Source of the DNA: Acidobacteriota bacterium
Lineage (GTDB): Bacteria > Acidobacteriota > Holophagae > Holophagales > Holophagaceae
DNA length: 64,000 nucleotides
Direction: 5' to 3'
NCBI GenBank assembly: GCA_021794095.1
Contig: JAJYRN010000007.1
Location: forward strand, 1 to 64,000
Part shown: one piece after another, positions 1 through 64,000 of the stretch
Position numbering within the stretch: the first letter of the stretch is position 1
How the letters are laid out: each line of letters starts with the position of its first letter
Made by a program: the position numbers and the translations under genes
The notes under the pieces: model-generated
Database searches by the model: none
What the model was told of the DNA's origin: nothing
Seen by the model: the letters and a program-made list of their open reading frames with translations, nothing else

Positions 1-155
1 CCCCGCCCGAAGGCTCCATCGCTCTGCCATGACGGGAAAGCCTGGGCCTGGGATTCCCTCTCCCTCTCAAGATTCCTTGCCATCCATTACCCCCCCCTGG
101 TGGTCCAGGAAATTGGGGCGCGGTGGACCGTCATGACTCACCTATGCAGGGGATT

Positions 156-2981
156 CTATTCCCACGTTGCGTTCTTGAAGCCGAGAGCCTTGGCATTCTC
201 CGAGACGCCCCGCTTGATGTGGTCTGGAGCCCCATTGGGGAAGTCCCCTTCGATGTTGAGTGTGATTTTCACTGTTCCGTGAGGATCCTGCCCCAGGAGG
301 CTGATGATCTCGTCAGCCAGTTCCATTAGCTTGGCCTTGGCAGTGGGAGCCTTCACATCCACAGATCCGAAGAAGGCGTGGGCCTTTGGACCACCAGGAG
401 GTGGCGTTGGGGGAAGAGGAGGGGTAACCCCACCTCCAGGCGGCACCAAGGGGGGCTGAACGCCTCCACCGGGTGGAGGGGGCACCGGTGGTGGTGGCAC
501 CACTACAACCTGGGCGGCGGCATAGGCCCCCGCAACTTCGGGTTCTATGAGAAGCAGCGTGTCGTCGAATTGAGCCGTGCCGGTGCCCAACTGGAAGCCT
601 TCGAACTTGCCTCCGGATACCCCGAAGGCCGTCCCGAAGAAGTCCTTGGTCTTCGTCCCCTCATAGATGGCCTGCTCCAGCACCCGACGCTCCTTGAGCC
701 TCGGGAGGTAGAGGTATTTCTGGCTGTCTTCCCAGAAGGCCATGGCGCTGACCGCAGCGCGGTCAGGCTTCCAGTAGGAGCCCTTCAGGGCGGTCCGAAG
801 GTGGATGGGGGACCAAGCGCCGATCACCAGTTCGTTCTCCTGGCAGACCCTCTCTAGCTCGTTCCCCATGGTCGAACCGTTGGTGTTCAGGGGGAAGGCC
901 TCAACCTCTGGCTTGCCCTGTGGGGTGTGCTGAACCGGGCAGAGCAGCCACTTGAAACACTCGCGGACCACCCGAGGCAGGACCTCATCAGCGGTCTGGA
1001 GGTCCTTCTTGGCCTGCTTGAACTGCAACTGGTCCAGATTGAGTCGGTGGGCCTCCACGTCATCAACGATCGACTTCCAAGCCAAGGCCGTCCTCAGAGC
1101 ATCGTTCACTCGCGCTAGGGAGTCATGGTCCGCAGCCAAGTAGATCAGCCGGTTGGCCTTGTGGCGAGGCTTCGAACCGTTGTTCTTGGTGAACTCCAGG
1201 ACTTCTTCAAAGGCGAATCGGGATTCCTGGCGGCTGTAGAACTTGTCGGTGGTCAGGACCACCAGACGTAGAGCGGAATCATCCGGGACATCTCCGTGGG
1301 GCGTGAATACATGCACTCCTCCGAACAGAGTCTGCCCCTCGGCCATCTTGCGAACCACAGTCGCCAGCCTGGGGCGAAGGTCCTGAAGGTCGTTAAAGCG
1401 CCGTTTGCGGTCCTCCATCTCACGGCGAAGGCCCGCTCGGGTGTCGAACCAGAACCGGGTGGCGTCGTGGGTCATCTCGCCGCTGGTATGCAGATGGTGG
1501 GTCGCGGCGAAAACACGATTCAGGGCATCGGAGTAGGTGGAGAGCACTTGGCCAGGTTGCAGGCAGCCCAGCATGATGTGGGCGCGGTCCATCCCCTGGG
1601 TGAGTTGTTTCTTGGTGACGGCAGCCGCCGGTGCGGTGCCGAAGAAAATCGTCCTCGTCACTCGCCTGGCTGCCTGGATGGCCCCAAAACGAGGCTCCTT
1701 GCTCTCCAGTTGCGTGGGCTCAGCCCGCTCACCGTCGATGTCGCGGTCCAGAACTGGATCCCAGCCAGTCTGTAGGTAGTAGACCAACTCATTCCGGACG
1801 GAACTGTCGTACAGCGGAAGGCTGCCGGGGAGGATCATCAGGTCTTGGTTCTGGTCCTTCCACAGCCGGTGGATGACCTTGGCCATAAGCTTCAGCACAC
1901 CTCGGGTGCGCTGGAATCCTTCGATGCTGGACCAGTCCTCGTAAAGCCGGTCGAACACCTCCGGGTGAATGGGGTAGGCCTGCACCAGCCGATCGTAGTA
2001 ACGGGCCTCCTGGGTCTTGCTGGGCAGCTTGGTACCTTCCTGCTTGTAAGCGTCGGCAAAGGCCCGGCACACCGTGTCACGGCTGGTCAGATCCGTGGTG
2101 GTCTCGAACAGACGGCGACGGACGATTTCGAAGGCCTCCTCGGTCGCTACTGGCTTCCAGAGGGCCTGAACGCGGCCAAAGGTCTTCTCTAAGGCCCTGA
2201 GGGCTGCCACGCCCTTCTGACTGCCAGCCTCGACCTCAGATTCAGGCAGAGAGGCCAGCAGGATGGCATTGGGGACCTGCTTCACGGATTCAGTAAGAGC
2301 CTGGAGAAAGCTCATGTTGCTGTCGTAGGTGCCTCCAGAGAGGTCCTTGGTGTCTTCAAACTGGCGCACATACGCCACCAGTTCATCCATCAGAACCACG
2401 CAGGGGGCGTACCGGGCGAGCAACGGTTGAAGGATTTCCTTCCCAGGGGACGTGCCGTTGGCATCGGCCTCCTTCACCATCGCGTAGCCTTCTTCTTTGC
2501 CGAGTTGCCAGGCCAATTCACCCCATAGGGTGCGGACCTTCAGTCCTCCGTGATCTCGCACCTGTCCGGGTGCGAGGTGGTTCCCATCCAAGACAGCCAG
2601 TTTGGAGACCGGGATGGCGTCCAGGCCAGCCTGGTCCAGGAGGGAAGAGATACCGGCGAGGTCCTTCGTGACATAGCCGCCTTTCGCCAAGTGGTACACC
2701 GCCAACATTGTGTGGGTCTTGCCGCCTCCAAAGGCGGTTTGAAGCTGCATGACAGGATCCCCGCCCTGGCCATTCAGCCGCTGGGCCACGGAGGTCAATA
2801 GCATGCTCATGCCTTCGGTAATGAAGGTGCGCTGGAAGAAGGCCGTTGGGTCCTGGTAGGTGCTTGTGGCCCTACCTTCATGGACGGCCATTAGGTCTGC
2901 GGCGAACTCGGCCTGCTGGAAAGTGCCTTCCAGGACATCGCGGTGGGGAACAGCAATTTCACGCCATGGTTTCGTTGTCAT
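156..2981 (-). CDS. DUF499 AAA+-like ATPase of a putative defence cassette
   Basis: A 941-residue P-loop protein of the DUF499 (COG1483) type. Walker A is GGGKTHTM at about residues 85-92, and a Walker B-like [10 protein letters not shown] lies near residue 195. A long proline/glycine-rich linker around residues 830-875 separates the ATPase body from a C-terminal domain of about 75 residues. DUF499 proteins are known to travel with DUF1156 methylases and helicases in defence islands; their mechanism is poorly defined. It is the last gene of the cassette. Its ATG overlaps the DUF262 stop by four bases (ATGA) and a GAGG-type ribosome site precedes it. The 155 bases beyond its stop hold no gene that I can support. 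Family call is fairly sure; the role in defence is inferred from neighbours. Confidence 0.85.
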
Positions 2982-4699
2982 GCCTGTACCTCACCTTCTC
3001 GATCCTTGCGGACCATGAAAGCAAATTTCCCCTTAATCAAAAGTTTCCGCTCTCTAATAAAATCTTCGAAACGCTCTAACTTCCACAACTCTGTATCCCT
3101 TGGGATCAGGTGCCGCTCCAAATATCTTTGGTGCTCGTCATCTGTTTTGAATCTTGATCTATCAAACCATTTATCTGGTGGAGTATCACTCTTTCCTCCC
3201 GCCCCATTTTCTTCAGCAGTAAGGAGCATGCAGTTGGCAATCTGATCTCGGGATTCTTGGCGATGACGCAGGAGGTTCCTTTTTCCACTCTCAGGATTGA
3301 TGTCCTTCACATTTTTCAATAGGCTTTGCGGGAAAATGTGATCCACCTGCGGACCATTTGAATTAAGTGCTGGACTGTAGTCGATGTCCCCATACCAAAG
3401 GTTGAAGAAGAGGTGAATAGCCTTGGACCCATAGCCTTCCTCATAAATCACGTTGGGTGTTATTTCAAGGCTTCGGCCATCCGCCTGGATAACGCCAAAC
3501 ACTTCAGAACAATTGAATCCTCGCTGTTCTTCTATACACCGAACAATTTTATCAATCAGGTTATCGGGGCTTCCACCGAAGACGCTAGTAGCCAAAGCCT
3601 GGAGTAAGTATTTTTGAATACCAGGATTTGATCGAAAGCTCTCTGGATAATGGAAGCGGCAGTAGATTAGCGGAATTAGTGCAAGATACGATGGAATTGC
3701 TTTATCAGACCGAATGAAAGTATTGCTGATTAAATAGTCACGAACCGCCTTGATTGAATTCGATATTTGCTCCCACTGGTTGACTATCTCCTCTTTGGTT
3801 CGACCATCCCTAAACTTTGCAACCTCATATCGCGCACCTCTTCCAAGGATCGTTAGGCAGGACTTGAGAACAAAGTCACGATCGAACGCAAATCCACCCT
3901 GGTTAAGACTCTCAAGTAGTACCTCCATCTCACGATCAGCAGCATCCCAACTGGATGTTAGGAGAGAAAAGAGGAGGTCGGATTTCCCGAGTTTCGTGCC
4001 GCCTGAATTGGCCCGTATGAAAATTTCTACGATGTCATCGATCTTGTAGGCATCCGGATTGTCGATACCATCCAACTCTTGAAAAGTGATATTTTCTCCG
4101 TTCACAAATTCTTGGCGAGCACGTTCAACGTTGATTTCTACCAGGTCTTTCTCGTCTGGTGTGAGTTCCTTGTTGGAACGTAAAATGAGGCCGCTTGCTA
4201 TCTGCCTTATGAGTGGAACATTTGAAGCGATGATGTCCTTGAATCTCACCCATGGCCACATTGCTTGTGATTTATCTTTGAAGGCAAATCGATATCGAAT
4301 GTCCTCAGGAGCCACCTGGGCGCCACTCAGGATGTCGAAGTGGAGCTCTTTTCCGCAATAACTCCCTCTGAGGCCGATGAAAAGACTCTGAAGGCGTTGC
4401 TGACCATCCAATACCATCATCTTGGGGTGGCTGTTGTCTGGTTGTTGGTAATCCGTGAGTTTGATATCTAAATGGTAAAGATCAATGAATCGTCTATGTT
4501 TGACTTCCTCCCTTGTCTTCCAAGCGAGAAGTGTACTGATTGGATACTCCCGCATAATGGAATCGAAGAGCCGTGCAATTTGATCCTCACTCCATACAAA
4601 TGGCCGCTGGATATTGGGAAGCCAGAACCCACCCCCTTCTGCCTCGTGATCATTGAGATAGGAGACGATTTTCCGAATTGAAAGCTTCTTGTTCTGCAT
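2978..4699 (-). CDS. DUF262 / DUF1524-HNH (GmrSD-like) protein
   Basis: A 573-residue protein with the DUF262 signature DGQQR at residues 98-102, the NTP-binding/ParB-like half of GmrSD-type enzymes. Near residue 450 it has [10 protein letters not shown], the His-Asn-His type core of DUF1524. GmrSD-family proteins cleave modified phage DNA in an NTP-dependent way, so this is probably the nuclease of the cassette. It starts 37 bases after the methylase stop, behind an AGGTGATCT ribosome site, and overlaps the DUF499 gene by four bases. Its base composition is strikingly AT-rich against the GC-rich chromosome, as is that of the methylase, suggesting recent acquisition. It could be a restriction effector or a modular cargo gene added to a three-gene core. 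Confidence 0.82.
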
Positions 4700-4736
4700 A
4701 GATCACCTAGGCCATCTTGAGTGGCATCTGTTTCGT

Positions 4737-7643
4737 TCAAGCATCGAAAAGACTTCGTTGGGCAGGTTGGGCATTGGAGGCGGCTGATTCGATGCCGCTC
4801 CAGGAAGTGATCAATTCGTTATATGCGCGAGCATCCTCAGCCCAACCCTGCCGTTCACAGAGTGTGTAGAGGCGGTAGGCAAGCTGGCGAACTGCTTCCA
4901 GTTTCCCGAGAATTGCCGCTGAGACGGCTCCGGCTGCTGTTTCCCCCCCTTGTTTGAGCGTTCGGATCAGATGATGGAGGGCCTCCCAAATCGGCAAACG
5001 CGTATCCTTCCGTGGGTCCCAATCACTGGGGTATTCCGCCCATTTCAGTAGCCTTACCGAGCCACCACCAGCCTCAACTACACCAGCCAGTGCAAGACCA
5101 TCTACGCTCGTGGCCTTAGCCCGTGCCAGGACATCTGCCTCCCCAAATTGGCCATTACTCCATCCGAACTGCTCGAACCAATGCAGACAGAACTGTGTAT
5201 CGGCATCGAAGTCGTCCTCTGCTAGGAAGTGGTTGATGATCTGCAACGCAGTCCGAATGGCCATAGGGGCACCGTCAGCCTCCAGAACCGCAGAATATTT
5301 GGAAAATACGGCCATTCCCGGGCCAATAATGGCCTGGGAAAGATCAACAGGGGCGACTGGAGATCTTGAATCTCCTGATCCTTTGGTGATTTCGTCCAGT
5401 GCATCGGGGAGGACAGAGTTGAGTTCCCGGAGAAATTCTCGCCGCGAGGCAACGGGGGCGTCAGCCTGTCGTTTTCTACATACCAATACGATCGAGGAGG
5501 CTAAGGCATTGTTTCCAAGTCCGATTGACCGGGACTGACGCTCTGTCCGGATAGGCCATGTTCCAGTTAACTGAAATCCAGCATTAATAACGGCACCAAG
5601 AAAAGTAACCCACCCAGTAGATGAAACAGCCCCCTTTTTTCCAACCTCCGATTGTTTAAATGCGTAATAGATTGTTATAGGAAGGGAAGGGTGGGACCTC
5701 TCAGCCAATATTTTCATGGTTTTGGTCATACCATCGAGGAAGAATTGCTCAGCCTCTTCTTTGGATTTGTGGCGATGCTGAGTTGCGATCAATTCTTCCT
5801 GCTTGGGAACAGTAATAGTGCTGAACAAGGTGGGATAAATTTGAGCAAGACTTCTCCGAAGCCAAACATAGAAAAAATCTGACAAATCCGCGTATCCAAT
5901 GTTGTCGTAGTAGGGAGGATCCGTGGAAACACAAAACGGAGTAGAAGGACTTCCGGCACCAACGGAGGCGTTCGCCTGGGTGACTACTCCTGACAAACCC
6001 TCAAAGATCGATGGAATGCTGTCGGCCACAATACGCGAGGATTTGATGAAGGATCCTCCAATACCACCGAATGGATTTTGTTCTGGGAAATCCCACACCA
6101 TTGGAATTGCGTGCTTCGAGAAGAGCCCTTTCGGGCGATCTTCCAATGAATACCAGACAGACAAACTGTTGGAATATTCGGAAGTCTTACTCACTGAAAA
6201 TGCTAGATAAGTACATATACTTTCAGCATAAGCTAAGGCGCCTTGTCCTCCTTCATCAAGAGAGACTCCATCATCCGGTAGTCCCCCTTTTACTGCGTCT
6301 ATTACGATCTTGTTCTTTATAGCGTTTATTTCATCGCATAAAGTGGTCAAAGCCGTCAACTGTCTAGGGGTGAACAAATCGGACCATTTGGACATTCCAT
6401 ATTCTTGAACACGAAATCCCAATGCCTTGTCGGGTAGTAACGTATTAGGGGTCCAATCAGGGTTTGGAGTTGCGGAGAGTTCTTCCATCTCAGCCGTGGG
6501 CGAGAGGTAGGTCCTACCCTGCGGCGCATCAATAACGACCGCCATCAACTTCTGCCCCATCCGACCAATTTTCGCTTCACCCCGTAGGTAGGTAAAGCTC
6601 ATTGGGGAATCGCTAAAAATGCAACGAAAATCCGATCCACTGCTCCCGAATTTAGTGCCATTCTTGGCGGAATTCGGGGGCTCACCCAACTTCACAATGA
6701 AGGAATAATGATCTTTTTTCAGAACGGGTTCGACGTAAGCCGACTTACTTGGTTTGCTCGATAGAATAAATGTAGATGCTAAAGGTACCTCAATGTTTGA
6801 ATACGCAGGGTTTGGGCTAAATGCAGTCCTTGCCCAGATCCAGGCGATGACCTCAAAAGATTTTCCAACAATAGGCAATAAATCTGGTCTTTCTATCGCC
6901 ATTTCGCGTGTGATTTCCACCTTGGGGAAATAGCGTCCGATCTTTCGAAATGCTTCATCGCGGACAACCTTAGCGTAACGACGAACATCTTCGGCAAGGC
7001 CTGAAGACCCAACATATTCTTTAGTTGCCGCGAATTCGAATGCCGTCTCGTTTGAATCCAGGGGGCCAACTGGAACTCGCCCATCAAACTTGAGAGGAAT
7101 ATCCAATAGGGCTTTATTGATAAGAACAGGAATTGGGTTCAGGTCAGAAGCAAAAGGTTTTAACCCCAACCTCTGGCCTTCCAGCGGAATCGTTCCGCCA
7201 CCGGCGAATGGGTCGTGGAGGCCGGGAAGTTGCAGGGGGTTAAATAATCTTTCAGAATCTGGATGGTCTTGGTTTAATTCACACTCCTCGGCCCAAGATC
7301 TGAGGATTTCGGCCCGAGCCGCCTGCAAAACTCGGGGGTTATCATTATTTTCCCATTGAATAAGCTCTTCGATAATTTGGAAGAGCCTCTTTCGTTCAGT
7401 CTCTGCGTCCTTCTTATTCTTTCCATACTTGAATCCACCGCCCTGTTGATATCCAGGGTCGTTTACTAGCTGGGCAAAAATTATTGCACGCGCCGCAGCT
7501 AGTGGTCTCTGCGCCCACCATTTGTGGATAGAGGAAGGATTACCCTTATAGATATAGCTCTCACGAACCGCAGCCTTGTTTATTGCTTCAAGGGGAAGGG
7601 CAACTTCGATTAGTTTTCTGGGGGACTTGATCGGAAAGGACAT
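4737..7643 (-). CDS. DUF1156 adenine-specific DNA methylase
   Basis: A 968-residue protein of the DUF1156 (COG1743) family. The N-terminal signature KWWAQRPLAAAR (residues 41-52) is followed by the SAM-binding motif DPFAGGGTIP (144-153). The catalytic DPPYYDNIGY lies near residue 575, as in amino-methyltransferases acting on adenine or cytosine. The C-terminal third has no motif that I recognise. The ATG shares one base with the helicase stop (TGATG), so translation is probably coupled. The gene is AT-rich compared with the window average. It probably marks host DNA, or methylates DNA as part of the defence cycle. The methyltransferase call is firm; the target base and site are unknown. Confidence 0.88.
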   Translation of the reverse strand: MSFPIKSPRKLIEVALPLEAINKAAVRESYIYKGNPSSIHKWWAQRPLAAARAIIFAQLVNDPGYQQGGGFKYGKNKKDAETERKRLFQIIEELIQWENNDNPRVLQAARAEILRSWAEECELNQDHPDSERLFNPLQLPGLHDPFAGGGTIPLEGQRLGLKPFASDLNPIPVLINKALLDIPLKFDGRVPVGPLDSNETAFEFAATKEYVGSSGLAEDVRRYAKVVRDEAFRKIGRYFPKVEITREMAIERPDLLPIVGKSFEVIAWIWARTAFSPNPAYSNIEVPLASTFILSSKPSKSAYVEPVLKKDHYSFIVKLGEPPNSAKNGTKFGSSGSDFRCIFSDSPMSFTYLRGEAKIGRMGQKLMAVVIDAPQGRTYLSPTAEMEELSATPNPDWTPNTLLPDKALGFRVQEYGMSKWSDLFTPRQLTALTTLCDEINAIKNKIVIDAVKGGLPDDGVSLDEGGQGALAYAESICTYLAFSVSKTSEYSNSLSVWYSLEDRPKGLFSKHAIPMVWDFPEQNPFGGIGGSFIKSSRIVADSIPSIFEGLSGVVTQANASVGAGSPSTPFCVSTDPPYYDNIGYADLSDFFYVWLRRSLAQIYPTLFSTITVPKQEELIATQHRHKSKEEAEQFFLDGMTKTMKILAERSHPSLPITIYYAFKQSEVGKKGAVSSTGWVTFLGAVINAGFQLTGTWPIRTERQSRSIGLGNNALASSIVLVCRKRQADAPVASRREFLRELNSVLPDALDEITKGSGDSRSPVAPVDLSQAIIGPGMAVFSKYSAVLEADGAPMAIRTALQIINHFLAEDDFDADTQFCLHWFEQFGWSNGQFGEADVLARAKATSVDGLALAGVVEAGGGSVRLLKWAEYPSDWDPRKDTRLPIWEALHHLIRTLKQGGETAAGAVSAAILGKLEAVRQLAYRLYTLCERQGWAEDARAYNELITSWSGIESAASNAQPAQRSLFDA

Positions 7644-10600
7644 CAGTAGCTCTCTGCCCGGCTGAGGAGTGCCGAAATTTCGTAATTAATGGAAGAAACA
7701 CCCCAACCAGGTTCGTTGTCGAAGGGTTCCCTTACGTAATGCGGTCCTTCCGGCTGGTCCTGCTCGTCTATGATGACGATGGCCAGTCGGAACTTATCGG
7801 CCTGGTTCAATGCGTAAAGGATCTCATTTCGAGTCACCGTGATGGTGGTTGAGCCCTTGGCCCTCCCCTTCACTTCGATGTGACGGGGGTCTGGCTGCTT
7901 GCCATTCACCACTGGCGGATAGGATGTGATGTCCCAGCCGCACTTGTCCTTGGAGACATCCACTACCGTGCAGCCCTTGGCCTTTTCCGCCAGGGTCACG
8001 GCCATCATTCCGATCCTTTCGATCCTGGCGCGAGCGGCAGCGTCCGCACTGAAGGAGGCTCCACCTTCAGGCAACTCACCTCGCCGCTGCTTCAAAAGGC
8101 CCTCGGGGATCACTAGCGCTCCACTTAGCACCACGGGAGTGCTGGAGGCCACGTGACGCTGGGCCAGGAGATCCCGCTTTCGGTTCTCAAGTCGATCCTG
8201 GAGATCTTCCAGGCCACGACGCGTGTTTTCCAGGTTCAGGCGGACATCCTTTCCTGCGGCCTTGTCGTCCGTCAGTTTCTGGAATCGGTCCGTCTGGAAG
8301 TTGATTTCCTTGGTAAGCCTTTCATGGACTGCCGCCAAGGTCTTGTCCACATGGGCCACACGGCGGTCGGAGACTTCTTTGTAGTGGTCCGGAACCAGGG
8401 TGGAGGCAGCGAGGCCTAAGGCCCGCTGCTCCAGGTCCTTCGTCAACCAGGGGGCCTGGAGGAGGTCCTGGATCATCCCCCGCTCCTGCGCGGACATGGG
8501 TTCCAGGTCCAGGTGCGGTGCCCACCCAGCGAAAGCGGCATGGCCATCCTGAGTGACGCGCACGAACTGGAGGCGCTTGGATATGACCCCGCCATCCCCG
8601 GCCTTGATTTCATGGGTGAGTAGGAACAACAGCCATGGCTGGTCGCCTTCATCAGCCCGATCCACCAGGATGGTTCCCTGGCGCAGAAGGTTTGCGTTCT
8701 GCTCCAACACGACATCACTTAGGGCGAGCATCAAGGGGTGGCCGGGATGGATCAGGCTGGCCAACGCCAGCCCTGGCCGGTCCATCGGACGGACGGCCTC
8801 TTTGGAGAAGCACACGCGTTCGTACCGCTTGAGCACCGGCGATTGGTCGCGGCGGTTCCGCCCGGTGATGACCCGATCCCGGTCCCGGATTCTCTCGGGC
8901 ACCCAACTGATCTCGTACCGGTTGGCCTCCTTCTTCTGGAGGGTGCCACCCATGGTCTCGAAGGCCTTGAGGAAGAAGGAGCGCACGAAGTACGGCTGCA
9001 ACCGTCTCGCCTCGGCCTTCTCCATCTCCTCCTTCACCTTGAAGAGCCTCTCTGGCCCGAGGGTTTCCTGGGCCAGGGCATTCCGCTCCAGGATGGTCAT
9101 GATGTGTTCCCGGTCGAGGGCACCCTCGATCTGCCGGAACATCTGGGCTCGGGTTTCAGGGTCATCCCCGTACCGGATGGCCTTCATCAAGAGGTCCCGC
9201 AGGCTGGTCTCTTCGAAAACCTCGCCCAGGATGTCGAACACGCGGCCCTGAAGGGCCTCGTTCTCCACGGCGAGTTTCTGAAGGAGGCGGTGGTAAACAT
9301 CGCCTTCGCGGGTCTCCTTTGCCACCAGATTCCACAGATGGCAGACCTCCTGCTGGCCGATGCGGTGGATGCGCCCGAACCGCTGTTCCAGCCGGTTCGG
9401 GTTCCAGGGCAGGTCGTAGTTCACCATCAGGTTGGCGTTCTGGAGGTTCACACCCTCACCTGCCGCATCGGTGGCCACCAGCACCCGCACATCCTTGTCG
9501 GAACGGAAGAGCGCCTGGGCTTTCTTGCGCTCGTCCCGGTGGGTGCCGCCGTGGATGGTGACGATGGCGTCGTGGCTCCCCATAACACCAGCGATCTTGC
9601 GATGCAGGTAGTTCAGGGTGTCGCGATGCTCGGTGAAGATGATGAGCTTTCGGATGTGCCCATCAGGCCCGCGCATCTCCGGACTGTTCTGGAGGATCTT
9701 GGAGAGTTCGTCCCACTTCCGGTCCACACCCGAAGCCACCAACTCTCTGGCCCGGACCTCCAGACGCCTTAGGATCTCAATTTCCGCTTCCAGTTCCTGG
9801 ATGGTCTGGGCCGCAGTGGCTTGATCCACCAGCGTTTCTTCTAAATTTTCCTGCTCATCAGCAGTGAGATCGTCGTCGTCTAGAGGTAGCGCGACATCGG
9901 CTTGGTAGCTGAGTCCAATGGACTGTCCGCGCTGCTCCAGTTTGGCATCCCTCAATCGCGCCGTTAGGCGCTCTTTCCGACGCCCGAGGCTGGTGCAAAT
10001 GGCTTCAGGGCTGGAGGCCAGACGGCGCTGGAGGGATGTGAGCGCGAAGCCAACCGAGCCCTTCCGCTTACCGTCTAGCTCATCCGCTTTGCCCATTTCC
10101 GTCTTCACGTAGTCGGTGACGGCGGTGTAGAGGGCAGCCTCAAGGGCGGAGAGGGTGTAGTTGACCGTGTAAGCCAGGCGCTTCGGAAATAGCGGCGTCC
10201 CATCGAATTTGACGAGTTCTTCCTTCACCATCCGGCGCATGAGGTCCGTGACGTCCACCTTGTGGACGCCGTCGCGGAACTTGCCGTAGAAACGGTCGGA
10301 ATCCAGCAGGGACATGAAAAGCTGGAAGTCTTCCTCCTTGCCATTGTGGGGCGTGGCGGTCATCAGCAATAGGTGGCGCGTTTGCGCACCGAGCTTCTCG
10401 GCAAGCTCGAAGCGCTGAGTCTTGGCCAGTTTCTGGCCTGCGAAGTGTGCCGAGAGCTTGTGGGCTTCGTCGAACACCACCAGGTCCCAGCTTGCGGCAC
10501 AGAGTTTTTCCTGAAGGTCTTCGTTGCGGCTCATCTGATCGAGGCGAACGATGAGTTGGTGGTGGTCCTCGAAGGCATTGGCACTGGGGGATGCCAGGTC

Positions 10601-11158
10601 CAGTTCGCCGCTGTAGACCCTGAACTCCAGTCCGAACTTCTCAAAGAGTTCGTCGCGCCACTGCTCCACCAAGCTGCCTGGCGAAACAATGAGGATGCGC
10701 TTGGCATCCGCCCGCATCAGCAGTTCACGGATGTAGAGGCCCGCCATGATGGTCTTGCCCGCGCCAGGATCGTCCGCCAGGACATAGCGAAGCGGCTGGC
10801 GAGGCAACATGGACTCGTAGACCGCTGTGATTTGGTGGGGCAGAGGGTCCACGTTGCTGGTGTGGACCGCCATCATCGGGTCGAACAGGAAGGCCAGATC
10901 GATGCGCTTGGCCTCCACCGTGAGCTTGAACGCCTCGCCATCCCCGTCAAAGGACCAGGGCCGTTCGACGGTTGCGAAGCTCAGACCTGCTTCGCTGGCG
11001 CGGGTCAGGTTGCATTCCTTCACCCCGCCTTCGGGTGGCCTGTAGATCACCTGGATCGAGTCAGGCGACAACGGCACCACCGCCACGACATCCACGATGA
11101 GGCTTGGTTCAAGACCCTGAAGGGCCTGACCGGACTTGATGTCTTCGAGACGCAGCAT
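7643..11158 (-). CDS. SNF2-family helicase with C-terminal DUF3883
   Basis: About 1171 residues. Superfamily 2 motifs are clear: [12 protein letters not shown] (motif I, near residue 127), VVFDEAHKL (DEAH, near 235) and [11 protein letters not shown] (motif VI, near 600). The C-terminal region (about 1060-1150) is DUF3883, with GWDI then HIEVKG, a pattern like a PD-(D/E)xK nuclease core. DrmD of class 1 DISARM is a comparable SNF2/DUF3883 protein. I start at the ATG at 11158; an in-frame TTG lies two codons upstream and neither has a good ribosome site. It is the first gene of the cassette and is nearer the chromosomal GC content than the next two genes. It probably translocates on or remodels DNA for the methylase and nuclease. 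Confidence 0.87.
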
Positions 11159-11617
11159 GAACAACCAGGAGTAGGAAAACCGTTGAAGAGATGTTCAGCG
11201 CTTGGCGAAGCAATCCGTAGGGGCGGTCCTGATACAAAAACGCTGAGATGATCCATTATTAGGCCTCTCAAGGCCCAACCTGGTCAAAACCTTGATGGTT
11301 GTGACCCTACTCCTGGCGATTGGACAATGGGTGACCTACTTCGGTGGAGGCGAAGGCCTCCCCTGGGGACCTGGAGCTTGGGAGGAGTCTACTGAGTGGG
11401 ATGAGCCCACTGCTTTGTCATGAGGCACGTAGCTGCCCAGGAGGCTACGTCACCACATTGGGAACCGAGGCTAGACCCGCGTAATCGCTGGGTTCTAGGG
11501 ATTTTCGAAACGCCTGAACTCCGTTACAGATTTGGGTACACCCCCTCGTCGAAACCCGTCTGTTTCGCGGTATTTTTCCGTCAGTGCTTCGGCATTTTCC
11601 TGTTCTCAGGGGTACAG
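11159..11617. other. Intergenic leader of the defence cassette, no gene seen
   Basis: Between the helicase start and the tRNA terminator I see no convincing coding sequence on either strand. The stretch holds an imperfect inverted repeat (11282-11306) and must contain the cassette promoter, which I cannot place with confidence. It would also be the expected position of an integration junction beside the tRNA, but I found no repeated copy of the tRNA 3' end in the window. Confidence 0.5.
11282..11306. repeat. Inverted repeat upstream of the defence cassette
   Basis: The arms GGTCAAAACC (11282-11291) and GGTTGTGACC (11297-11306) match at nine of ten positions around a five-base centre, about 120 bases upstream of the helicase start. 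It could be an operator for an unlinked regulator or an RNA hairpin in the leader. No regulator gene is linked in the window. Confidence 0.45.
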
Positions 11618-11650
11618 AAAAAAGCCCGGAAACTCAGCGTTTCCGGGCCT
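11618..11650 (-). terminator. Rho-independent terminator of tRNA-fMet
   Basis: Read on the minus strand, a stem of about ten base pairs (arms at 11640-11650 and 11623-11632) with a short loop is followed by a run of six T. It starts a few bases after the encoded CCA end of the tRNA. It ends tRNA transcription before the defence cassette, so the cassette should need its own promoter. Confidence 0.85.
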
Positions 11651-11655
11651 TTCGT

Positions 11656-11732
<77 letters not shown>

Positions 11733-11742
11733 CCGGATGGAC

Positions 11743-11770
11743 AGTCTAGCACGGGCGGCTGGAGGGGCAA
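11743..11770 (-). promoter_or_regulatory. Probable sigma-70 promoter of tRNA-fMet
   Basis: On the minus strand TTGCCC (11770-11765) and TAGACT (11748-11743) are separated by 16 bases. The -10 box is preceded by TGC, giving an extended -10. The box ends ten bases before the tRNA 5' end. It lies between the tRNA and the divergent peptidase gene. Confidence 0.6.
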
Positions 11771-11807
11771 GGGATTGCGTTAGGCTGGAGGTTCGCCTGG
11801 AGGGTTC

Positions 11808-13754
11808 ATGGGCCGACGCGTGGTCTCCGCTGTGCTCGTGCTGCTGTGCGCTGCGCTGGGGCCGCAGGCGCGGGCGTGGACGCCAGACAAGTGGTTCGAC
11901 AAGCCGCTCTCGCCGCGCATTGCCAACTATCGCATCGAGGCCACGCTCGATTGGGTGCACAAGACCCTGGAGGGCCAGGAGACGCTGACCTGGTGGAACG
12001 CGGGCACGGCGCCCGTGACGGAGCTGCCCCTGCACCTCTACCTCAACGCCTTCAAGGGGCCCGCCAGCACCTTCATGCAGGAGAGCGGCGGGGGCCTGCG
12101 GAGCGACCGGCTGGAACGACCTGCGGATCCCTCGTCCTGGGGCTACTGCCGCCTGCTATCGGCCCGGATGGATGGCCGGGATCTGCCGGGGCATTTCGGG
12201 ACGGATGAGACGGTCTACTGGCTGCGCTTGCCCCGGCCCGTGGCACCCGGAGAGACCATCCATGTGGACCTGACCTGGGAGAACCGCTATCCCCGGGTCT
12301 TTGCCCGCAGCGGCTGGGCCGGGGATTTCCTCATGTCCGGCCAGTGGTACCCGAAAGTGGGCGTGTACCAGGGCGACCACTGGAACTGCCACGCCTACCA
12401 CGGCAACACGGAGTTCTTCTCGGATTTCGGGGTGTACGACGTGGCGCTCTCGCTGCCCAACGCGCTCGGGCTGGCGCACACGGGCACCCAGACCAATTTT
12501 GTGACGAAGGTGGAGAAGGATCCCAAGCACCCGCTGAACCTCATCTGGCGCCTGCATGCCGAGGATGTCCACGATTTCGCCTGGGCGGTGCGGCCCGAGG
12601 CCAGCTGGCGGGAGCCGGAACGCTTCGACTACCGGGGTGTGCAGATCTTCTACTACCTCAACGACCGCGACCGCTCGAACTTCCACCGGCAGCGGCGCGC
12701 CGTGGAGAACGCCCTGCGCTGGAGCGAGGAGTGGTTCGGCCCCTATCCCTATCCCACCCTCACGGTCATAGACACGCCGGCGGACGCGCCCGGCGCCGAT
12801 GGCATGGAATACCCCACCCTCTTCACGGCCGGGTCGCTGCCCTTCGATCCCATTCAGCAGCGCTTCGTGCCTGAGCAGGTGTCCATGCACGAGTACGGCC
12901 ACCAGTTCTTCTACGGGATGCTGGCCAGCAACGAGGTGGAGGAACCGTGGCTGGATGAGGGGTTCACCAGCTGGTTCACCCACAAGGCCATGGATCGCAC
13001 CTACCATGCCCTGCTGGCCACCCGGCGCTTCCAGATCGGGACGGACTTCATGGAGTGGGCGGGCTACTGGGCCCAGCCCTCGACGGATCCCATGACGCGG
13101 TTCGGCTACAAGACGATGAATTCCATGGGCTACTACGTCACCGCCTACGCCAAGCCCACCCTGGTGCTGGACCAGCTGGAAGCCATGCTGGGGCGGCCGG
13201 TGATGGAGGAGGTGATGCGGGCCTATGTCCACGAGATGGCCTTCAAGCACCCCACCGCCGAGGATTTCAAGCGCATCGCCGAGCGGGTCTCCGGGCGGGA
13301 TCTGACGCCCTTCTGGCGGGACTTCGTGGAAGGCACCGGCGTGCTCGACTACGTCATCCACTCGGTCAAGGCCACGGAGGTCCAGGATGGGGGCTGGCTC
13401 CTGTCCGGGGCCACGCCCGCCTTTGCGGCGCCCCAGTCGGCGGCGCCGGGCATGACCGGGAGCATCACCCTCGAACGGCGGGGCAGCATCAAGGTGCCCA
13501 TCACCCTGTGGGTGCGCCTGGAGGACAAGGAGGAGCAGCGCCTCACCTGGGATGGCCAGGACCGGTGGGTCACCTACCGGTTCGATTCGCCGGTGTCGGC
13601 CGCCATCCTGGATCCCGATGGCAACTACCCCATGCTGAAGGACCGCCTCCATGCGAGCTACACCCAGCATCCCGCACACCGGGGGTTCTACTACTGGAGC
13701 CAGATGGTCTGGGGCGCGGTGGTGGGCCTGCTGCAGGGCTGCGGGATCGGCTAA
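11808..13754 (+). CDS. M1-family zinc metallopeptidase, exported
   Basis: A 648-residue protein with an N-terminal signal peptide (hydrophobic to about residue 22, ending in ARA). The M1 zinc site is complete: HEYGH at residues 361-365, followed 18 residues later by the glutamate of WLDEGF (E384). An aminopeptidase N-like N-terminal beta domain precedes it. The canonical GAMEN exopeptidase motif appears as GMEY near residue 330, so the substrate preference may differ. The ATG has GGAGGG six bases upstream. The last 15 residues form a short hydrophobic tail. It probably trims peptides in the periplasm or at the outer surface. The gene stands alone, divergent from the tRNA. Confidence 0.9.
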   Translation: MGRRVVSAVLVLLCAALGPQARAWTPDKWFDKPLSPRIANYRIEATLDWVHKTLEGQETLTWWNAGTAPVTELPLHLYLNAFKGPASTFMQESGGGLRSDRLERPADPSSWGYCRLLSARMDGRDLPGHFGTDETVYWLRLPRPVAPGETIHVDLTWENRYPRVFARSGWAGDFLMSGQWYPKVGVYQGDHWNCHAYHGNTEFFSDFGVYDVALSLPNALGLAHTGTQTNFVTKVEKDPKHPLNLIWRLHAEDVHDFAWAVRPEASWREPERFDYRGVQIFYYLNDRDRSNFHRQRRAVENALRWSEEWFGPYPYPTLTVIDTPADAPGADGMEYPTLFTAGSLPFDPIQQRFVPEQVSMHEYGHQFFYGMLASNEVEEPWLDEGFTSWFTHKAMDRTYHALLATRRFQIGTDFMEWAGYWAQPSTDPMTRFGYKTMNSMGYYVTAYAKPTLVLDQLEAMLGRPVMEEVMRAYVHEMAFKHPTAEDFKRIAERVSGRDLTPFWRDFVEGTGVLDYVIHSVKATEVQDGGWLLSGATPAFAAPQSAAPGMTGSITLERRGSIKVPITLWVRLEDKEEQRLTWDGQDRWVTYRFDSPVSAAILDPDGNYPMLKDRLHASYTQHPAHRGFYYWSQMVWGAVVGLLQGCGIG

Positions 13755-14146
13755 GGAGCTGGAACGGAATAAGCAATGCCATCGCGCGGGGTGCCGGGCA
13801 AGTGAGCCAAGGCGGCTGAGGTTCCAGCGGAGCGGGACTCCGTGAACCGAAGCCAACGCAGGATCACGCCGCCCGCCACCCCGCGCCCGGAGGGTTGACG
13901 CCCATCCGCGCGCCCCGCGGCGTCAGGGCCCCTGGCTCGGGCCTTCGGCCCTCGGGGCTCCGCCCCCGCCATCGGCTGCGCCGATGCGGCCCTATCCGCT
14001 TCGCAGATGGTGAACCATGAACCACATGGCCCTGCGGGCCCTTCCTTCTCGGTATCGCCTGCGGCGATACGCGAGACGAACGGATATCTGCGGATGCATC
14101 GCGGCTGGGCGCCAACGATGGCAACGATTATTCCGTTCCAGCTCCT
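13754..14146. mobile_element. ~393-bp multi-hairpin element with 19-bp terminal inverted repeats
   Basis: The perfect inverted pair AGGAGCTGGAACGGAATAA (13754-13772) and its complement (14128-14146) bounds a GC-rich segment with no credible gene. Inside are several perfect short hairpins: 13939-13951 (TTC loop), 13970-13986 (7-bp stem, TGC loop), 14028-14040 (5-bp stem, TGC loop) and 14052-14070 (8-bp stem, TGC loop). The element fills the gap between two convergent genes almost exactly: its left end overlaps the peptidase stop codon and its right end is nine bases from the stop of the next gene. I see no clear target duplication. It could be a MITE-like element, a REP cluster, or a large bidirectional terminator. 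Confidence 0.6.
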
Positions 14147-14155
14147 AGTCCCGAT

Positions 14156-15106
14156 TCAGGGCCGTTCCGGCGCCGCATCGCCCATGCGGATGTCCTTCAG
14201 GAAGCCCTGGTGATCCAGAACCACCAGGGCCGGGAACCAGACCAGGCCGGTCCGTTCCATATCCGCGCGGCTGGGCGCGAAGAAAGCCCGGCGGCCCGCC
14301 GCCGCCAGGCGCCGGGCGAGGGCCTGGCCTTCGTCCAGAGAGGGGGCGCCCAGCGTCGCGCTGCTGGGATCCTGGCTGCCGCCGTCGCTCGGGATGATCC
14401 AGGCCACATCCCTGGGCAGGGCGGGCAGAGGGCCGGACGGGGCAGGGCAGATCCAGACCCGGTGCGCACCGAGCTGATCCAGGCGCAGATCCTGGTAGGC
14501 GAGTCCCGGCAGGGACCAGAGGCGCAGGACGGGAGAAGGACCGCCCAGGAGGCCGAACAGGCGCTGGAACAGGTCGAAGGTGCCTTCGGCGAGGGGCTGG
14601 CGCGCGGCCTTCAGGCGCGCGAACCGGGTTTCGTCGTGCTCGGCCAGGGCCCAGCAGAGGGCGTGGCGCAGGGCATAGCCGCGGGTGAGCGGCGGGCCCT
14701 CCGCCAGCAGGCGGTCCTCCCAGGCCCGGCGCAGGGCGGGTGTGAAGGCCCCGTGGCGCACCTGGACCTGGCCCCAGCGCCACAGGGCCAGGGCCGTGCC
14801 CGGCAGGCGCAGGGGCAGATGGGCCAGCCCCCGGGCGAGATCCTTGGGCACCGGCCGGAGCAGCCCGCGCAGGGCCTCCGCCTCCCGGTGATCGGGGCCC
14901 GGCGGGAAGGGATCGGCGGGCAGCGCCCCGGCCCGGAAGGTGGCGGCGGCCAGCAGCCACTGGTAGCGCAGGGCCTCCGGCCCCTTGAGATCCGGCGCCG
15001 GCGGCAGGGGATGGCCCCAGTCGTAGGCCTCCAGGAGGCGGGCCACGGCATCGGGGTGGGGCACCGGAAGGTTCTGGACCACGGGGGGCGGGGTAGGCGG
15101 CAGCAC
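14156..15106 (-). CDS. Hypothetical protein with thioredoxin-like C-terminus
   Basis: About 316 residues from a GTG at 15106 that has AGAGG five bases upstream. Codons further upstream would run toward the divergent pyrF start. The body is rich in Ala, Leu and Arg and resembles helical repeats. The end, LVWFPALVVLDHQGFLKDIR near residue 290, looks like the last strands of a thioredoxin/TlpA fold, preceded by a helix and a strand of the same kind. No CxxC is visible, so a redox role is not supported. I do not recognise the family. It is divergent from pyrF with 45 bases between, and convergent with the peptidase across the inverted-repeat element. Confidence 0.6.
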   Translation of the reverse strand: MLPPTPPPVVQNLPVPHPDAVARLLEAYDWGHPLPPAPDLKGPEALRYQWLLAAATFRAGALPADPFPPGPDHREAEALRGLLRPVPKDLARGLAHLPLRLPGTALALWRWGQVQVRHGAFTPALRRAWEDRLLAEGPPLTRGYALRHALCWALAEHDETRFARLKAARQPLAEGTFDLFQRLFGLLGGPSPVLRLWSLPGLAYQDLRLDQLGAHRVWICPAPSGPLPALPRDVAWIIPSDGGSQDPSSATLGAPSLDEGQALARRLAAAGRRAFFAPSRADMERTGLVWFPALVVLDHQGFLKDIRMGDAAPERP

Positions 15107-15151
15107 GGGGACCTCTTCTGCCAGAATGATGCTCCCATCCGTGGAGTTCCC

Positions 15152-15892
15152 GTGGATCCCGTCGCGCCGAAACCTTCTGTCCGCGCCCTCACCCCGAGAG
15201 AGCGCTTGGTCGTGGCGCTGGATGTCCCTTCGGCGTCCGAAGCCCTGGCCATGGCGGACCGGCTGGCGGGCCGGGTGGGCCTGCTCAAGGTGGGGCTCGA
15301 GCTGTTCTGCGCCGAAGGGCCCGCCTTCGTCCGGGAGCTGCAGAAGCGCTGCCCGGTCTTCCTGGATCTCAAGCTGCACGACATCCCCACCACGGTGCGC
15401 CGGGCCCTGGAGGCCGTGCTGAAACTGGATCCCCGGCTGGTGAACGTCCATGTCCAGGGCGGCCCCGCCATGCTGGAGGCCGCGGTGGAAGCCGTGCGCG
15501 CCCACCGGCGGGCTGGAGGCCGAACGGAGCTGCTGGCGGTCACCGTGCTGACCAGCCTGGACCGCGAGGCCCTGGCGGCCCTGGGCCACGCCTGCCGCCC
15601 CGGCGAGCTGGCCCTGGCCTATGCGAAGCTGGCCGCCGCCGCGGGCTGCGATGGGGTGGTGTGCTCCGCCTGGGAAGCCGCCGCCGTGCGGGATGCCTGC
15701 GGCGAGGGCTTCAGCCGCCTCACGCCGGGGATCCGCCCTGCGGGCGCGGCGGTCCAGGACCAGGCCCGGGTGATGACGCCGGCGCAGGCGCTCCGCGAGG
15801 GCGCGACGTGGCTGGTGGTGGGCCGGCCCATCACCCATGCGGCGGATCCCGCTGCCGCGGCCGAGGCCATCCTCGCTGAGCTGGAGGCCTGA
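15152..15892 (+). CDS. pyrF: Orotidine 5'-phosphate decarboxylase
   Basis: A 246-residue TIM-barrel enzyme catalysing the last step of UMP synthesis. The signature DLKLHDIPTTV (about residues 70-80) carries the catalytic Asp-Lys-Asp array. TPGIRP and the phosphate-binding VVGRPIT near the C-terminus complete the family pattern. I choose the GTG at 15152, which has GGAG seven bases upstream and a normal family length; the much longer open frame upstream runs antisense to the neighbouring gene. The next gene begins six bases after its stop, so the two are probably cotranscribed. Confidence 0.95.
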   Translation: MDPVAPKPSVRALTPRERLVVALDVPSASEALAMADRLAGRVGLLKVGLELFCAEGPAFVRELQKRCPVFLDLKLHDIPTTVRRALEAVLKLDPRLVNVHVQGGPAMLEAAVEAVRAHRRAGGRTELLAVTVLTSLDREALAALGHACRPGELALAYAKLAAAAGCDGVVCSAWEAAAVRDACGEGFSRLTPGIRPAGAAVQDQARVMTPAQALREGATWLVVGRPITHAADPAAAAEAILAELEA

Positions 15893-15898
15893 GGCCGC

Positions 15899-16441
15899 AT
15901 GTCCGTCGGCTCGCCGCTCGTCTTCCGGCCTTCCTTTGCCCAGCGGGCGATGGCGGTGCTGCTGTTCGCCGGCTCCTGGATGGTGGGCGTGCGGGCCCTG
16001 GCCCAGATCCTGGGCCACATCCCGGCCCTTCGCCTGGGCCTCGAGGTGGCGGCGATGAACAACGAGCCCACCTGGTCCTTCTACGTGGCCCTGGTGGCTT
16101 CCGTGGCGGCCCTGGCCGCCGGGGGTCTCTTGCTTGTCAGCACCCTGCTGGGGGTGCTCCTGGTGGAAGGCTCCCATGTCCTCGTGGACGACCTGGGGAT
16201 CGCCGTGGAGCACATGGCGCTGCCCCCCTTCCTGGCCCGCCGTCTGGGGGCCGGGCGCCTGGCCTGGAAGCGCGTGACCCGCATCGAGCGGAGGGGCTTC
16301 TTCTTCGTGCTGGAGGGGGGCGGAACGTCCGCCCAGGTGCTGGAACCGAAGGATCCGACCCTGCGGTTCCTGATGGTGGATCAGCTGGAGCGGCTGGTGC
16401 TCCTGGTGATCGAGCGGAGTCCCAACCTGAAACACGAATGA
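15899..16441 (+). CDS. Two-helix membrane protein of unknown function
   Basis: A 180-residue protein with two long hydrophobic segments, at about residues 17-37 and 62-90. A cytoplasmic tail of about 85 residues follows and looks like a small beta-rich, PH-like module. It follows pyrF closely and its stop lies four bases from the end of the convergent radical SAM gene, so transcripts from the two strands must overlap. I do not recognise the family. Confidence 0.7.
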   Translation: MSVGSPLVFRPSFAQRAMAVLLFAGSWMVGVRALAQILGHIPALRLGLEVAAMNNEPTWSFYVALVASVAALAAGGLLLVSTLLGVLLVEGSHVLVDDLGIAVEHMALPPFLARRLGAGRLAWKRVTRIERRGFFFVLEGGGTSAQVLEPKDPTLRFLMVDQLERLVLLVIERSPNLKHE

Positions 16442-16445
16442 GGGG

Positions 16446-18101
16446 CTACTTTTTCGGCCGGCTGAGATAGACCTCCGCCCCCTTCATCTCGGCGGTGGGA
16501 CCATGGGCGGGGCGGGCCCTGCGGACCTTGTGCCGCTTCAGGCCCCAGAGGCTGGCCAGCTCCGTGGCTTCCGGGTTGCGGGGGGCCAGGGCCAGCACCT
16601 CGCCGAGGTCGGCGCGGGCCTCCTCGAGGCGCCCCAGCTTCTCTCGGAGCAGGGCCCGCTTCATGAAGCCCCAGGTGTTGCCCGGTTCGCGGGCGATGAT
16701 CTCCGCGTACTCCGCCTCCGCCTCGATCCAGCGCCCCTCCTCCTCGGCGGCCTCGCCGCAGAGCAGGTTGGTCACGGCGCAGAAGCCCAGCCACTGTTTC
16801 TGTTCGGCGAATTCGGCGGGACTGAACCGGGAGTTCGCCTTGGCCCGCTGCGCCGTCTGGTCCAGGTGGCGCAGGGCCTTTTCCGTGTGGGCGTCCACCC
16901 GGGCGAAGATCTCGGCGTCGCCGCTGGCGCGGTAGAAGTCGCGCTCGATGCGTCCTTCGGCGCGGTAGCGGTCGAAGAGGCGGGTGCCGGGATAGAGGGC
17001 CAGGGGGCTGATTTGGCAATCCTGGGGCCGGGTGTCGCGGATGAAGACGGCGGTCTCCTCCACATCGGCCCAGGTCTCGCCGGGAATGCCGGTGATGAGG
17101 TAGATGCCCAGGTTCATGCCCACCTTGCGGACCAGCGCCAGGGCCCGGCGCGCGTGGTGGAGGTTGGTGCCCTTGTCCAGCAGGGCCAGCACCCGCTCGC
17201 TGCCGTGCTCCACGCCGAACTGCATGAACTCGCAGCCGGCCCGCTTCATGGCCACCAGGCGGTCCTCGTCCACCAGGTTCACCCGGCTCTGGCAGTTCCA
17301 CAGGGGATGGAGGCCGCTCTGCTGGATGCCCTCCATCAGCTCCAGCACCCGGCCCCGGTTGGCGGTGAAGGTGTCATCGCGGAAGCTGAAGTAGGTGAGG
17401 CCGTGCCGCTCCCGGAGCAGGCGCAGCTCCCGCAGCACCGACGGGGCGCTCCGGAAGCGGATGGAGGTGCCCCAGAATTCGGGCGTGTTGCAGAAGTTGC
17501 AGGTGGCCGGGCAGCCCCGGCTGGTGCTGAGGTAGGCCAACTGGCCCACGTCGTCGAGGAAATCTGTTTCCAGGTGTTCGGCGGGAATGCCGATGGCGTC
17601 CAGATCCTCCAGGGGCGCCTGGGGCAGGGTGGGGCCTTCGCGCAGGATGAGCCCCGGCGTCCGCTTCCACAGGTCCGCGCCGGGGGCGGTCTTCAGGCGC
17701 TCGGTGAGGCCCAGCAGCACGGCCTCGCCCTCGCCCTGCACGATGGCATCCAGGGCCGGGCAGTCCTCGAAGACCTCCTCGGCCAGGTGGGTGGGATGGG
17801 GACCGCCGGCCAGCAGCAGGGCGCCGGGGCAGGCTTCCCGGGCCCAGGCCAGCAGCTCGTACGACCGCTTGCGGTTGAAGGTGAACATCGAGATGCCCAC
17901 CACGTCCGGCGCCTGGGCCCGGAGGTAGGCCAGGACCTCTTTCCGGGACTTGCCGCTGAGGTTGGCCACCCGGCAGGGCAGGCCGCGGGACTTGAGCATG
18001 GCCTGCAGGTAGCCCAGTCCGATGGGCAGGAAGGTCATCCATTCGTCCCCGAAGCCGCTGCGGGGGGCGCTGTAGGCGAGGAGGGTGTGCGGAGGCGTCA
18101 T
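16446..18101 (-). CDS. B12-binding-domain radical SAM protein
   Basis: A 551-residue enzyme. Residues 1-150 form a cobalamin-binding Rossmann region (IGLGYLQAML, then DVVGISMFTFNR, then LLAGGPHPTH). The radical SAM core follows, with the cluster motif CPATCNFC (CxxxCxxC) near residue 200. GIPGETWADVEE is the GxIPGE-like SAM-binding stretch. The C-terminal 110 residues look like TPR helices (EAEYAEIIAREPGNTWGF). Family members methylate or rearrange unactivated carbon; the substrate is unknown. The ATG at 18101 gives a normal N-terminus (TLLAYSAPRSGFG). It is convergent with the membrane-protein gene and stands alone on its strand. Confidence 0.88.
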   Translation of the reverse strand: MTPPHTLLAYSAPRSGFGDEWMTFLPIGLGYLQAMLKSRGLPCRVANLSGKSRKEVLAYLRAQAPDVVGISMFTFNRKRSYELLAWAREACPGALLLAGGPHPTHLAEEVFEDCPALDAIVQGEGEAVLLGLTERLKTAPGADLWKRTPGLILREGPTLPQAPLEDLDAIGIPAEHLETDFLDDVGQLAYLSTSRGCPATCNFCNTPEFWGTSIRFRSAPSVLRELRLLRERHGLTYFSFRDDTFTANRGRVLELMEGIQQSGLHPLWNCQSRVNLVDEDRLVAMKRAGCEFMQFGVEHGSERVLALLDKGTNLHHARRALALVRKVGMNLGIYLITGIPGETWADVEETAVFIRDTRPQDCQISPLALYPGTRLFDRYRAEGRIERDFYRASGDAEIFARVDAHTEKALRHLDQTAQRAKANSRFSPAEFAEQKQWLGFCAVTNLLCGEAAEEEGRWIEAEAEYAEIIAREPGNTWGFMKRALLREKLGRLEEARADLGEVLALAPRNPEATELASLWGLKRHKVRRARPAHGPTAEMKGAEVYLSRPKK

Positions 18102-18173
18102 GAATTCAGTGCTTTCCAGTCTATGCAAGCCCGCCGATGATGGGGCAGACAATCCTGACAGGAGCGGGGCACG

Positions 18174-19313
18174 ATGGGCGGCACTGTGATCCGGAATGCG
18201 GAGACGATCCAGGAGATCCTGGCGCGTGTCTGTGCCCGCCGGGAACTGCTGATCCTGGTGACACCCTACCTCCGTTTCGAGTCTTCCTTCCTCAAGGCCG
18301 AAGGCAAGGAATTCCATGTGGTGGCGACCATGGGGCGGGATGACGCCCTCTACGGCCTGCGCCATGCCGAGCTTCGGATGCGGTTCCCGCACAGCTTGAC
18401 CTTTCTGGAAGGCGGCACCCAGCTTCGGGGATTCGGCCTGGTCGAGGGGCGGCGCACCCTCCGCCTGGCGGTGCCCGATAGCCTCCAGGAAGAGGACCAC
18501 CGCGGCGCCTACCGGGTGGAGCGGGTGGGGCGGGTTACCGTCACCTTCAGTACGCCCAAGTACGAGCTGCAGGTGGGCACCCTGGCGGACATCAGCACCA
18601 CCGGGGCCCGCATCTATGCCATGCGGGATCTGCCCGAGGACGAGTTCGCTCCGGGCGCCAACATGGCCGTGACCATTCCGCTGGTGGAGGGCATCCGCAT
18701 CAATGCGCAGGTCAAGCTGCGGCACATCCATGGCCGGACCTTCGGCGTGGAGTTCTCCCCTCAGCTGGACGAACCCCTCCTTCCCGTCTTGGCCCGGTGG
18801 ATCTTCGAGCGCCGGGAGGAGGACCGGGACCGGGCCTCCCGCCGGGGCGTGGACGCGGCCGAGCCCCAGGAATCCGGGCGGAATGTCTCGCTGGTGCCCC
18901 GTGGCCTGGTGCTGGTATCCGGGGATGCGGTCCTGGAGGCCCAGCTCCAGGAGCTTCTGGGGGGCTTGCAGCCCCTGCGCCGGGTGCCCGCCACCGTGCA
19001 GGCCCTGAAGGAGGCCATCGCCGAGAATCCGGCCCTGCTGTTCTTTCACGTGCAGAGCCTGGGTCTGGACGAGCGGCGGCACCTGAAACCGATGGCCGAG
19101 CAGGTCCAGGGCCGCGTGCCGTTCCTGCTGCTGGGCACCGGTATCGAGGGGGGACCCCTGCTCGAATTGGGGACGGAGCTGAAGGCGGCGGTCTCCATCG
19201 TGTTCAATGCCGCCCGCGGCACGTTCTTCCAGCGTCTTGTGCAGGGCGTGCTGCGGCGGACCTATGAAGGGGGCGAAGCGCCCATGGTGCCGAAGGAGCC
19301 GGAGGGGGCGTAG
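18174..19313 (+). CDS. PilZ-domain protein with receiver-like C-terminus
   Basis: A 379-residue protein. Residues 1-110 resemble a YcgR-type N-terminal domain. The PilZ domain follows with both c-di-GMP-binding motifs: RGAYR (RxxxR) near residue 105 and DISTTG (DxSxxG) near residue 140. The last 130 residues ([15 protein letters not shown] onward) have the alternating pattern of a response-regulator receiver fold but lack a clear phospho-acceptor aspartate. It probably reads c-di-GMP levels to control motility or surface attachment. AGGAG lies nine bases before the ATG. It is followed directly by purL, apparently by position rather than function. Confidence 0.82.
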
Positions 19314-19377
19314 GTTCGGCTGTCAAGCCTCGTTCATGGGGCCGGAGCCCGCTAGAATCAAGGCTTCCGGAGCCTCC

Positions 19378-21678
19378 ATGTCCGCTGCGCACGAACCGGC
19401 CGTCACCGAATCCCTGGCCCTGGAGTTGGGCCTCTCGAAGGATGAGTGGCAGGTGCTCCTGCGCCTCCTGGATGGCCGCCTGCCCACCTACTCCGAGCTG
19501 GGCGTCTTCAGCGCCATGTGGAGCGAGCACTGCTCCTACAAGTCCAGCCGCCTCCACCTGAAGAACCTGCCCACGGAGGGCCCCCGTGTCATCCAGGGCC
19601 CCGGCGAGAACGCGGGCGTGGTGGACATCGGCGATGGCTGGGCCGTGGCCTTCAAGATGGAGAGCCACAACCACCCCAGCTTCATCGAGCCCTACCAGGG
19701 CGCGGCGACGGGCGTGGGGGGCATCCTGCGCGATGTCTTCACCATGGGCGCCCGGCCCCTGGCCAACCTGAACAGCCTGCGCTTCGGGGAGCTGGATGCG
19801 CCCCGCATGAAGGGCCTCGTGAAGGGTGTGGCCGCGGGCATCGCGGGTTACGGCAATTGCATGGGCATCCCCATGCTGGGCGGCGATGCGGCCTTCGATG
19901 GCTGCTACAACGGCAACATCCTGGTGAACGCGTTCACGCTCGGCGTGTTGCGCAGCGACCGGATCTTCAAGGGCTTCGCCTCCGGCGTGGGCAACAAGGT
20001 GATGTACATCGGCTCCAAGACCGGCCGGGATGGCATCCACGGCGCCAGCATGGCCTCGGCGGAGTTCGGCGAGGGCAGCGAGGAGAAGCGCCCCACGGTG
20101 CAGGTGGGCGACCCCTTCACCGAGAAGCTGCTGCTGGAGGCCTGCCTGGAAATCTTCCAGACCGACTGGGTCATCGGCATCCAGGACATGGGCGCTGCCG
20201 GCCTCACGTCCAGCAGCTTCGAGATGGCCAGCCGCGCCGGCACGGGCCTGGAGATCCGCCTGGACCAGGTGCCCCAGCGGGAAGAGGGCATGACGCCCTT
20301 CGAGCTGATGCTGAGCGAAAGTCAGGAGCGCATGCTGCTCGTCGCCCGGCCCGGCTGCGAACCGAACATCATCGCCGTGCTGCACAAGTGGGGCCTGGAT
20401 GCCTGCGTGGTGGGCGAGGTCACCGCCAGCGGCCGCTTCATCGGCTGCTGGCACGGTCAGCCTGTCATCAACCTGCCCATCCAGCCCCTAGTGGATGCCG
20501 CGCCCAAGTACGACCGGCCCCGCCAAAAGCCCAGCTATCTGGATGCGGTGAATGCCGCGCCGCTGCCCGCCGACCTCAAGCCCGCGGACGTGGAGCGCAC
20601 CCTGCGCCAGGTTCTTACGGCGCCCACGGTGGCCAGCAAGCGGTGGATCACCGAGCAGTACGACGGCACCGTGCGCAGCAACACGCTCCTCGGCATGGGC
20701 CGGGGCGACGCGGGGATCATCCGCGTGAAGGACGAGGCCGGGCAGGACACGGGCAAGGCCGTGGCCATGACCAGCGACTGCAACGGCCGGTTCTGCTACC
20801 TGGATCCCTTCTGGGGCGCGGCCCATGCCGTGGCCGAAGCCTGCCGCAACCTGGCCTGCGTCGGAGCGGAGCCCATCGGCCTCTCGGACTGCCTCAACTA
20901 CGGCAACCCCGAGAAGCCCGAGAACATGTGGACCTTCGAGCAGGGCTGCCTGGGCATCCGCCAGGCCTGCCTAGCCCTCGACGTGCCCATCGTCTCCGGC
21001 AACGTGAGCCTCTACAACGACACGGAAGGCCAGAGCATCTTCCCCACGCCCATGATCGCGGCGGTGGGCCTCATCGAGGACTGCGCCGGGCCCGTGGATG
21101 TGGCTGCCCCGGATGCCACGGCCCTCGGGGGCGCGGGCAACCGGCTCTGCGGTTCGGCCTTCCGCGCCGAGCACGACGGCATCTTCCTCCTGGGCGAGAC
21201 GCGGGACGAGCTGGGTGGCAGCGAGTACCTGAAGCTCCGCACGGGCAAGGTGCAGGGCGCCTGCCCCGAGCTGCGCCTGGACGAGGAGCTGCGCCTCCAG
21301 GCCTGCGTGCGCGAGGGCATCCGCCTGGGCCTCATCCGCAGCGCCCACGACACCAGCGAAGGCGGCCTGCTGGTGGCGGCCTTGGAGAGCGCCTTCGGGG
21401 GCGGCATGGGTTGCCAGGTGATGCTGGCGAAGGGCGCCCTGCGCCTCGACAGCCTGCTCTTCGGTGAGACGGCCGGGCGCATCGTGGTGAGCGTGTCGCC
21501 CGAAGGCGAATCAAGCCTGGCGACCCTGTGCCGCACCCATCGCGTGCCCTGCGCCAAGATCGGCGCCACGGGCGGCACCCGCATCACCGTGGCCGTGGAG
21601 GGCCAGCCGTTGCTGGATGCCGGAGCCGCCGACCTGAAGGCCCTGCATGCCGAGGCCCTGGAAACGGTTCTGGGCTGA
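19378..21678 (+). CDS. purL: Phosphoribosylformylglycinamidine synthase II
   Basis: A 766-residue PurL of the short (Bacillus) type, which works with separate PurS and PurQ to convert FGAR to FGAM. The family pattern is complete: [13 protein letters not shown] near the N-terminus, [22 protein letters not shown], two repeated AIRS-like halves and GDAAFDG. The ATG at 19378 has GGAG eight bases upstream and gives the expected MSAA...LGLSKDEW start; an upstream in-frame extension lies inside the PilZ gene. purS and purQ lie about 4.3 kb away on the other strand, so the FGAM synthase genes do not form one operon here. Confidence 0.97.
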
Positions 21679-21779
21679 GAATTGGTGACCCGGATCCTTC
21701 CCGGTGATCCGGATCCCCTGTTACAAGGGGAGTCTCCCTGGACGGATCCGATCCGGGGAATCCCGCCACTGGAGTGCTC

Positions 21780-22385
21780 ATGAATCCGCGTGCCCTGTCC
21801 TTCCGAACCCTGCTGGTCCTGGCGCTGGCCGCCCTGCCGGGCCTCCACGCGGGGACGCCGGCCCCCGCCGCCGCGCCCGTGCGGCGCTGTGCGCGACCGG
21901 CGCCGGTGCCGGTCCTCAAGCCAGAGGCCGGGGTCACCCACCACACCTTCAAGGTCCTGTCCGATCATGAGGCCACCGAGCGCGCCGTGCTTGATGGCGG
22001 CCTCACGCTCACCATCACGCATTGGGGCTGCCAGGACTTGATGCTCACCTTCACGGTGGAGGGGAAAGCCCTTCCTGATCTCACCAAGGATGTCCAGGCG
22101 GGCTATCGCGATGCGGCCGGCCAGATCCGCCGCCTGGCGGCCCTGAAGGCCCGCACGGGCTTCAACCTGGAGAAGGCCGCCGCGGCGCTGGCGGCCGCTG
22201 CCAAGAAGCCCAAGGGGCTCGCCTACATCCGTCCGATCGTCATTCCGGGCGCCCCCAAGGACCGGATCACGGTGCAGGGCTACAGCAAGGGCACCCTCGG
22301 CACGCGGCTGACCTTCGAATTCATGCGCATCCTGCCCCGCAAGAAGCATGGGGTGAAAAAGCCGGCTCATCACGTCGCCAAGTAG
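21780..22385 (+). CDS. Exported hypothetical protein
   Basis: A 201-residue protein with a clear signal peptide (RTLLVLALAALPGLHAG). The mature part begins with a proline/alanine-rich stretch and then a mixed alpha/beta region (about 55-185), ending in a Lys/His-rich tail. It was started at the ATG at 21780 because GGAG lies five bases upstream; a GTG two codons earlier overlaps that site. Family not recognised. A palindromic stretch around GATCCGG sequences (about 21690-21715) lies between purL and this gene and may act as a terminator. Confidence 0.6.
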   Translation: MNPRALSFRTLLVLALAALPGLHAGTPAPAAAPVRRCARPAPVPVLKPEAGVTHHTFKVLSDHEATERAVLDGGLTLTITHWGCQDLMLTFTVEGKALPDLTKDVQAGYRDAAGQIRRLAALKARTGFNLEKAAAALAAAAKKPKGLAYIRPIVIPGAPKDRITVQGYSKGTLGTRLTFEFMRILPRKKHGVKKPAHHVAK

Positions 22386-22538
22386 ACGGCACCCCAGCTC
22401 CTCAGCACCTGCCCAGGATCCGCGCCGGCAACAGGAACAGCGCCTTCACCAGACCGAAGGCGCCTTCCACCGCCGCGGGTCGGCGGATGACGCAGGCGGA
22501 TCCGGCTGGCATGCTGGGGCCAGCTTCTGGAGGCTGCC

Positions 22539-24143
22539 ATGACGCAAGACCCCTCCTCCCTCGACCGCCGGACCTTCCTCCAAGTGGCCATGGCCGCAGG
22601 CGCTGCGGCCACCCTCGCGCCGAGCGTCCATGCCCAGGCGCCGCAGACCCAGGGACCAGTCCTGGAGGAAGCCACCCTGGATCAGCTCCAGGCGGGCATG
22701 ACCGAGGGGCACTGGACGGCGGAGCAGCTGGTGGGCGCCTGCCAGGCCCGCATCGCCGCCCTGGATGCCGCTGGCCCGAAGCTGAACGCGGTGCTGGAGC
22801 TGAATCCCGATGCCCTCGCCCTGGCCCGCGCTCTGGATGCGGAGCGCCAGGCGGGCAAGGTGCGCGGGCCGCTGCACGGCATTCCGGTGCTCATCAAGGA
22901 CAACCTGGAGACGGCCGACCGCATGAAGACCACGGCGGGTTCCCTGGCCCTGGCGGACGCCCCGGCCCCGACGCAGGATGCCACCGCTGTATTGCGCCTC
23001 CGCCTGGCTGGAGCGGTGATCCTCGGCAAGACCAACCTGTCCGAATGGGCGAATTTCCGCTCCACCCACAGCAGCAGCGGCTGGAGTGGGCGGGGTGGCC
23101 AGACCCGGAACCCCTATGCGCTGGACCGCACGCCGAGCGGTTCCAGCTCGGGCTCGGGCGTGGCCACTTCCGCCAGCCTGTGCGCGGTGGCGGTGGGCAC
23201 GGAAACCGATGGGTCCATCGTGAGTCCCTCCGCGGCCTGTGGTCTGGTGGGCATCAAACCCACCGTCGGCCTGGTCAGCCGCGCGGGTATCATCCCCATC
23301 TCGCACACCCAGGACACGGCGGGCCCCATGGCACGCACGGTCCGGGACGCGGCCATCCTCCTGGGCGCCCTGGCCGGCGCGGATCCCCGCGATCCCGCCA
23401 CGGCCCAGGCCCAGGTCCAATCCGACTACACCCGCTTCCTCCACCTCGACGGCCTCGAGGGCGCGCGCCTCGGCGTGGTCACGAACCTCCTGGGCCAGCA
23501 GCCCCACGTGGATGCGGTGATCCGGCCGGCGCTTGATCTGCTGAAGGCCCGCGGCGCCACGCTGGTGGAGGTGGAACTGAAGACCACGCCCTACGATGCG
23601 GCCGAGCTGGACGTGCTGCTCTACGAGTTCAAGACCGACTTGAATGCCTATCTGGCGGGCCGCGGCGGGGCGGTGAAGGATCTGGTGTCGCTCATGGCCT
23701 ACGACGATGCCCACCGGGACACCGAGATGCCCTTCTTCGGCCAGGAGCTGCTCCAGCAGGCCCAGGCCAAGGGCCCCCTCACGGATCCGGCCTACGCCAA
23801 GGCCCTGGCGGCCTGCGCCCAGGCGCGGCAGGACATCACAGGGCTGCTGGCGCAGCACCAGCTCCAGGCCCTGGTAGGCCCCACCGGTGGCACCCCCTGG
23901 CTCATTGACCTGGTGAACGGCGACAGCGGCTCGGGGCCCAGCTTCTCCTCCCCGGCGGCGGTGGGGGGATGCCCACACATCACCGTGCCGGCGGGCTTCG
24001 CCTTTGGTCTGCCCGTGGGCCTCTCCTTCGTGGCCGGGCCCTGGCAGGAGCCTCAGCTCCTCACCCTGGCCTACGCTTTTGAGCAGTACCGGAACGCCCG
24101 GCGCCCGCCCCGTTTCCTGCCCACCGCCCCCCTCCAGGCCTGA
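22539..24143 (+). CDS. Amidase-signature hydrolase, Tat-exported
   Basis: A 534-residue amidase-signature protein. It begins with a twin-arginine signal (DRRTFLQ, then a hydrophobic run ending SVHAQA), so it should be folded in the cytoplasm and exported by Tat. The Ser-cisSer-Lys triad is visible: the Lys in PVLIKDN near residue 128, the Gly/Ser-rich loop GSSSGSG near 205, and the nucleophile region TDGSIVSPSA near 225. Family members hydrolyse amides (peptide amides, indole-acetamide and others); the physiological substrate is unknown. The stop codon lies inside the first copy of an 80-bp palindromic repeat. Confidence 0.9.
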   Translation: MTQDPSSLDRRTFLQVAMAAGAAATLAPSVHAQAPQTQGPVLEEATLDQLQAGMTEGHWTAEQLVGACQARIAALDAAGPKLNAVLELNPDALALARALDAERQAGKVRGPLHGIPVLIKDNLETADRMKTTAGSLALADAPAPTQDATAVLRLRLAGAVILGKTNLSEWANFRSTHSSSGWSGRGGQTRNPYALDRTPSGSSSGSGVATSASLCAVAVGTETDGSIVSPSAACGLVGIKPTVGLVSRAGIIPISHTQDTAGPMARTVRDAAILLGALAGADPRDPATAQAQVQSDYTRFLHLDGLEGARLGVVTNLLGQQPHVDAVIRPALDLLKARGATLVEVELKTTPYDAAELDVLLYEFKTDLNAYLAGRGGAVKDLVSLMAYDDAHRDTEMPFFGQELLQQAQAKGPLTDPAYAKALAACAQARQDITGLLAQHQLQALVGPTGGTPWLIDLVNGDSGSGPSFSSPAAVGGCPHITVPAGFAFGLPVGLSFVAGPWQEPQLLTLAYAFEQYRNARRPPRFLPTAPLQA

Positions 24144-24315
24144 TTCTCGACGAGGGGGACCGCCCGCGGCCTGCGGCCGCTCTGCGTCCCCCTCGTGCTC
24201 CCCGCGCCCGCGCCGGGCAGAGCCCGCCCCGGTCGCCTGATTCTCGACGAGGGGGACCGCCCGCGGCCTGCGGCCGCTCTGCGTCCCCCTCGTGCTCCCC
24301 GCGCCCGCGCCGGGC
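24139..24315. repeat. Two exact 80-bp palindromic repeats, 97-bp period
   Basis: Copies at 24139-24218 and 24236-24315 appear identical, with 17 bases between them. Each forms a double hairpin. The outer perfect 11-bp stem is ACGAGGGGGAC with GTCCCCCTCGT (24150-24160 and 24186-24196 in copy 1). The inner perfect 6-bp stem is GCGGCC with GGCCGC and a TGC loop (24166-24180). The first copy begins within the last codons of the amidase gene. The unit may act as a REP-like element or terminator; no T-run follows. The remaining 84 bases to the next gene hold nothing that I can support. Confidence 0.85.
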
Positions 24316-24399
24316 GCCTGATGCCCGACGCCGCCAAGGCCGGCTACAAGCCCCGCAAGGTGTGCAAGTCGCAGCAGTCCGCCTACCTGGCGAGATCCA

Positions 24400-25014
24400 T
24401 CAAGGCGCGGGCGGAACCCAGCCGAGCTTCGTCTTGAGCAGTTCCAAGGTCTGCTCGGCGACAGCCCGGGCCTCCTCGGTCGTGGGCCCGCCGGTGGCGC
24501 GGGCGGTTTCGCCGAGAGGATGCATGCGGTAGAGGATGGGCAGGGGATCCAGCAACAGCTCCTTCTGGAAGCCGTGCTTGCCGGATTTCAGGACCACCAC
24601 TTTCCCGGTGACCCAGGCCGGGCGGTAGCCCAGCTGGTCCACGGCGGCTTCGTAGTCGGATGCCGGGCCGGTGCCGCTGTAGAGGACGCGCAGCGGGGAG
24701 CCGGAAGCGACGGCGCTGACCTCATCGAGGGCGCGGTTTCGTTTCGCTTCGGAAGCGGGGCGGGGGGCCCGGTCCCCGATCATGACCAGCAGCTGAAGGT
24801 GTCCCGGCGCCGGATCCGAGGCCAGCCCTTTCCCGAACTGCTCGTGGAAGGCGGCAAGGTAGGCGCGCCGGACATCGGCTTGGTCGGGGCCTTCGGGGAG
24901 CGAGAGCTCCAGACTGAGGGGTGGCGCCGGATGGCGGCGCAGGAGGTCCGTCGCTGGGCGCCCACAGGCCAGCAGCAACGGCAGGAGGCACACAAGGCCC
25001 TTCAGACTGAACAT
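24400..25014 (-). CDS. Predicted lipoprotein
   Basis: A 204-residue protein with a lipoprotein signal: MFSLKGLVCLLPLLLACGRP, with LLAC as lipobox and Cys at 17. The mature region is a mixed alpha/beta domain without catalytic motifs that I recognise; it includes LLVMIGDRAPRP and WVTGKVVVLKSGK. GGAGGGGG lies just upstream of the ATG. It sits 44 bases after the AraC-type regulator gene on the same strand and may be cotranscribed with it. It is probably anchored in the inner or outer membrane. Confidence 0.7.
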   Translation of the reverse strand: MFSLKGLVCLLPLLLACGRPATDLLRRHPAPPLSLELSLPEGPDQADVRRAYLAAFHEQFGKGLASDPAPGHLQLLVMIGDRAPRPASEAKRNRALDEVSAVASGSPLRVLYSGTGPASDYEAAVDQLGYRPAWVTGKVVVLKSGKHGFQKELLLDPLPILYRMHPLGETARATGGPTTEEARAVAEQTLELLKTKLGWVPPAP

Positions 25015-25058
25015 ATCCCCCTCCGATGCAGGAACAGGCCGGTAGCGCCGGACTGCCG

Positions 25059-25949
25059 TCAATCCTTCTTCTTGGGGAACTGCCGGTCGTAGGCTTCCTG
25101 GGCGTACTCGCTGGGGGGCACGCTGAACCGCCGCTTGAAGGCGCGGGTGAAGGCGCTGGCATCGTAGAAGCCGAGCAGCTTCGCCACGTCGCTGGGGCGT
25201 TCGCCACTGGCCAGGAGGGTGACGGCGCGCTGGAGGCGGCGTTCGATGAGGTACTGGTGGGGCGTCGTGCCGGTGGCCTCGCGGAACAGCCGGATGAAGT
25301 GGTCCGGCGTGCAGCGGGCCATGGTGGCCAGCTCCGGCACACTGTTCTTGGAGCCGATCTGGGCCTCCATGTGGTCCAGCACCAGCTGCAGGGTGGAGCG
25401 GTTGAGGCGGTAGGGGAAGCGTCCCCGGTCCTCCTTCTCCGTGAGGCGCGACAGTTCCGCGCCCAGCAGGATGAGGAACAGTTCCCGCGTCATGAGCTGC
25501 ACGCCATCGGGGTGCGCCAGTTCCTGGCTGAAGATGCTGAAGAGCTGTTTCAGGCTCAGGCTGCGCAGCACCGCGAAGCTGGCTTCCTGCCATTTCCTCG
25601 GCGGCGTCTGCAGCGAGGAGAGCAGCGGCTCCGGGAAAGGCCCTTCCAGGAAGAGCGCGGTGAACCCGAAGTGGGTGCTGGAATGGTGGCGCTTCAGGGT
25701 GTGCCCGAAGCCCGGCAACAGCAGGGCCAGGTCACCCGAACGGATGATGCCTTCCTCCCGGTCATCCCCGGTGCATACCCGCACAGCGTGGGTGGGCTGG
25801 AGCAGGATCCAGGAGTCCCGCGCGGGCATGAGCTTCGCGGGGACGGGATCCCGTTTCAGGATGGCCAGCTTCAGGGGGCCGCTGGTGAAGGTCTGGAGGT
25901 TCTTGGAATCGGTTTCGCTCATGGTCGGGGAATAAATAGAGGTGCCCAT
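25059..25949 (-). CDS. AraC-family transcriptional regulator
   Basis: A 296-residue regulator. The C-terminal 100 residues carry the two helix-turn-helix units of AraC proteins (VPELATMARCTPDHFIRLFR, then PSDVAKLLGFYDASAFTRAF). The N-terminal 170 residues look like a cupin-type sensor (DSWILLQPTHAVRV, RSGDLALLLPGFGHTL). The effector is unknown. I use the ATG at 25949, with GGAAG six bases upstream; an internal ATG at 25922 would shorten it by nine residues. The downstream lipoprotein gene is the obvious candidate target. Confidence 0.85.
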   Translation of the reverse strand: MGTSIYSPTMSETDSKNLQTFTSGPLKLAILKRDPVPAKLMPARDSWILLQPTHAVRVCTGDDREEGIIRSGDLALLLPGFGHTLKRHHSSTHFGFTALFLEGPFPEPLLSSLQTPPRKWQEASFAVLRSLSLKQLFSIFSQELAHPDGVQLMTRELFLILLGAELSRLTEKEDRGRFPYRLNRSTLQLVLDHMEAQIGSKNSVPELATMARCTPDHFIRLFREATGTTPHQYLIERRLQRAVTLLASGERPSDVAKLLGFYDASAFTRAFKRRFSVPPSEYAQEAYDRQFPKKKD

Positions 25950-26016
25950 CGGGGCTTCCCAGGAAGGATGACAGGAATCCCCCGGGTCAAGCCTGGAATT
26001 TTAACAATTCATCCGA

Positions 26017-26715
26017 CTATCCCCGGGCCAGGGCCGCGTCCAGACTCCGGAAGATCCCCAACCCGCCCGTGGCCCCCAGGCGCGGATCCACCACGCGCTC
26101 AGGATGCGGCATCATGCCCAGCACGTTCCCGCGAATGTTGACGATGCCGGCGATGCCGTTCATGGCGCCATTGGGGACAAAGGCTTCGCCGATCTCGCCC
26201 CGCGGGGAGCAGTAGCGGAAGGCCACACCGCCCCGGGCTTCCAGATCCGCCAGATCGGCGGGTTCCAGCGTGAAGTTGCCTTCGGCATGGGCGATGGGCA
26301 CCCGGAAGACGTCGCCCGCCTTCATCGCCGCGGTGAAAGGCAGATCCGCCCGCTCCACCCGCAGATGGACGTCCGCATGGATGAACCGGAGGCTGGCATT
26401 GCGCAGCAGCGCGCCCGGCAGCAGCTGGGCCTCGCAGAGGATCTGGAAGCCGTTGCACACACCCAGCACCAGGCCACCCTGATCGGCGTGGCGCTTTACG
26501 TCGGCCATGATCGGCGCCAGGGCCGCGATGGCGCCGCAGCGCAGGTAGTCGCCATAGCTGAAGCCGCCGGGGATGAAGACGAGATCCGTGCCTTCCGGCA
26601 GCCGCGTCTCCTGGTGCCAGACGGGGATCGTGTCCCAGCCCATCACCGTGCCACAGGCGTGGAGCGCGTCGTGGTCGCAGTTGGAGCCGGGGAAGACCGG
26701 CACGGCCACCCGCAT
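26017..26715 (-). CDS. purQ: FGAM synthase glutaminase subunit
   Basis: A 232-residue class I glutamine amidotransferase supplying ammonia to PurL. The nucleophile is C87 in GVCNGFQ, and the His/Glu pair is in MMPHPERV near the C-terminus. The N-terminus VAVPVFPGSNCDHDA is typical of PurQ. The ATG shares one base with the purS stop (TGATG), so the two are translationally coupled. purL is about 4.3 kb away on the opposite strand. Confidence 0.95.
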   Translation of the reverse strand: MRVAVPVFPGSNCDHDALHACGTVMGWDTIPVWHQETRLPEGTDLVFIPGGFSYGDYLRCGAIAALAPIMADVKRHADQGGLVLGVCNGFQILCEAQLLPGALLRNASLRFIHADVHLRVERADLPFTAAMKAGDVFRVPIAHAEGNFTLEPADLADLEARGGVAFRYCSPRGEIGEAFVPNGAMNGIAGIVNIRGNVLGMMPHPERVVDPRLGATGGLGIFRSLDAALARG

Positions 26716-26951
26716 CAGAGCACCTCGATGGAGGCCTTCTCCATCACCGGATTCACCAGCAGCTTGTCGCACATCGCCTGGGCGCGGGCCTTCACCTCGG
26801 CGGCGTCGGCGCCGGGCACCTCCATCTCGATGAGCCGGCCGATGCGGACATGGTCCACCGCAAACCCGAAGCCGTGGAGGCCCTGTTCCACTGCCTTGCC
26901 CTGGGGATCCAGAATCCCGGGCTTCAACTGCACCGACACGCGCACCTTCAT
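26715..26951 (-). CDS. purS: FGAM synthase subunit PurS
   Basis: A 78-residue PurS. It has the family pattern KVRVSVQLKPGILDPQGKAV at the start and VHxxRxGRLIE in the middle, here DHVRIGRLIEMEV. PurS bridges PurQ and PurL and is needed for ammonia channelling. It lies 34 bases after the ATL gene and is coupled to purQ by a one-base overlap. Confidence 0.93.
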   Translation of the reverse strand: MKVRVSVQLKPGILDPQGKAVEQGLHGFGFAVDHVRIGRLIEMEVPGADAAEVKARAQAMCDKLLVNPVMEKASIEVL

Positions 26952-26985
26952 GGATCCTCCACGCATCCAGTGTATCCGAGCGCCC

Positions 26986-27354
26986 TCAGCCCCGGCCGTC
27001 CCAGCGGTGGGCTTCCAGATCCAGGTTGCCCAGATCGTCCACGGGGATGCCTTCATCCCGGATGCGGCCGATCTGTTCCAGGGCGCCCCACCAGCGCCCC
27101 CGGCTGGGCACATAGCCCCGGGTGCTCACCACCCGATGCCAGGGCAGATCCGTGCTTTCGGGCAGCCCTGAAAGCACCATGCCCACCTGCCGGGGCCGCT
27201 GGGGATACCCCGCCAGCAGGGCTACCTGACCATAGGAGGCCAAGCGTCCCGCGGGAATGCGCGCCACCACGGCCAGTACGGCGGAGCGGAAGTCGCGCGG
27301 TGCTGCGGGCGCCTCAATACGCTGGCCCGGGCCCTTCGGCGGCACCTTCGCCAA
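26986..27354 (-). CDS. Alkyltransferase-like protein (ATL), PWHRV type
   Basis: A 122-residue homologue of the O6-alkylguanine-DNA methyltransferase C-terminal domain. The acceptor motif PCHRV reads PWHRV (residues 71-75), the hallmark of ATL proteins. ATLs bind O6-alkylguanine without transferring the alkyl group and flag lesions for nucleotide excision repair. The helix-turn-helix part (GRLASYGQVALLAG) is intact. The start is TTG, three bases after the DUF2203 stop; translational coupling to that gene is likely. An ATL can also be annotated as MGMT family or YbaZ-like. Confidence 0.88.
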   Translation of the reverse strand: MAKVPPKGPGQRIEAPAAPRDFRSAVLAVVARIPAGRLASYGQVALLAGYPQRPRQVGMVLSGLPESTDLPWHRVVSTRGYVPSRGRWWGALEQIGRIRDEGIPVDDLGNLDLEAHRWDGRG

Positions 27355-27357
27355 GGC

Positions 27358-27720
27358 CTAGGCCCGCACGCCCGGCCGCTGGTCCGCCGGCACGCGGGAG
27401 CGGAAGCCACCCTCGTAGCTGTGCCAGTGATCCAGGGTGTCTTCGGGGAACGCCCAGCACCAGTAGCCATCCCCCGAATCGAAATCCACCAGCCACAGGC
27501 CCTTCACCTCGGCTTCCAGATCCTGCATGGCATGCTGCCAGCTCTGGACCAGGACCTGGATCCGTTCGCGGAGGGCTTCGGCGCGGGCCTCGTCCGGCGC
27601 GTCTTCGGCCTCGCGCAGCTCCTCGGCGAGGCTCGACGCCAGGGCATAGACCGGTTCCGTCATGGCCTTCACCTGGGGCATGACCGCCTGGGCTTCTTCG
27701 AGGGTGAAAATCCGGCCCAT
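27358..27720 (-). CDS. DUF2203 family protein
   Basis: A 120-residue protein with the DUF2203 pattern: FTLEEAQAVMPQVKAM at the start, a central helical pair, and VKGLWLVDFDSGDGYWCWAF then WHSYEGGFRSR at the end. The function is unknown. It has a strong GGAGG ribosome site and heads the run DUF2203-ATL-purS-purQ. It is divergent from the next gene with 66 bases between. Confidence 0.8.
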   Translation of the reverse strand: MGRIFTLEEAQAVMPQVKAMTEPVYALASSLAEELREAEDAPDEARAEALRERIQVLVQSWQHAMQDLEAEVKGLWLVDFDSGDGYWCWAFPEDTLDHWHSYEGGFRSRVPADQRPGVRA

Positions 27721-27786
27721 GATGCCTCCTGTCCTTCATGATAGGCCCTCGGAGGTTTGGATGCCGCCGCCGGATAGGATGAAGGC

Positions 27787-28458
27787 ATGCGCTTCCTCCC
27801 GCTCGTCTCCTCGCGCCTCGACCCGGCTCCCTGGGGGCAGACGCCCGTGGCGCTCCGCTGGGAGGGCGATCCGGGCGGGCGCTGGGATGCGGCGGCCTTC
27901 CGGGGGCTTCCGGTCCATGTCGTCCATGGGGCCGGAACCGCGCTGGAGCCGGCGCTGGAGCTGCTCCGTTTCCGCAACCTGACCCCGGATTTCCTGGTGC
28001 TGCCCGTGGTCCGTCCCGCCAATCGGGAGGCGGGCTTCCGGCTGCTGGGCGACCTGGAGGCGCTGCTGGAGGCCACCTCGGGCCGAGGGGTGAAGCTGGC
28101 CCTGCGGATCGAAGCGGGCGCCACGGAACCGGTGCTGGACCTGCTGCGCCAGGCCCATGGCGAGGCCGTGGGCTTCTGCTGGCACCCCGCTGTGGAGGAT
28201 CTGGAGATTCTGGCGGATCGCCTGTGGACGGGCCTCTGCGAGCCCGGCTCCGACCTGCGGCCCCTCCAGCGCCTGGGCTACCGCTGGGACATGGCCCTGC
28301 CGGCCGGGGATCCCGCCACCTACCGGGCCCAGGCGGCGGCCCTGGCGGCGGCCCATCCGCCGGTGCTCTTCCCGGCCGAGTGGCCCGCCACGGCCCTGGG
28401 GCGTCCCGTGGTGCCGGATCCGGACGTGACCTTCGGCGGCCCCTGGGAGCACCGGTGA
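27787..28458 (+). CDS. Hypothetical protein, possible TIM-barrel fold
   Basis: A 223-residue protein with alternating beta strands and helices (VHVVHGAGTALEPAL, FLVLPVVRPAN, VKLALRIEAGATEPVL, AVGFCWHPAVEDLEIL) that resembles a sugar-phosphate isomerase/epimerase barrel. No metal-binding set is clear. Its stop overlaps the GTG start of lpxB by four bases (GTGA), so the two are translationally coupled. A link to lipid A synthesis is possible by position only. Confidence 0.6.
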   Translation: MRFLPLVSSRLDPAPWGQTPVALRWEGDPGGRWDAAAFRGLPVHVVHGAGTALEPALELLRFRNLTPDFLVLPVVRPANREAGFRLLGDLEALLEATSGRGVKLALRIEAGATEPVLDLLRQAHGEAVGFCWHPAVEDLEILADRLWTGLCEPGSDLRPLQRLGYRWDMALPAGDPATYRAQAAALAAAHPPVLFPAEWPATALGRPVVPDPDVTFGGPWEHR

Positions 28459-29585
28459 ACGGTCCGCTGCTCGTCATCGCCGGCGAGGATTCCGGCGACC
28501 TGCATGGCGCTGAACTGCTGCGGGAACTGAAGGCCCGGCAGCCGGAGCTGCGGATCGTGGGTGTGGGCGGATCCCGCATGAGCCCCTTCCTGGACCGCAA
28601 GCTGGCGGATGCCCGGGATCTCGCGGTGGTGGGCTTCGTGGAAGTGATCAAGCACCTCCCCGCCCTCATCCGCCTCAAGCGGGCCATCCTCGCGGCGGCG
28701 GCGGCCGAGGGCATCACGGATGCGCTCTTCATTGACTACCCCGGCTTCAACCTCAGCCTGGCCAAGGCCCTGCGGGCACGGATGCCGAGCGTCCGCTTGC
28801 ACCAGTACGTCTGCCCCCAGGTCTGGGCCTGGAAGAAGGGCCGCATCCCCACCCTGGGCCGCACACTGGACACGCTCTACTGCCTGTTCGATTTCGAGCC
28901 CGACCTCTTCAAAGGCTACCCCGTGGATGCCCGCTTCGTGGGCCATCCCCTGGTGGAGGTGGTGAAGCCGGAGTGCGACCGGGACGCCTTCTTCGCCCGG
29001 GCGGGACTGGATCTTGATCGCCCCCTGGTGGCTCTGTTGCCGGGCAGCCGTATGGGCGAGGTGGTGTCGCTGCTGCCACCCATGGCCGAGCTGGCGCGCC
29101 GCTGGGCCCGCGAACGCCCGGAGGTCCAGTGGGTGCTGCCGGTGGCGTCCACGCTGGATCCCGCCTTCATCCGCGCCTACCTCGGCACGGCCCCCGTGGC
29201 GCTGGTGGAGGGACTGGCCTATGCGTCCCGCGCCTACGCTGACGCGGCCCTGGTGGCCTCGGGCACCGCCACCCTGGAGACGGCGCTGCTGGGTACACCC
29301 TTCGCCCTCCTCTACAAGCTGAACCCGCTGACCTACCAGATGGCGAAGCGCGTGGTGAAACTGCCCCACATCGGCCTGGCCAACCTGGTGGCCCGCCGCG
29401 AAGTGGCGCCGGAGCTGCTGCAGGGCGAGGTCAAGGTGGAGCGGCTGGACCAGGAGCTGCGCCGCCTGCTGGATCCCGCCGAAGCCCCGGCCATCCGGGC
29501 GGGCCTGGCGGAGGTACGCCGCCACCTGGGCGAGCCCGGCGCCGCGGGGCGCGTGGTGGCGCACCTGCTCGCACGGAACCCCTAA
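28455..29585 (+). CDS. lpxB: Lipid-A-disaccharide synthase
   Basis: A 376-residue LpxB, joining UDP-2,3-diacylglucosamine and lipid X to form the lipid A disaccharide at the inner membrane. Family marks are AGEDSGDLHGAELLREL at the N-terminus, DYPGFNLSLAK, YVCPQVWAWKKGRI and LLPGSRMGEV, then ASGTATLETALLGTP. The GTG start overlaps the previous stop and has GGGAGC upstream. It shows that the cell makes lipopolysaccharide. No other lpx gene is in the window. Confidence 0.96.
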   Translation: MNGPLLVIAGEDSGDLHGAELLRELKARQPELRIVGVGGSRMSPFLDRKLADARDLAVVGFVEVIKHLPALIRLKRAILAAAAAEGITDALFIDYPGFNLSLAKALRARMPSVRLHQYVCPQVWAWKKGRIPTLGRTLDTLYCLFDFEPDLFKGYPVDARFVGHPLVEVVKPECDRDAFFARAGLDLDRPLVALLPGSRMGEVVSLLPPMAELARRWARERPEVQWVLPVASTLDPAFIRAYLGTAPVALVEGLAYASRAYADAALVASGTATLETALLGTPFALLYKLNPLTYQMAKRVVKLPHIGLANLVARREVAPELLQGEVKVERLDQELRRLLDPAEAPAIRAGLAEVRRHLGEPGAAGRVVAHLLARNP

Positions 29586-29590
29586 TCGAA

Positions 29591-29613
29591 CCCGCGGCTG
29601 GGCTGCCCGCGGG
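29591..29613. terminator. Perfect GC hairpin between convergent genes
   Basis: CCCGCGG (29591-29597) and CCGCGGG (29607-29613) form a 7-bp stem with a nine-base loop just after the lpxB stop. No T-run follows on either strand, so it is a possible rather than a strong intrinsic terminator between lpxB and the convergent RES toxin gene. Confidence 0.45.
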
Positions 29614-29643
29614 AGGCATCCGCGGCGTCCTCCCGGAGGCGGC

Positions 29644-30300
29644 TCAGGGGTTGGAGCGTGTCCAGACGAATGGCCGCTTCTCATACATTGGCGCGACCGT
29701 TTTCCCGTCCCATCGGTAGGTCAGGTAACGCAGGTGAGATGCCCGCAGAATCGTGGCGGGATCCCAGGCGGCAACGCACGCGGAACGGATTGGGGACCGC
29801 ACCGATTCAAAGACCACCCCCTTGCTCCCGCTGGCATAGAGGGCCACGGTTAGGGCCTGCGAAGCCGCGTGGGAGTGCGGATCCATCACCCCAGGGAAGG
29901 CCTCCGCCCGCCGCCCGCGCAGGTCGTGAAAGGCTCCCAGGACTTCTACAGAGAGAACCCGCATGTCGAAGTCGTGGGGGTCGAGTTGATCCTCATGGCA
30001 GCGGATGGCCTGGTGGTGGACCGTCTCGGCAACTGCCGTGGCCTCCTCCTGGGCTGCGTAGAAGGCCCCCATGGTTCGGGTGCTGAACCGTCCCGGCCGA
30101 GGGTTGTCGAATGGCCAGTGGACGTAGCCGTCTGTGGGATGACCGGCGGCCAGGCGGGGGTTGGTCGAGGCCTCGATGAGGTCGAGACGGTCCCAGAGAT
30201 TGGCGTCCATTGGAGCCCAGATGTCCACGGCTGGAAACCGGGTCGCAATGATGCGATAGGCCGGATCCCAATGGATGTTGGCGCGGCGGGGTTGGGTCAC
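29644..30300 (-). CDS. RES-domain toxin
   Basis: A 218-residue protein with the RES fold. The family Arg is in YRIIATRFPA, Glu in FYAAQEEATAVAE, and Ser in ALYASGSKGVVFES. RES toxins of RES-Xre systems degrade NAD+ by phosphorolysis or hydrolysis and arrest growth. The start is GTG, overlapping the antitoxin stop by four bases (GTGA), the usual coupling in this family where the antitoxin comes first. It is convergent with lpxB. Confidence 0.88.
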   Translation of the reverse strand: MTQPRRANIHWDPAYRIIATRFPAVDIWAPMDANLWDRLDLIEASTNPRLAAGHPTDGYVHWPFDNPRPGRFSTRTMGAFYAAQEEATAVAETVHHQAIRCHEDQLDPHDFDMRVLSVEVLGAFHDLRGRRAEAFPGVMDPHSHAASQALTVALYASGSKGVVFESVRSPIRSACVAAWDPATILRASHLRYLTYRWDGKTVAPMYEKRPFVWTRSNP

Positions 30301-30719
30301 CAGACCCCCCGCCGCGCGTCCAGCATCCGGCGGACATCTGCCAGGTCGAGGATTCGCCCCTGAAGCATCCGATCCAGGGGCGGCTTGCCTCCGAACATTG
30401 GATGGAGGTTTGCTTTCTTGATCCAGGCGAGGGCCTGTTGCTCGTCAGGGATCAGGATGCGGAGGGCCTTCCAGATCCCGAGCACATAGCTGATGCGCTC
30501 CTGGGTGTCTGCGGACAGGGCCACCGCCGGGGCCTTCTTCCAGGCGAAGAATCCCGACCGGCTAGGCTTGCCCAGTAGGACGAGCTGGTCGTCGGTGCTG
30601 AGGCACCAGGCCTCAGCGATCCCGAAGAACCCCCGCAGGGCGGCCTCACCCATCTCCCGAGGGGTGTACGTCCGTCGGCTGGCCTTCTGCTCCCGCGCGC
30701 TCAGCCCATTGCCAGGCAT
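30297..30719 (-). CDS. Xre/MbcA/ParS-type antitoxin of RES system
   Basis: A 140-residue protein. The C-terminal half is the antitoxin/toxin-binding (MbcA/ParS, DUF2384) domain: ERISYVLGIWKALRILIPDE, then AWIKKANLHPMFGGKPPLD and LADVRRMLDARRG. The N-terminal half is an Xre-like helical region. It neutralises the RES toxin and usually represses its own promoter. The ATG at 30719 has GAGGGGGG upstream. The short inverted repeat AGTCC-GAAACT-GGACT just upstream (about 30748-30763) is a possible operator. Confidence 0.84.
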   Translation of the reverse strand: MPGNGLSAREQKASRRTYTPREMGEAALRGFFGIAEAWCLSTDDQLVLLGKPSRSGFFAWKKAPAVALSADTQERISYVLGIWKALRILIPDEQQALAWIKKANLHPMFGGKPPLDRMLQGRILDLADVRRMLDARRGVW

Positions 30720-30873
30720 GTCGGCCCCCCTCACCTTGAACGATAGTCCAGTTTCGGACTCACGCAATGCCTTGTGTCTATTCTTGTACTCACCGCCATC
30801 CCCCCCAACCTCGCCGAGGTCCACACGGGAGAGAGAAAGGCGCGGACTTGCCACCCGCGGCAGCGCCATCGGT

Positions 30874-32067
30874 TCAGAGAACCTCCGGGGGCGGGTCTCC
30901 CGGCAGATGCTGGAGCCGGAGCGGGAAGGCATCCTTGTAGAGGCGGCGCAGCTCCGCCGGCGCGGCCCTCCAGGCTTTCAGGACCGCGGCGCGGGAGGGG
31001 TGGGCGCCGTAGCAGGCCTGCCACCAGCGGAGGCCATCCCGGCGGACATAGGGCAGCACCATGATGTCCGGGGCTTTCCCACCGGCGGCCCGGGCCACCT
31101 GCTTCAGGCCCGCGGCATAGCCGGAGACGACGAGGCGCAGGGTCCAGGAGCCCGCCGGGGCCCGGCTCCGCTGGAGGGCACCGCGGCGTTCCGCTTCCGG
31201 CAGATCCTCCTGATCGAGGGGCTTGCGGGCTTCGACGGGATCCACCAGATCTTTCTCCGACAGGACGATCCTGGGCGGTCCCACCTCGACTTCCACGCTG
31301 CGGGAGATGCCTCCGGTGAGGTTGCTGACGCTGAGGGTATAGACCGTGGTCTTCTCGGGCATCACACCGATGCTGGAGAGGCCATCCAGCTCGAGTCCAC
31401 CGGGCTCCAGCCGCACCTTGGAGTGGCCCTGGCAGGCCCAGCGCAGCACCACCTGCTGTCCGGGCTGCACCTTCCGGGAGCTGGCGTCGAAGCTGCACAC
31501 CATGGCGGGGGCGGGTTGCTGCGCATGCCCCAGCACGGACACCTCCACCGTGCGGCTCTGGCCTCCAGCGGCGTTGCTGGCGGTGATGGTGTAGCGGGTG
31601 CTCTCCTGGGGCGTGACGGTCACCTCGCTCTTGCCGTCCAGCTCCATGCCCCCGGGTTCCAGCCGGACCTTGGCGCTGCCCGCGCAGGCCCAGCGCAACA
31701 CCACCGGCTGCCCCGGCAGCACGGCCGCGGCGCTGGCATCGAAGGTGCAGATCCGGGCGGGTTCGCCCAGGGGCAGGTTGGGGACGACGCGGACCTCCGC
31801 CTGGCCCAGTTCCGAGCCGCCGGGTTGCGCGTCGAAGACGCGGTAGGTGGTGGTGTAGGAGGGCCGCACCGTCACCTGGGATTGGCCCGGCAGGACCAGT
31901 CCACCAGGATCCAGGCGCACGCTCGGAACGCCGGGACACGACCAGGTCAGCAGCACCGAGTCCCCGGGCCGCACCTCCCGGGGCTCCGCCACCACGGTGG
32001 GGGCCTGCGGGGAGGGAGCGGAGAAAATCAGGGCCGCAAGGGGCAGGAACGGAAGGGAAAGGGGCAC
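30874..32067 (-). CDS. Exported protein with three Ig-like repeats and SPOR-like end
   Basis: A 397-residue protein from a GTG at 32067 that has GGGAG just upstream. A short signal peptide (PLSLPFLPLAALIFSAP) is followed by three repeats of about 90 residues. Each has PGxxVxLxWxCxG, then VRLxPGGLxL, then TTxYT, like bacterial Ig-like domains, at roughly 25-105, 112-195 and 200-285. The C-terminal 90 residues (SWTLRLVVSGYAAGL ... QACYGAHPSRAAVLKAW) resemble a SPOR peptidoglycan-binding domain. It follows the TonB-like gene by ten bases, so it probably belongs to an envelope-spanning machine powered by ExbD/TonB. No close family is recognised. Confidence 0.72.
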   Translation of the reverse strand: MPLSLPFLPLAALIFSAPSPQAPTVVAEPREVRPGDSVLLTWSCPGVPSVRLDPGGLVLPGQSQVTVRPSYTTTYRVFDAQPGGSELGQAEVRVVPNLPLGEPARICTFDASAAAVLPGQPVVLRWACAGSAKVRLEPGGMELDGKSEVTVTPQESTRYTITASNAAGGQSRTVEVSVLGHAQQPAPAMVCSFDASSRKVQPGQQVVLRWACQGHSKVRLEPGGLELDGLSSIGVMPEKTTVYTLSVSNLTGGISRSVEVEVGPPRIVLSEKDLVDPVEARKPLDQEDLPEAERRGALQRSRAPAGSWTLRLVVSGYAAGLKQVARAAGGKAPDIMVLPYVRRDGLRWWQACYGAHPSRAAVLKAWRAAPAELRRLYKDAFPLRLQHLPGDPPPEVL

Positions 32068-32077
32068 GGGATCTCCC

Positions 32078-32890
32078 TCACTGGCCCAGGTAGGTGAACC
32101 AGAAGCGCACACCCAGGTAGTCACCCTGGTAGCCCTCCGGGAGCGGGAGGAGCGGGGCGGAGCGGAGCACGGCCATCTTGGCGCTGTCATCCAGCATGGA
32201 ATTGCCGCTGGGGATCTCCACCCGCACGCGGTCCAGGCTGCCGTCCCGGGCGATGCGGAAGTAGATCTGCACCCGGCCCTGCTGGTCGGTGACGCGGCTC
32301 CAGTTGGCGGTGATGCGGGTCTGGACCTGCTGGAGATACCACAGGAAGGGGAAGGTGCCATCCACGCTGCCCACGAGGCCCGCGCCACCCTGGACTCCGG
32401 CGGAGGGATTCAGACCCGGGATGCCGCTGCCTGCGCCGATGCCGGAGCCATTCCCATGGCCGGCGGCCCCGGTGATGGGGGTGGCCGTGGGCTGCTTGCC
32501 CTTCGCCGCCGTGGTGCTGGTGCCTTGGCTGGCCTTGTCGGGATTGTCGCCCCGCGGGGCGGCCCGGGTGGTCTTGGCGGCAAACGGGTCCGGCGCCGTG
32601 GCCGTGGGCGTGCTTTCCCGTTGCGGCGCCACCTGCTCCACGCGCCGCAGGCGCTCGCCGTTCTTGCCCTCTGTCATGGCATCGGAACCGCCCGAAGGCG
32701 TGGCCATGGCCGGCGGCAGGTTCACCCAGGTGACTTTCACATCCTCCTGGTGGGCCGCGTGGCCCTGGGGCCAGAAGAAGAAGGCCACCAGCGCCAGATG
32801 CAGCCCCACGCTCAAGGCGAGGCCCGTGGGCCAGGCCAGCTCCCCCAGGTGCGCGCGGCTGCGCAGGTAGCCCTGGAGATCCTGGCTCAC
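32078..32890 (-). CDS. TonB/TolA-like energy transducer
   Basis: A 270-residue protein. There is a transmembrane anchor at about residues 22-42 (WPTGLALSVGLHLALVAFFF, with the typical SxxxH-like S and H). A long Pro/Ala/Gly/Thr-rich periplasmic linker follows, and then a TonB C-terminal domain (about 185-270: WYLQQVQTRITANW, GRVQIYFRIARDGSLDRV, FWFTYLGQ). It transmits proton-motive force to outer-membrane partners, or acts in a Tol-like role. The GTG start overlaps the exbD stop by four bases. The partner ExbB/TolQ is not in the window. Confidence 0.85.
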   Translation of the reverse strand: MSQDLQGYLRSRAHLGELAWPTGLALSVGLHLALVAFFFWPQGHAAHQEDVKVTWVNLPPAMATPSGGSDAMTEGKNGERLRRVEQVAPQRESTPTATAPDPFAAKTTRAAPRGDNPDKASQGTSTTAAKGKQPTATPITGAAGHGNGSGIGAGSGIPGLNPSAGVQGGAGLVGSVDGTFPFLWYLQQVQTRITANWSRVTDQQGRVQIYFRIARDGSLDRVRVEIPSGNSMLDDSAKMAVLRSAPLLPLPEGYQGDYLGVRFWFTYLGQ

Positions 32891-33351
32891 GGCTGGCCCA
32901 CCCCGCGCGGGGCCGCCGGCAACGTGGGGTTCTCCGCGCCCGCCGGGACCGCCGCCGTGACGAAGCCCACCTGGGTGAAGCCCGCATCCCGGATGGCGTC
33001 CACCACCTGGATGACGCGGCCGTAGGGCACATTGTGGTCCGCCCGCACCAGGACCGGGCGCTTGCCCCCGGTCTGGGCCGCTTCCTTGAGCTGGTTGGCC
33101 AGGACCGGCAGCGCCATGAAGGTCTTATCGTACTGGATGCGGCCATCGTAGGTGACCGTCACCGAAAGGGCCTGGCTCTCCAGGTTCCGGCCCGTGTGGC
33201 TCTCGGGCAGCTTCACGGAGACGCCCGTGGTGAGCATGGGGGCCGCGATCATGAAGATGATGAGCAGCACCAGCATCACGTCAATGAGGGGCGTCATGTT
33301 GATGTCGGCCATGGCGCCGCGCCTGGAACCTGGAGTGAACGCCACGGGCAC
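32887..33351 (-). CDS. ExbD/TolR-family biopolymer transport protein
   Basis: A 154-residue protein with one transmembrane helix. The family motif MADINMTPLIDVMLVLLIIF carries the key Asp in the membrane segment. A periplasmic domain ends in VLVRADHNVPYGRVIQVVDA, as expected. The GTG start has GAGG five bases upstream. It is the first gene of the exbD-tonB-Ig/SPOR run. The gene before it is glgC, not exbB, so the motor subunit must be encoded elsewhere. Confidence 0.9.
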   Translation of the reverse strand: MPVAFTPGSRRGAMADINMTPLIDVMLVLLIIFMIAAPMLTTGVSVKLPESHTGRNLESQALSVTVTYDGRIQYDKTFMALPVLANQLKEAAQTGGKRPVLVRADHNVPYGRVIQVVDAIRDAGFTQVGFVTAAVPAGAENPTLPAAPRGVGQP

Positions 33352-33450
33352 CTCGAACAGAACGCCCCCAGTCTAGCGCGGGGCTGGCGTGAGCGGCGGC
33401 GCGGCTGGATCCCGCCCACGAACGGACGCGCCACCGGGCCGGGGGCGGGC

Positions 33451-34671
33451 CTACTCGAAGCGGTATTCCTCCGGCACCACCACGATGCCATTGTCCGAGC
33501 GCGTGAACCGGGCGGCATCCCGGGCCAGGTCGTACCCGAGGGTTTCGCCGGGGGGGATCACCACTTCCTTGTCCACGATGCAGCGGCGGAGGCGGGCGCC
33601 GGCGCCCACGGTCACGTTGTCGAACAGGATCGCGTCCTCGATCATGGCACCCTCCTGGACCCGGACCCGGGAACTGAGGATGGAGTGGCGCACGGTGCCA
33701 CCCGCGATCACGGTGCCCGCGCCGAGGATGGAGTTGGCCAGCAGCCCCTCGGTGCCCTGCACCCCGGCAACCATGCGGGCGGGCGGATTCTGGCCGTGGT
33801 AGGTGCGGATGGACCAGTCCCGCTGGTAGAGATCCAGCGGCGGCGCGGGCTTCAGGAGGTCCATGTTGGCGTCGTAGTAGGCGTCCAGGGTGCCCACATC
33901 GCGCCAGTAGCGATCCGGCGTGACCCGTCCCCGGACGCCGCCGAAGGCGTAGGCGTGGACCTTGTGCGTGCTGATCAGCCGCGGGATCAGATCCTTGCCG
34001 AAATCGTGGGTGGACGCTTCGCGGGGGCTGTCGCTCCGCAGCTGCTCCATGAGGAGATCCTTCCCGAACACGTAGATGCCCATGGAGACGAGCGCCTGGC
34101 CCGGCGCATCCGGCATGGCCCGGGGGTGCTCGGGCTTTTCGTCGAAAGCCACGACCCGGTTCGCGCCGTCCACCGCCATCACGCCGAAGGCGCTGGCCTC
34201 CGCCAGGGGCACCTGCATGCAGGCCACGGTCAGATCCGCGCCCCGCTCGTCGTGCTCGGCCAGCAGGGCGGCGTAGTCCATGCGGTAGATGTGATCCCCG
34301 GCGAGGATCAGCACCCGTTCATCGCAGTTGCGCTCCAGCAGGAACAGGTTCTGGTAGATGGCATCCGCGGTGCCCGCGTACCAGGAGGCTCCAGTGCGCA
34401 TCTGGGGCGGGACCACGGTGATGTATTCGCCGCACTCGGGATTGAAGATGGACCAGCCGTCCCGCAGGTGCTTGTGCAGGGAATGCGACTTGTACTGGGT
34501 GAGCACCAGGATGCGTCGCAGACCCGAGTGCAGGCAGTTGGACAGCGTGAAATCCACCACCCGGTACTTGCCGCCGAAGGGCACCGCGGGCTTGGCGCGG
34601 TTGGCCGTCAGGGGCAGCAGCCTCGAACCGCTGCCGCCGGCAAGGAGGATGGTCAGCGTGCGGTCGGGCAT
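33451..34671 (-). CDS. glgC: Glucose-1-phosphate adenylyltransferase
   Basis: A 406-residue ADP-glucose pyrophosphorylase, the first committed step of glycogen synthesis. It has the nucleotidyltransferase start LLAGGSGSRLLPLT, the substrate-binding AKPAVPFGGKYRVVDF, and ILAGDHIYRMDY. A left-handed beta-helix domain follows (about 295-390: GAGTVIAGGTVRHSILSSRV). The ATG has a GGAG-like site upstream. It lies 27 bases after the metallo-hydrolase gene and is probably cotranscribed with it. No other glg gene is present here. Confidence 0.95.
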   Translation of the reverse strand: MPDRTLTILLAGGSGSRLLPLTANRAKPAVPFGGKYRVVDFTLSNCLHSGLRRILVLTQYKSHSLHKHLRDGWSIFNPECGEYITVVPPQMRTGASWYAGTADAIYQNLFLLERNCDERVLILAGDHIYRMDYAALLAEHDERGADLTVACMQVPLAEASAFGVMAVDGANRVVAFDEKPEHPRAMPDAPGQALVSMGIYVFGKDLLMEQLRSDSPREASTHDFGKDLIPRLISTHKVHAYAFGGVRGRVTPDRYWRDVGTLDAYYDANMDLLKPAPPLDLYQRDWSIRTYHGQNPPARMVAGVQGTEGLLANSILGAGTVIAGGTVRHSILSSRVRVQEGAMIEDAILFDNVTVGAGARLRRCIVDKEVVIPPGETLGYDLARDAARFTRSDNGIVVVPEEYRFE

Positions 34672-34698
34672 GGTGGCTCCTGCAGGCTTGCGAACAGC

Positions 34699-35553
34699 CT
34701 ACAGGGGGACCGGTGTGACGGCGTATTTTCCTTTCGCATCGCGGCTCACGGTGCCGCTCGGAATGTCGGGATCGTGCTCGAAGACGCAGAGGGTGTCCGT
34801 GCCGGTGACCTCGGCCAGCACCTTCTCGCGCTCGTTGACGCAGGTGACCACATCCAGGTCGTAGCCCATGCACCAGGCGGGCTGGATGTGGCGGGCGGTG
34901 GGGATGAGGTCGGCGAGATAGACCAGGCGCCGGCCGCCGCCCTCCACCACCACGTTCTGGAGACCCGCGATATGGCCCGGCGCGGGCCGCACCGAGAGGC
35001 CTGGTAGCAGCTCGGTGGCGCCTTCCACGGTATCGAGAAGGCCCGCAGCCTCCAGGGGCTCCCAGTTCTGGGGCAGGTAGCTGGCCTTCACGCGCAGGTG
35101 GGGCTGCTTCGCGTCGGCCAGGTCGCGGGCCTGCACGACGTAGCGGGCGTTCGGGAAGCTGGGCTCGGGATGGCCCGAGGCGCCCAGCCGCGTGCTGCCG
35201 CCCGCATGGTCAAAGTGCAGGTGGGTGAGGATGCAGAGGGTGATGTCCGAGGGCTTCACGCCGTGCTTCGCGAGGTTCGCGTCGAGGATGCCGCGGCCCT
35301 CGAACTTGAACCGCGCCATGAAGTCGTCGCTCTCCTTGTCGCCGTTGCCGTTGTCCACCAGGATGACGTGGCGCTTCCCGCCCGCCTCGCCCCGGATGAG
35401 CAGGCAGTTGGTGGCCATGAGGATCTGGTTGTCCGCGTCGGCGGGGTACAGCTTCGACCAGATCACCTTCGGCACCGTGCCGAACATGGCGCCGCCATCC
35501 AGGCGGAACGTGCCGCCGCCGATGAGCTGGACATTCCAGGGACCGAATTGCAT
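34699..35553 (-). CDS. Metallo-beta-lactamase-fold hydrolase
   Basis: A 284-residue MBL-fold protein. The metal motif HLHFDHAGG lies near residue 112, and further ligands are GH in PAPGHIAG and D in VYLADLIPT. The arrangement resembles AHL-lactonase-like and related hydrolases, but the substrate is unknown. The start is fixed by AGGAG before the ATG at 35553. It precedes glgC on the same strand and follows two small TA-like genes by 37 bases. Confidence 0.87.
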   Translation of the reverse strand: MQFGPWNVQLIGGGTFRLDGGAMFGTVPKVIWSKLYPADADNQILMATNCLLIRGEAGGKRHVILVDNGNGDKESDDFMARFKFEGRGILDANLAKHGVKPSDITLCILTHLHFDHAGGSTRLGASGHPEPSFPNARYVVQARDLADAKQPHLRVKASYLPQNWEPLEAAGLLDTVEGATELLPGLSVRPAPGHIAGLQNVVVEGGGRRLVYLADLIPTARHIQPAWCMGYDLDVVTCVNEREKVLAEVTGTDTLCVFEHDPDIPSGTVSRDAKGKYAVTPVPL

Positions 35554-35590
35554 GGCTGCTCCTGTGGGGAAAGGCGGAGGTAAGCGGTGG

Positions 35591-35869
35591 CTACTTCTTG
35601 CCGTAGAGCTTGTCGTGGTCGGGGTCGAGATCCAGGAAGACCATGGTGCTTCCATCCAGCAGCACCTTGGCCCTCGGCCCCCGGTCCAGGCGGATGGAGT
35701 GATAGGGCGGATCCGCTTTGATGGGTTCCAGGTGGATGCCCTTGGTCTCGCGGAGCTGCTGCTCGGTCCGCGTCTCCACCTTCTCGACCAGGCGCCGGAA
35801 GGCATTGATGAGGGCGGCCTCCTGGTTGAGCAGCTTCCGCACGAAGGCATCGGGAAAGGACGGGATCAC
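35591..35869 (-). CDS. Small protein, possible toxin-like partner
   Basis: A 92-residue protein that I do not recognise as a family. The N-terminal half is helical and charged (FVRKLLNQEAALINAFRRLV). The C-terminal half is strand-rich and ends VFLDLDPDHDKLYGKK, reminiscent of the last strands of RelE/ParE toxins. Its ATG overlaps the stop of the preceding small gene by four bases (ATGA), a common arrangement in toxin-antitoxin pairs. The function is inferred from size and order only. Confidence 0.55.
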   Translation of the reverse strand: MIPSFPDAFVRKLLNQEAALINAFRRLVEKVETRTEQQLRETKGIHLEPIKADPPYHSIRLDRGPRAKVLLDGSTMVFLDLDPDHDKLYGKK

Positions 35870-36141
35870 TTCCGCCCACCTTTGCCCGGGCCTGCCGCGA
35901 GTTTGGCGTCCAGAGCCTTCACCCCAACGGTGCGGCCAGCCTTGTAGTCCTTCATCGCCGCCGCGGTCTGGGCGGTGCTTTCGGGGGTGAGGGCCCAGGA
36001 TTCGTGGACCGGGATGATCCGGACCGGGGAAATGACCACCCGGCCATCCGGGAGCACCTCCACATCGGCGGGGTCGTTCGCGCCAATGGCCGCTTCTTTC
36101 GGCATCACGAAGCGACGGCGGCTGTCAGCCATCTGAAGCAT
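35866..36141 (-). CDS. Small protein, possible antitoxin-like partner
   Basis: A 91-residue protein. The N-terminal 50 residues are strand-rich (ADVEVLPDGRVVISPVRIIPV), as in AbrB/SpoVT-like or similar small DNA-binding folds. The end is Gly/Lys-rich. I start at the ATG at 36141, with GGGAGG seven bases upstream; that site lies inside a longer frame from 36162. It is coupled to the next gene by a four-base overlap and preceded by a good sigma-70 promoter. Family not recognised. Confidence 0.6.
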   Translation of the reverse strand: MLQMADSRRRFVMPKEAAIGANDPADVEVLPDGRVVISPVRIIPVHESWALTPESTAQTAAAMKDYKAGRTVGVKALDAKLAAGPGKGGRK

Positions 36142-36177
36142 GATGGGCCTCCCACGGGTCAACGACCCTTTGTGACA

Positions 36178-36205
36178 AGGTTACATTGGTTCAATGGTGC
36201 GTCAA
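36178..36205 (-). promoter_or_regulatory. Probable sigma-70 promoter of the small gene pair
   Basis: On the minus strand TTGACG (36205-36200) and TAACCT (36183-36178) are 16 bases apart, about 37 bases upstream of the first small gene. The stretch is more AT-rich than its surroundings and lies just after the end of the E1 gene, so the pair is probably transcribed on its own. Confidence 0.55.
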
Positions 36206-36239
36206 GCCCATTTGCTCAGGTGCGTTCAGGCAGGGTGTC

Positions 36240-38300
36240 TTAGAACGCCAGCACCTTGCGGGCCGCCGCCAGCACCTTCTCGGCGTTGGGGAGGATGGCG
36301 CGTTCGAGGATGCGGTTGAAGCCCACGGGGGTGAATTCGGAGCCCACGCGCTCCACCGGGGCGTCCAGCCAGGGGAAGCAGGTGGAGGCGCAGAGCGCCG
36401 CCAGCTCGCCGCCGAAGCCGCCAAAGACCTTGTCCTCGTGGGCGATCAGCACGCGGTGGGTCTTCTTCACGGAGCGGACGATGGCCTCGGTGTCCAGCGG
36501 GCTGAGGCTGCGGAGATCCACCACCTCAGCGGATGTCCCCTCCTTCTCCAGCTTCGCCGCGGCCTCCAGCGCGAAGTGGACCGGCGTGCCGTAGGCGAGG
36601 ATGGTGAGATCAGTCCCCTCGCGGCGGATGCGGGCCTTGCCGAAGGGCACGGCGAAGTCCGGCGGGATGACCGCGTGGGCCATCTTCGCGTTGTAGAGGA
36701 ATTTGGGTTCGAGGTAGAGGGTCATGCCCCGGCTGCGGATCGCGGTGCGCAGCAGTCCCGCGGCATCATCCGCGAAGGCGGGCACCACCACCCGGAGGCC
36801 GGGCAGGGTGGTGAGCCAGCCCTCCACGTTCTGGGAGTGGTAGAGGCCGCCGCCGATGTAGCCGCCGGAGGCCAGGCGGAGGGTGATGTTGGGCGCGAAC
36901 TGGCCCCGGGTGCGCCAGTACTCGTGGCTGCACTCCACGATCTGCTCGGCGGCGGGCCAGATGTAGTCGGCGAATTCGGCGCCTTCGACCACCACGCGGA
37001 TGCGGTCATCCAGGCGCGAAAAGCCGTTGGCCGTGCCCACGATGTAGTCCTCGGCGATGGGGGCGTTGAACACCCGATCTGCGCCGAACTCCTGCTGCAT
37101 GCCCTTGCTCACGTTGAAGATGCCGCCCTTGTCCTTGTTGGCCATGTCCTGGCCCCAGATGAAGGTGTCCGGGTTGGCGCGGAACTCCTCCTTGAGGGTC
37201 TGGTTCAGGGCCGCGATGAGGCTGATGGGCTCGCCGGTCGCCTGGTGGAGGCCCTCCGGGTACTGCTCCGACACCCAGCCCTCGGGGATCACGAAGTCGT
37301 GGATGCTGGCGGGATCGGGATTCGGCGCGGCCATGGCCTTGTCGTGGGCGGCGAGGTAGCGGGCCTGGTTGTCGGTCTCGATGGCCTGCAGCTCATCCTC
37401 GCTGAGGCCGTTCGCCAGGCAGTAGGCCCGGAAGCGGGGCAGGGGATCCAGGGCTTTCGCGGCGGCCAGCTCGGCCTCGTCACGGTACAACTCATGCCGG
37501 TCGGAGTTCGAATGGCTGCCGATGCGCACGCAGGTGGCGTACACCATGGCCGGTCCTTCGCCGCTGCGGATATGCGCCAGGGCCTCGTCCATGGCGCGGA
37601 TGGAATCCAGCAGATTCAAACCGTCACAGGTGAGGATCTTCAGGCGCGTGAAGCCGCGGAAATTGTCGCAGAGCTGCTCGTTGGCGCTCTGGTCCTGCTT
37701 GGGCACGGAGATGCCGTAGCCGTTGTCCTGCACCACGAAGACCACCGGCAGCTGCTCCCGGTCGGCGCCGTTGATGCTCTCGTAGCAGTAGCCCTCGGAG
37801 AGGGAGGATTCGCCCTGACTGCTGAAGACCACGGCGTCCTTCCCGTAGCGCTTCACGGCCCGGGCCAGGCCCACCGCGTGCTGGGTGTGGTTGCCCGTGA
37901 GACTGGAGACGTTCTGGATGCCGATGGCGGGCTTGGCGAAGTGGTTGCTCATGTGCCGGCCGCCGCTGGCGGGATCCGTGGCCTTGGAGATGCCGTTGAG
38001 GATGATCTCCTCGGCGGTGAGGCCCGCCGCCAGGCAGGTCAGCAGGTCGCGGTAGTACGGGAAGAGGAAGTCCTTGCCCGGCCGGAAGGCCAGGCCCAGG
38101 GCCAGCTGGATGCCGTCGTGCCCGGCGCAGGGCGCGTGGTAGGACCAGCCGATGGCCTGCTTCAGGTAGTTGGGCGCCTTGTCATCCAGCACCCGCCCCA
38201 GATGCATGAGCTCGTACCAGTGGCACAGTTCCGCGCGGCTGGGGCGCCCCTCCGCAGCCAGCGCCTCCAGGGCCACCTTCACCAAGGTCGGCGTATCCAA
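36240..38300 (-). CDS. Fused E1 alpha-beta 2-oxoacid dehydrogenase
   Basis: A 686-residue ThDP enzyme in which the E1 alpha and beta chains are joined. The alpha part (1-330) has AIGWSYHAPCAGHDGIQL, GGRHMSNHF and the ThDP/Mg motif GESSLSEGYCYESINGADRE ... QDN. The beta part (about 350-686) has NAPIAEDYIVGTANG, FADYIWPAAEQI, SGGYIGGGLYHSQN and VDLRSLSPLD. It decarboxylates a 2-oxoacid, branched-chain by resemblance, and acylates the E2 lipoyl domain. Separate chains are commoner; no E2 or E3 gene is in the window. GGAGGTGACTG before the ATG is a near-ideal ribosome site, suggesting high expression. Confidence 0.92.
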   Translation of the reverse strand: MDTPTLVKVALEALAAEGRPSRAELCHWYELMHLGRVLDDKAPNYLKQAIGWSYHAPCAGHDGIQLALGLAFRPGKDFLFPYYRDLLTCLAAGLTAEEIILNGISKATDPASGGRHMSNHFAKPAIGIQNVSSLTGNHTQHAVGLARAVKRYGKDAVVFSSQGESSLSEGYCYESINGADREQLPVVFVVQDNGYGISVPKQDQSANEQLCDNFRGFTRLKILTCDGLNLLDSIRAMDEALAHIRSGEGPAMVYATCVRIGSHSNSDRHELYRDEAELAAAKALDPLPRFRAYCLANGLSEDELQAIETDNQARYLAAHDKAMAAPNPDPASIHDFVIPEGWVSEQYPEGLHQATGEPISLIAALNQTLKEEFRANPDTFIWGQDMANKDKGGIFNVSKGMQQEFGADRVFNAPIAEDYIVGTANGFSRLDDRIRVVVEGAEFADYIWPAAEQIVECSHEYWRTRGQFAPNITLRLASGGYIGGGLYHSQNVEGWLTTLPGLRVVVPAFADDAAGLLRTAIRSRGMTLYLEPKFLYNAKMAHAVIPPDFAVPFGKARIRREGTDLTILAYGTPVHFALEAAAKLEKEGTSAEVVDLRSLSPLDTEAIVRSVKKTHRVLIAHEDKVFGGFGGELAALCASTCFPWLDAPVERVGSEFTPVGFNRILERAILPNAEKVLAAARKVLAF

Positions 38301-38377
38301 CAGTCACCTCCAGCGCCCGGATGCATCCGGGATCTTCAACCGCTCATGATGTTCCCACGGGCCCACGGGATCGGCGC

Positions 38378-39379
38378 CTAGGGCAGATGCCAGGCCACGA
38401 ACCTTCCCCCGTTCCGGGCTTCCGCCAGGCCCGCCGAGGCCCGGCGCAGGGCGGCCAGGAGGGACAGATCCTCGTCGCCGGGCCGCCACAGGGTGGCGCC
38501 AGCGGGATGGGCCCCCAGCTCTTCCCGGATCCGCCCCAGCAGCACCTCGGCGCCCTCCGGCGCGGTGTGGGGCATGAGCAGCAGGTAGTGGTCGGCGGAG
38601 AACTCCACCAGCAGATCCTCGCCCCGCAGGGCTTCGGCCAGGGCCTGGAGGCGGCTCTTGAGCCCCCGTTCCAGGGGCTGGGACCACAGCGCCAGGGCCA
38701 TGTCCTCGTTCCGCCGCCGCGCCAGGAACACCGTGGCCCGGATCCAGATCTCGAGATAGCGCCGGTTGGGCAGGCCCGAGCGCCCGCTCTGGAGGGCGCT
38801 GTCCTGCACCACGGCGCTGCTGAGTTCCAGCGCATCGCGGGTGGCCATGAGTTCCTGCTTCAGCTGTTCCGCTTCCAGGGTCTTGCCCAGCAGGTGCCCC
38901 AGGGCCTTCAGGAGCGACAGCGCGCCCCGTCCCATGGGCAGGGGCTTGTCGTGCTGGATGCAGAGCGTCCCCACCACCCGGCCGCCTTCGCGCAACACCA
39001 CCCCGGCATAGGCGCGGATGCCCAGCTCGCGGCAGGCGGGGCTGTCCCGCCAGAGCGGTTCCAGTTCCGCATCCCGGATCACCAGCGGGCGGTCCGGATG
39101 GGCCATCACCCAGGCGCAATAGCCCTTGTCGGGTTGTTCGAAAATGCGGTGCAGGGCCTTCTCGTCGCCGGCGGCCCACCAGAACACCTCGTGGCCGAGG
39201 CCCGTCACCCGCGTGAGCAGCGCCCGCTCCGCGCCCAGGCGTTCCCGCAGCAGCGCCAGCGAGTGCTCGAACAACCGGGCGGGCTCCGCGCTGTCCTTGC
39301 CCAGCAGCTCCACCATGGCCGCCAGATGGTCCGTTTTTTTCCGGTCCTTCCTTCGGTCCCGACTGTCTATCTTTCCCAC
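38378..39379 (-). CDS. GAF-domain protein with degenerate GGDEF domain
   Basis: About 333 residues from a GTG at 39379 preceded by GGGGGGA; a TTG seven codons upstream is an alternative. Residues about 20-165 form a GAF domain (YCAWVMAHPDRPLVIRDA ... RAYAGVVLREGGRVVGTLCI). The C-terminal 160 residues follow a GGDEF domain (NRRYLEIWIRATVFLARR ... GEDLLVEF), but the GGDEF signature is replaced by SADHY, so cyclase activity is unlikely. It may be a c-di-GMP or redox/ligand sensor. It is upstream of the E1 gene on the same strand, with 77 bases between. Confidence 0.75.
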   Translation of the reverse strand: MGKIDSRDRRKDRKKTDHLAAMVELLGKDSAEPARLFEHSLALLRERLGAERALLTRVTGLGHEVFWWAAGDEKALHRIFEQPDKGYCAWVMAHPDRPLVIRDAELEPLWRDSPACRELGIRAYAGVVLREGGRVVGTLCIQHDKPLPMGRGALSLLKALGHLLGKTLEAEQLKQELMATRDALELSSAVVQDSALQSGRSGLPNRRYLEIWIRATVFLARRRNEDMALALWSQPLERGLKSRLQALAEALRGEDLLVEFSADHYLLLMPHTAPEGAEVLLGRIREELGAHPAGATLWRPGDEDLSLLAALRRASAGLAEARNGGRFVAWHLP

Positions 39380-39455
39380 AGTCCCCCCGTTGCACCCCAA
39401 GGGTAGTGCAGATTGGCCGCGCCTGCCGCCTCGAACCGGTCGCCAATGTCCTGGC

Positions 39456-40001
39456 CTACCAGCTCACCACCCGGATGCCCGGATCCACCTCCTCCTGCAG
39501 CATGCCCTCGATGTAGCGCAGGGTGCCGGTGGTGGCGGAGGGGCAGGAGCCGCAGGCCCCGTGGTAGCTGATTTCCAGTGTCTGGCCGTCGAAGGCGATC
39601 ACTTCCAGGCCGCCGCCATCCCCCGCCAGGCCGGGCCGGATGCGCAGGTCAATCAGGTCGTTGATGCGGGCCAGCACCGCATCCGTGTTCCCGCCGCCGT
39701 CCACCCGGGGGCCCTCCCCCGCCGCGGCTTCGGCCAGTTTCAGCTCCTCGATGGCCTCACAGATGGGATCAATCAGATCGCTCCATTCCGCCGAAGGCTC
39801 CTTATTCACCGTGACGAACCGGTCCATGTAGAACACGGAGGTGATCCGGCCCAGGGCGAAGAGCGCCGAGCCCAGCGGATCCCCCACGGCGGAGCCGAAA
39901 TCCTTGAAGGAGCGCGAGCCGCCCTTCAGGATCGCCGGGTTCACCAGGAACTTCAGGGCATCCGGGTTCGGCGTGGGTTCGATGTTGATGACCTTGGGCA
40001 T
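39456..40001 (-). CDS. Nfu-type iron-sulfur cluster carrier
   Basis: A 181-residue protein with an N-terminal Nfu domain (INIEPTPNPDALKFLVNP, SVFYMDRFVTV) and a C-terminal NifU-like domain with the cluster-binding CGSCPS (CxxC) near residue 150. It carries Fe-S clusters to target apoproteins. The ATG at 40001 has GGGGAG upstream; a longer frame to 40028 adds only low-complexity residues. It is divergent from the PP-loop gene with 89 bases between. Confidence 0.9.
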   Translation of the reverse strand: MPKVINIEPTPNPDALKFLVNPAILKGGSRSFKDFGSAVGDPLGSALFALGRITSVFYMDRFVTVNKEPSAEWSDLIDPICEAIEELKLAEAAAGEGPRVDGGGNTDAVLARINDLIDLRIRPGLAGDGGGLEVIAFDGQTLEISYHGACGSCPSATTGTLRYIEGMLQEEVDPGIRVVSW

Positions 40002-40040
40002 GATCGGCTCCCCGAGAAAGTTTACCATTTTCGTCAGGAT

Positions 40041-40068
40041 TTGCGAACCGCAGGACCCCGGCCATACT
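40041..40068 (+). promoter_or_regulatory. Possible sigma-70 promoter of the PP-loop gene
   Basis: TTGCGA (40041-40046) and CATACT (40063-40068) are 16 bases apart, and the -10 box ends 22 bases before the ATG of the Dph6-like gene. The sequence lies in the short divergent region between nfu and that gene. Confidence 0.45.
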
Positions 40069-40090
40069 TGGAACCCGGAGTTCCCCCACG

Positions 40091-40756
40091 ATGCCTCGAC
40101 GCGTGCTGCTCAGCTGGTCCAGCGGCAAGGATGCGGCCTACGCCTTGCATCGGCTGCGGGCGGATCCGGAGGTGGCGGTGGCGGGCCTGCTCACCACCCT
40201 CAACGGTGCCTTCGACCGCGTGGCCATGCACGGGGTGCGGGACGCGCTCCTGGAGGCCCAGGCCGAAGCCGCGGGGCTGCCCCTCTGGAAAGTTCCGCTG
40301 CCCTGGCCCTGTTCCAACGAGGCCTACGAGGCCGCCATGGCGGAGGCCTGCACACGGGCCGTGGCCGAGGGCATCACCGCCGTGGCCTTCGGCGACCTGT
40401 TCCTGGAGGAGGTGCGGGCCTACCGGGAGGCTCGGCTGGCGGGCACGGGCCTCGCGCCGCTCTTTCCCCTGTGGGGCGAGGACACCGCCCGCCTCGCCCG
40501 GGAGATGATCGCCTCCGGGCTGAAGGCGACGCTGGTGTGCGTGGATCCCCGGGCCCTGGAGGCCCGTTTCGCCGGCCGGACCTTCGATGGGTCTCTGCTG
40601 GCGGAGCTGCCGCCCGGCGTGGACCCCTGCGGCGAGCGGGGCGAGTTCCACACCTTCGCCTGGGATGGCCCCATGTTCCGGCAGCCCGTGGCGGTCGTGC
40701 CGGGTGAGACGGTCATCCGCGATGGGTTCGTGTTCGCCGATCTGGTGCCCGCGTGA
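40091..40756 (+). CDS. Dph6-like PP-loop ATP-binding protein (DUF71)
   Basis: A 221-residue PP-loop ATPase of the diphthine-ammonia ligase family. The P-loop is WSSGKDAAYAL at residues 9-19. TLVCVDPRAL, and DPCGERGEFHTFAWDGP near the C-terminus, are typical of the family. Bacteria lack diphthamide, so the bacterial members have an unknown amide-forming or related role. The stop shares a base with the next ATG (TGATG), coupling it to the SDR gene. Confidence 0.86.
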   Translation: MPRRVLLSWSSGKDAAYALHRLRADPEVAVAGLLTTLNGAFDRVAMHGVRDALLEAQAEAAGLPLWKVPLPWPCSNEAYEAAMAEACTRAVAEGITAVAFGDLFLEEVRAYREARLAGTGLAPLFPLWGEDTARLAREMIASGLKATLVCVDPRALEARFAGRTFDGSLLAELPPGVDPCGERGEFHTFAWDGPMFRQPVAVVPGETVIRDGFVFADLVPA

Positions 40757-42261
40757 TGGATTCCGCCATCCCACCCGTCACCGGCGCGGTCCTCATGGAT
40801 CCAGGCCGGCCGGTGGTGCTGGTCACTGGCGCCACGGGCTACATCGGGGGCCGGCTGGTGCCGCGCCTGCTGGCGGCGGGCCACCGGGTGCGCTGCCTGG
40901 CGCGCAATCCCGAGCGCCTGGCGGGCCGCGCCTGGCCCGGCGTGGAGGTGGTGCCCGGGGATGTGTCCGATCCCGCCAGCCTGGCCCGGGCCCTCGTGGG
41001 CGTGCGCCAGGCCTACTACCTCGTCCACGCCATGGGCGACAAGAGCCCGGATTTCCGCGCCAAGGATAAGCGGCAGGCCCGCATCTTCGCCGAAGCCTGC
41101 GCCCAGGCCCAGGTCCGGCGGATCCTCTACCTGGGCGGCCTGGGCGATCCCGGCCGCCAGCGCAGCCAGCACCTGGCCAGCCGCCAGGAGGTGGGCGAAG
41201 CCCTGGCCTCCGCCGGCGTCCCCGTGCTGGAGTTCCGCGCGGCGGTCATCGTCGGCAGCGGCAGCGCCAGTTTCGAGATGATCCGCCACCTCACGGAGCG
41301 CCTGCCGGTCATGATCACCCCCCGCTGGGTGAACACCCGGTGCCAGCCCATCGGCATCCGCGATGTGCTGGCCTACCTGCTGGAGGCCCTGGCGCACCCG
41401 GATCTGGAAGGCATCTACGAGATCGGCGGGCAGGACATCCTCACCTACCGCCAGATGATGCTCGGCTACGCCGAGGCCCAGGGCCTGCACCGGATCATCA
41501 TCCCCATGAACGTGCCCTTCCCGCGGCTGTCCATCCACTGGGTGGACCTGGTGACCCCCATTCCCAAGGCCCTCGCCGGGCCGCTGGTGGAGGGGCTCTC
41601 CACGGAAGTGGTGGTGCGGAATCCCCGGGCCCTCGATGCCTTCCGGGTGCGCCCCATGGGCTACCGCGAGGCCCTGGCCCTGGCCCTCCAGCGCCTCGAC
41701 CAGGATGCGGTGGAGACCACCTGGGCCACCGGCCTGGCGGGCGGCCCCGAAGGCCGGGAGCTGGATACCCACGAAGGCCTGCTGTTCGAGCGGCACCACC
41801 GGCATGTGAAGGCCCCGCCCGAGGCGGTGTTCCGTGCCTGCTGCGCCCTGGGCGGCGAGGCCGGCTGGCCCGCCGGCAACTGGCTGTGGCAGCTCCGCGG
41901 CCTGCTGGACCGCGTCACCGGCGGCACGGGCATGCGCCGGGGGCGGCGCCATCCGCGCAGCCTGCGGGTGGGTGATCCGGTGGATTTCTGGCGGGTGGAG
42001 GCCCTGGAACCCGGCCGCCTGCTGCGCCTGCGGGCCGAGATGAAGCTGCCGGGCCACGCCTGGCTCCAGTTCCAGGTGCGCCCCGAAGGCCCCGGCGCCC
42101 GCCTCGAACAGACCGCCTTCTTCGAGCCCCGCGGCCTCCCCGGGCTGCTCTACTGGTACTCCGTCCTGCCCTTCCACCGCTTCATCTTCCCCGGCATGGT
42201 GCGCGCCCTGAAGCGCCAGGCCGAAGAGGCCGGTCAGGCGTCAAGTCAGGGCAGCTCCTAA
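40756..42261 (+). CDS. SDR-family NAD(P)-binding protein with DUF2867
   Basis: About 501 residues. The N-terminal 290 residues form an NmrA/SDR-type Rossmann domain (VTGATGYIGGRLVPRLL; YYLVHAMGDKSPDF; RRILYLGGLGDPG). The C-terminal 160 residues are DUF2867 (ERHHRHVKAPPEAVFRACCALG; FWRVEALEPGRLLRLRAEM). The combination occurs in predicted nucleoside-diphosphate-sugar epimerase-like proteins of unknown substrate. A GTG one codon earlier is an alternative start; both overlap the previous stop. It probably forms a two-gene operon with the PP-loop gene. Confidence 0.85.
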   Translation: MDSAIPPVTGAVLMDPGRPVVLVTGATGYIGGRLVPRLLAAGHRVRCLARNPERLAGRAWPGVEVVPGDVSDPASLARALVGVRQAYYLVHAMGDKSPDFRAKDKRQARIFAEACAQAQVRRILYLGGLGDPGRQRSQHLASRQEVGEALASAGVPVLEFRAAVIVGSGSASFEMIRHLTERLPVMITPRWVNTRCQPIGIRDVLAYLLEALAHPDLEGIYEIGGQDILTYRQMMLGYAEAQGLHRIIIPMNVPFPRLSIHWVDLVTPIPKALAGPLVEGLSTEVVVRNPRALDAFRVRPMGYREALALALQRLDQDAVETTWATGLAGGPEGRELDTHEGLLFERHHRHVKAPPEAVFRACCALGGEAGWPAGNWLWQLRGLLDRVTGGTGMRRGRRHPRSLRVGDPVDFWRVEALEPGRLLRLRAEMKLPGHAWLQFQVRPEGPGARLEQTAFFEPRGLPGLLYWYSVLPFHRFIFPGMVRALKRQAEEAGQASSQGSS

Positions 42262-42328
42262 GCCCCATCCTCAGGCCGAACGCCCGGGTGGCCTTTGGTG
42301 CAGTGGCGTATCTTGAAGAGAAATTGTT

Positions 42329-42357
42329 GAATATTCGGATATAAACTCCGAATATTC
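42329..42357. promoter_or_regulatory. Perfect palindrome over the promoter of the DUF4143 ATPase gene
   Basis: GAATATTCGGA (42329-42339) and TCCGAATATTC (42347-42357) are exact inverted copies around the seven bases TATAAAC. Possible -35 TTGAAT (42327-42332) and -10 GAATAT (42350-42355), 17 bases apart, fall on the two arms. The start codon is 16 bases downstream. This looks like an operator covering a promoter, in an AT-rich island amid GC-rich DNA. Confidence 0.65.
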
Positions 42358-42372
42358 GACTATTATGGTGAC

Positions 42373-43509
42373 ATGCTTCAGCGCCCCGCGTACTTCGATC
42401 ACCTCCATGCAGCCGCGGACCGGTCGCCGGTCACGGCGTTGCTCGGACCGCGTCAATGCGGGAAGACAACCCTGGCACGGCTCTTTGCGGAGGGACGGGA
42501 GGTCACGTTCTTTGATCTGGAGTCAGTGGCGGATCAGAGACGGTTGCAGAACCCGGATCTTGCCCTTGGCGAACTGTCCGGCTTCGTGATTCTGGATGAA
42601 ATCCAGGCCGTTCCGGAACTGTTCCCGGTCCTGCGCCGGCTGGTGGACCGTCCCGGCCAAACCACCCGGTTTCTCATCCTGGGGAGTGCCTCGCCCCATA
42701 TCATCCGCCATGCCTCGGAGACCTTGGCGGGACGGGTCGAATTCGTGGAACTCTCAGGCTTCGACCTTTTGGAAACGGGAGCAGATGCCCTCAACCCCCT
42801 CTGGCTACGCGGAGGGTTTCCCCGCTCGTTCCTGGCTGCCTCGGATGAGGACAGCTTTGCCTGGCGCGAAGGCTTCGTCCGGACCTACCTGGAACGCGAC
42901 ATCCCTCAGCTCGGCTTCCGTATCCCGGCAACGGCGCTGCGGCGCTTCTGGACCATGCTTGCCCACTTCCACGGGCAGACCTGGAATGCCTCAGAACTGG
43001 GCCGCTCCATGGGGCTTTCGGATAAGACTGTCAGGAGCTACCTGGATCTCCTCACAGGCACCTACATGATCCGGCAGCTTCAGCCCTGGTTCGAGAACCT
43101 TGGAAAGCGGCAGGTGAAGGCGCCCAAGATCTATTTCCGGGACAGCGGATTGTTGCACCACCTGATGGGTATTCCGACCCGCCACCATCTGCTCGGGCAT
43201 CCCAAGGTGGGGGCTTCCTGGGAAGGGTTCGCGGTGGAGCAGGTGCTCCGGGCCTTCCAGCCTTCCCAGCCCTATTTCTGGTCCACCCACGGGGGCGCTG
43301 AGCTGGATCTCCTGTTCCCGCACCAGGGGCGAAAGCTGGGGTTCGAGGTCAAGTTCAACGAAGCCCCACGCCTCACAGCTTCCATGAGAACCGCCAAAGA
43401 TCTGCTCGCCCTCGATCATCTGTACGTCATCCACCCGGGCCAGCATGCCTTTCCCATGGAAGCGGGGATCACCGCCGTGCCTCTGCGGGAGGTGGGACGT
43501 CTGCCTTGA
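42373..43509 (+). CDS. AAA ATPase with DUF4143
   Basis: A 378-residue protein. The Walker A motif GPRQCGKTTLA lies near residue 30 and the Walker B/sensor ILDEIQ near 75. The winged-helix and DUF4143 nuclease-like end (GASWEGFAVEQVL ... WSTHGGAELDLLF, then GFEVKF) follow. The pattern E-V-E-LDLLF-EVK is a PD-(D/E)xK-like fold. The physiological role of these common accessory ATPases is unknown. There is almost no ribosome site and the leader is very short. Its stop overlaps the TTG of the next gene. Confidence 0.86.
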   Translation: MLQRPAYFDHLHAAADRSPVTALLGPRQCGKTTLARLFAEGREVTFFDLESVADQRRLQNPDLALGELSGFVILDEIQAVPELFPVLRRLVDRPGQTTRFLILGSASPHIIRHASETLAGRVEFVELSGFDLLETGADALNPLWLRGGFPRSFLAASDEDSFAWREGFVRTYLERDIPQLGFRIPATALRRFWTMLAHFHGQTWNASELGRSMGLSDKTVRSYLDLLTGTYMIRQLQPWFENLGKRQVKAPKIYFRDSGLLHHLMGIPTRHHLLGHPKVGASWEGFAVEQVLRAFQPSQPYFWSTHGGAELDLLFPHQGRKLGFEVKFNEAPRLTASMRTAKDLLALDHLYVIHPGQHAFPMEAGITAVPLREVGRLP

Positions 43510-43715
43510 CCCTGGATGGCCTGCGCATCCTGCTCCGGGTCGTGCTGGGCTATCTGGCTCAAGGGGAATCCATCGAGACCATCCGGAAGGAGTTCCCCAG
43601 CCTGACCGAAGCTCACCTCCAGGCTTGCATCGCGTTCGCAGCGGCTTCGGCGGCCGAGGATCTGCCGCCACCTCCGCCCAAGGCCGATGATGAGCACGGT
43701 ATGATGGCACGATAG
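43506..43715 (+). CDS. DUF433 family protein
   Basis: A 69-residue protein starting at a TTG that overlaps the ATPase stop (TTGA). The DUF433 core is visible: LRILLRVVLGYLAQGESIETIRKEF then LTEAHLQACIAFAA. DUF433 proteins are usually antitoxin-like DNA-binding partners of PIN/DUF5615 toxins, and no such toxin follows here. The N-terminus is shorter than usual. The tight coupling to the DUF4143 ATPase suggests that they work together, or that the gene is a remnant. Confidence 0.65.
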   Translation: MTLDGLRILLRVVLGYLAQGESIETIRKEFPSLTEAHLQACIAFAAASAAEDLPPPPPKADDEHGMMAR

Positions 43716-43740
43716 GTACATGAAATCAGAAGGTGTCCCC

Positions 43741-44169
43741 ATGCGCTTGGCCAGGCAATCCGGTCTTCCGAGCGGGCTCCCGATGGCGCCCAACACGCAT
43801 GGCGAACACCACCCCGCCCATCGTCCTGTTCGTCCGCTATCGCAGGAAGCGGTGTTCGCCGAAGTCGTGCCAGACATGACCCGGCGTATTGTTGAAGCGG
43901 TCCATCCGGTCAGGGTGATCTTGTTCGGGTCGGCTGCCCGTGGCCAGATGGGGCCTGACAGCGACCTTGATGTGCTTGTGGTCATGCCCGATGACGCGGA
44001 TCCGAACCAGGTGTCCAAGGACATCTACCGGAGCCTGCGCGGCCTCGGTTTCGCGACCGATGCGTTGGTGATCGGGGAAAGCGACCTCTCGCTGCATGGG
44101 GATGACCCCTGGCTGGTCTATCGCAGCGCCCTGGCGGAGGGGAAGGAGCTGTACCATGCCCACGGCTAG
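43741..44169 (+). CDS. MNT-type nucleotidyltransferase
   Basis: A nucleotidyltransferase-domain protein with the signature VILFGSAARGQMGPDSDLDV near the middle, where GS and DxD bind the nucleotide and metal. In MNT-HEPN toxin-antitoxin pairs the MNT protein AMPylates and silences a HEPN RNase. The start is uncertain: ATG 43741 (142 residues) has AAGGTG upstream; GTG 43852 (105 residues, closer to family length) has AGGA four bases upstream; ATG 43720 is a third option. The HEPN partner is missing. Confidence 0.72.
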   Translation: MRLARQSGLPSGLPMAPNTHGEHHPAHRPVRPLSQEAVFAEVVPDMTRRIVEAVHPVRVILFGSAARGQMGPDSDLDVLVVMPDDADPNQVSKDIYRSLRGLGFATDALVIGESDLSLHGDDPWLVYRSALAEGKELYHAHG

Positions 44170-44275
44170 GGTGAATCAAGGCATCCTCGAGGGCGGCCTC
44201 AAAGATGGCGGCCATGCGCGCCTCGCTGACGCAACGTTCTGGGGGTCCGTGAATCCAGAGTCCCGTCAGCGGTAG
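44156..44275 (+). pseudogene. Truncated remnant after the nucleotidyltransferase gene
   Basis: A 39-codon frame that starts with ATG behind a very good ribosome site (GGAAGGAG, seven bases away) and overlaps the end of the nucleotidyltransferase gene by 14 bases. That is where the partner toxin gene of an MNT system normally begins. It ends after 39 codons inside the tail of the oppositely oriented relE, and its product resembles nothing that I know. I read it as the start of a deleted partner gene; chance is possible. Confidence 0.35.
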
Positions 44276-44541
44276 GCTCCGCGCCGGTTTCCGATCCTCA
44301 CCACCAGCACCTTCACCTCCGCATCCTCGATGGCGCAGATGATCCGATAATCCCCCACCCGGTACTTCCAGAATGCCCCCAGTTCAGCACCCCTCAGGGC
44401 CTCGCCGATGGCGCGTGGATCCTCTGCTGACGCGATTCGCTCACTCAGGAATGTCAGAATCCGGCGCACAACCACCGGATCCAGATGCTTCAACGCCTTG
44501 CGAGCGCCTGGCCCAAACTCAATCCGCCAGGTCATGTTCAC
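44266..44541 (-). CDS. relE: RelE-family toxin
   Basis: A 91-residue RelE/ParE-superfamily protein: MTWRIEFGPGARKALKHLD at the start, then ALRGAELGAFWKYRVGDYRI and VVRIGNRRGAYR at the end. RelE toxins cleave mRNA in the ribosome; the Arg-rich end fits. I start at GTG 44541, nine bases after GGAAG; an ATG two codons later is possible. It overlaps relB by about 23 bases, so the two are coupled. Confidence 0.85.
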   Translation of the reverse strand: MNMTWRIEFGPGARKALKHLDPVVVRRILTFLSERIASAEDPRAIGEALRGAELGAFWKYRVGDYRIICAIEDAEVKVLVVRIGNRRGAYR

Positions 44542-44743
44542 GCATCACGTCTTCCAGGGAAGTGGTCTTGCTACGGCCCGCCCGGATGTCCTCCAGGGCT
44601 CGCGCGGCCATGTAGATATCCTCCAGGTTGTCCATGTATTCCAGGATGGCCTCGCGGGCATAGAAGGTCTTCGTGCGGCCCGTGGCTTGGGCCAGGGCCT
44701 CCAGACGGTGTTCGATATCAGCGGGAAGGCGGATGGCCAGCAT
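44519..44743 (-). CDS. RelB-like ribbon-helix-helix antitoxin
   Basis: A 74-residue protein. The N-terminal LAIRLPADIEHRLEALAQAT is the ribbon-helix-helix DNA-binding unit. The acidic C-terminal half (ALEDIRAGRSKTTSLEDVMR) should wrap the toxin. AAGGAG lies seven bases before the ATG. It precedes relE and is expected to repress its own promoter through the palindrome just upstream. Confidence 0.83.
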   Translation of the reverse strand: MLAIRLPADIEHRLEALAQATGRTKTFYAREAILEYMDNLEDIYMAARALEDIRAGRSKTTSLEDVMREHDLAD

Positions 44744-44757
44744 GGGGCGCTCCTTGC

Positions 44758-44769
44758 TATACAAGTATA
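44758..44769. promoter_or_regulatory. Candidate RelB operator
   Basis: The palindrome TATAC-AA-GTATA lies 15 bases upstream of relB. On the minus strand it overlaps a possible -10 region, with TTGCAA about 13 bases upstream. Small AT-rich palindromes of this kind are typical operators of ribbon-helix-helix antitoxins. Confidence 0.5.
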
Positions 44770-44867
44770 TCGGCTTGCAACCCCCCGTCCATGAACCCAT
44801 TCTCCAGGCCCGCCCCCCTTCTTCCGCACGACCCTTGCTATGCTCACCCTAATACCCGGAGGTTGCC

Positions 44868-45323
44868 ATGTCCTGCTGGATGCACCGTCCGTCCCACCGC
44901 ACTGACACGAACGCCCAGACGCGTTCATGTCATGGCTTTACCCTGGTGGAACTCCTGCTGGTGCTGGCCATCATCGGCATCCTGAGTGCCATCGCCATTC
45001 CCAGCTACATGGGGCAGCGGCGCCGGGCCCAGATCATCGGGGATGCCATGTCCAACGCCCGGGTGCTGGCCATGGCCCTGGAAAGCCAGAAAGCGGAAAA
45101 CGGCATCTACGGCGCCGTGGGCGCCTACGAATGGAGCGGCAGTTCCCTGCCCAGCCCCAACCCCGTGCCCACCTTCAGCCCCGGTGACAGCGAGATGGTC
45201 TATTCCCTGGCCATCGGCGGCTCGGGCCTGGCCTACACGCTGACGGTGATCGCCCCCCAGTACGCCAACGCCACCGCCTACCAGACCGACCAGACCGGCA
45301 CCCAGTTGGCCCGGCTCGAATAG
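44868..45323 (+). CDS. Type IV prepilin
   Basis: A 151-residue prepilin. The class III signal is unusually long: about 22 residues, then HG before the cleavage site, then FTLVELLLVLAIIGILSAIA with E5 present. The mature globular part is about 125 residues, Gly/Ser/Pro-rich, with no disulfide pair. GGAGG lies just before the ATG. It is a minor or alternative pilin; the second pilin gene follows about 300 bases downstream. A GCAC-N5-TTGCT match at 44826-44839 is an imperfect sigma-54-like site. Confidence 0.86.
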   Translation: MSCWMHRPSHRTDTNAQTRSCHGFTLVELLLVLAIIGILSAIAIPSYMGQRRRAQIIGDAMSNARVLAMALESQKAENGIYGAVGAYEWSGSSLPSPNPVPTFSPGDSEMVYSLAIGGSGLAYTLTVIAPQYANATAYQTDQTGTQLARLE

Positions 45324-45457
45324 GCCCCGCCCCCTCGTTCCCGTCAGCCCCATGACGCATTCGGGCCACGACAGGACGCAACAGGGCAGATGGGTGGCAG
45401 GCGACCGCAGATCGCCCGGGGGCCGCGCCCCCCGGAATCCTGTCTGGGCCCTTCGGG

Positions 45458-45481
45458 GCGGAAGCCTTCCGCTGCTTTTTC
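45458..45481 (+). terminator. Possible intrinsic terminator after the first pilin gene
   Basis: GCGGAA (45458-45463) and TTCCGC (45467-45472) form a 6-bp stem with a three-base loop, followed by TG and a short run of T. It would separate the two pilin genes into independent transcripts. Confidence 0.45.
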
Positions 45482-45580
45482 AGGGCAGCCCGCCGCAGGC
45501 GCGGCCCACCGGGGGGAAGGGGCCGCAGCCACCGCCCCCTCGCCGCGCTCCAGTGCCGTCCTTCCGAAACTTTCCTGCGC

Positions 45581-45602
45581 TTGGCGCGGAATCTGCTATA
45601 AC
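45581..45602 (+). promoter_or_regulatory. Pilin promoter: sigma-54-like and extended -10 overlap
   Basis: TTGGCGCGGAATCTGCTA (45581-45598) matches the sigma-54 form, with GG (45583-45584) and GC (45595-45596) exactly ten bases apart. The same place holds TGCTATAAC, an excellent extended -10 box for sigma-70. No good -35 box precedes it. pilA genes in several deltaproteobacteria are PilR/sigma-54 controlled, which favours the first reading. The start codon lies about 40 bases downstream. The rest of the roughly 300-bp gap from the first pilin gene is GC-rich and shows no gene. Confidence 0.55.
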
Positions 45603-45636
45603 GACAGCGGGCAACCTAACCCCAGGGGAGAACACC

Positions 45637-46095
45637 ATGAAGAACCAGAAGGGCTTTACCCTCATCGAACTGCTGTTGGTGCTCGCCATCATCGGCATCA
45701 TCTCCGCCATCGCGATTCCCGCGCTACTCGGCCAGCGCGAACGCGCCAAGGCCAAAGCCGTCCAGGGCAACGTGGATGCGATCGCGGGGGAATGCGCTCG
45801 TGTCAACGATACTTTGAAGGAAAACGCTACTGGGGTGATTACGCCGACTACGGTTGTGGCGTCAGTTTTGGCCCTCTCCAATTACAACACTCCGGATACG
45901 GTGAACCCCTATCAGGGCCTGACTGCTCCTTATGCTTCCACAGCTACCTCGACGACGGGAGTTGTTGTCGTTATGCCTATAGCAGATTACGTAGATCCTG
46001 CCACCAGCCAGAAATATGGGGCGGTGACCATCACTGGTTATTACCTGAATGGCAATACGCTTACCTCCACCTCTAAGTTGGTGGCCCTGGACTAG
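45637..46095 (+). CDS. pilA: Major-type type IV prepilin (PilA-like)
   Basis: A 152-residue prepilin. The short leader MKNQKG is cleaved before FTLIELLLVLAIIGIISAIA (E5 present), leaving a mature protein of about 146 residues. The C-terminal half is rich in Thr, Val, Ser and Asn, without cysteines. Its codons are distinctly more AT-rich than the N-terminal half, suggesting a swapped variable region. GGGGAG lies eight bases before the ATG, and a strong terminator follows the stop. Assembly needs PilB/C/D/M-Q, none of which is in the window. The downstream GT-C/TPR gene may modify this pilin on its Ser/Thr. Confidence 0.88.
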   Translation: MKNQKGFTLIELLLVLAIIGIISAIAIPALLGQRERAKAKAVQGNVDAIAGECARVNDTLKENATGVITPTTVVASVLALSNYNTPDTVNPYQGLTAPYASTATSTTGVVVVMPIADYVDPATSQKYGAVTITGYYLNGNTLTSTSKLVALD

Positions 46096-46116
46096 CTTTC
46101 TGGGCGGCTTCTACCG

Positions 46117-46152
46117 AAAACAGCACCCTTCTTTGCCAGGGTGCTGTTTTTT
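46117..46152 (+). terminator. Rho-independent terminator of pilA
   Basis: AACAGCACCCT (46119-46129) and AGGGTGCTGTT (46138-46148) form a perfect 11-bp stem with an eight-base loop, followed by a T-run. It separates pilA from the GT-C/TPR gene. Confidence 0.9.
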
Positions 46153-46216
46153 GTACTGTCCATGCCGATTTTTGATGCGCTGATTGTGGACATTTCGAGT
46201 TTTCACGGAGCTGGTG

Positions 46217-48541
46217 ATGGTTCGCAATGATCCTTCCGGAAGTCCGAGCGGCGATCGGGTGAATCCTCCGATCCCGCAAGGTGCATCCACCGCGCCGGGT
46301 GGAAGATTCTGGGCCAAGGACCTTCGGGGAGGCCGACTGACGGTCTGGGGACTGGGTCTTATCCTGGTCTTTCTGCTGGTCTTGGCCTACAGCAACACGT
46401 TGCACAGTCCTTTTACCTACGACGACTACGTTGATGTGCTGGGCAACACCTCGGTACGGCATCTGTGGCCCCTGTGGGAAGTCTTCCGGGTACCCGGCCA
46501 GGGCTACATGACCCGACCCATCGCCAACCTGAGCTTTGCGCTCGATTATGCGCTCCATGGTCCCAAGCCCTTCTGGTTCCACCTTACCAACCTGCTCATC
46601 CACCTGGGGGCCGCCCTGGCCCTGCTGGGGTCGGTGCGTCGCACGTTGCTGCGGCCAGTCTTCCAGGGCCGGTTCGCGGATACGGCCTCCACCCTGGCAC
46701 TGGTCATCGCGGGCCTCTGGGCCCTCCATCCCGTAGATACCGAGGCGGTGTCCTACATCACCCAGCGTTATGAGTCCCTGGCCTCGTTGTTCATGCTGCT
46801 CACCCTGTACGCCCTGGTGCGCAGCGAGGGATCGTCCCATCGCCGTATGTGGGAGGGTCTCACGGTCCTGGCTTGCCTGGGGGCCCTGGGCAGCAAGGAG
46901 ATCGCCGTCTCCCTGCCCCTGCTTACTCTGCTCTACGACCGTACCTTCTTGGCGGGCAGTTTCCGTGGGGCTTGGCGAGCCCGTCGCCCCCTCTACCTGG
47001 CTCTACTGGTGGATTGGGTTCTCTTCGCCTACGTCCAGACCCATGCCATTCCCCGGCCCTTTGCAGGCTTTGGGCTCCGTACCCCCTGGTGGCACTATGC
47101 CCTCAACCAGCCGGATGTCATCCTCCATTACTTGCGGCTGGCCATCTGGCCCCATCCCTTGGTTTTCGACTACTTCTGGCAGCCGGTTATGATCTGGCGC
47201 CACCTGGCACCGGGGCTCCTGTGTATTGGGGCCCTCCTGGGCTTCACCCTATGGGCCTTGGTGAAGCAGCCGCTTCTGGCCTTCCTTCCCGCATGCTTCT
47301 TCGCGATCCTCGCCCCCACGTCCAGTTTCATGCCCATCCTGGACCTGGCGGATGAATACCGGATGTACTTGCCCCTAGCGACTGTTCTGGCGGCCCTAGT
47401 GCTGGGGCTCCACGCCCTGTGGGCCCGGACCCATGCGGCCCGGCCTCTCACCCGGCAAAGCCTCCGGATCGCCTTCGGGGCTGGGCTTGCCCTGGTTGTC
47501 ACCCTTCTGGGAACCCTGACCTACCTGCGCAATGAAGATTACCGGGATCCCATGGACCTTTGGCATAGCGTTACCCTTGCCGAGCCAAAGAATCCCCGAG
47601 GACACAATAATTACGCATTCCATTTGGCGCAAGCGGGCTATACCCAGCAGGCTATGCAGGAATACGCCAATGCTATAGCTTTGGCTCCGGGCATGGCGAT
47701 GTTCCACAGTAACTATGGGCTTACGCTGGCCAACCTCGGTCACTATCAGAAGGCTTTGGAACAGTTGCGCATGGCTGTGAAGCTTGACCCCACTTCCACC
47801 TCATACGTGAATAATCTTGGGCAGGTACTCATTATGAAGGGCTCCATTGATAATGCAGCCATTTGCTTTAAAACCGCACTCCAGATGGATCCTCGGAACG
47901 ATCCGGCATACGGCGGGTTGGCTTCCGTCTTGCAAATGAAACACGAAGACGCCCAATCCCTTGCGGCCATAGCAAAGGCTATTGCTTTGGATCCCTATAA
48001 TCCGGCCTATCGGTGGCAAAAAAGCCAAATTCTTTTGGATCTTGGGTGTGCAAAGGATGCCCAAGCTGCATTTCGGGAAGCTGTGCGGTTGGATCCTAGT
48101 GCTGCCAGAGCGTCGAACTTGGCCTGGATCATGCATCAGCGCAACCAGGACACTGAGGCGATCTGGGCCCTCGAACAAGCCTTGAAAACCCGGCCAGGCG
48201 ATGCCAAGACTGAGATCCGCTTGGCGTGGATTCTCGCCACGACCCAGAATGCCTCCCTCCGCAATGCCCCGGAAGCCGTACACCTGGCCGGGGTTGTGAT
48301 TCGTTCCCAGGGCCTCCGTTCTCCGGAACTGCTGGATGTGCTGGCCGTGGCCCAGGCAGGGGCGGGCCAGTACCCGGCGGCCCAGGCCACGGTGCAGGAG
48401 GCCCTTGCGAAGGCGGCAGATCATCCCCCTGCCTATCAGGCCATGCTCAAGGCCCAGTTGGCCGCGTTCCAGCAGGGCCAACCCTGGCTGGATCGTCCAG
48501 CGACCAGCACCATGGCCCCTAAAAATCCTAAAGGCGCCTAG
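46217..48541 (+). CDS. GT-C-like membrane protein with TPR tail
   Basis: A 774-residue protein from the ATG at 46217, with GGAG eight bases upstream. About ten membrane segments occupy residues 40-440. The first periplasmic loop holds FTYDDYVDV, the acidic motif of GT-C glycosyltransferases. The second half (450-750) is TPR repeats (NNYAFHLAQAGYTQQAMQEY; NYGLTLANLGHYQKALEQL). Such TMTC-like proteins transfer sugars from lipid carriers to proteins, and its position after pilA suggests O-glycosylation of pilin. The TPR half is more AT-rich than the rest. The next 100 bases hold a small hairpin (TGCGATAACGCA) and no gene. Confidence 0.78.
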   Translation: MVRNDPSGSPSGDRVNPPIPQGASTAPGGRFWAKDLRGGRLTVWGLGLILVFLLVLAYSNTLHSPFTYDDYVDVLGNTSVRHLWPLWEVFRVPGQGYMTRPIANLSFALDYALHGPKPFWFHLTNLLIHLGAALALLGSVRRTLLRPVFQGRFADTASTLALVIAGLWALHPVDTEAVSYITQRYESLASLFMLLTLYALVRSEGSSHRRMWEGLTVLACLGALGSKEIAVSLPLLTLLYDRTFLAGSFRGAWRARRPLYLALLVDWVLFAYVQTHAIPRPFAGFGLRTPWWHYALNQPDVILHYLRLAIWPHPLVFDYFWQPVMIWRHLAPGLLCIGALLGFTLWALVKQPLLAFLPACFFAILAPTSSFMPILDLADEYRMYLPLATVLAALVLGLHALWARTHAARPLTRQSLRIAFGAGLALVVTLLGTLTYLRNEDYRDPMDLWHSVTLAEPKNPRGHNNYAFHLAQAGYTQQAMQEYANAIALAPGMAMFHSNYGLTLANLGHYQKALEQLRMAVKLDPTSTSYVNNLGQVLIMKGSIDNAAICFKTALQMDPRNDPAYGGLASVLQMKHEDAQSLAAIAKAIALDPYNPAYRWQKSQILLDLGCAKDAQAAFREAVRLDPSAARASNLAWIMHQRNQDTEAIWALEQALKTRPGDAKTEIRLAWILATTQNASLRNAPEAVHLAGVVIRSQGLRSPELLDVLAVAQAGAGQYPAAQATVQEALAKAADHPPAYQAMLKAQLAAFQQGQPWLDRPATSTMAPKNPKGA

Positions 48542-48641
48542 AGTTGGGTAGGGCAGTGCGATAACGCACACCACTGCAATGCCGATTTCGGAGATTGATC
48601 GTGTCGTAGCTGGCTATGTGTCTTGATGGGGTGATTCTCAC

Positions 48642-49577
48642 TCATTCATCAAAATTAACCCGCTCCTGCTCCACGACTAGGGGGCGCTTCATGACCTGGG
48701 TATGGATGGTGGCTACGTATTCTCCCAGTAATCCGATAAAGAACAACTGCACGGAACTAAAGAAGAAAAGGCCTATTAGGATAGGAGCCATTCCGAATCC
48801 GAACCGGCTCCAGAAGATCAGTTTGAGGGCGAGGTAGGCGAAGGAGATGAGTAGGCTGAAGAGGGCCAGAGCAAATCCACCCATGGTCGCCAAGCGGATT
48901 GGAACCTTGGATTGGCTGGTGATGCCCAGCATGGCCATGTCGTACAGGGTGTAGAAATTGTTCTTCGTGATGCCCCGCTTGCGCTGGGGCTGGATGAAGG
49001 GGATCTCGACGGCCTCGAAGCCGATCTCGGCGATGATTCCCCGAAAATAGGGATAGGGATCATTCATGGCGCGGATGAGTTCGACCACGGACCGGTCGTA
49101 GAGTCCGAACCCGGTGAAATTCTGGATGACGCGCACGTCCGCGATCCGATAGAGCAGGCCGTAGTAGAACCGGCGAATCAGCCACATCGCAGTCGACTCG
49201 CGGCTCTGTTTCTTGACGGCCACAACGATACGGTGCCCTTCCTCCCAGGCTTGCAGGAAATCCCGGATCAGTTCGGGAGGATCCTGGAGGTCGGAGCACA
49301 TGTTGATCACGGCTTCGCCGCGCGCTTGCAGGAGGGCATGGTACGGGGAGCGGATCTGGCCGAAGTTCCGGGCATTGACGATCAGCTTCACCCGTTTGTC
49401 CGAGGCGGCCATGGCCTTGATCCGCTCGATCGTCCGATCCGTCGAGTGGTTGTCGATGAAGATCAATTCGTAACGATAATCCGGCAGCCCCGCGAAGACC
49501 GCATCGATCTGGGCCCGGAGGGGCTCGACATTCTCCTCTTCGTTGAAGCAAGGGGTGGTGATGCTGACCAGCTTCAT
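48642..49577 (-). CDS. GtrB-type family 2 glycosyltransferase
   Basis: A 311-residue GT2 protein. The N-terminal 230 residues hold the catalytic fold (TTPCFNEEENVEPL; FIDNHSTDRT; NMCSDLQDPPELI; KRGITKNNF, the RxxxxK/RG region). Two transmembrane helices lie near residues 232-260 and 268-295. Family members load a sugar onto polyprenyl phosphate at the inner membrane. It is the last gene of the 12-gene operon and a clear paralogue of the first gene (61041-61991). It follows the HAD gene by eight bases. Confidence 0.87.
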   Translation of the reverse strand: MKLVSITTPCFNEEENVEPLRAQIDAVFAGLPDYRYELIFIDNHSTDRTIERIKAMAASDKRVKLIVNARNFGQIRSPYHALLQARGEAVINMCSDLQDPPELIRDFLQAWEEGHRIVVAVKKQSRESTAMWLIRRFYYGLLYRIADVRVIQNFTGFGLYDRSVVELIRAMNDPYPYFRGIIAEIGFEAVEIPFIQPQRKRGITKNNFYTLYDMAMLGITSQSKVPIRLATMGGFALALFSLLISFAYLALKLIFWSRFGFGMAPILIGLFFFSSVQLFFIGLLGEYVATIHTQVMKRPLVVEQERVNFDE

Positions 49578-49585
49578 GGGGTTCC

Positions 49586-50269
49586 TCAGGCAGGGCGCAT
49601 TCCAGGGTAGCCGAGGAGTGGGACAAGGCCCCGCACCAGGGCGTCCAGTTCGGGCAGGCTCCGGATCCGCGCGGCGACGGGAATGGAAGGATCATCCACT
49701 CGTCCGTAACCATACTCCGCGAACACGAAGGGTATCCCGCTGGCGTAGGCCGCCCGCCCGTCGTCGGGACCGTCCCCGACCATGAGCTCACCCAGCCTCG
49801 CCCCGGATCGCCCGGCCACCCGCGCGAGCAGAACGGACTTCGAAGGCGCAGGAGGGTCCGTCTCGTCGAGCGTGTGGACTCCGGAGAATCGGGTATCCAG
49901 GCCCAAGGCGTGGAGAATGGCCAAGGCCGGCGCCAATCGCTTGTTGGTGACGACGCGCATCCGATGCCCCTGGCCGGCCCAGGCCTCGAGCGTCTGGACC
50001 ACGCCTGGATAGGGGCGCGTGGCGAGGCAGCCACGCCGGTCGTAGTGGGCCTTGAAGGCCGCCACAAGCCCATCCAGGAGGCCGGGATCCGCTGCGGCGG
50101 CCACCACCTGGAGCGTCTGCCGCAGGGGGGGGCCGATGAGGCCCCGGTCGAGAGCCACCGCAGGCTGGAGGCCGAAAGCCGCAAGGGCGGCCTCCAGGCT
50201 GGCGAGAATGCCGTCGGCCGAATCCACGAGGGTCCCGTCCAGATCGAAGTAGAGGTCCATCATGGCCAT
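49586..50269 (-). CDS. HAD-family phosphatase (Gph-like)
   Basis: A 227-residue HAD hydrolase with YFDLDGTLVDS (motif I, near residue 6), VVTNK (motif II), K in APSKSV (motif III) and MVGDGPDDG (motif IV). It resembles phosphoglycolate phosphatase. In this operon it probably removes phosphate from a sugar intermediate. I start at ATG 50269, with GAGGG upstream, seven bases after the FkbM stop. Confidence 0.85.
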   Translation of the reverse strand: MAMMDLYFDLDGTLVDSADGILASLEAALAAFGLQPAVALDRGLIGPPLRQTLQVVAAAADPGLLDGLVAAFKAHYDRRGCLATRPYPGVVQTLEAWAGQGHRMRVVTNKRLAPALAILHALGLDTRFSGVHTLDETDPPAPSKSVLLARVAGRSGARLGELMVGDGPDDGRAAYASGIPFVFAEYGYGRVDDPSIPVAARIRSLPELDALVRGLVPLLGYPGMRPA

Positions 50270-50276
50270 CGTTCCC

Positions 50277-51431
50277 TCAGCGTGTCCGCTCCCGGGGCAC
50301 GGCGTAGAGCACGACATCCAAGCCGAAGCGGTTGTGAGTCCTCAGATGGAAGCGATAGTCCTCGCAGCGATCCCGGATCAGGAGGGGCAACCCGAAGAGG
50401 TCGCCGGGATGGTGGTAGATGGCCACCGCCAGCACCGGCCGGTCCCTGGCCAAGGTATCGCGGGCCCCGGCCAGGGCGGGACGCTCCGAACCCTCCAGAT
50501 CCAGCTTGAGGAAGGTGATGGGGAGATCCCGCGGAAGGTCATCCACCGCCATGACCGGCACCGGCGTGCCGGTGGCCCCCACCGCGCTGAGATGGTCCCC
50601 CTGAGCCTGCAGATGGACGACGCCCGCACCCGCCCCCAGGGCGGCCTGGTAGGGGCGGATCCTTCCGGCCAGGTCGGCTGGCAGGCACGCCAGGAAGGTC
50701 CGGAGTGCCGCATGGCTGTTGGGATCCGGTTCGAAGGCGTGGACCCTCCCGAATGCCTCGCAGCGGGCGCGAAGGAAGGCCCGGAGGGTGTCGCCATCGA
50801 AGGCCCCTCCGTCTACCAGACACTCGTCATCCCGTAGCCGGACCAGGTCCGGACAGAAATACTGGTCTTCTGGTGTGCCGACGGGCAGCGCGTCCACATC
50901 GCGGATCATGCGCCAGCGCAGATGTCCCAAGAACTGCTGTCGGGATGCCTCGTCCTCGAAGAGGTCCAGGGTCTGGGCGAGGGCCGCCTGGTGCTCCCGG
51001 TAGAACGCGGGTGTGCCACATGGCCATCCGGATGTTTCGGGCCACTTCCTGAACAGGTCGGAGAAGGGACAGATCCTCCGTGCCCCCATTGCCGCAAGCC
51101 GTGCTTCCTCGCGGCCTAGCACGGCCGCCTCTGCCTGAAAAGCGACCACGAACACCGCCTCCTCCCCGTACTGGCGGGCCGCTGCCCTGGGGGAGAACAC
51201 GGGGATTCCCCCGAGGACCTGCCCCCACCGCGTGGGATCGTTGTCGGCGAAACAAAGCACCTTCACGGGCTTGTCCAGGAGGGCCGCATGGACCGCCCGC
51301 CCCATTTGCCCAGCTCCGAGGAGGACCAGTGGACGCCGCCCCCCCTCCGTGGCCGCGTCGTAGGCCGCTCCCGCAGCGGAGATGGATGCTTCCGCCCCCA
51401 TTTCCATGAGGCGATCAAACGCCGCCCTCAC
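50277..51431 (-). CDS. FkbM-family methyltransferase with Rossmann N-terminus
   Basis: A 384-residue protein from a GTG that overlaps the upstream stop by four bases. The N-terminal 110 residues are a Rossmann region (RRPLVLLGAGQMGRAVHAAL; FADNDPTRWGQVLGGIPV), like the end domain of sugar-modifying enzymes. The rest is an FkbM methyltransferase (DECLVDGGAFDGDTLRAFL; VHAFEPDPNSH; TFLKLDLEGSE). It probably O-methylates a glycan sugar. Confidence 0.85.
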   Translation of the reverse strand: MRAAFDRLMEMGAEASISAAGAAYDAATEGGRRPLVLLGAGQMGRAVHAALLDKPVKVLCFADNDPTRWGQVLGGIPVFSPRAAARQYGEEAVFVVAFQAEAAVLGREEARLAAMGARRICPFSDLFRKWPETSGWPCGTPAFYREHQAALAQTLDLFEDEASRQQFLGHLRWRMIRDVDALPVGTPEDQYFCPDLVRLRDDECLVDGGAFDGDTLRAFLRARCEAFGRVHAFEPDPNSHAALRTFLACLPADLAGRIRPYQAALGAGAGVVHLQAQGDHLSAVGATGTPVPVMAVDDLPRDLPITFLKLDLEGSERPALAGARDTLARDRPVLAVAIYHHPGDLFGLPLLIRDRCEDYRFHLRTHNRFGLDVVLYAVPRERTR

Positions 51432-52573
51432 GGGACCACCTCGAGGGCATTCCCGCGCAGCACCGCCACCGTTCCGCAAAACGCCTGCTCCTCTCGCAGG
51501 ATCCGCACGACCTCCCCCGAATAGCCGGCGGCCATGACGATCATGGCATCCACCGGGTCCTCGGCCAGCGCCTCGGGACCGCGAATGGGCGTATGGACCA
51601 CGGGGGTGAAGCGTCCCTGCTTGAAGGGGGCGGAGTCAATCACATACCGGACCTCCGCGGCATCGGCCAAGGCAAGCAGGGTGAGGGCCTGGTGGCTGGC
51701 ACCCCAGACCGCGAGGCCCCGGCCGCTCGTCCCATGAGTCCGGCAGAAGGCCTTCAACGTCGCCACGAGCTGCCCCCTGGCCTGATCCCAGGTTCGGGCC
51801 TCGAAAGGTCTGCGCCGGCGGACCAGGGCCGCAAGGTCGTAGCCGTCCCACACCCGGCTGCAGGAGATCACGTCGAACCCGGATCGCTCCAGTAGCTGTC
51901 GGAGGGTCGATTCCGTGAAATAGGACAGGTGGTCGGGAATGAAATCGTAGAAGCGGTCGCACTCGAGCATGTGTTCGAAGCTGGGCACCTCCACCAGGCC
52001 CGGGGCCCCGGGTACCAGGTTCCCGCAGAGGCCCCGGAGCAGGTCCACGGGATCGGGGGCATGTTCCAGGAAGTTGATGGAGGCGAAGGCTTCGAAGGGC
52101 CCCTCCACCAGTCGCGTTCCCGCCTCCAAGTATCCCTGGTGGATCGTCCTCCCAAGGGCCCGCCCACGGGCCACGGCGGATGCACCGGCTTCCAGCCCCA
52201 TGGGTTCGGCACCGGCTTCCTTGAGAAGGCCGAGGAAGTAGCCCTCCCCACAGCCCACCTCCAGGATCCGCCGTCGATGCAGGTCGAAGCCTGCCACGAA
52301 CTGCCTCGCCTGCTCACGGCGGAAGGCCACCATCCGAGCCGACCCTCCAGCAGCGGTGATGACCTCCCGGAAGTAGGGGACCGGTGCTCCCGCCAGCTGG
52401 ACCAGGCCACAGGCGTGGCATTGGAAGACCCGGAGGTCAGCGCCGCTGTCCCCCGCCAGATCGGTCGCACCGGGAAGTCCCTGGGCGGAGCGTGGGACGT
52501 TCTCCAGACGAAAAGCTGGCTCGTCCGGGAGGAGCGCGCCGCAGAGCTTGCAGGAGGAGGAAGGCATGGCCAT
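51428..52573 (-). CDS. Class I C-methyltransferase for NDP-sugars
   Basis: A 381-residue protein with the three-part layout of sugar C-methyltransferases of the TylC3 type. There is an N-terminal zinc site (CKLCG and CHACG), a central SAM domain (RRILEVGCGEGYFLGLL near residue 110), and a C-terminal Methyltransf_14 domain (LAVWGASHQALTLL; YVIDSAPFKQGRFTP). Relatives methylate C-3 of a 4-keto deoxysugar. It lies 11 bases after the ThDP gene and is coupled to the FkbM gene. Together with rfbFGH it points to a branched, methylated deoxysugar. Confidence 0.85.
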   Translation of the reverse strand: MAMPSSSCKLCGALLPDEPAFRLENVPRSAQGLPGATDLAGDSGADLRVFQCHACGLVQLAGAPVPYFREVITAAGGSARMVAFRREQARQFVAGFDLHRRRILEVGCGEGYFLGLLKEAGAEPMGLEAGASAVARGRALGRTIHQGYLEAGTRLVEGPFEAFASINFLEHAPDPVDLLRGLCGNLVPGAPGLVEVPSFEHMLECDRFYDFIPDHLSYFTESTLRQLLERSGFDVISCSRVWDGYDLAALVRRRRPFEARTWDQARGQLVATLKAFCRTHGTSGRGLAVWGASHQALTLLALADAAEVRYVIDSAPFKQGRFTPVVHTPIRGPEALAEDPVDAMIVMAAGYSGEVVRILREEQAFCGTVAVLRGNALEVVP

Positions 52574-52584
52574 CGCGGCGGCGG

Positions 52585-54381
52585 TCAGAGGTCGGGGACG
52601 TACATGTTGGCCCGGAACTCCTCCCGATCCAGGAAGGGGAAGAGGTCCTCCATGGGTTTGGTGGCCATGGAACCGTCGGGGCGCTGGAACGAGACCGCGC
52701 GGGGGATCGTGGCCTGGTCCCGGGAAATGCGCACCACGCAGACGAGGGGCCCGGGCGCCTCGAGCAGGTTCCGGAGCTTTGGACCCTGCAGGTCCGCATT
52801 GTCATCGAGCCGGGCGGTAGGGATTCCGTAGGCCCGCGCCACCGCCTCAGTGTCCGGCAGGGTCAGCCCGCTGCTGGCCTCGCTGGCCACCAAATGACCG
52901 CCGAAGTGCGCTTTCTGGGAAGCGCGGATGGACCCGTAGCCCTGGTTGTCGAGCACGAAGAACTTGATGGGAAGGTCCAGGCGCCGGATGGTTTCGAGTT
53001 CCTGGAGGTTCATGTGGAAGCCGCCGTCCCCATCCAGGCAGACAGTCCGTTTCCCGCCGCTGGCGACGCAGGCCCCCAGCGCCGCCGGAGGCCCGAATCC
53101 CATGGGGCCGAGTCCCTGGCTGTTCAGGATCCGAAGCCCCTGGCGGACCCGCCAAGCCTGGTGGGTGATCTCGCTGCAAGCGCCGCTGCTGCCCGGGACC
53201 AGCAGATCATCCTCCCCGAGTAGATCCGACAACGCGTCCACTAGGGCGTAGTTGTTCACCGCCCCTGAGGTTTCCCGGTATTCCGGGAGGCAGACGGGGT
53301 ACTGCTGCTTCCACGCCTGGGTCTTGGCCACCCAGCCGCTGAAATCCGGCAAGCGGACGCCCTCCAACCTTTGGAGCAGCGCCTCGAGAAAAGCGCCGGC
53401 ATCGACCGCCACGTTCAATGCCGCTCCCATCCCGAGTTTCTCCAACTCATGGGGATCCACGTCCACCAGGATTTTGCGGGCCCCTCGGGCGAAGTATTCG
53501 GGCATGTAGGCGATCTGGCCGTGGTCCAGCCTGGCCCCGAGACAAAGGATCCAATCGCTGTTCTGCTGTGTGAAATTGGCCCCCCGCTGGCCGGAAGCCC
53601 CAGGACGGCCGGCGAAACGCGGGTGGTCCTCGGGAAGGAAGTCCGCGGCCTTCCAGGTGGTGAGAACCGGGATCGGGAGGCGTTTCAGGAGTTCTCGGAA
53701 GGCCGGAAGGGCCCCGGCTAAGCGGATGCCGTTGCCGGCGAGAAGGACTGGCCGCTCCGCCTCCAGGAGCATGCGAACCGCCTGGTCCACGGACGCCTCG
53801 AGGTTGGCCTCCCCCCAGGTTTCCGGCACGGTTGGCTGGAATCCTTCCAAGGCGGCGGGATCGATTTGGGATGCCTGGACATCAAGCGGAAGGTCGATCC
53901 AAACCGGCCCCGGACGCCCCGACCGCGCCAGATGGAGCGCTTCCTCTAGGTGCCAACGGATCCGGGCGGGATCCACGACCGTCACCGCGTACTTCGTGAT
54001 GGGCTTCACCATGGAGACGATGTTGATCTCCTGGAATCCCATCTGGCGAACCCCGCGCCCGCGGGCCAGATCGGCCCGTTTCACCTGCCCGGAGAGGAAC
54101 AGGCAGGGCGTCGAATCCAGCCAGGCAGCCGCGACACCGGTGAGGGCGTTTGTGCCCCCGGGCCCGGTGGTGACGAGGGCGACGCCCAAGTTGCCCGTGA
54201 ACTGCCCGTAGGCATCCGCCGCTACGGCAGCCCCCTGCTCGTGGAGGTTGCAGACGAACTGGAGCCGGGGATGGCGCCCCAGGGAATCCACCAGGTGCAT
54301 ACATCCCCCGCCGGGGAGCAGGAACACATCCCGGACTCCGGCTTCCGCGACGAAGTCCATGACGAAATCCGAGAGCTTCAT
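52585..54381 (-). CDS. ThDP-dependent enzyme of the acetolactate synthase fold
   Basis: A 598-residue ThDP enzyme. The catalytic glutamate is E48 in CNLHEQGAAVAADAY. The central domain is FAD/nucleotide-like, and the C-terminal ThDP site reads CLDGDGGFHMNLQEL ... VLDNQGYGS. Inside polysaccharide clusters such enzymes (YerE and relatives) add a two-carbon unit from pyruvate to a CDP-4-keto-dideoxysugar. The upstream rfbF, rfbG and rfbH genes make just such a substrate. AGGA lies just before the ATG. It starts eight bases after the NeuB-cupin gene. True acetolactate synthase is unlikely because there is no small subunit and the context is glycan synthesis. Confidence 0.85.
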   Translation of the reverse strand: MKLSDFVMDFVAEAGVRDVFLLPGGGCMHLVDSLGRHPRLQFVCNLHEQGAAVAADAYGQFTGNLGVALVTTGPGGTNALTGVAAAWLDSTPCLFLSGQVKRADLARGRGVRQMGFQEINIVSMVKPITKYAVTVVDPARIRWHLEEALHLARSGRPGPVWIDLPLDVQASQIDPAALEGFQPTVPETWGEANLEASVDQAVRMLLEAERPVLLAGNGIRLAGALPAFRELLKRLPIPVLTTWKAADFLPEDHPRFAGRPGASGQRGANFTQQNSDWILCLGARLDHGQIAYMPEYFARGARKILVDVDPHELEKLGMGAALNVAVDAGAFLEALLQRLEGVRLPDFSGWVAKTQAWKQQYPVCLPEYRETSGAVNNYALVDALSDLLGEDDLLVPGSSGACSEITHQAWRVRQGLRILNSQGLGPMGFGPPAALGACVASGGKRTVCLDGDGGFHMNLQELETIRRLDLPIKFFVLDNQGYGSIRASQKAHFGGHLVASEASSGLTLPDTEAVARAYGIPTARLDDNADLQGPKLRNLLEAPGPLVCVVRISRDQATIPRAVSFQRPDGSMATKPMEDLFPFLDREEFRANMYVPDL

Positions 54382-54389
54382 GCCTGTCC

Positions 54390-55904
54390 TCAGCCGAAGA
54401 AGTGCGTTACGTAGGTCTTCCGGTCCGGGTTGGCGCCGATCGTGGGATCCAGGTAGTAGGAATCGTCCTTGTAGTGGGTCGAGGAGATCTCCTCGATGAC
54501 GCACCCCTGATCGGACCAGAAGGCGTGCCGTACCTCCCGCTCCACCGTCAGGATGTCCCCGGGGCGGCAGGTCCGCACCTCCCCATCAAGGCTGACCTGC
54601 ATGCTCCCGTGGAGGATATGGAAGGTCTCCTCCTTCAGCTTGTGGAACTGCTCGGGATGCCGCTGCCCGGGGAGGAGCACGATGAGCTTTTTGCAGTACG
54701 CCCGATTGACCACGTTGAGGATAGTGGCGCCGTACGTCTCGAACTGGTCCAGGCCGTAGTGGTGGCTGATCTCGACGGTCGCCTGGGTACTCACCACCGT
54801 CCGGGCCTCATCCAGAAGGCCCCGCACCCTGGCCACGATGTCGTTGATCCGCAGGCGGTGGTCGGTCGTCTGGACCTGGCGGAGGAAGACGGGACCACTG
54901 GCCGGAAGATCCTCCAGGGCCCGGAACTCGAGATACTTGCCCAGGTCATTGGCGGTGAGTTGGCCGGGTTCGGTGGGCATGGCCAGGAGGAAGGTCGAGG
55001 GATCGAGTTTTTCGCCTTTCGTCACCGGGGCCTTCACGAAGACCCCCCGCTGGAGCGACCGGAGGCTGTCCAGTTCCTCCTTCGCCGAGGCATGTCGGCC
55101 ATCTCCGGCCCCGCAGGCCACCAGGGCCTCCCGGGCCGCCTCCAGCCACCGCCGCATTTGCTGCGGGGACGCGGAGTAGGCATTCAGTGCGTACTGATCG
55201 GTGGGAAGGCCCACGTGCTTCTCAAAGACCCTGGCCCCCTTTGCCACGGCCAAAGGGATGTTCTGGAGGGTGTCGGGATCCTCGTGGGCAGACCAGCCGA
55301 CCTCGTGCCCCGGATACCGGTTTCTGAGAAGGTCGATCTGGTTCATCTGGAGCCGCTCGGCCGGGGTTGGGTACTCTCCGACGCAGTGGAGCAGGGTCAG
55401 AGAACGCTCGCGGTGCTCGAAGAAGCTCACGATCCGATCGAGCAGTTCCAGGCTGGCGCCGGCCGTGGAGGCGATCACGGGCAGGTGAGACTGGGCGAGC
55501 CGTTCCAGGAGGGGCCAATCCCCCATAGAGCAACTAGCGATCTTCAGGCGGTCGTAGCGATGGGTTTCGATCAGGTCCACTGAGGCCTCGTCAAAGGGCG
55601 TGCAGATGGCGAGGAACCCCCGCGCCGACATTCCTTCGCGCAGGGCGAGGAAGTCCTCTTGGCTCAGCCGTGTCTCCTGGAATCGCTTGATGTACTTAAT
55701 GTCCATCCGAGTCTGAAAATTGGGGTGGATGAACGTGTCGAGATCCCGGTACTGGAGTTTGAACCCGAAGGCGAAGGTTTCCCGAAAGGGCTCGGCCACC
55801 TCCGTGAAGGCATCGAGAATCCGCATCCCATGGGTAAGGCTGCCCATGTGGTTGTTGGCCATTTCGAGTACGACGAGTGGCTTAGAGGCGAAGGAAGGGG
55901 TCAC
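54390..55904 (-). CDS. NeuB-like synthase with SAF and cupin domains
   Basis: A 504-residue fusion from a GTG with AAAGGA upstream. Residues 1-280 match the NeuB (sialic acid synthase) barrel (VVLEMANNHMGSLTHGMRIL; KIASCSMGDWPLLERLA; LLHCVGEYPTPAERL; VGWSAHEDP). An SAF domain follows (RGVFVKAPVTKGEKLDPSTF). The last 110 residues form a cupin (QFHKLKEETFHILHGSMQV; CRPGDILTVEREVRHAF). NeuB enzymes condense PEP with an amino-sugar. No neuA, neuC or CMP-transferase gene is in the window, so the product may not be a classical sialic acid. Confidence 0.85.
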   Translation of the reverse strand: MTPSFASKPLVVLEMANNHMGSLTHGMRILDAFTEVAEPFRETFAFGFKLQYRDLDTFIHPNFQTRMDIKYIKRFQETRLSQEDFLALREGMSARGFLAICTPFDEASVDLIETHRYDRLKIASCSMGDWPLLERLAQSHLPVIASTAGASLELLDRIVSFFEHRERSLTLLHCVGEYPTPAERLQMNQIDLLRNRYPGHEVGWSAHEDPDTLQNIPLAVAKGARVFEKHVGLPTDQYALNAYSASPQQMRRWLEAAREALVACGAGDGRHASAKEELDSLRSLQRGVFVKAPVTKGEKLDPSTFLLAMPTEPGQLTANDLGKYLEFRALEDLPASGPVFLRQVQTTDHRLRINDIVARVRGLLDEARTVVSTQATVEISHHYGLDQFETYGATILNVVNRAYCKKLIVLLPGQRHPEQFHKLKEETFHILHGSMQVSLDGEVRTCRPGDILTVEREVRHAFWSDQGCVIEEISSTHYKDDSYYLDPTIGANPDRKTYVTHFFG

Positions 55905-55926
55905 GTGGCGTCCTTTCGGAGGAGGG

Positions 55927-56970
55927 CTAGGCGAGATTCCATTGGAGCGTACGTTGCACTGCGGCCACGAGCGGAACAGACACTTCGAGGCCGAGTTCGT
56001 TCCGGGCACGCGACACATCCGGCACGTACCGATGCGCTGGACGGCCCGGCTCGGGAAGAGCCGCGATCCGGACAGGCTGGCCCGCGATTCGCCCCACGAG
56101 GCGGGCGAAACCCGCGATGTCCATGACCTCGTCAGACCCTACGTTGTAGAGCGGTCCGGCCCGCTCGTCGAGGAGGATGGTCCAGAGCCACCAAGCCAGG
56201 TCCTTGCCATAAAGCCAAGATCGGATGGCAGTCCCGTCCCCCTGTACACCGATGGGACGTCCTGCCAGGGCGTCCCCCAGAAAGCTGGCGGCGGCCTGAT
56301 GGGTTCCAAGGGGTTGGTGGGGTCCGAGGAAGGCGAAGCAACGCGCGATCCGCATGACCATGCCCCCATCCCGACCCATTAGGCCGCAGAGATACTCGGC
56401 AAGACGCTTGCCAAGACCGTAGGCGGCGTCCCGGGAAAGGGGGTCAGGAGCTCCTCCGAACGTTTCCGGGAAGGCCACCAGATCCGGGGGTTGTGGTCCG
56501 TAGACCGCCCCTGAACTCAGGAGCAGGGCGTGGCGCACACCGGCTTTGGAGGCCACATCGAGGGTCCTGCGCGTCCCCTCGATGATTGTCTCGATCATGA
56601 GCCGGGGGGATTCGAGATTTAGAGCAGCGCTGGGCGTGGTGGCTCCAAGAACTAGGTGCGTGAAGGAGCCAGGAGGGGCTTCGAACGTACGCACATCTCC
56701 CTCTAAGAGCTGGACGGATGGATGTCCCGCTACATGAGGCATTCGGAGCCGGTAGTCCTCGCAGGAGCGGGTCAGGAGCACGACCTCCACGGACAGCCCG
56801 CGGTGCTTCACGGCGGCCAGCATCCCCTCCACCATCCAGGCGCCAAAGAATCCCGTGCAGCCGGTCATCAAGATCCGTCCACCGTCCAAATGGCGCCATA
56901 ACCCGCCCACACGCTGCTGGAGGTCTTCCACATCTTGCGCTGGAAGCTGGCGGATAAGGGGGCCGTTCAT
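55927..56970 (-). CDS. NAD-dependent epimerase/dehydratase (SDR)
   Basis: A 347-residue extended SDR with [17 protein letters not shown] (nucleotide site, near residue 35), SSGAVYGPQ (catalytic Ser) and [11 protein letters not shown] (YxxxK). It is probably the ketoreductase or epimerase that finishes the CDP-sugar, an RfbJ/RfbS- or YerF-like role. Its start overlaps the rfbH stop by four bases (ATGA), so it belongs to the same pathway. Confidence 0.85.
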
Positions 56971-58283
56971 GTCAATTGGCCTTTAATCCCCGTGGCCAGT
57001 TGGTCTGCCAGATAATCCAGCATCGGTTCCGTGAGTCCCGGGTACACCCCCACCCAGAAGGTGCGGTTCATGATGGCGTCACTGACGGCCAGTTCCCCGG
57101 CCACGCGCCGGGGGGTGTCCTGGAAGGCGGGCTGGCGCAGCAGGTTGCCGCCGAAAAGCAGGCGGGTGCCGATCTTCCGGGCGTCGAGGTGGCGGATGAG
57201 GTCGTTGCGGGTGAGGGGGGCCTCCTCCCGCAGCGTGAGGGGGAAGCCGAACCAGCTGGGATCGGAATGGGGCGTGGGCTCGGGCAGGATCAGGAAGGGC
57301 TCCAGCGGCCGGAGCCGGGCGAGCAGGTACTGGAAGTTCGCCCGCCGCTGGGCGATGAACCCCTCCAGCTTGTCGAGCTGACTGAGGCCCACGGCGGCCT
57401 GCATATCGGTGAGCTTGAGGTTGTAGCCCAGGTGGCTGTAGGTGTACTTGTGGTCGTAGCCGTGGGGCAGGTCGCCCAGCTGCCAGTCGAACCGTTTGTG
57501 GCAGGTGTTGTCCATGCCGGGTTCGCACCAGCAGTCGCGGCCCCAGTCGCGGAAGGATTCGACGAGTTTCTTGAGCTTCGGATCATCCGTGAGCACGGCC
57601 CCGCCTTCGCCCATGGTGAGGTGGTGGGCGGGGTAGAAGCTCACGGTGGCCAGATCTCCGAAGGTGCCCACCTTCCGGCCGCGGTAGGTGGCGCCCACCG
57701 CATCGCAGCAATCCTCGATGACCCAGAGATGGTGTTTCTCGGCCAGGGCCATGACCGTATCCAGGTCGAAGGGATTGCCCAGGGTGTGGGCCAGCAGGAG
57801 GGCGCGGGTGCGGGGGCCGATGGCGCCTTCGAGCTGATCCGCGGCCACGTTGTAGCTGGGGATGTGGGCATCCACGAATACCGGCACCAGGCCGTTCTGA
57901 AGGATGGGCGCCACGGTGGTGGGGAAGCCTGCGGCGCAGGTGAGCACCTCGTCGCCGGGCTGGAGGCGGCGATCGCCCAACTGGGGCGAGGTAAGGGCGG
58001 TGAGGGCCAGCAGATTGGCGCTGGAGCCGGAGTTCACCAGGGAACAGTGGCGCAGGCCCCACCAGGCCGCGAAGCGCGGCTCGAAGGCCCGGGCGAAGCG
58101 CCCGGTGGTGAGCCAGAAATCCAGCGAGGCATCCACCAGGGAGGCCACATCGGCGCCATCGAAGACCTTGCCGCTCACGGGCACGGGCGTGACGCCGGGC
58201 ACGAAGGGGCGCTCCGTCCACTGTTCCGCCGCGAAGGCGCGCACCTGCTCGAGGATCTGCGTGCGCAGGGCATCAGCGCCCAT
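56967..58283 (-). CDS. rfbH: CDP-6-deoxy-D-xylo-4-hexulose 3-dehydrase
   Basis: A 438-residue B6/iron-sulfur enzyme (DdhC, E1) that removes the C-3 hydroxyl of CDP-4-keto-6-deoxyglucose. The usual PLP lysine is replaced by His in [14 protein letters not shown], the hallmark of this family. The cluster cysteines are present in EDCCDAVG and [12 protein letters not shown]. The ATG at 58283 overlaps the rfbG stop. The E3 reductase (DdhD) that supplies electrons is not in the window. Confidence 0.94.
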
Positions 58284-59256
58284 GGGCTGTTCCCAGGAAG
58301 GCGCGGTACCACGGGAGGGTCTTGGCGAGGCCGGCGGCGAGGTCATGGGTGGGCTTCCAGCCCAGCCGCGCGCGGGCCTTGGCGCTGTCCAGGTACTGAT
58401 CCTGGATCTCGGCGCGGGCCGTCCCCTCCACGATGGGCTGGAGATCCTCCCGGCCCATGGCTTTCAGCACGGCCCGGGTGATGGCCAGCACGGACACGCG
58501 GCTTTCGGGGCTGAAATTGAAGGCCTCGCAGCGGATGCCCGCTTCGTGGCTGCGGGCGGCCAGAGCCAGGTAGGCCTCCACCACATCCTCCACGTAGATG
58601 TAGTCGCGAACGTTGCTGCCATCGGAGCGCAGGGTGGGTGGCCGATCCTCCAGGGCGGCCCGAATGGTGCCCGGCACGATGCGGCTCCAGTTGAGATCGC
58701 CCCCGCCGTAGATGTTTCCGCAGCGGGCGATGGCCACCGGCAGGCCGTAGGTGTGCGCGTAGGTGTGGGCGAGCAGGTCGGTGCAGCTCTTGGAGACATC
58801 GTAGGGATGGCGCCCCCGGAGCGGCATGTCCTCGGTGTAGGGCAGCAGGTCCGAATCCCCGTAGGCCTTGTCGCTGGAGGCGACCACGACGTTCCGCACC
58901 AGGTCGCGGTGGATGCGGCAGGCTTCCAGCAGGTTGTAGGTGCCGCGGATGTTGGATTCGAAGGTGAGCAGCGGGCTCCGGAGCGCCACGCCGACGATGG
59001 CCTGGGCGCCCAGGTGGAACACGGCATCCACCTCGTGTTCGCTGAGGGCGCGCTCCAGGCTGGCGTAGTCCTCCAGGGCGCCCTGCACGACGCGGGCCCG
59101 CTGGATGGTGCCGCTGCGCACCAGTTCGCTGCGGGGATCCCAGTCGCGGACCAGGACCACCAGCTCGGCGCCTTCGGCCACCAGCCGCTGGCACAGCCAC
59201 GACCCCACGATGCCTGTGGCGCCGGTCACCAGAACGGTGCGTCCCCGCCAGCTCAT
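58273..59256 (-). CDS. rfbG: CDP-glucose 4,6-dehydratase
   Basis: A 327-residue extended SDR. It has [18 protein letters not shown], the catalytic SSDKAYGD and YDVSK, and the family end [18 protein letters not shown]. It turns CDP-glucose into CDP-4-keto-6-deoxyglucose. The start codon overlaps the rfbF stop by four bases. Order and coupling with rfbF and rfbH support the CDP-sugar assignment over dTDP relatives. Confidence 0.93.
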
Positions 59257-60026
59257 GGGGCCACCGTCCAGGGCGCCTGACCCGATTCCCAGAGCCGTTC
59301 GAGCATGTGCTTCTCCCGCAGGGTGTCCATGGGCTGCCAGAACCCTTCGTGCCGGTAGGCGTGGAGCTGGCCTTCGGCGGCGAGGCGCTCCAGGGGCTCC
59401 AGCTCCCAGAGCGTGGTGTCGCCCGCGATGTAGTCCAGCACCCGGCGGTTCAGCACGAAGAAGCCGCCGTTGATCCAGCCTTCGCCTGCCTGGGGCTTTT
59501 CCGAAAACCGCGTGACCGTATCGCCTTCGAGGGCCAGGCCGCCGAAGCGGGCCGGGGGGCGCACGGCGGTGACGGTGGCGAGCTTGCCGTGCTGCCGGTG
59601 GAAGGCCAGGAGGGCGTTCAGATCCACATCCGCCAGGCCATCACCGTAGGTGAGGAAGAAGGTGTCCTCTTCGCCAAGCCAGGCGCCTAGGCGCTTGATG
59701 CGGCCGCCGGTCTGCGTCTGGAGGCCCGTGTCCACGAGGTGCACCTGCCAGGGCACGGTCTCGGCGGCCTGGATGCGGTGCTGCCCCGTGGCCAGATCCA
59801 CGGTGAGGCTGGCGTTCAGGGCATGGAAATTCAGGAAGTACTCCTTGATGGCCTCGCCCTTGTAGCCCAGGGCCACGACGAACTCGTGGAAGCCCTGGGC
59901 GCTGTACAGGCCCATCAGGTGCCAGAGCAGGGGCTTGCCGCCCACTTCCACCATGGGCTTGGGCCGCACGGCGGTCTCCTCCGACAGCCGGGTGCCCATG
60001 CCGCCAGCCAGGATGAGGGTCTTCAC
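59253..60026 (-). CDS. rfbF: Glucose-1-phosphate cytidylyltransferase
   Basis: A 257-residue nucleotidyltransferase: TLILAGGMGTRLSEETAVRP at the start, KPMVEVGGKPLLWHLM, and GDGLADVDLNALL. It makes CDP-glucose from CTP and glucose-1-phosphate. The GTG has GGAGG five bases upstream and overlaps the flippase-like gene's stop by four bases. It opens the CDP-dideoxysugar pathway in the operon. Confidence 0.95.
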   Translation of the reverse strand: MKTLILAGGMGTRLSEETAVRPKPMVEVGGKPLLWHLMGLYSAQGFHEFVVALGYKGEAIKEYFLNFHALNASLTVDLATGQHRIQAAETVPWQVHLVDTGLQTQTGGRIKRLGAWLGEEDTFFLTYGDGLADVDLNALLAFHRQHGKLATVTAVRPPARFGGLALEGDTVTRFSEKPQAGEGWINGGFFVLNRRVLDYIAGDTTLWELEPLERLAAEGQLHAYRHEGFWQPMDTLREKHMLERLWESGQAPWTVAP

Positions 60027-61039
60027 GGGGCCTCCGGGGGATGGGGAGAATCTAGCACCTTGGCGCCCCGAAAGAGCCGGAGGGGGGTGAGGCCGCTGCC
60101 ATGGATGGCCGCCAGGCCCAGGAGAATCAGGGCCGCGAAATGGGTCGCTTCCCCGGCGAGGCTGACCGCCAGGGCCTTCTCGGTTCCGATGCCGAAGGGG
60201 GCCAGGGCCAGGATGGTGGCGGCCTGATGGGAGCCAAAGCCCCCGGGCAGGAGGGGCAGGCCGAAGGCGAGCATGACGAAGAAGGCCAGCCTCAAAGGGG
60301 CGGCGGCGGGGAGCCCTTGGGCAAAGGGGAAGGCCCGCAGGGCGCACCCCGCAGCGGTGACATCCACCGCGAGGATGCAGGCCTGGAGGAGGACGAGGCC
60401 CGGCGCGAGGCCGGGCCTGCGCAGGACGGCAGCCTGTCCATGGGCCTCGTCGAAGCGTTCGATCCAGGCATGTCGCCCAGGATGGTGTGAGCTCCAGCGC
60501 AACAGCCAGGCGCGGAGGCTGTCCCCGGAAACCAGGAGAAGGATGAGCAGGGCGAGGAGCATGGCGGCTCCGAGCGACAGCAGGAGCAGAGGCCCCGCAC
60601 GGAGACCCTGGAGCAGACCATGGCCAGCCACGCTTCCGGCGAGGGCCAGGACGGTGGCGACGTCGAACAGCCGATCCATGGTGAGGGCCGTGCCTGCCCG
60701 GACGAGGGAGAGGCCCGTCTGGCGGTTCATGGCCGCGACTTTCACCACTTCGCCGCCGCCCATGGGCAGGAAGAGGCTGCTGAAATACCCGAGGCACACG
60801 GATCGCCAGATCCCAGGAAAGGGAGCGGCCCTGCCCAGCACCAGCCACAGCCGGAACGCCCTCATGGAGACGCCCAGGATGGCCAGCAGCAGTGCGGCGC
60901 CTAGCCAAGGCAAGCGTGTGCTTGCGAGCAGATCCAGGATGCGGATCCAGGACACTTGGCGTCCGATCACCGCAAGGATCAGCAGCCCTGCCAGGCCCGC
61001 GATCCAAGGCCGCAGCGTCCTTCCCCACCCTCGCGCCAC
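60023..61039 (-). CDS. AglD/LPG-synthase-like membrane protein
   Basis: A 338-residue protein with about eight hydrophobic segments of the UPF0104/lysylphosphatidylglycerol-synthase membrane domain (CLGYFSSLFLPMGGGEVVKV; PLLPGGFGSHQAATIL). Members are often coded with GtrB-type transferases and may flip or present lipid-linked sugars. It starts with GTG, just after the preceding GT2 gene and behind GGAG. Confidence 0.82.
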   Translation of the reverse strand: MARGWGRTLRPWIAGLAGLLILAVIGRQVSWIRILDLLASTRLPWLGAALLLAILGVSMRAFRLWLVLGRAAPFPGIWRSVCLGYFSSLFLPMGGGEVVKVAAMNRQTGLSLVRAGTALTMDRLFDVATVLALAGSVAGHGLLQGLRAGPLLLLSLGAAMLLALLILLLVSGDSLRAWLLRWSSHHPGRHAWIERFDEAHGQAAVLRRPGLAPGLVLLQACILAVDVTAAGCALRAFPFAQGLPAAAPLRLAFFVMLAFGLPLLPGGFGSHQAATILALAPFGIGTEKALAVSLAGEATHFAALILLGLAAIHGSGLTPLRLFRGAKVLDSPHPPEAP

Positions 61040-61040
61040 A

Positions 61041-61991
61041 TCAGCTCCGGTCGAAATTGATCTTTTCGCGAATCACCACGAAGGGTTTGCGGCGGACCTG
61101 GCCATGGATGGCGGCCACGTACTCGCCGATGATGCCGAGGAAGAGGAGCTGGATGCCTGCGAAGAAGAGGATCAGGACCACCACGGTGGTGGCGCCGGGA
61201 GCCTGGAAGTTCCAGTTGAGCAGCTTGATGAGGGCGTAGATGAAGGCGAGCAGCAGGCTGAGGCCGGAGAGGGCGAGGCCCAGGATCGTGGCAAGCCGGA
61301 TGGGCACCAGGCTGTAGCTGACGATGCTGTTGATGGCGGTATCCAGGTAGCGCCCAAAGTTGTAGGAGGAGATGCCGGCCCGTCGCTTCTGGCGCTCGTA
61401 GGGCTCGCGAACCCGCCGGAAGCCCACGGAGGCGATGACGCCCCGGATGTGGGGATTGAAGTCGTCCACCTTCAGCAACTCGTCCACCACCGCGCGGTCG
61501 TACAGTCCGAAGCCCGAGTGATCATCCACCATCTCCTCGCCCGACAGGCTGCGGACCATCCGGTAGTAGGCCTTGCGGGCGAGCCGGAGCAGAAGGTCAT
61601 CGGCCCGGTTGGTGTAGATGCCGAACACCACCTCCGCTCCCTGCTCCCACAGCTCGACAAAGCGGGGGATCTTGTCCGGGGGATCCTGGAGGTCGGACAG
61701 CACGGGGATCACCGCATCCCCCGTGGTGTGTTGCAAGAGGGTCAGCGAGTTCTTCTCGGCGCCCCAGTTGCGGGTGTAGGTGAGCACCTTCACCCGGGGA
61801 TCCTCCGCAGCGATCTCCCGCAGGATCGCGAGGGTCCGGTCGGTACTGCAGTTGTCGCCGAAGAGATGCTCGTAGTCGTAGCGGTCCGCGAGCCCCGCCA
61901 TGGCGGCTTTGACCTCCTCATGGCACCGGCGGACGTTGCCCTCCTCGTTGAAGGCAGGGCTGATGATGCTGATGCGGCGGCGGGAGGTCAT
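61041..61991 (-). CDS. GtrB-type family 2 glycosyltransferase
   Basis: A 316-residue GT2 protein with the same layout as the last gene of the operon: SPAFNEEGNVRRCH, GDNCSTDRT, VLSDLQDPPDKI, KRRAGISSYNF, and two C-terminal transmembrane helices (about 235-262 and 272-298), ending GEYVAAIHGQV. It probably transfers the first or a branching sugar to polyprenyl phosphate. It is the first gene of the 12-gene run, preceded by a good extended -10 box with a very short leader. Confidence 0.88.
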   Translation of the reverse strand: MTSRRRISIISPAFNEEGNVRRCHEEVKAAMAGLADRYDYEHLFGDNCSTDRTLAILREIAAEDPRVKVLTYTRNWGAEKNSLTLLQHTTGDAVIPVLSDLQDPPDKIPRFVELWEQGAEVVFGIYTNRADDLLLRLARKAYYRMVRSLSGEEMVDDHSGFGLYDRAVVDELLKVDDFNPHIRGVIASVGFRRVREPYERQKRRAGISSYNFGRYLDTAINSIVSYSLVPIRLATILGLALSGLSLLLAFIYALIKLLNWNFQAPGATTVVVLILFFAGIQLLFLGIIGEYVAAIHGQVRRKPFVVIREKINFDRS

Positions 61992-61997
61992 GGCTCA

Positions 61998-62006
61998 GTT
62001 ATAGCA
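61998..62006 (-). promoter_or_regulatory. Extended -10 box at head of the polysaccharide operon
   Basis: On the minus strand TGCTATAAC lies six bases before the ATG of the first GT gene. It is the same 9-mer as in the pilA promoter. The position would give a leaderless or nearly leaderless transcript. No convincing -35 box was found, so the site is provisional. Confidence 0.4.
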
Positions 62007-62048
62007 ACAGCCATGCCCGGCGGTGTCCATCCCGGGGCAGGAAAGGTG

Positions 62049-63227
62049 CTATCCATCCTGTCCAATCTTGTCCACGGATGACCAGGGCAGGATCTTCACG
62101 CCCTGCCGGGTCTGGGGCTGATGCCCGCCATAGAGGAGGGTGCCTTCGGGGGGGATGCTGGCGTGTCCAGCCAGATCCTGTTGCAGGCCGCGGAGGGGCT
62201 CGATCCAGCTGCTGTCGAAGGTCTGGCCGGATTTCATCTCCACCAGGTGGAGGCGGGGACCATCCTCAAGCACCAGATCCACCTCCCGTCCCGAGATTTC
62301 CCGGTAGTGGAAGGCCTGGGGCTGGCGGCCCTGGTGGTACTGCTGTTTAAGCAGCTCGGAGGCGGCCCAGCTCTCGAACAAGGCGCCTCGCAGGGGGTGG
62401 GTGCGGAGCTGGTCGGGGGACTGGATCCCCAGCAAGTGGCAGGCAAGGCCGGAGTCGAAAAAGTGGAACTTGGGAGCCTTCACCCATCGCTTGCGGAGAT
62501 TTGTGTGCCAAGGCGGCAACCGGAAGCCAAGGAAGCTGGTCTCCAGCACCGACAGCCACGCGCGGGCGGTGGGCTGACTGATGCCAGCATCTGTGGCCAG
62601 GCGGGACAGGTTCAGTTCCTGGGCCGTGCTTCCCGCGCAGAGGCGCAGGAAGGTGGTGAAGGTAGCCAGGTCACCCACATTCAGGACTTGCCGCACATCG
62701 CGTTGCACGTATGTGGCCAGATAGTCCGACAGCCAGCGGCTGGGCGGAATACCCCGGTCATGGATGCGGGGGTAGGCTCCGGCAAACAAGGTGTCGAACA
62801 GGCTGTCCGGCGGGTTGGGGAACCGGCGCAGTTCCTCGAGGTTGGGGGGTAACAGATGCAACACGGCCGTACGGCCCGCCAGGGACTGGCTGATGGCTTG
62901 GCTCAGTCCAAGGTGCTGAGATCCGGTGAGCATGAACTGGCCGGGAGCGGGATTCCGGTCCACGTGAACCTGGAGGTAGCTCAGCAGATCCGGAGCCTGC
63001 TGAACCTCGTCCAGAATGGCCCCCGAAGGGAATTGGGCCAGGAATCCTCGGGGATCTTCCTGTGCGAAGGCTCGGGTTTCCAAGGGCTCCAGGTTGGTGT
63101 AGGGCTTGTCTGGGAAGGCCTGCTGGCAGAGGGTGGTCTTTCCGGCTTGGCGCGGGCCCGTGAGGGTGACCACCGGGTACAGCTCCGCCGAACGGAGGAG
63201 GACGGGGAGCAGGTTCCGTTGGATCAC
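62049..63227 (-). CDS. AAA ATPase with DUF4143
   Basis: A 392-residue protein of the same family as the gene at 42373: Walker A GPRQAGKTTLCQQ near residue 25, Walker B ILDEVQQAP near 72, and a C-terminal PD-(D/E)xK-like end (FESWAASELL ... GREVDLVLEDG ... LVEMKSG). The role of these accessory ATPases is unknown. The start is an ATG preceded by an AT-rich leader holding an inverted repeat. Confidence 0.86.
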   Translation of the reverse strand: MIQRNLLPVLLRSAELYPVVTLTGPRQAGKTTLCQQAFPDKPYTNLEPLETRAFAQEDPRGFLAQFPSGAILDEVQQAPDLLSYLQVHVDRNPAPGQFMLTGSQHLGLSQAISQSLAGRTAVLHLLPPNLEELRRFPNPPDSLFDTLFAGAYPRIHDRGIPPSRWLSDYLATYVQRDVRQVLNVGDLATFTTFLRLCAGSTAQELNLSRLATDAGISQPTARAWLSVLETSFLGFRLPPWHTNLRKRWVKAPKFHFFDSGLACHLLGIQSPDQLRTHPLRGALFESWAASELLKQQYHQGRQPQAFHYREISGREVDLVLEDGPRLHLVEMKSGQTFDSSWIEPLRGLQQDLAGHASIPPEGTLLYGGHQPQTRQGVKILPWSSVDKIGQDG

Positions 63228-63247
63228 AGAACCAGTCTAGATGGGAG

Positions 63248-63284
63248 TTAGACGAATTAAAAATCAAATTTTGAATCGGTCTAA
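63248..63284. promoter_or_regulatory. Inverted repeat upstream of the second DUF4143 gene
   Basis: TTAGACGAATT (63248-63258) and AATCGGTCTAA (63274-63284) are inverted copies matching at nine of eleven positions, in a short AT-rich stretch just upstream of the start codon. This is probably the promoter/operator region. The other DUF4143 gene also has an inverted repeat at this place, but with a different sequence. Confidence 0.5.
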
Positions 63285-63421
63285 AACATTAAAGACAGAT
63301 CCTCCATGCGGGATCAGACGGGGTGTCCCGGCATGGCCTGGGGCACCCCGTGGGGGTCCACGAAGGGAGACCTCGTGAGCCGAACGTGAGCAGGCGATCC
63401 TCCCTCGCGCCTGCCACGCCC

Positions 63422-63991
63422 TCAGGGCTCGCGTTGGGGCGGGCCGAGCTGGATGGGGAGGGTGTCGCCGAGGAGGCGGAGGGTGGCGCCCCATTCGGCG
63501 CGGGTGAGGGTCTGGTAGAGGCCGTTGGGTCCGAGGCGCAGCAGTTCGGCCCGGCGCTCGTCGGGGTAGACCACCAGGTATTCGGGGACGCCCGCGGCTT
63601 CGTAGCGCCAGCGCTTGGTGGTGAGATCCTTCTGGGCCGTGGCGGGGCTGAGGATCTCCACCACCAGATCGGGGGCGCCTTCGATGCCCCGCTCGGAAAG
63701 CTTGGCGGGATCGCAGACCACCAGCAGGTCGGGCTGGACCACATCGCCGCCCAGGAAGACATCCGTGGGGGCGCTGAAGATCCGGCAGCCGCCGCGGCCG
63801 CTTCCCTGGCGGGCCTCCTGCTGGAGCGCCTGGCCGATGGCCACGTGGAGTTCGGATGAGAAGGTCTGGTGGGCCAGGTTCGGGGCGGGGGTCATGTCGT
63901 AGGCCACGCCGTGGATCAGCTCCCAGCGGCCTTCCCAATCCTTCCAGTCATCCAGCGTGTAGCCGGGGTGTTTCCGTTCGGGCAGGCTCAT
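63422..63991 (-). CDS. Uma2-family (DUF820) nuclease-fold protein
   Basis: A 189-residue protein with the Uma2 pattern: VQPDLLVVCDP, then DLVVEILSPAT, then YEAAGVPEYLVVYPDERRAELL, a PD-(D/E)xK-like core. These proteins are common in environmental bacteria, and an enzymatic function is not established. The ATG lies nine bases from the window edge, so its promoter is outside. The gap to the DUF4143 gene (63228-63421) shows only the inverted repeat. Confidence 0.82.
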   Translation of the reverse strand: MSLPERKHPGYTLDDWKDWEGRWELIHGVAYDMTPAPNLAHQTFSSELHVAIGQALQQEARQGSGRGGCRIFSAPTDVFLGGDVVQPDLLVVCDPAKLSERGIEGAPDLVVEILSPATAQKDLTTKRWRYEAAGVPEYLVVYPDERRAELLRLGPNGLYQTLTRAEWGATLRLLGDTLPIQLGPPQREP

Positions 63992-64000
63992 GGGGGCTTC

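Follow-up and report, generated by a model that had tools for sequence, protein, structure and literature searches.

What does a NeuB homolog make when it is fused to a cupin and lies in a cluster that lacks the other sialic-acid genes? The question is raised by the gene at 54390–55904 of the window, the whole 64,000-nucleotide stretch analyzed here (positions 1 to 64,000 of contig JAJYRN010000007.1, assembly GCA_021794095.1, from an Acidobacteriota bacterium of the Holophagaceae). We favor, at a probability of roughly three in four, the reading that the fused protein supplies the donor in ThDP-dependent sugar branching and that the cluster makes a branched surface sugar rather than a sialic acid. 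The gene and its neighbors, in the direction of transcription, are as follows.

61041–61991, minus strand: second GT2 (PF00535, 94.2 bits), which opens the tight gene run.
60023–61039, minus strand: LPG-synthase-type membrane protein (PF03706), near the operon head.
59253–60026, minus strand: RfbF, glucose-1-phosphate cytidylyltransferase (TIGR02623, 379.7 bits, cut-off 300.25).
58273–59256, minus strand: RfbG-like CDP-glucose 4,6-dehydratase (TIGR02622, its best NCBIfam match, 194.9 bits, below the cut-off of 278.45; the call also leans on its location between RfbF and RfbH).
56967–58346, minus strand: RfbH, CDP-4-dehydro-6-deoxyglucose 3-dehydrase (NF011936, 732 bits, cut-off 423).
55927–56970, minus strand: extended SDR (PF01370; all NCBIfam models under cut-off), proposed to be a ketoreductase or epimerase acting on the branched sugar.
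54390–55904, minus strand: NeuB-SAF-cupin protein, 504 residues, with a GTG start at 55904 and no internal stops.
55089–55883, minus strand: TIM barrel of the fused protein, approximately residues 8–272 (VIA-align).
54867–55067, minus strand: SAF/antifreeze-like region, approximately residues 280–346 (structural alignment and the SAF match in relative L139).
54393–54791, minus strand: C-terminal cupin, approximately residues 372–504 (AlphaFold pLDDT 94.5, Foldseek, conservation).
52585–54381, minus strand: ThDP-dependent carboligase, 598 residues, GDG motif (three TPP domains; best PDB match 8rph).
51428–52573, minus strand: C-methyltransferase-like protein (PF13489 and PF08484).
50277–51479, minus strand: FkbM-type methyltransferase (PF05050, TIGR01444), start uncertain, overlapping the preceding gene.
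49586–50317, minus strand: HAD phosphatase (PF13419), proposed to dephosphorylate the ulosonate or its precursor.
48642–49577, minus strand: polyprenyl-phosphate glycosyltransferase-type GT2 (PF00535; NF007986 105.8 bits, under cut-off).

The fusion of NeuB barrel, SAF region and cupin was borne out by the open reading frame, Pfam, the AlphaFold model and relative L139. The Pfam scan of this protein used a 542-residue ORF that shares its stop codon (the window ORFs in the Pfam, NCBIfam and PDB sequence scans are 38–41 residues longer N-terminally than the placed genes) and matched NeuB (PF03102; 128.3 bits, E 4.2e-37, cut-off 22.1) and Cupin_2 (PF07883; E 2.3e-8, above cut-off). At E 0.001 the Pfam scan gave no SAF (PF08666) match in the window protein; residues 6–345 of the AlphaFold model align with SAF-containing NeuB structures by VIA-align, and the fused relative L139 has a Pfam SAF match at residues 284–340. 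VIA-align of the full model, whose listed rows mostly cover residues 6–272 only, gave the barrel Z scores of 39.2 to 3g8r, 30.8 to the NeuB structure 2wqp and ~23 to KDO8P synthase. The nearest solved structure, 3g8r from Chromobacterium violaceum (55% identity over the matched part), was deposited as a 350-residue chain without the cupin and is titled a putative 'spore coat polysaccharide biosynthesis protein E'.

Surveying other clusters for such fusions uncovered a family: one scan matched 213 relatives, including one in Pseudomonas capeferrum WCS358 (L024), and the best 80 of these 213, whose records span many phyla, were all fused, so the NeuB-cupin fusion is not an assembly slip. Because the whole fused protein served as the query for ranking, a choice that favors fused forms, the remaining 133 may include unfused members. 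NeuB-cupin was absent from the plasmid collection, where none of 85 records covered 80% of the query and all fell below 60% identity among the 40 matches listed, and from the phage collection, where the ten matches were cupin-only proteins or distant barrels. Of 198 genomes in a mycobacterial sample, five had a NeuB match, three of the cupin type and two of a sister type. In the literature covered, with most subscription papers outside its scope, we recognized no described NeuB-cupin fusion or NeuB-ThDP link.

We compared the barrel with the Neisseria meningitidis protein, transferring positions by hand on an alignment. The counterparts of E25, T110, K129, S132, S213, H215 and H236, which we take to be its PEP and metal residues, are E14, T102, K121, S124, S205, H207 and H230 and were invariant (81/81 rows). 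By contrast, the counterparts of E134, N184 and D247, presumably the residues that bind the N-acetyl-sugar acceptor, are changed to S126 (S in 75/81 rows, E in 0/81), G or A at 176 (81/81) and N241 (81/81). The full-length alignment comprised the window protein and 40 of the 80 loci, and the cupin alignment the window protein and 57 of the 80. The window protein shares with NeuB, PseI and LegI a barrel, an SAF region and the PEP and metal residues but differs in its acceptor site, its fused cupin and the lack of NeuA and NeuC in its cluster; it also falls far below the NeuB/PseI equivalog cut-offs (TIGR03569, 124.7 versus 399.65 bits; TIGR03586, 109.9 versus 340.25 bits). Because the barrel keeps the PEP and metal residues, its product is likely to be a 3-deoxy-2-ulosonate-like acid.

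The absence of neuA and neuC held genome-wide in this assembly (99.25% complete, 28 contigs), with no such set elsewhere. Profile searches of the whole genome returned a single match each for PF03102, the 54390–55904 gene itself, and for PF02348 (CTP_transf_3), KdsB (TIGR00466, 198.1 bits, cut-off 155.2), and the only NeuC match was below cut-off (TIGR03568, 68.1 versus 235.9 bits). CTP_transf_3-like genes lay near 1 of 80 relatives (L047), compared to 8 of 16 control loci with low-identity NeuB. These controls were 16 of 19 such places; 3 of the 16 have a ThDP gene, the other 13 entered the Fisher count, and all eight cytidylyltransferase-bearing controls fall among those 13 (8/13). Four of the eight control cytidylyltransferases were in the profile training set, and all eight are independently listed by Pfam. 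These results bear on the possibility that the barrel produces a novel sugar resembling a nonulosonic acid, which would itself enter the glycan after activation by an unrecognized nucleotidyltransferase. The NeuB fold, the retained PEP and metal residues, the CTP_transf_3-like genes near L047 and the failure to find ThDP genes beside two divergent members would fit this idea, but the presence of KdsB alone in the genome, the contrast with the control loci and the regular ThDP partner described below make it very unlikely.

The ThDP carboligase gene at 52585–54381, adjoining NeuB, had been missed in the original prediction. A ThDP relative was present at 75 of 80 NeuB-cupin loci by tblastn, on which the locus counts rest because neighbor gene calls were crude (that caller recognized NeuB at 69 of 80 loci). 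The gene was found at 55/55 loci with at least 5 kb covered on both sides, a full-flank rule of our own choice, and at 59/61, 62/64 and 69/72 with 4, 3 and 2 kb, respectively. It lies directly downstream of NeuB at 49 of 80 loci, is separated from NeuB by 250–1100 bases at 20 (18 with a HAD-superfamily gene in between) and is 1.5–7.3 kb away at six more. In the flanks covered, it was not found at five of the 80 loci: L076 (10 kb upstream, 4.5 kb downstream), L079 (10 and 4.1 kb), L075 (2.2 and 4.2 kb), L021 (5.4 and 1.5 kb) and L081 (1.8 and 2.5 kb); nor was it found in the flanks covered at the divergent NeuB-cupin loci L138 (48% identity) and L139 (42%), where a HAD gene adjoins. RfbF, RfbG and RfbH accompany ThDP at 43 of the 55 loci with at least 5 kb on each side; tblastn matches for RfbG and the SDR are loose because these belong to a broad superfamily. 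Among the other neighbors, the C-methyltransferase-like gene had a tblastn match at 42/80 loci (some weak) and the FkbM-type methyltransferase at 14/80; the LPG-synthase-type gene lies outside the conserved core, as it had a match at just 1/80.

NeuB was present in 13 of 299 sampled Pseudomonadota genomes, and all 10 genomes with a ThDP match of at least 45% identity, a line drawn post hoc with the list already seen, were among these 13; with the center genome removed, the counts were 9/0/3/286 (Fisher p 5e-15). Below 45% identity, the NeuB association was absent (1/11, p 0.37). NeuB and ThDP were on separate contigs in 3 of the 10 genomes, and in G381 not near a contig end. Pairing extends to other NeuB subfamilies: L121 has the order RfbF-RfbG-RfbH-NeuB-KdsC-like-ThDP, and in L110 ThDP adjoins NeuB, NeuC and a NeuD-like gene.

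YerE, ErwE and JanthE catalyze ThDP-dependent C4-branching of CDP-3,6-dideoxy-4-ketohexose, giving sugars such as yersiniose and erwiniose, and RfbF, RfbG and RfbH make this known YerE acceptor. The window carboligase is homologous to JanthE (8rph), its best PDB sequence match (418.7 bits, next 284.2), lies beside RfbF, RfbG-like and RfbH genes and is predicted to use the same acceptor. The window enzyme has the motif GDG and JanthE has CDG (PMC12188165). In contrast to YerE and ErwE, its predicted donor is a PEP-derived 3-deoxy-2-ulosonate from NeuB-cupin. PMC12247030 gives pyruvate as the donor of YerE and 4-hydroxy-2-oxo acids, not pyruvate, as those of ErwE.

In a quick tree of the ThDP enzymes, with a midpoint root for drawing only, one branch (SH-aLRT 99) separates 79 rows, every one NeuB-partnered. 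Outside these rows are the ThDP enzymes of cupin-NeuB loci L034, L047 and L062, of L110, and of sister-type loci L124, L125 and L129. JanthE was counted among the NeuB-less rows without reference to its own gene neighborhood; fragments L033 and L059 (<400 residues) and the five ThDP-less loci were omitted; and L106, L140, L141 and L142 are labeled cupin-NeuB, the last three having ThDP and NeuB on separate contigs. NeuB-less ThDP clusters had another 2-oxo-acid aldolase in 6/10 cases, compared to 0/80 NeuB-cupin loci: 4-hydroxy-2-oxovalerate aldolase with acetaldehyde dehydrogenase in 3/10 (L130, L133 and L135) and HpcH/HpaI-type proteins in 4/10, one cluster having both kinds. These aldolases fit the use of 4-hydroxy-2-oxo acids by ErwE.

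NeuB-cupin and ThDP might instead serve separate sugars of one glycan, with the carboligase using pyruvate, as YerE does, to make a yersiniose-like sugar; adjacent genes in a glycan cluster are often devoted to different sugars, and the separate contigs in three Pseudomonadota genomes would suit this arrangement. Against it are the strength of the association and the adjacency of the genes, the HAD-superfamily gene between them at 18 loci, the presence of a different 2-oxo-acid aldolase in place of NeuB where clusters lack it, the 79 uniformly NeuB-partnered ThDP enzymes and the spread of the NeuB-cupin records over many phyla, and we consider it improbable.

Foldseek matches of the cupin at ranks 1–6 are all titled D-lyxose isomerase (TM 0.80–0.82; including 2y0o and 7nzo), followed at ranks 7–10 by E. 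coli Z5688 sugar isomerase (TM 0.56–0.77) and then by phosphomannose and L-ribose isomerases. In phmmer, 2y0o and 7nzo were also the top matches and spanned both cupin motifs (3.4e-7), with quercetin dioxygenase nearly level. The domain shares its fold and both motifs with these D-lyxose/D-mannose isomerases but differs in its fusion to a PEP-condensing barrel and in its first metal ligand: the site of D-lyxose isomerase is, we assume, H, H, E and H, whereas the window cupin has Q419, H421, E426 and H460, the first position being Q in 65/81 rows and H in 16/81 and the other three invariant. We propose that the 54390–55904 product combines a PEP-dependent 3-deoxy-2-ulosonate synthase with an aldose-ketose isomerase-like domain. 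Alternatively, with the NeuB/ThDP pair acting as proposed, the cupin could open or tautomerize a cyclic ulosonate, like KdgF, or be structural or regulatory. Foldseek places KdgF (5fq0) at rank 27, and the usual Gln ligand, the near tie with quercetin dioxygenase and the pairing of mycobacterial and other cupin-less sister NeuBs with ThDP all speak for such a role. We regard it as possible but doubtful, given that the leading fold matches are all sugar isomerases, that 2y0o and 7nzo lead on both motifs, and that H421, K424, E426, H460, E471 and E472 are invariant (81/81 rows).

Under the donor-making reading, we infer substrates and a product as follows. RfbF, RfbG and RfbH would supply CDP-3,6-dideoxy-4-ketohexose. 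The cupin, judging from its fold, would convert a ketose, perhaps phosphorylated, to an aldose, and the barrel would condense this aldehyde, a short sugar, with PEP to give a 3-deoxy-2-ulosonate, a step suggested by its conserved PEP/metal site and unconserved sialic-acid acceptor site. A HAD phosphatase, where present, may then remove phosphate. Relatives of the window HAD gene occur at 28/80 loci and a different HAD-superfamily gene at 20 others, and the two types never occur together, which suggests this step. The second type is a small gene 3' of NeuB that clusters with L017:11520-12113, had no NCBIfam or PDB sequence match and, in L017, no Pfam match; 8 of 10 other members match NT5C, above cut-off in L049 alone. 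NT5C is a HAD-superfamily nucleotidase, and this gene is proposed to encode a phosphatase. The JanthE/YerE-like carboligase would decarboxylate the 2-oxo acid and attach the resulting acyl anion at C4, the keto position of the CDP sugar; the product would carry a long 4-C-branch with a deoxy second carbon, of the yersiniose/caryophyllose type. The SDR and methyltransferases would finish this sugar, and the polyprenyl-phosphate-type GT2 would pass it to a surface glycan. Because the sugar is already CDP-activated, NeuA or CMP activation would be unneeded, and one would expect neuA to be missing. Thus, the original suggestion of a nonulosonic acid-like unit linked to CDP-sugar genes stands as to the retained PEP and metal residues, the CDP-sugar link and the lack of an ordinary sialic-acid pathway; as an end product, such a unit is probably wrong, since the acid, coupled to a ThDP carboligase at 75/80 loci, is probably not a glycan building block.

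A related arrangement occurs in mycobacteria. Loci L104 and L105 have the order NeuB-ThDP-GT2-RfbF, which fits MMAR_2331-2332-2333 of M. marinum; by this synteny, MMAR_2331 would be a cupin-less family member, and the caryophyllose locus would share its run of NeuB-family, ThDP, GT2 and RfbF/H/G genes. Unlike the window fusion, the L104/L105 NeuB is a cupin-less sister type (38–39% identity; 342 residues in L104). In PMC5706390, mutants in MMAR_2331, 2332 and 2333 accumulate a precursor and lack caryophyllose, and the quoted structure has a side chain with a deoxy second carbon. LOS genes beside L104 were not established, and simple ORF calling on L107 was uninformative; an MmpL gene lies ~14 kb away (3,507,680–3,510,469) in a mycobacterial genome with 47 MmpL matches.

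A NeuB homolog without neuA is easily mistaken for a sialic-acid or spore-coat gene, as in the title of 3g8r; if our reading is correct, the 213 relatives of the fused query would instead flag branched-sugar clusters, and the family would offer a candidate enzyme for the missing donor step of caryophyllose, the M. marinum glycolipid sugar. ThDP enzymes that accept large polyhydroxy donors would be usable to make tertiary alcohols, and the donor type of a ThDP enzyme would be predictable from its partner gene. More tentatively, NeuB-type enzymes may, in addition to their part in sialic-acid synthesis, be widespread, interchangeable donor modules for ThDP branching, with NeuB-SAF-cupin a bifunctional isomerase/3-deoxy-2-ulosonate synthase, L110 perhaps consuming a true nonulosonic acid, and bacteria of many phyla making yet unknown branched sugars of at least 10 carbons.

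The gene for the 504-residue NeuB-SAF-cupin protein (NeuB-cupin) lies in a run of twelve tightly packed minus-strand genes extending from 61991 to 48642 of the window, with four-base overlaps at three junctions (60023, 59253, and 56967) and eight bases between the NeuB stop and the gene for a ThDP enzyme, a carboligase related to JanthE and YerE. SDR, methyltransferase, and glycosyltransferase assignments are based solely on family membership.

Genes of the operon, head to tail
Minus strand, GT2 glycosyltransferase
Minus strand, LPG-synthase-type membrane protein
Minus strand, RfbF
Minus strand, RfbG
Minus strand, RfbH
Minus strand, SDR
54390-55904, minus strand, NeuB-SAF-cupin
52585-54381, minus strand, ThDP enzyme
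Minus strand, C-methyltransferase-like
Minus strand, FkbM methyltransferase
Minus strand, HAD phosphatase
Minus strand, second GT2 glycosyltransferase

The original prediction correctly identified the fusion and the CDP-sugar genes, both of which are in this run, and that part of its reading of the cluster stands; it left out the adjoining ThDP gene. The contig that contains the window is 157 kb long and belongs to a genome of 3.0 Mb; a second genome from this genus has the 93% relative. Beside the glycan operon are two ORFs (44868-45323 and 45352-46095) with pilin-like N-terminal motifs (GFTLVELLLV and GFTLIELLLV), followed by a large ORF (46184-48541) that, by eye, resembles a membrane protein with TPRs.

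Scanning one genome per species (84,980 species) with an alignment of four rows matched 213 NeuB-cupin relatives, of which we read the best 80. A survey of the fusion in other clusters had been proposed originally, and all of these best 80 are fused, with barrel, SAF, and cupin domains complete (492-511 aa); ranking used the full fused query, and unfused relatives are possible among the other 133. NeuB-cupin is thus a real family, and the titles of the best 80 include Acidobacteria, proteobacteria, Nitrospirae, Bacteroidales, Chloroflexi, Elusimicrobia, Omnitrophota, Spirochaetota, mycobacteria, and others, together with two archaeal records (L079, from Methanoperedens, and L084). We mapped by hand, from the alignment, the positions of N. 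meningitidis NeuB that bind PEP and metal or, for E134, N184, and D247, N-acetylmannosamine. The PEP/metal positions E14, T102, K121, S124, S205, H207, and H230 are identical in 81/81 rows. At the E134 equivalent, 75 of 81 rows have S and none has E, and all 81 have G or A at the N184 equivalent and N at the D247 equivalent. PEP condensation by the barrel is therefore likely, and ManNAc is an unlikely acceptor. The window protein scored far under the cut-offs of the NeuB and PseI equivalog models.

In the reading that we favor, NeuB-cupin would make a 3-deoxy-2-ulosonate, which the ThDP enzyme would decarboxylate onto C4 of the CDP-sugar; we observed gene content, conservation, co-occurrence, and folds, and we infer substrates, reaction order, and product. 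When window proteins were compared with the 80 loci by tblastn (E ≤1e-10), ThDP matched in 75, RfbF in 57, RfbG in 63 (loose matches, because the SDR superfamily is broad), and RfbH in 63. By bit cut-offs, ThDP was present in 55/55 loci whose two flanks are each 5 kb or longer, and ThDP, RfbF, RfbG, and RfbH together in 43/55; with at least 4 kb on both sides, ThDP was present in 59/61 (missing in L076 and L079). The ThDP gene is immediately downstream of NeuB-cupin in 49/80 loci and 250-1100 bases further in 20/80. That five of the 80 loci show no ThDP gene counts against the favored reading: in L021 and L075 the sequence runs off the contig, in L079 RfbH directly follows NeuB with 4.1 kb of downstream sequence, and the others are L076 and L081. 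Also counted against it are two divergent loci with a fused cupin, L138 and L139 (48% and 42% identity), with no ThDP match within 14.6 and 12.7 kb, respectively, which possibly put the same acid to another use.

In the available stretches of the two Magnetococcales loci (L076:9977-13532 and L081:1787-5356), NeuB-cupin is without its usual ThDP and Rfb neighbors and faces a gene taken by eye for radical SAM; in L138:7836-10021 and L139:1589-3741, it adjoins a HAD phosphatase without ThDP. Radical SAM-type genes are near NeuB-cupin in 29/80 loci (for example, L023:13404-14519; one member scanned) and a B12-binding type in 15/80 (one member scanned); these perhaps act in later modification of the branched sugar.

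In 299 sampled Pseudomonadota genomes, 21 had a ThDP match (E ≤1e-95), 13 had NeuB (E ≤1e-50), and 11 had both. ThDP matches of at least 45% identity were in NeuB genomes in 10/10 cases, or 9/9 once the centre genome is left out (Fisher p = 5e-15); the genes are adjacent in seven of these ten genomes and on separate contigs in three, in one of which (G381) the position is not close to a contig end. ThDP matches of 34-44% identity showed no association (1/11 in a NeuB genome; p = 0.37), and the single case has a cupin-less sister NeuB 41 bases from the match. Two genomes (G309 and G498) have NeuB-cupin and no ThDP match at E ≤1e-95.

A small HAD-superfamily gene, so assigned by its motifs and by NT5C matches in Pfam (present in 8 of 11 scanned members and for the most part weak), occurs in 20 loci (L017:11520-12113 and 19 others), follows NeuB at a distance of 3-86 bases in 19 of them, and lies in the NeuB-ThDP gap in 18/20 loci with 250-1100-base spacing; the member scanned had no NCBIfam match. 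The window's HAD type (PF13419) has relatives in 28 other loci. The two types never co-occur and together account for 48/80 loci, a mutual exclusivity that points to removal of phosphate between the NeuB and ThDP steps.

The cupin, modeled alone from 58 rows (pLDDT 94.5), matched D-lyxose isomerases by title at Foldseek PDB ranks 1-6 (2y0o, 7nzo, 7nzp, 7nzq) and E. coli sugar isomerase Z5688 at ranks 7-10 (3kmh, 3mpb), followed by phosphomannose and L-ribose isomerases; phmmer also ranked 2y0o and 7nzo highest, closely followed by quercetin dioxygenase. Of the four metal positions, H421, E426, and H460 do not vary across 81 rows, and the first position holds Gln in 65 rows and His in the other 16. 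The simplest reading is an aldose-ketose isomerase that would pass its aldose to the barrel, an arrangement comparable to Kdo synthesis, which is fed by a separate isomerase; a ring-opening role instead is possible. Absence of the cupin from sister-type NeuBs counts against the favored reading.

Ten ThDP loci without NeuB were examined for alternative 2-oxo-acid sources. Three (L130, L133, and L135) encode a 4-hydroxy-2-oxovalerate aldolase over the NCBIfam cut-off and an acetaldehyde dehydrogenase relative (scanned and over cut-off in L130; by tblastn in L133 and L135), with an HpaI-like aldolase as well in L133; L127, L128, and L131 encode an HpcH/HpaI-type protein (barely over the Pfam cut-off in L127 and L128; tblastn only in L131). 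Candidate 2-oxo-acid aldolases thus occur in 6/10 of these loci compared to 0/80 NeuB-cupin loci (p = 3e-7) and could make the acid by aldol addition; the other four loci may use pyruvate. According to a review (PMC12247030), YerE uses pyruvate and ErwE uses 4-hydroxy-2-oxo acids rather than pyruvate, with which the aldolases agree. PMC12188165 describes JanthE (8rph) and states that its physiological substrates are not known.

Other NeuBs also accompany ThDP enzymes. In the window's genus, L121:5636-12042 has the run RfbF-RfbG-RfbH-NeuB-KdsC-like phosphatase-ThDP (NeuB 27% identical to the window's; phosphatase 106.8 bits against the TIGR01670 cut-off of 106.95), and L115 has NeuB then ThDP. 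In a third locus, L110:6139-10815, ThDP directly precedes an ordinary NeuB, NeuC (over cut-off), and a gene judged by eye to be NeuD-like, with no CTP_transf_3-like gene within 16.9 kb; decarboxylation of a true nonulosonic acid might occur at this locus. Cupin-less sister NeuBs are beside or near ThDP in L124, L125, L129, and the mycobacterial L104 and L105. No ThDP match was seen in the other 13 of the 16 control loci with low-identity NeuB genes, and the pairing is therefore not general to NeuB. In a quick maximum-likelihood tree of 97 ThDP enzymes (midpoint root only, long branches, single placements unsure), one branch (SH-aLRT 99) separates 79 rows, all NeuB-partnered (75 cupin, 2 sister, 2 other), from all NeuB-less rows, JanthE, the cupin-NeuB rows L034, L047, and L062, and L110, L124, L125, and L129; partner labels change 7 times compared to 18.5 in shuffles.

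The original prediction saw no neuA or neuC in the cluster; genome-wide, the only CTP_transf_3 protein is KdsB, and NeuC was not over cut-off. CTP_transf_3-like genes occur in 1/80 family loci (L047) compared to 8/16 control loci, and each of those eight belongs to the 13 controls with no ThDP match. A neuA would be dispensable because the sugar to be transferred carries CDP already.

L104 and L105 have NeuB-ThDP-GT2-RfbF on one strand and RfbH and RfbG on the other. In M. marinum, excerpted sources describe MMAR_2332 as a YerE-like ThDP enzyme (PMC12247030), MMAR_2333 as a glycosyltransferase (PMC4403928), and MMAR_2331 as tied to caryophyllose synthesis or transfer, with mutants of all three accumulating glycolipid without caryophyllose (PMC5706390). 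From this gene order, MMAR_2331 should be a NeuB-type gene. M. szulgai (L085) and M. angelicum (L082) have cupin-fused NeuB with ThDP, RfbF, RfbG, and RfbH. Caryophyllose, given in an excerpt as 3,6-dideoxy-4-C-(1,3,4,5-tetrahydroxyhexyl)hexose (PMC5706390), would arise if a seven-carbon 3-deoxy-2-ulosonate, its last carbon a methyl, lost CO2, added to the C4 ketone, and was reduced; the deoxy C3 of the acid would become the second carbon of the side chain, which would fit the structure. We conclude that the cluster probably encodes a branching pathway of the YerE type, with NeuB-cupin as its donor module.
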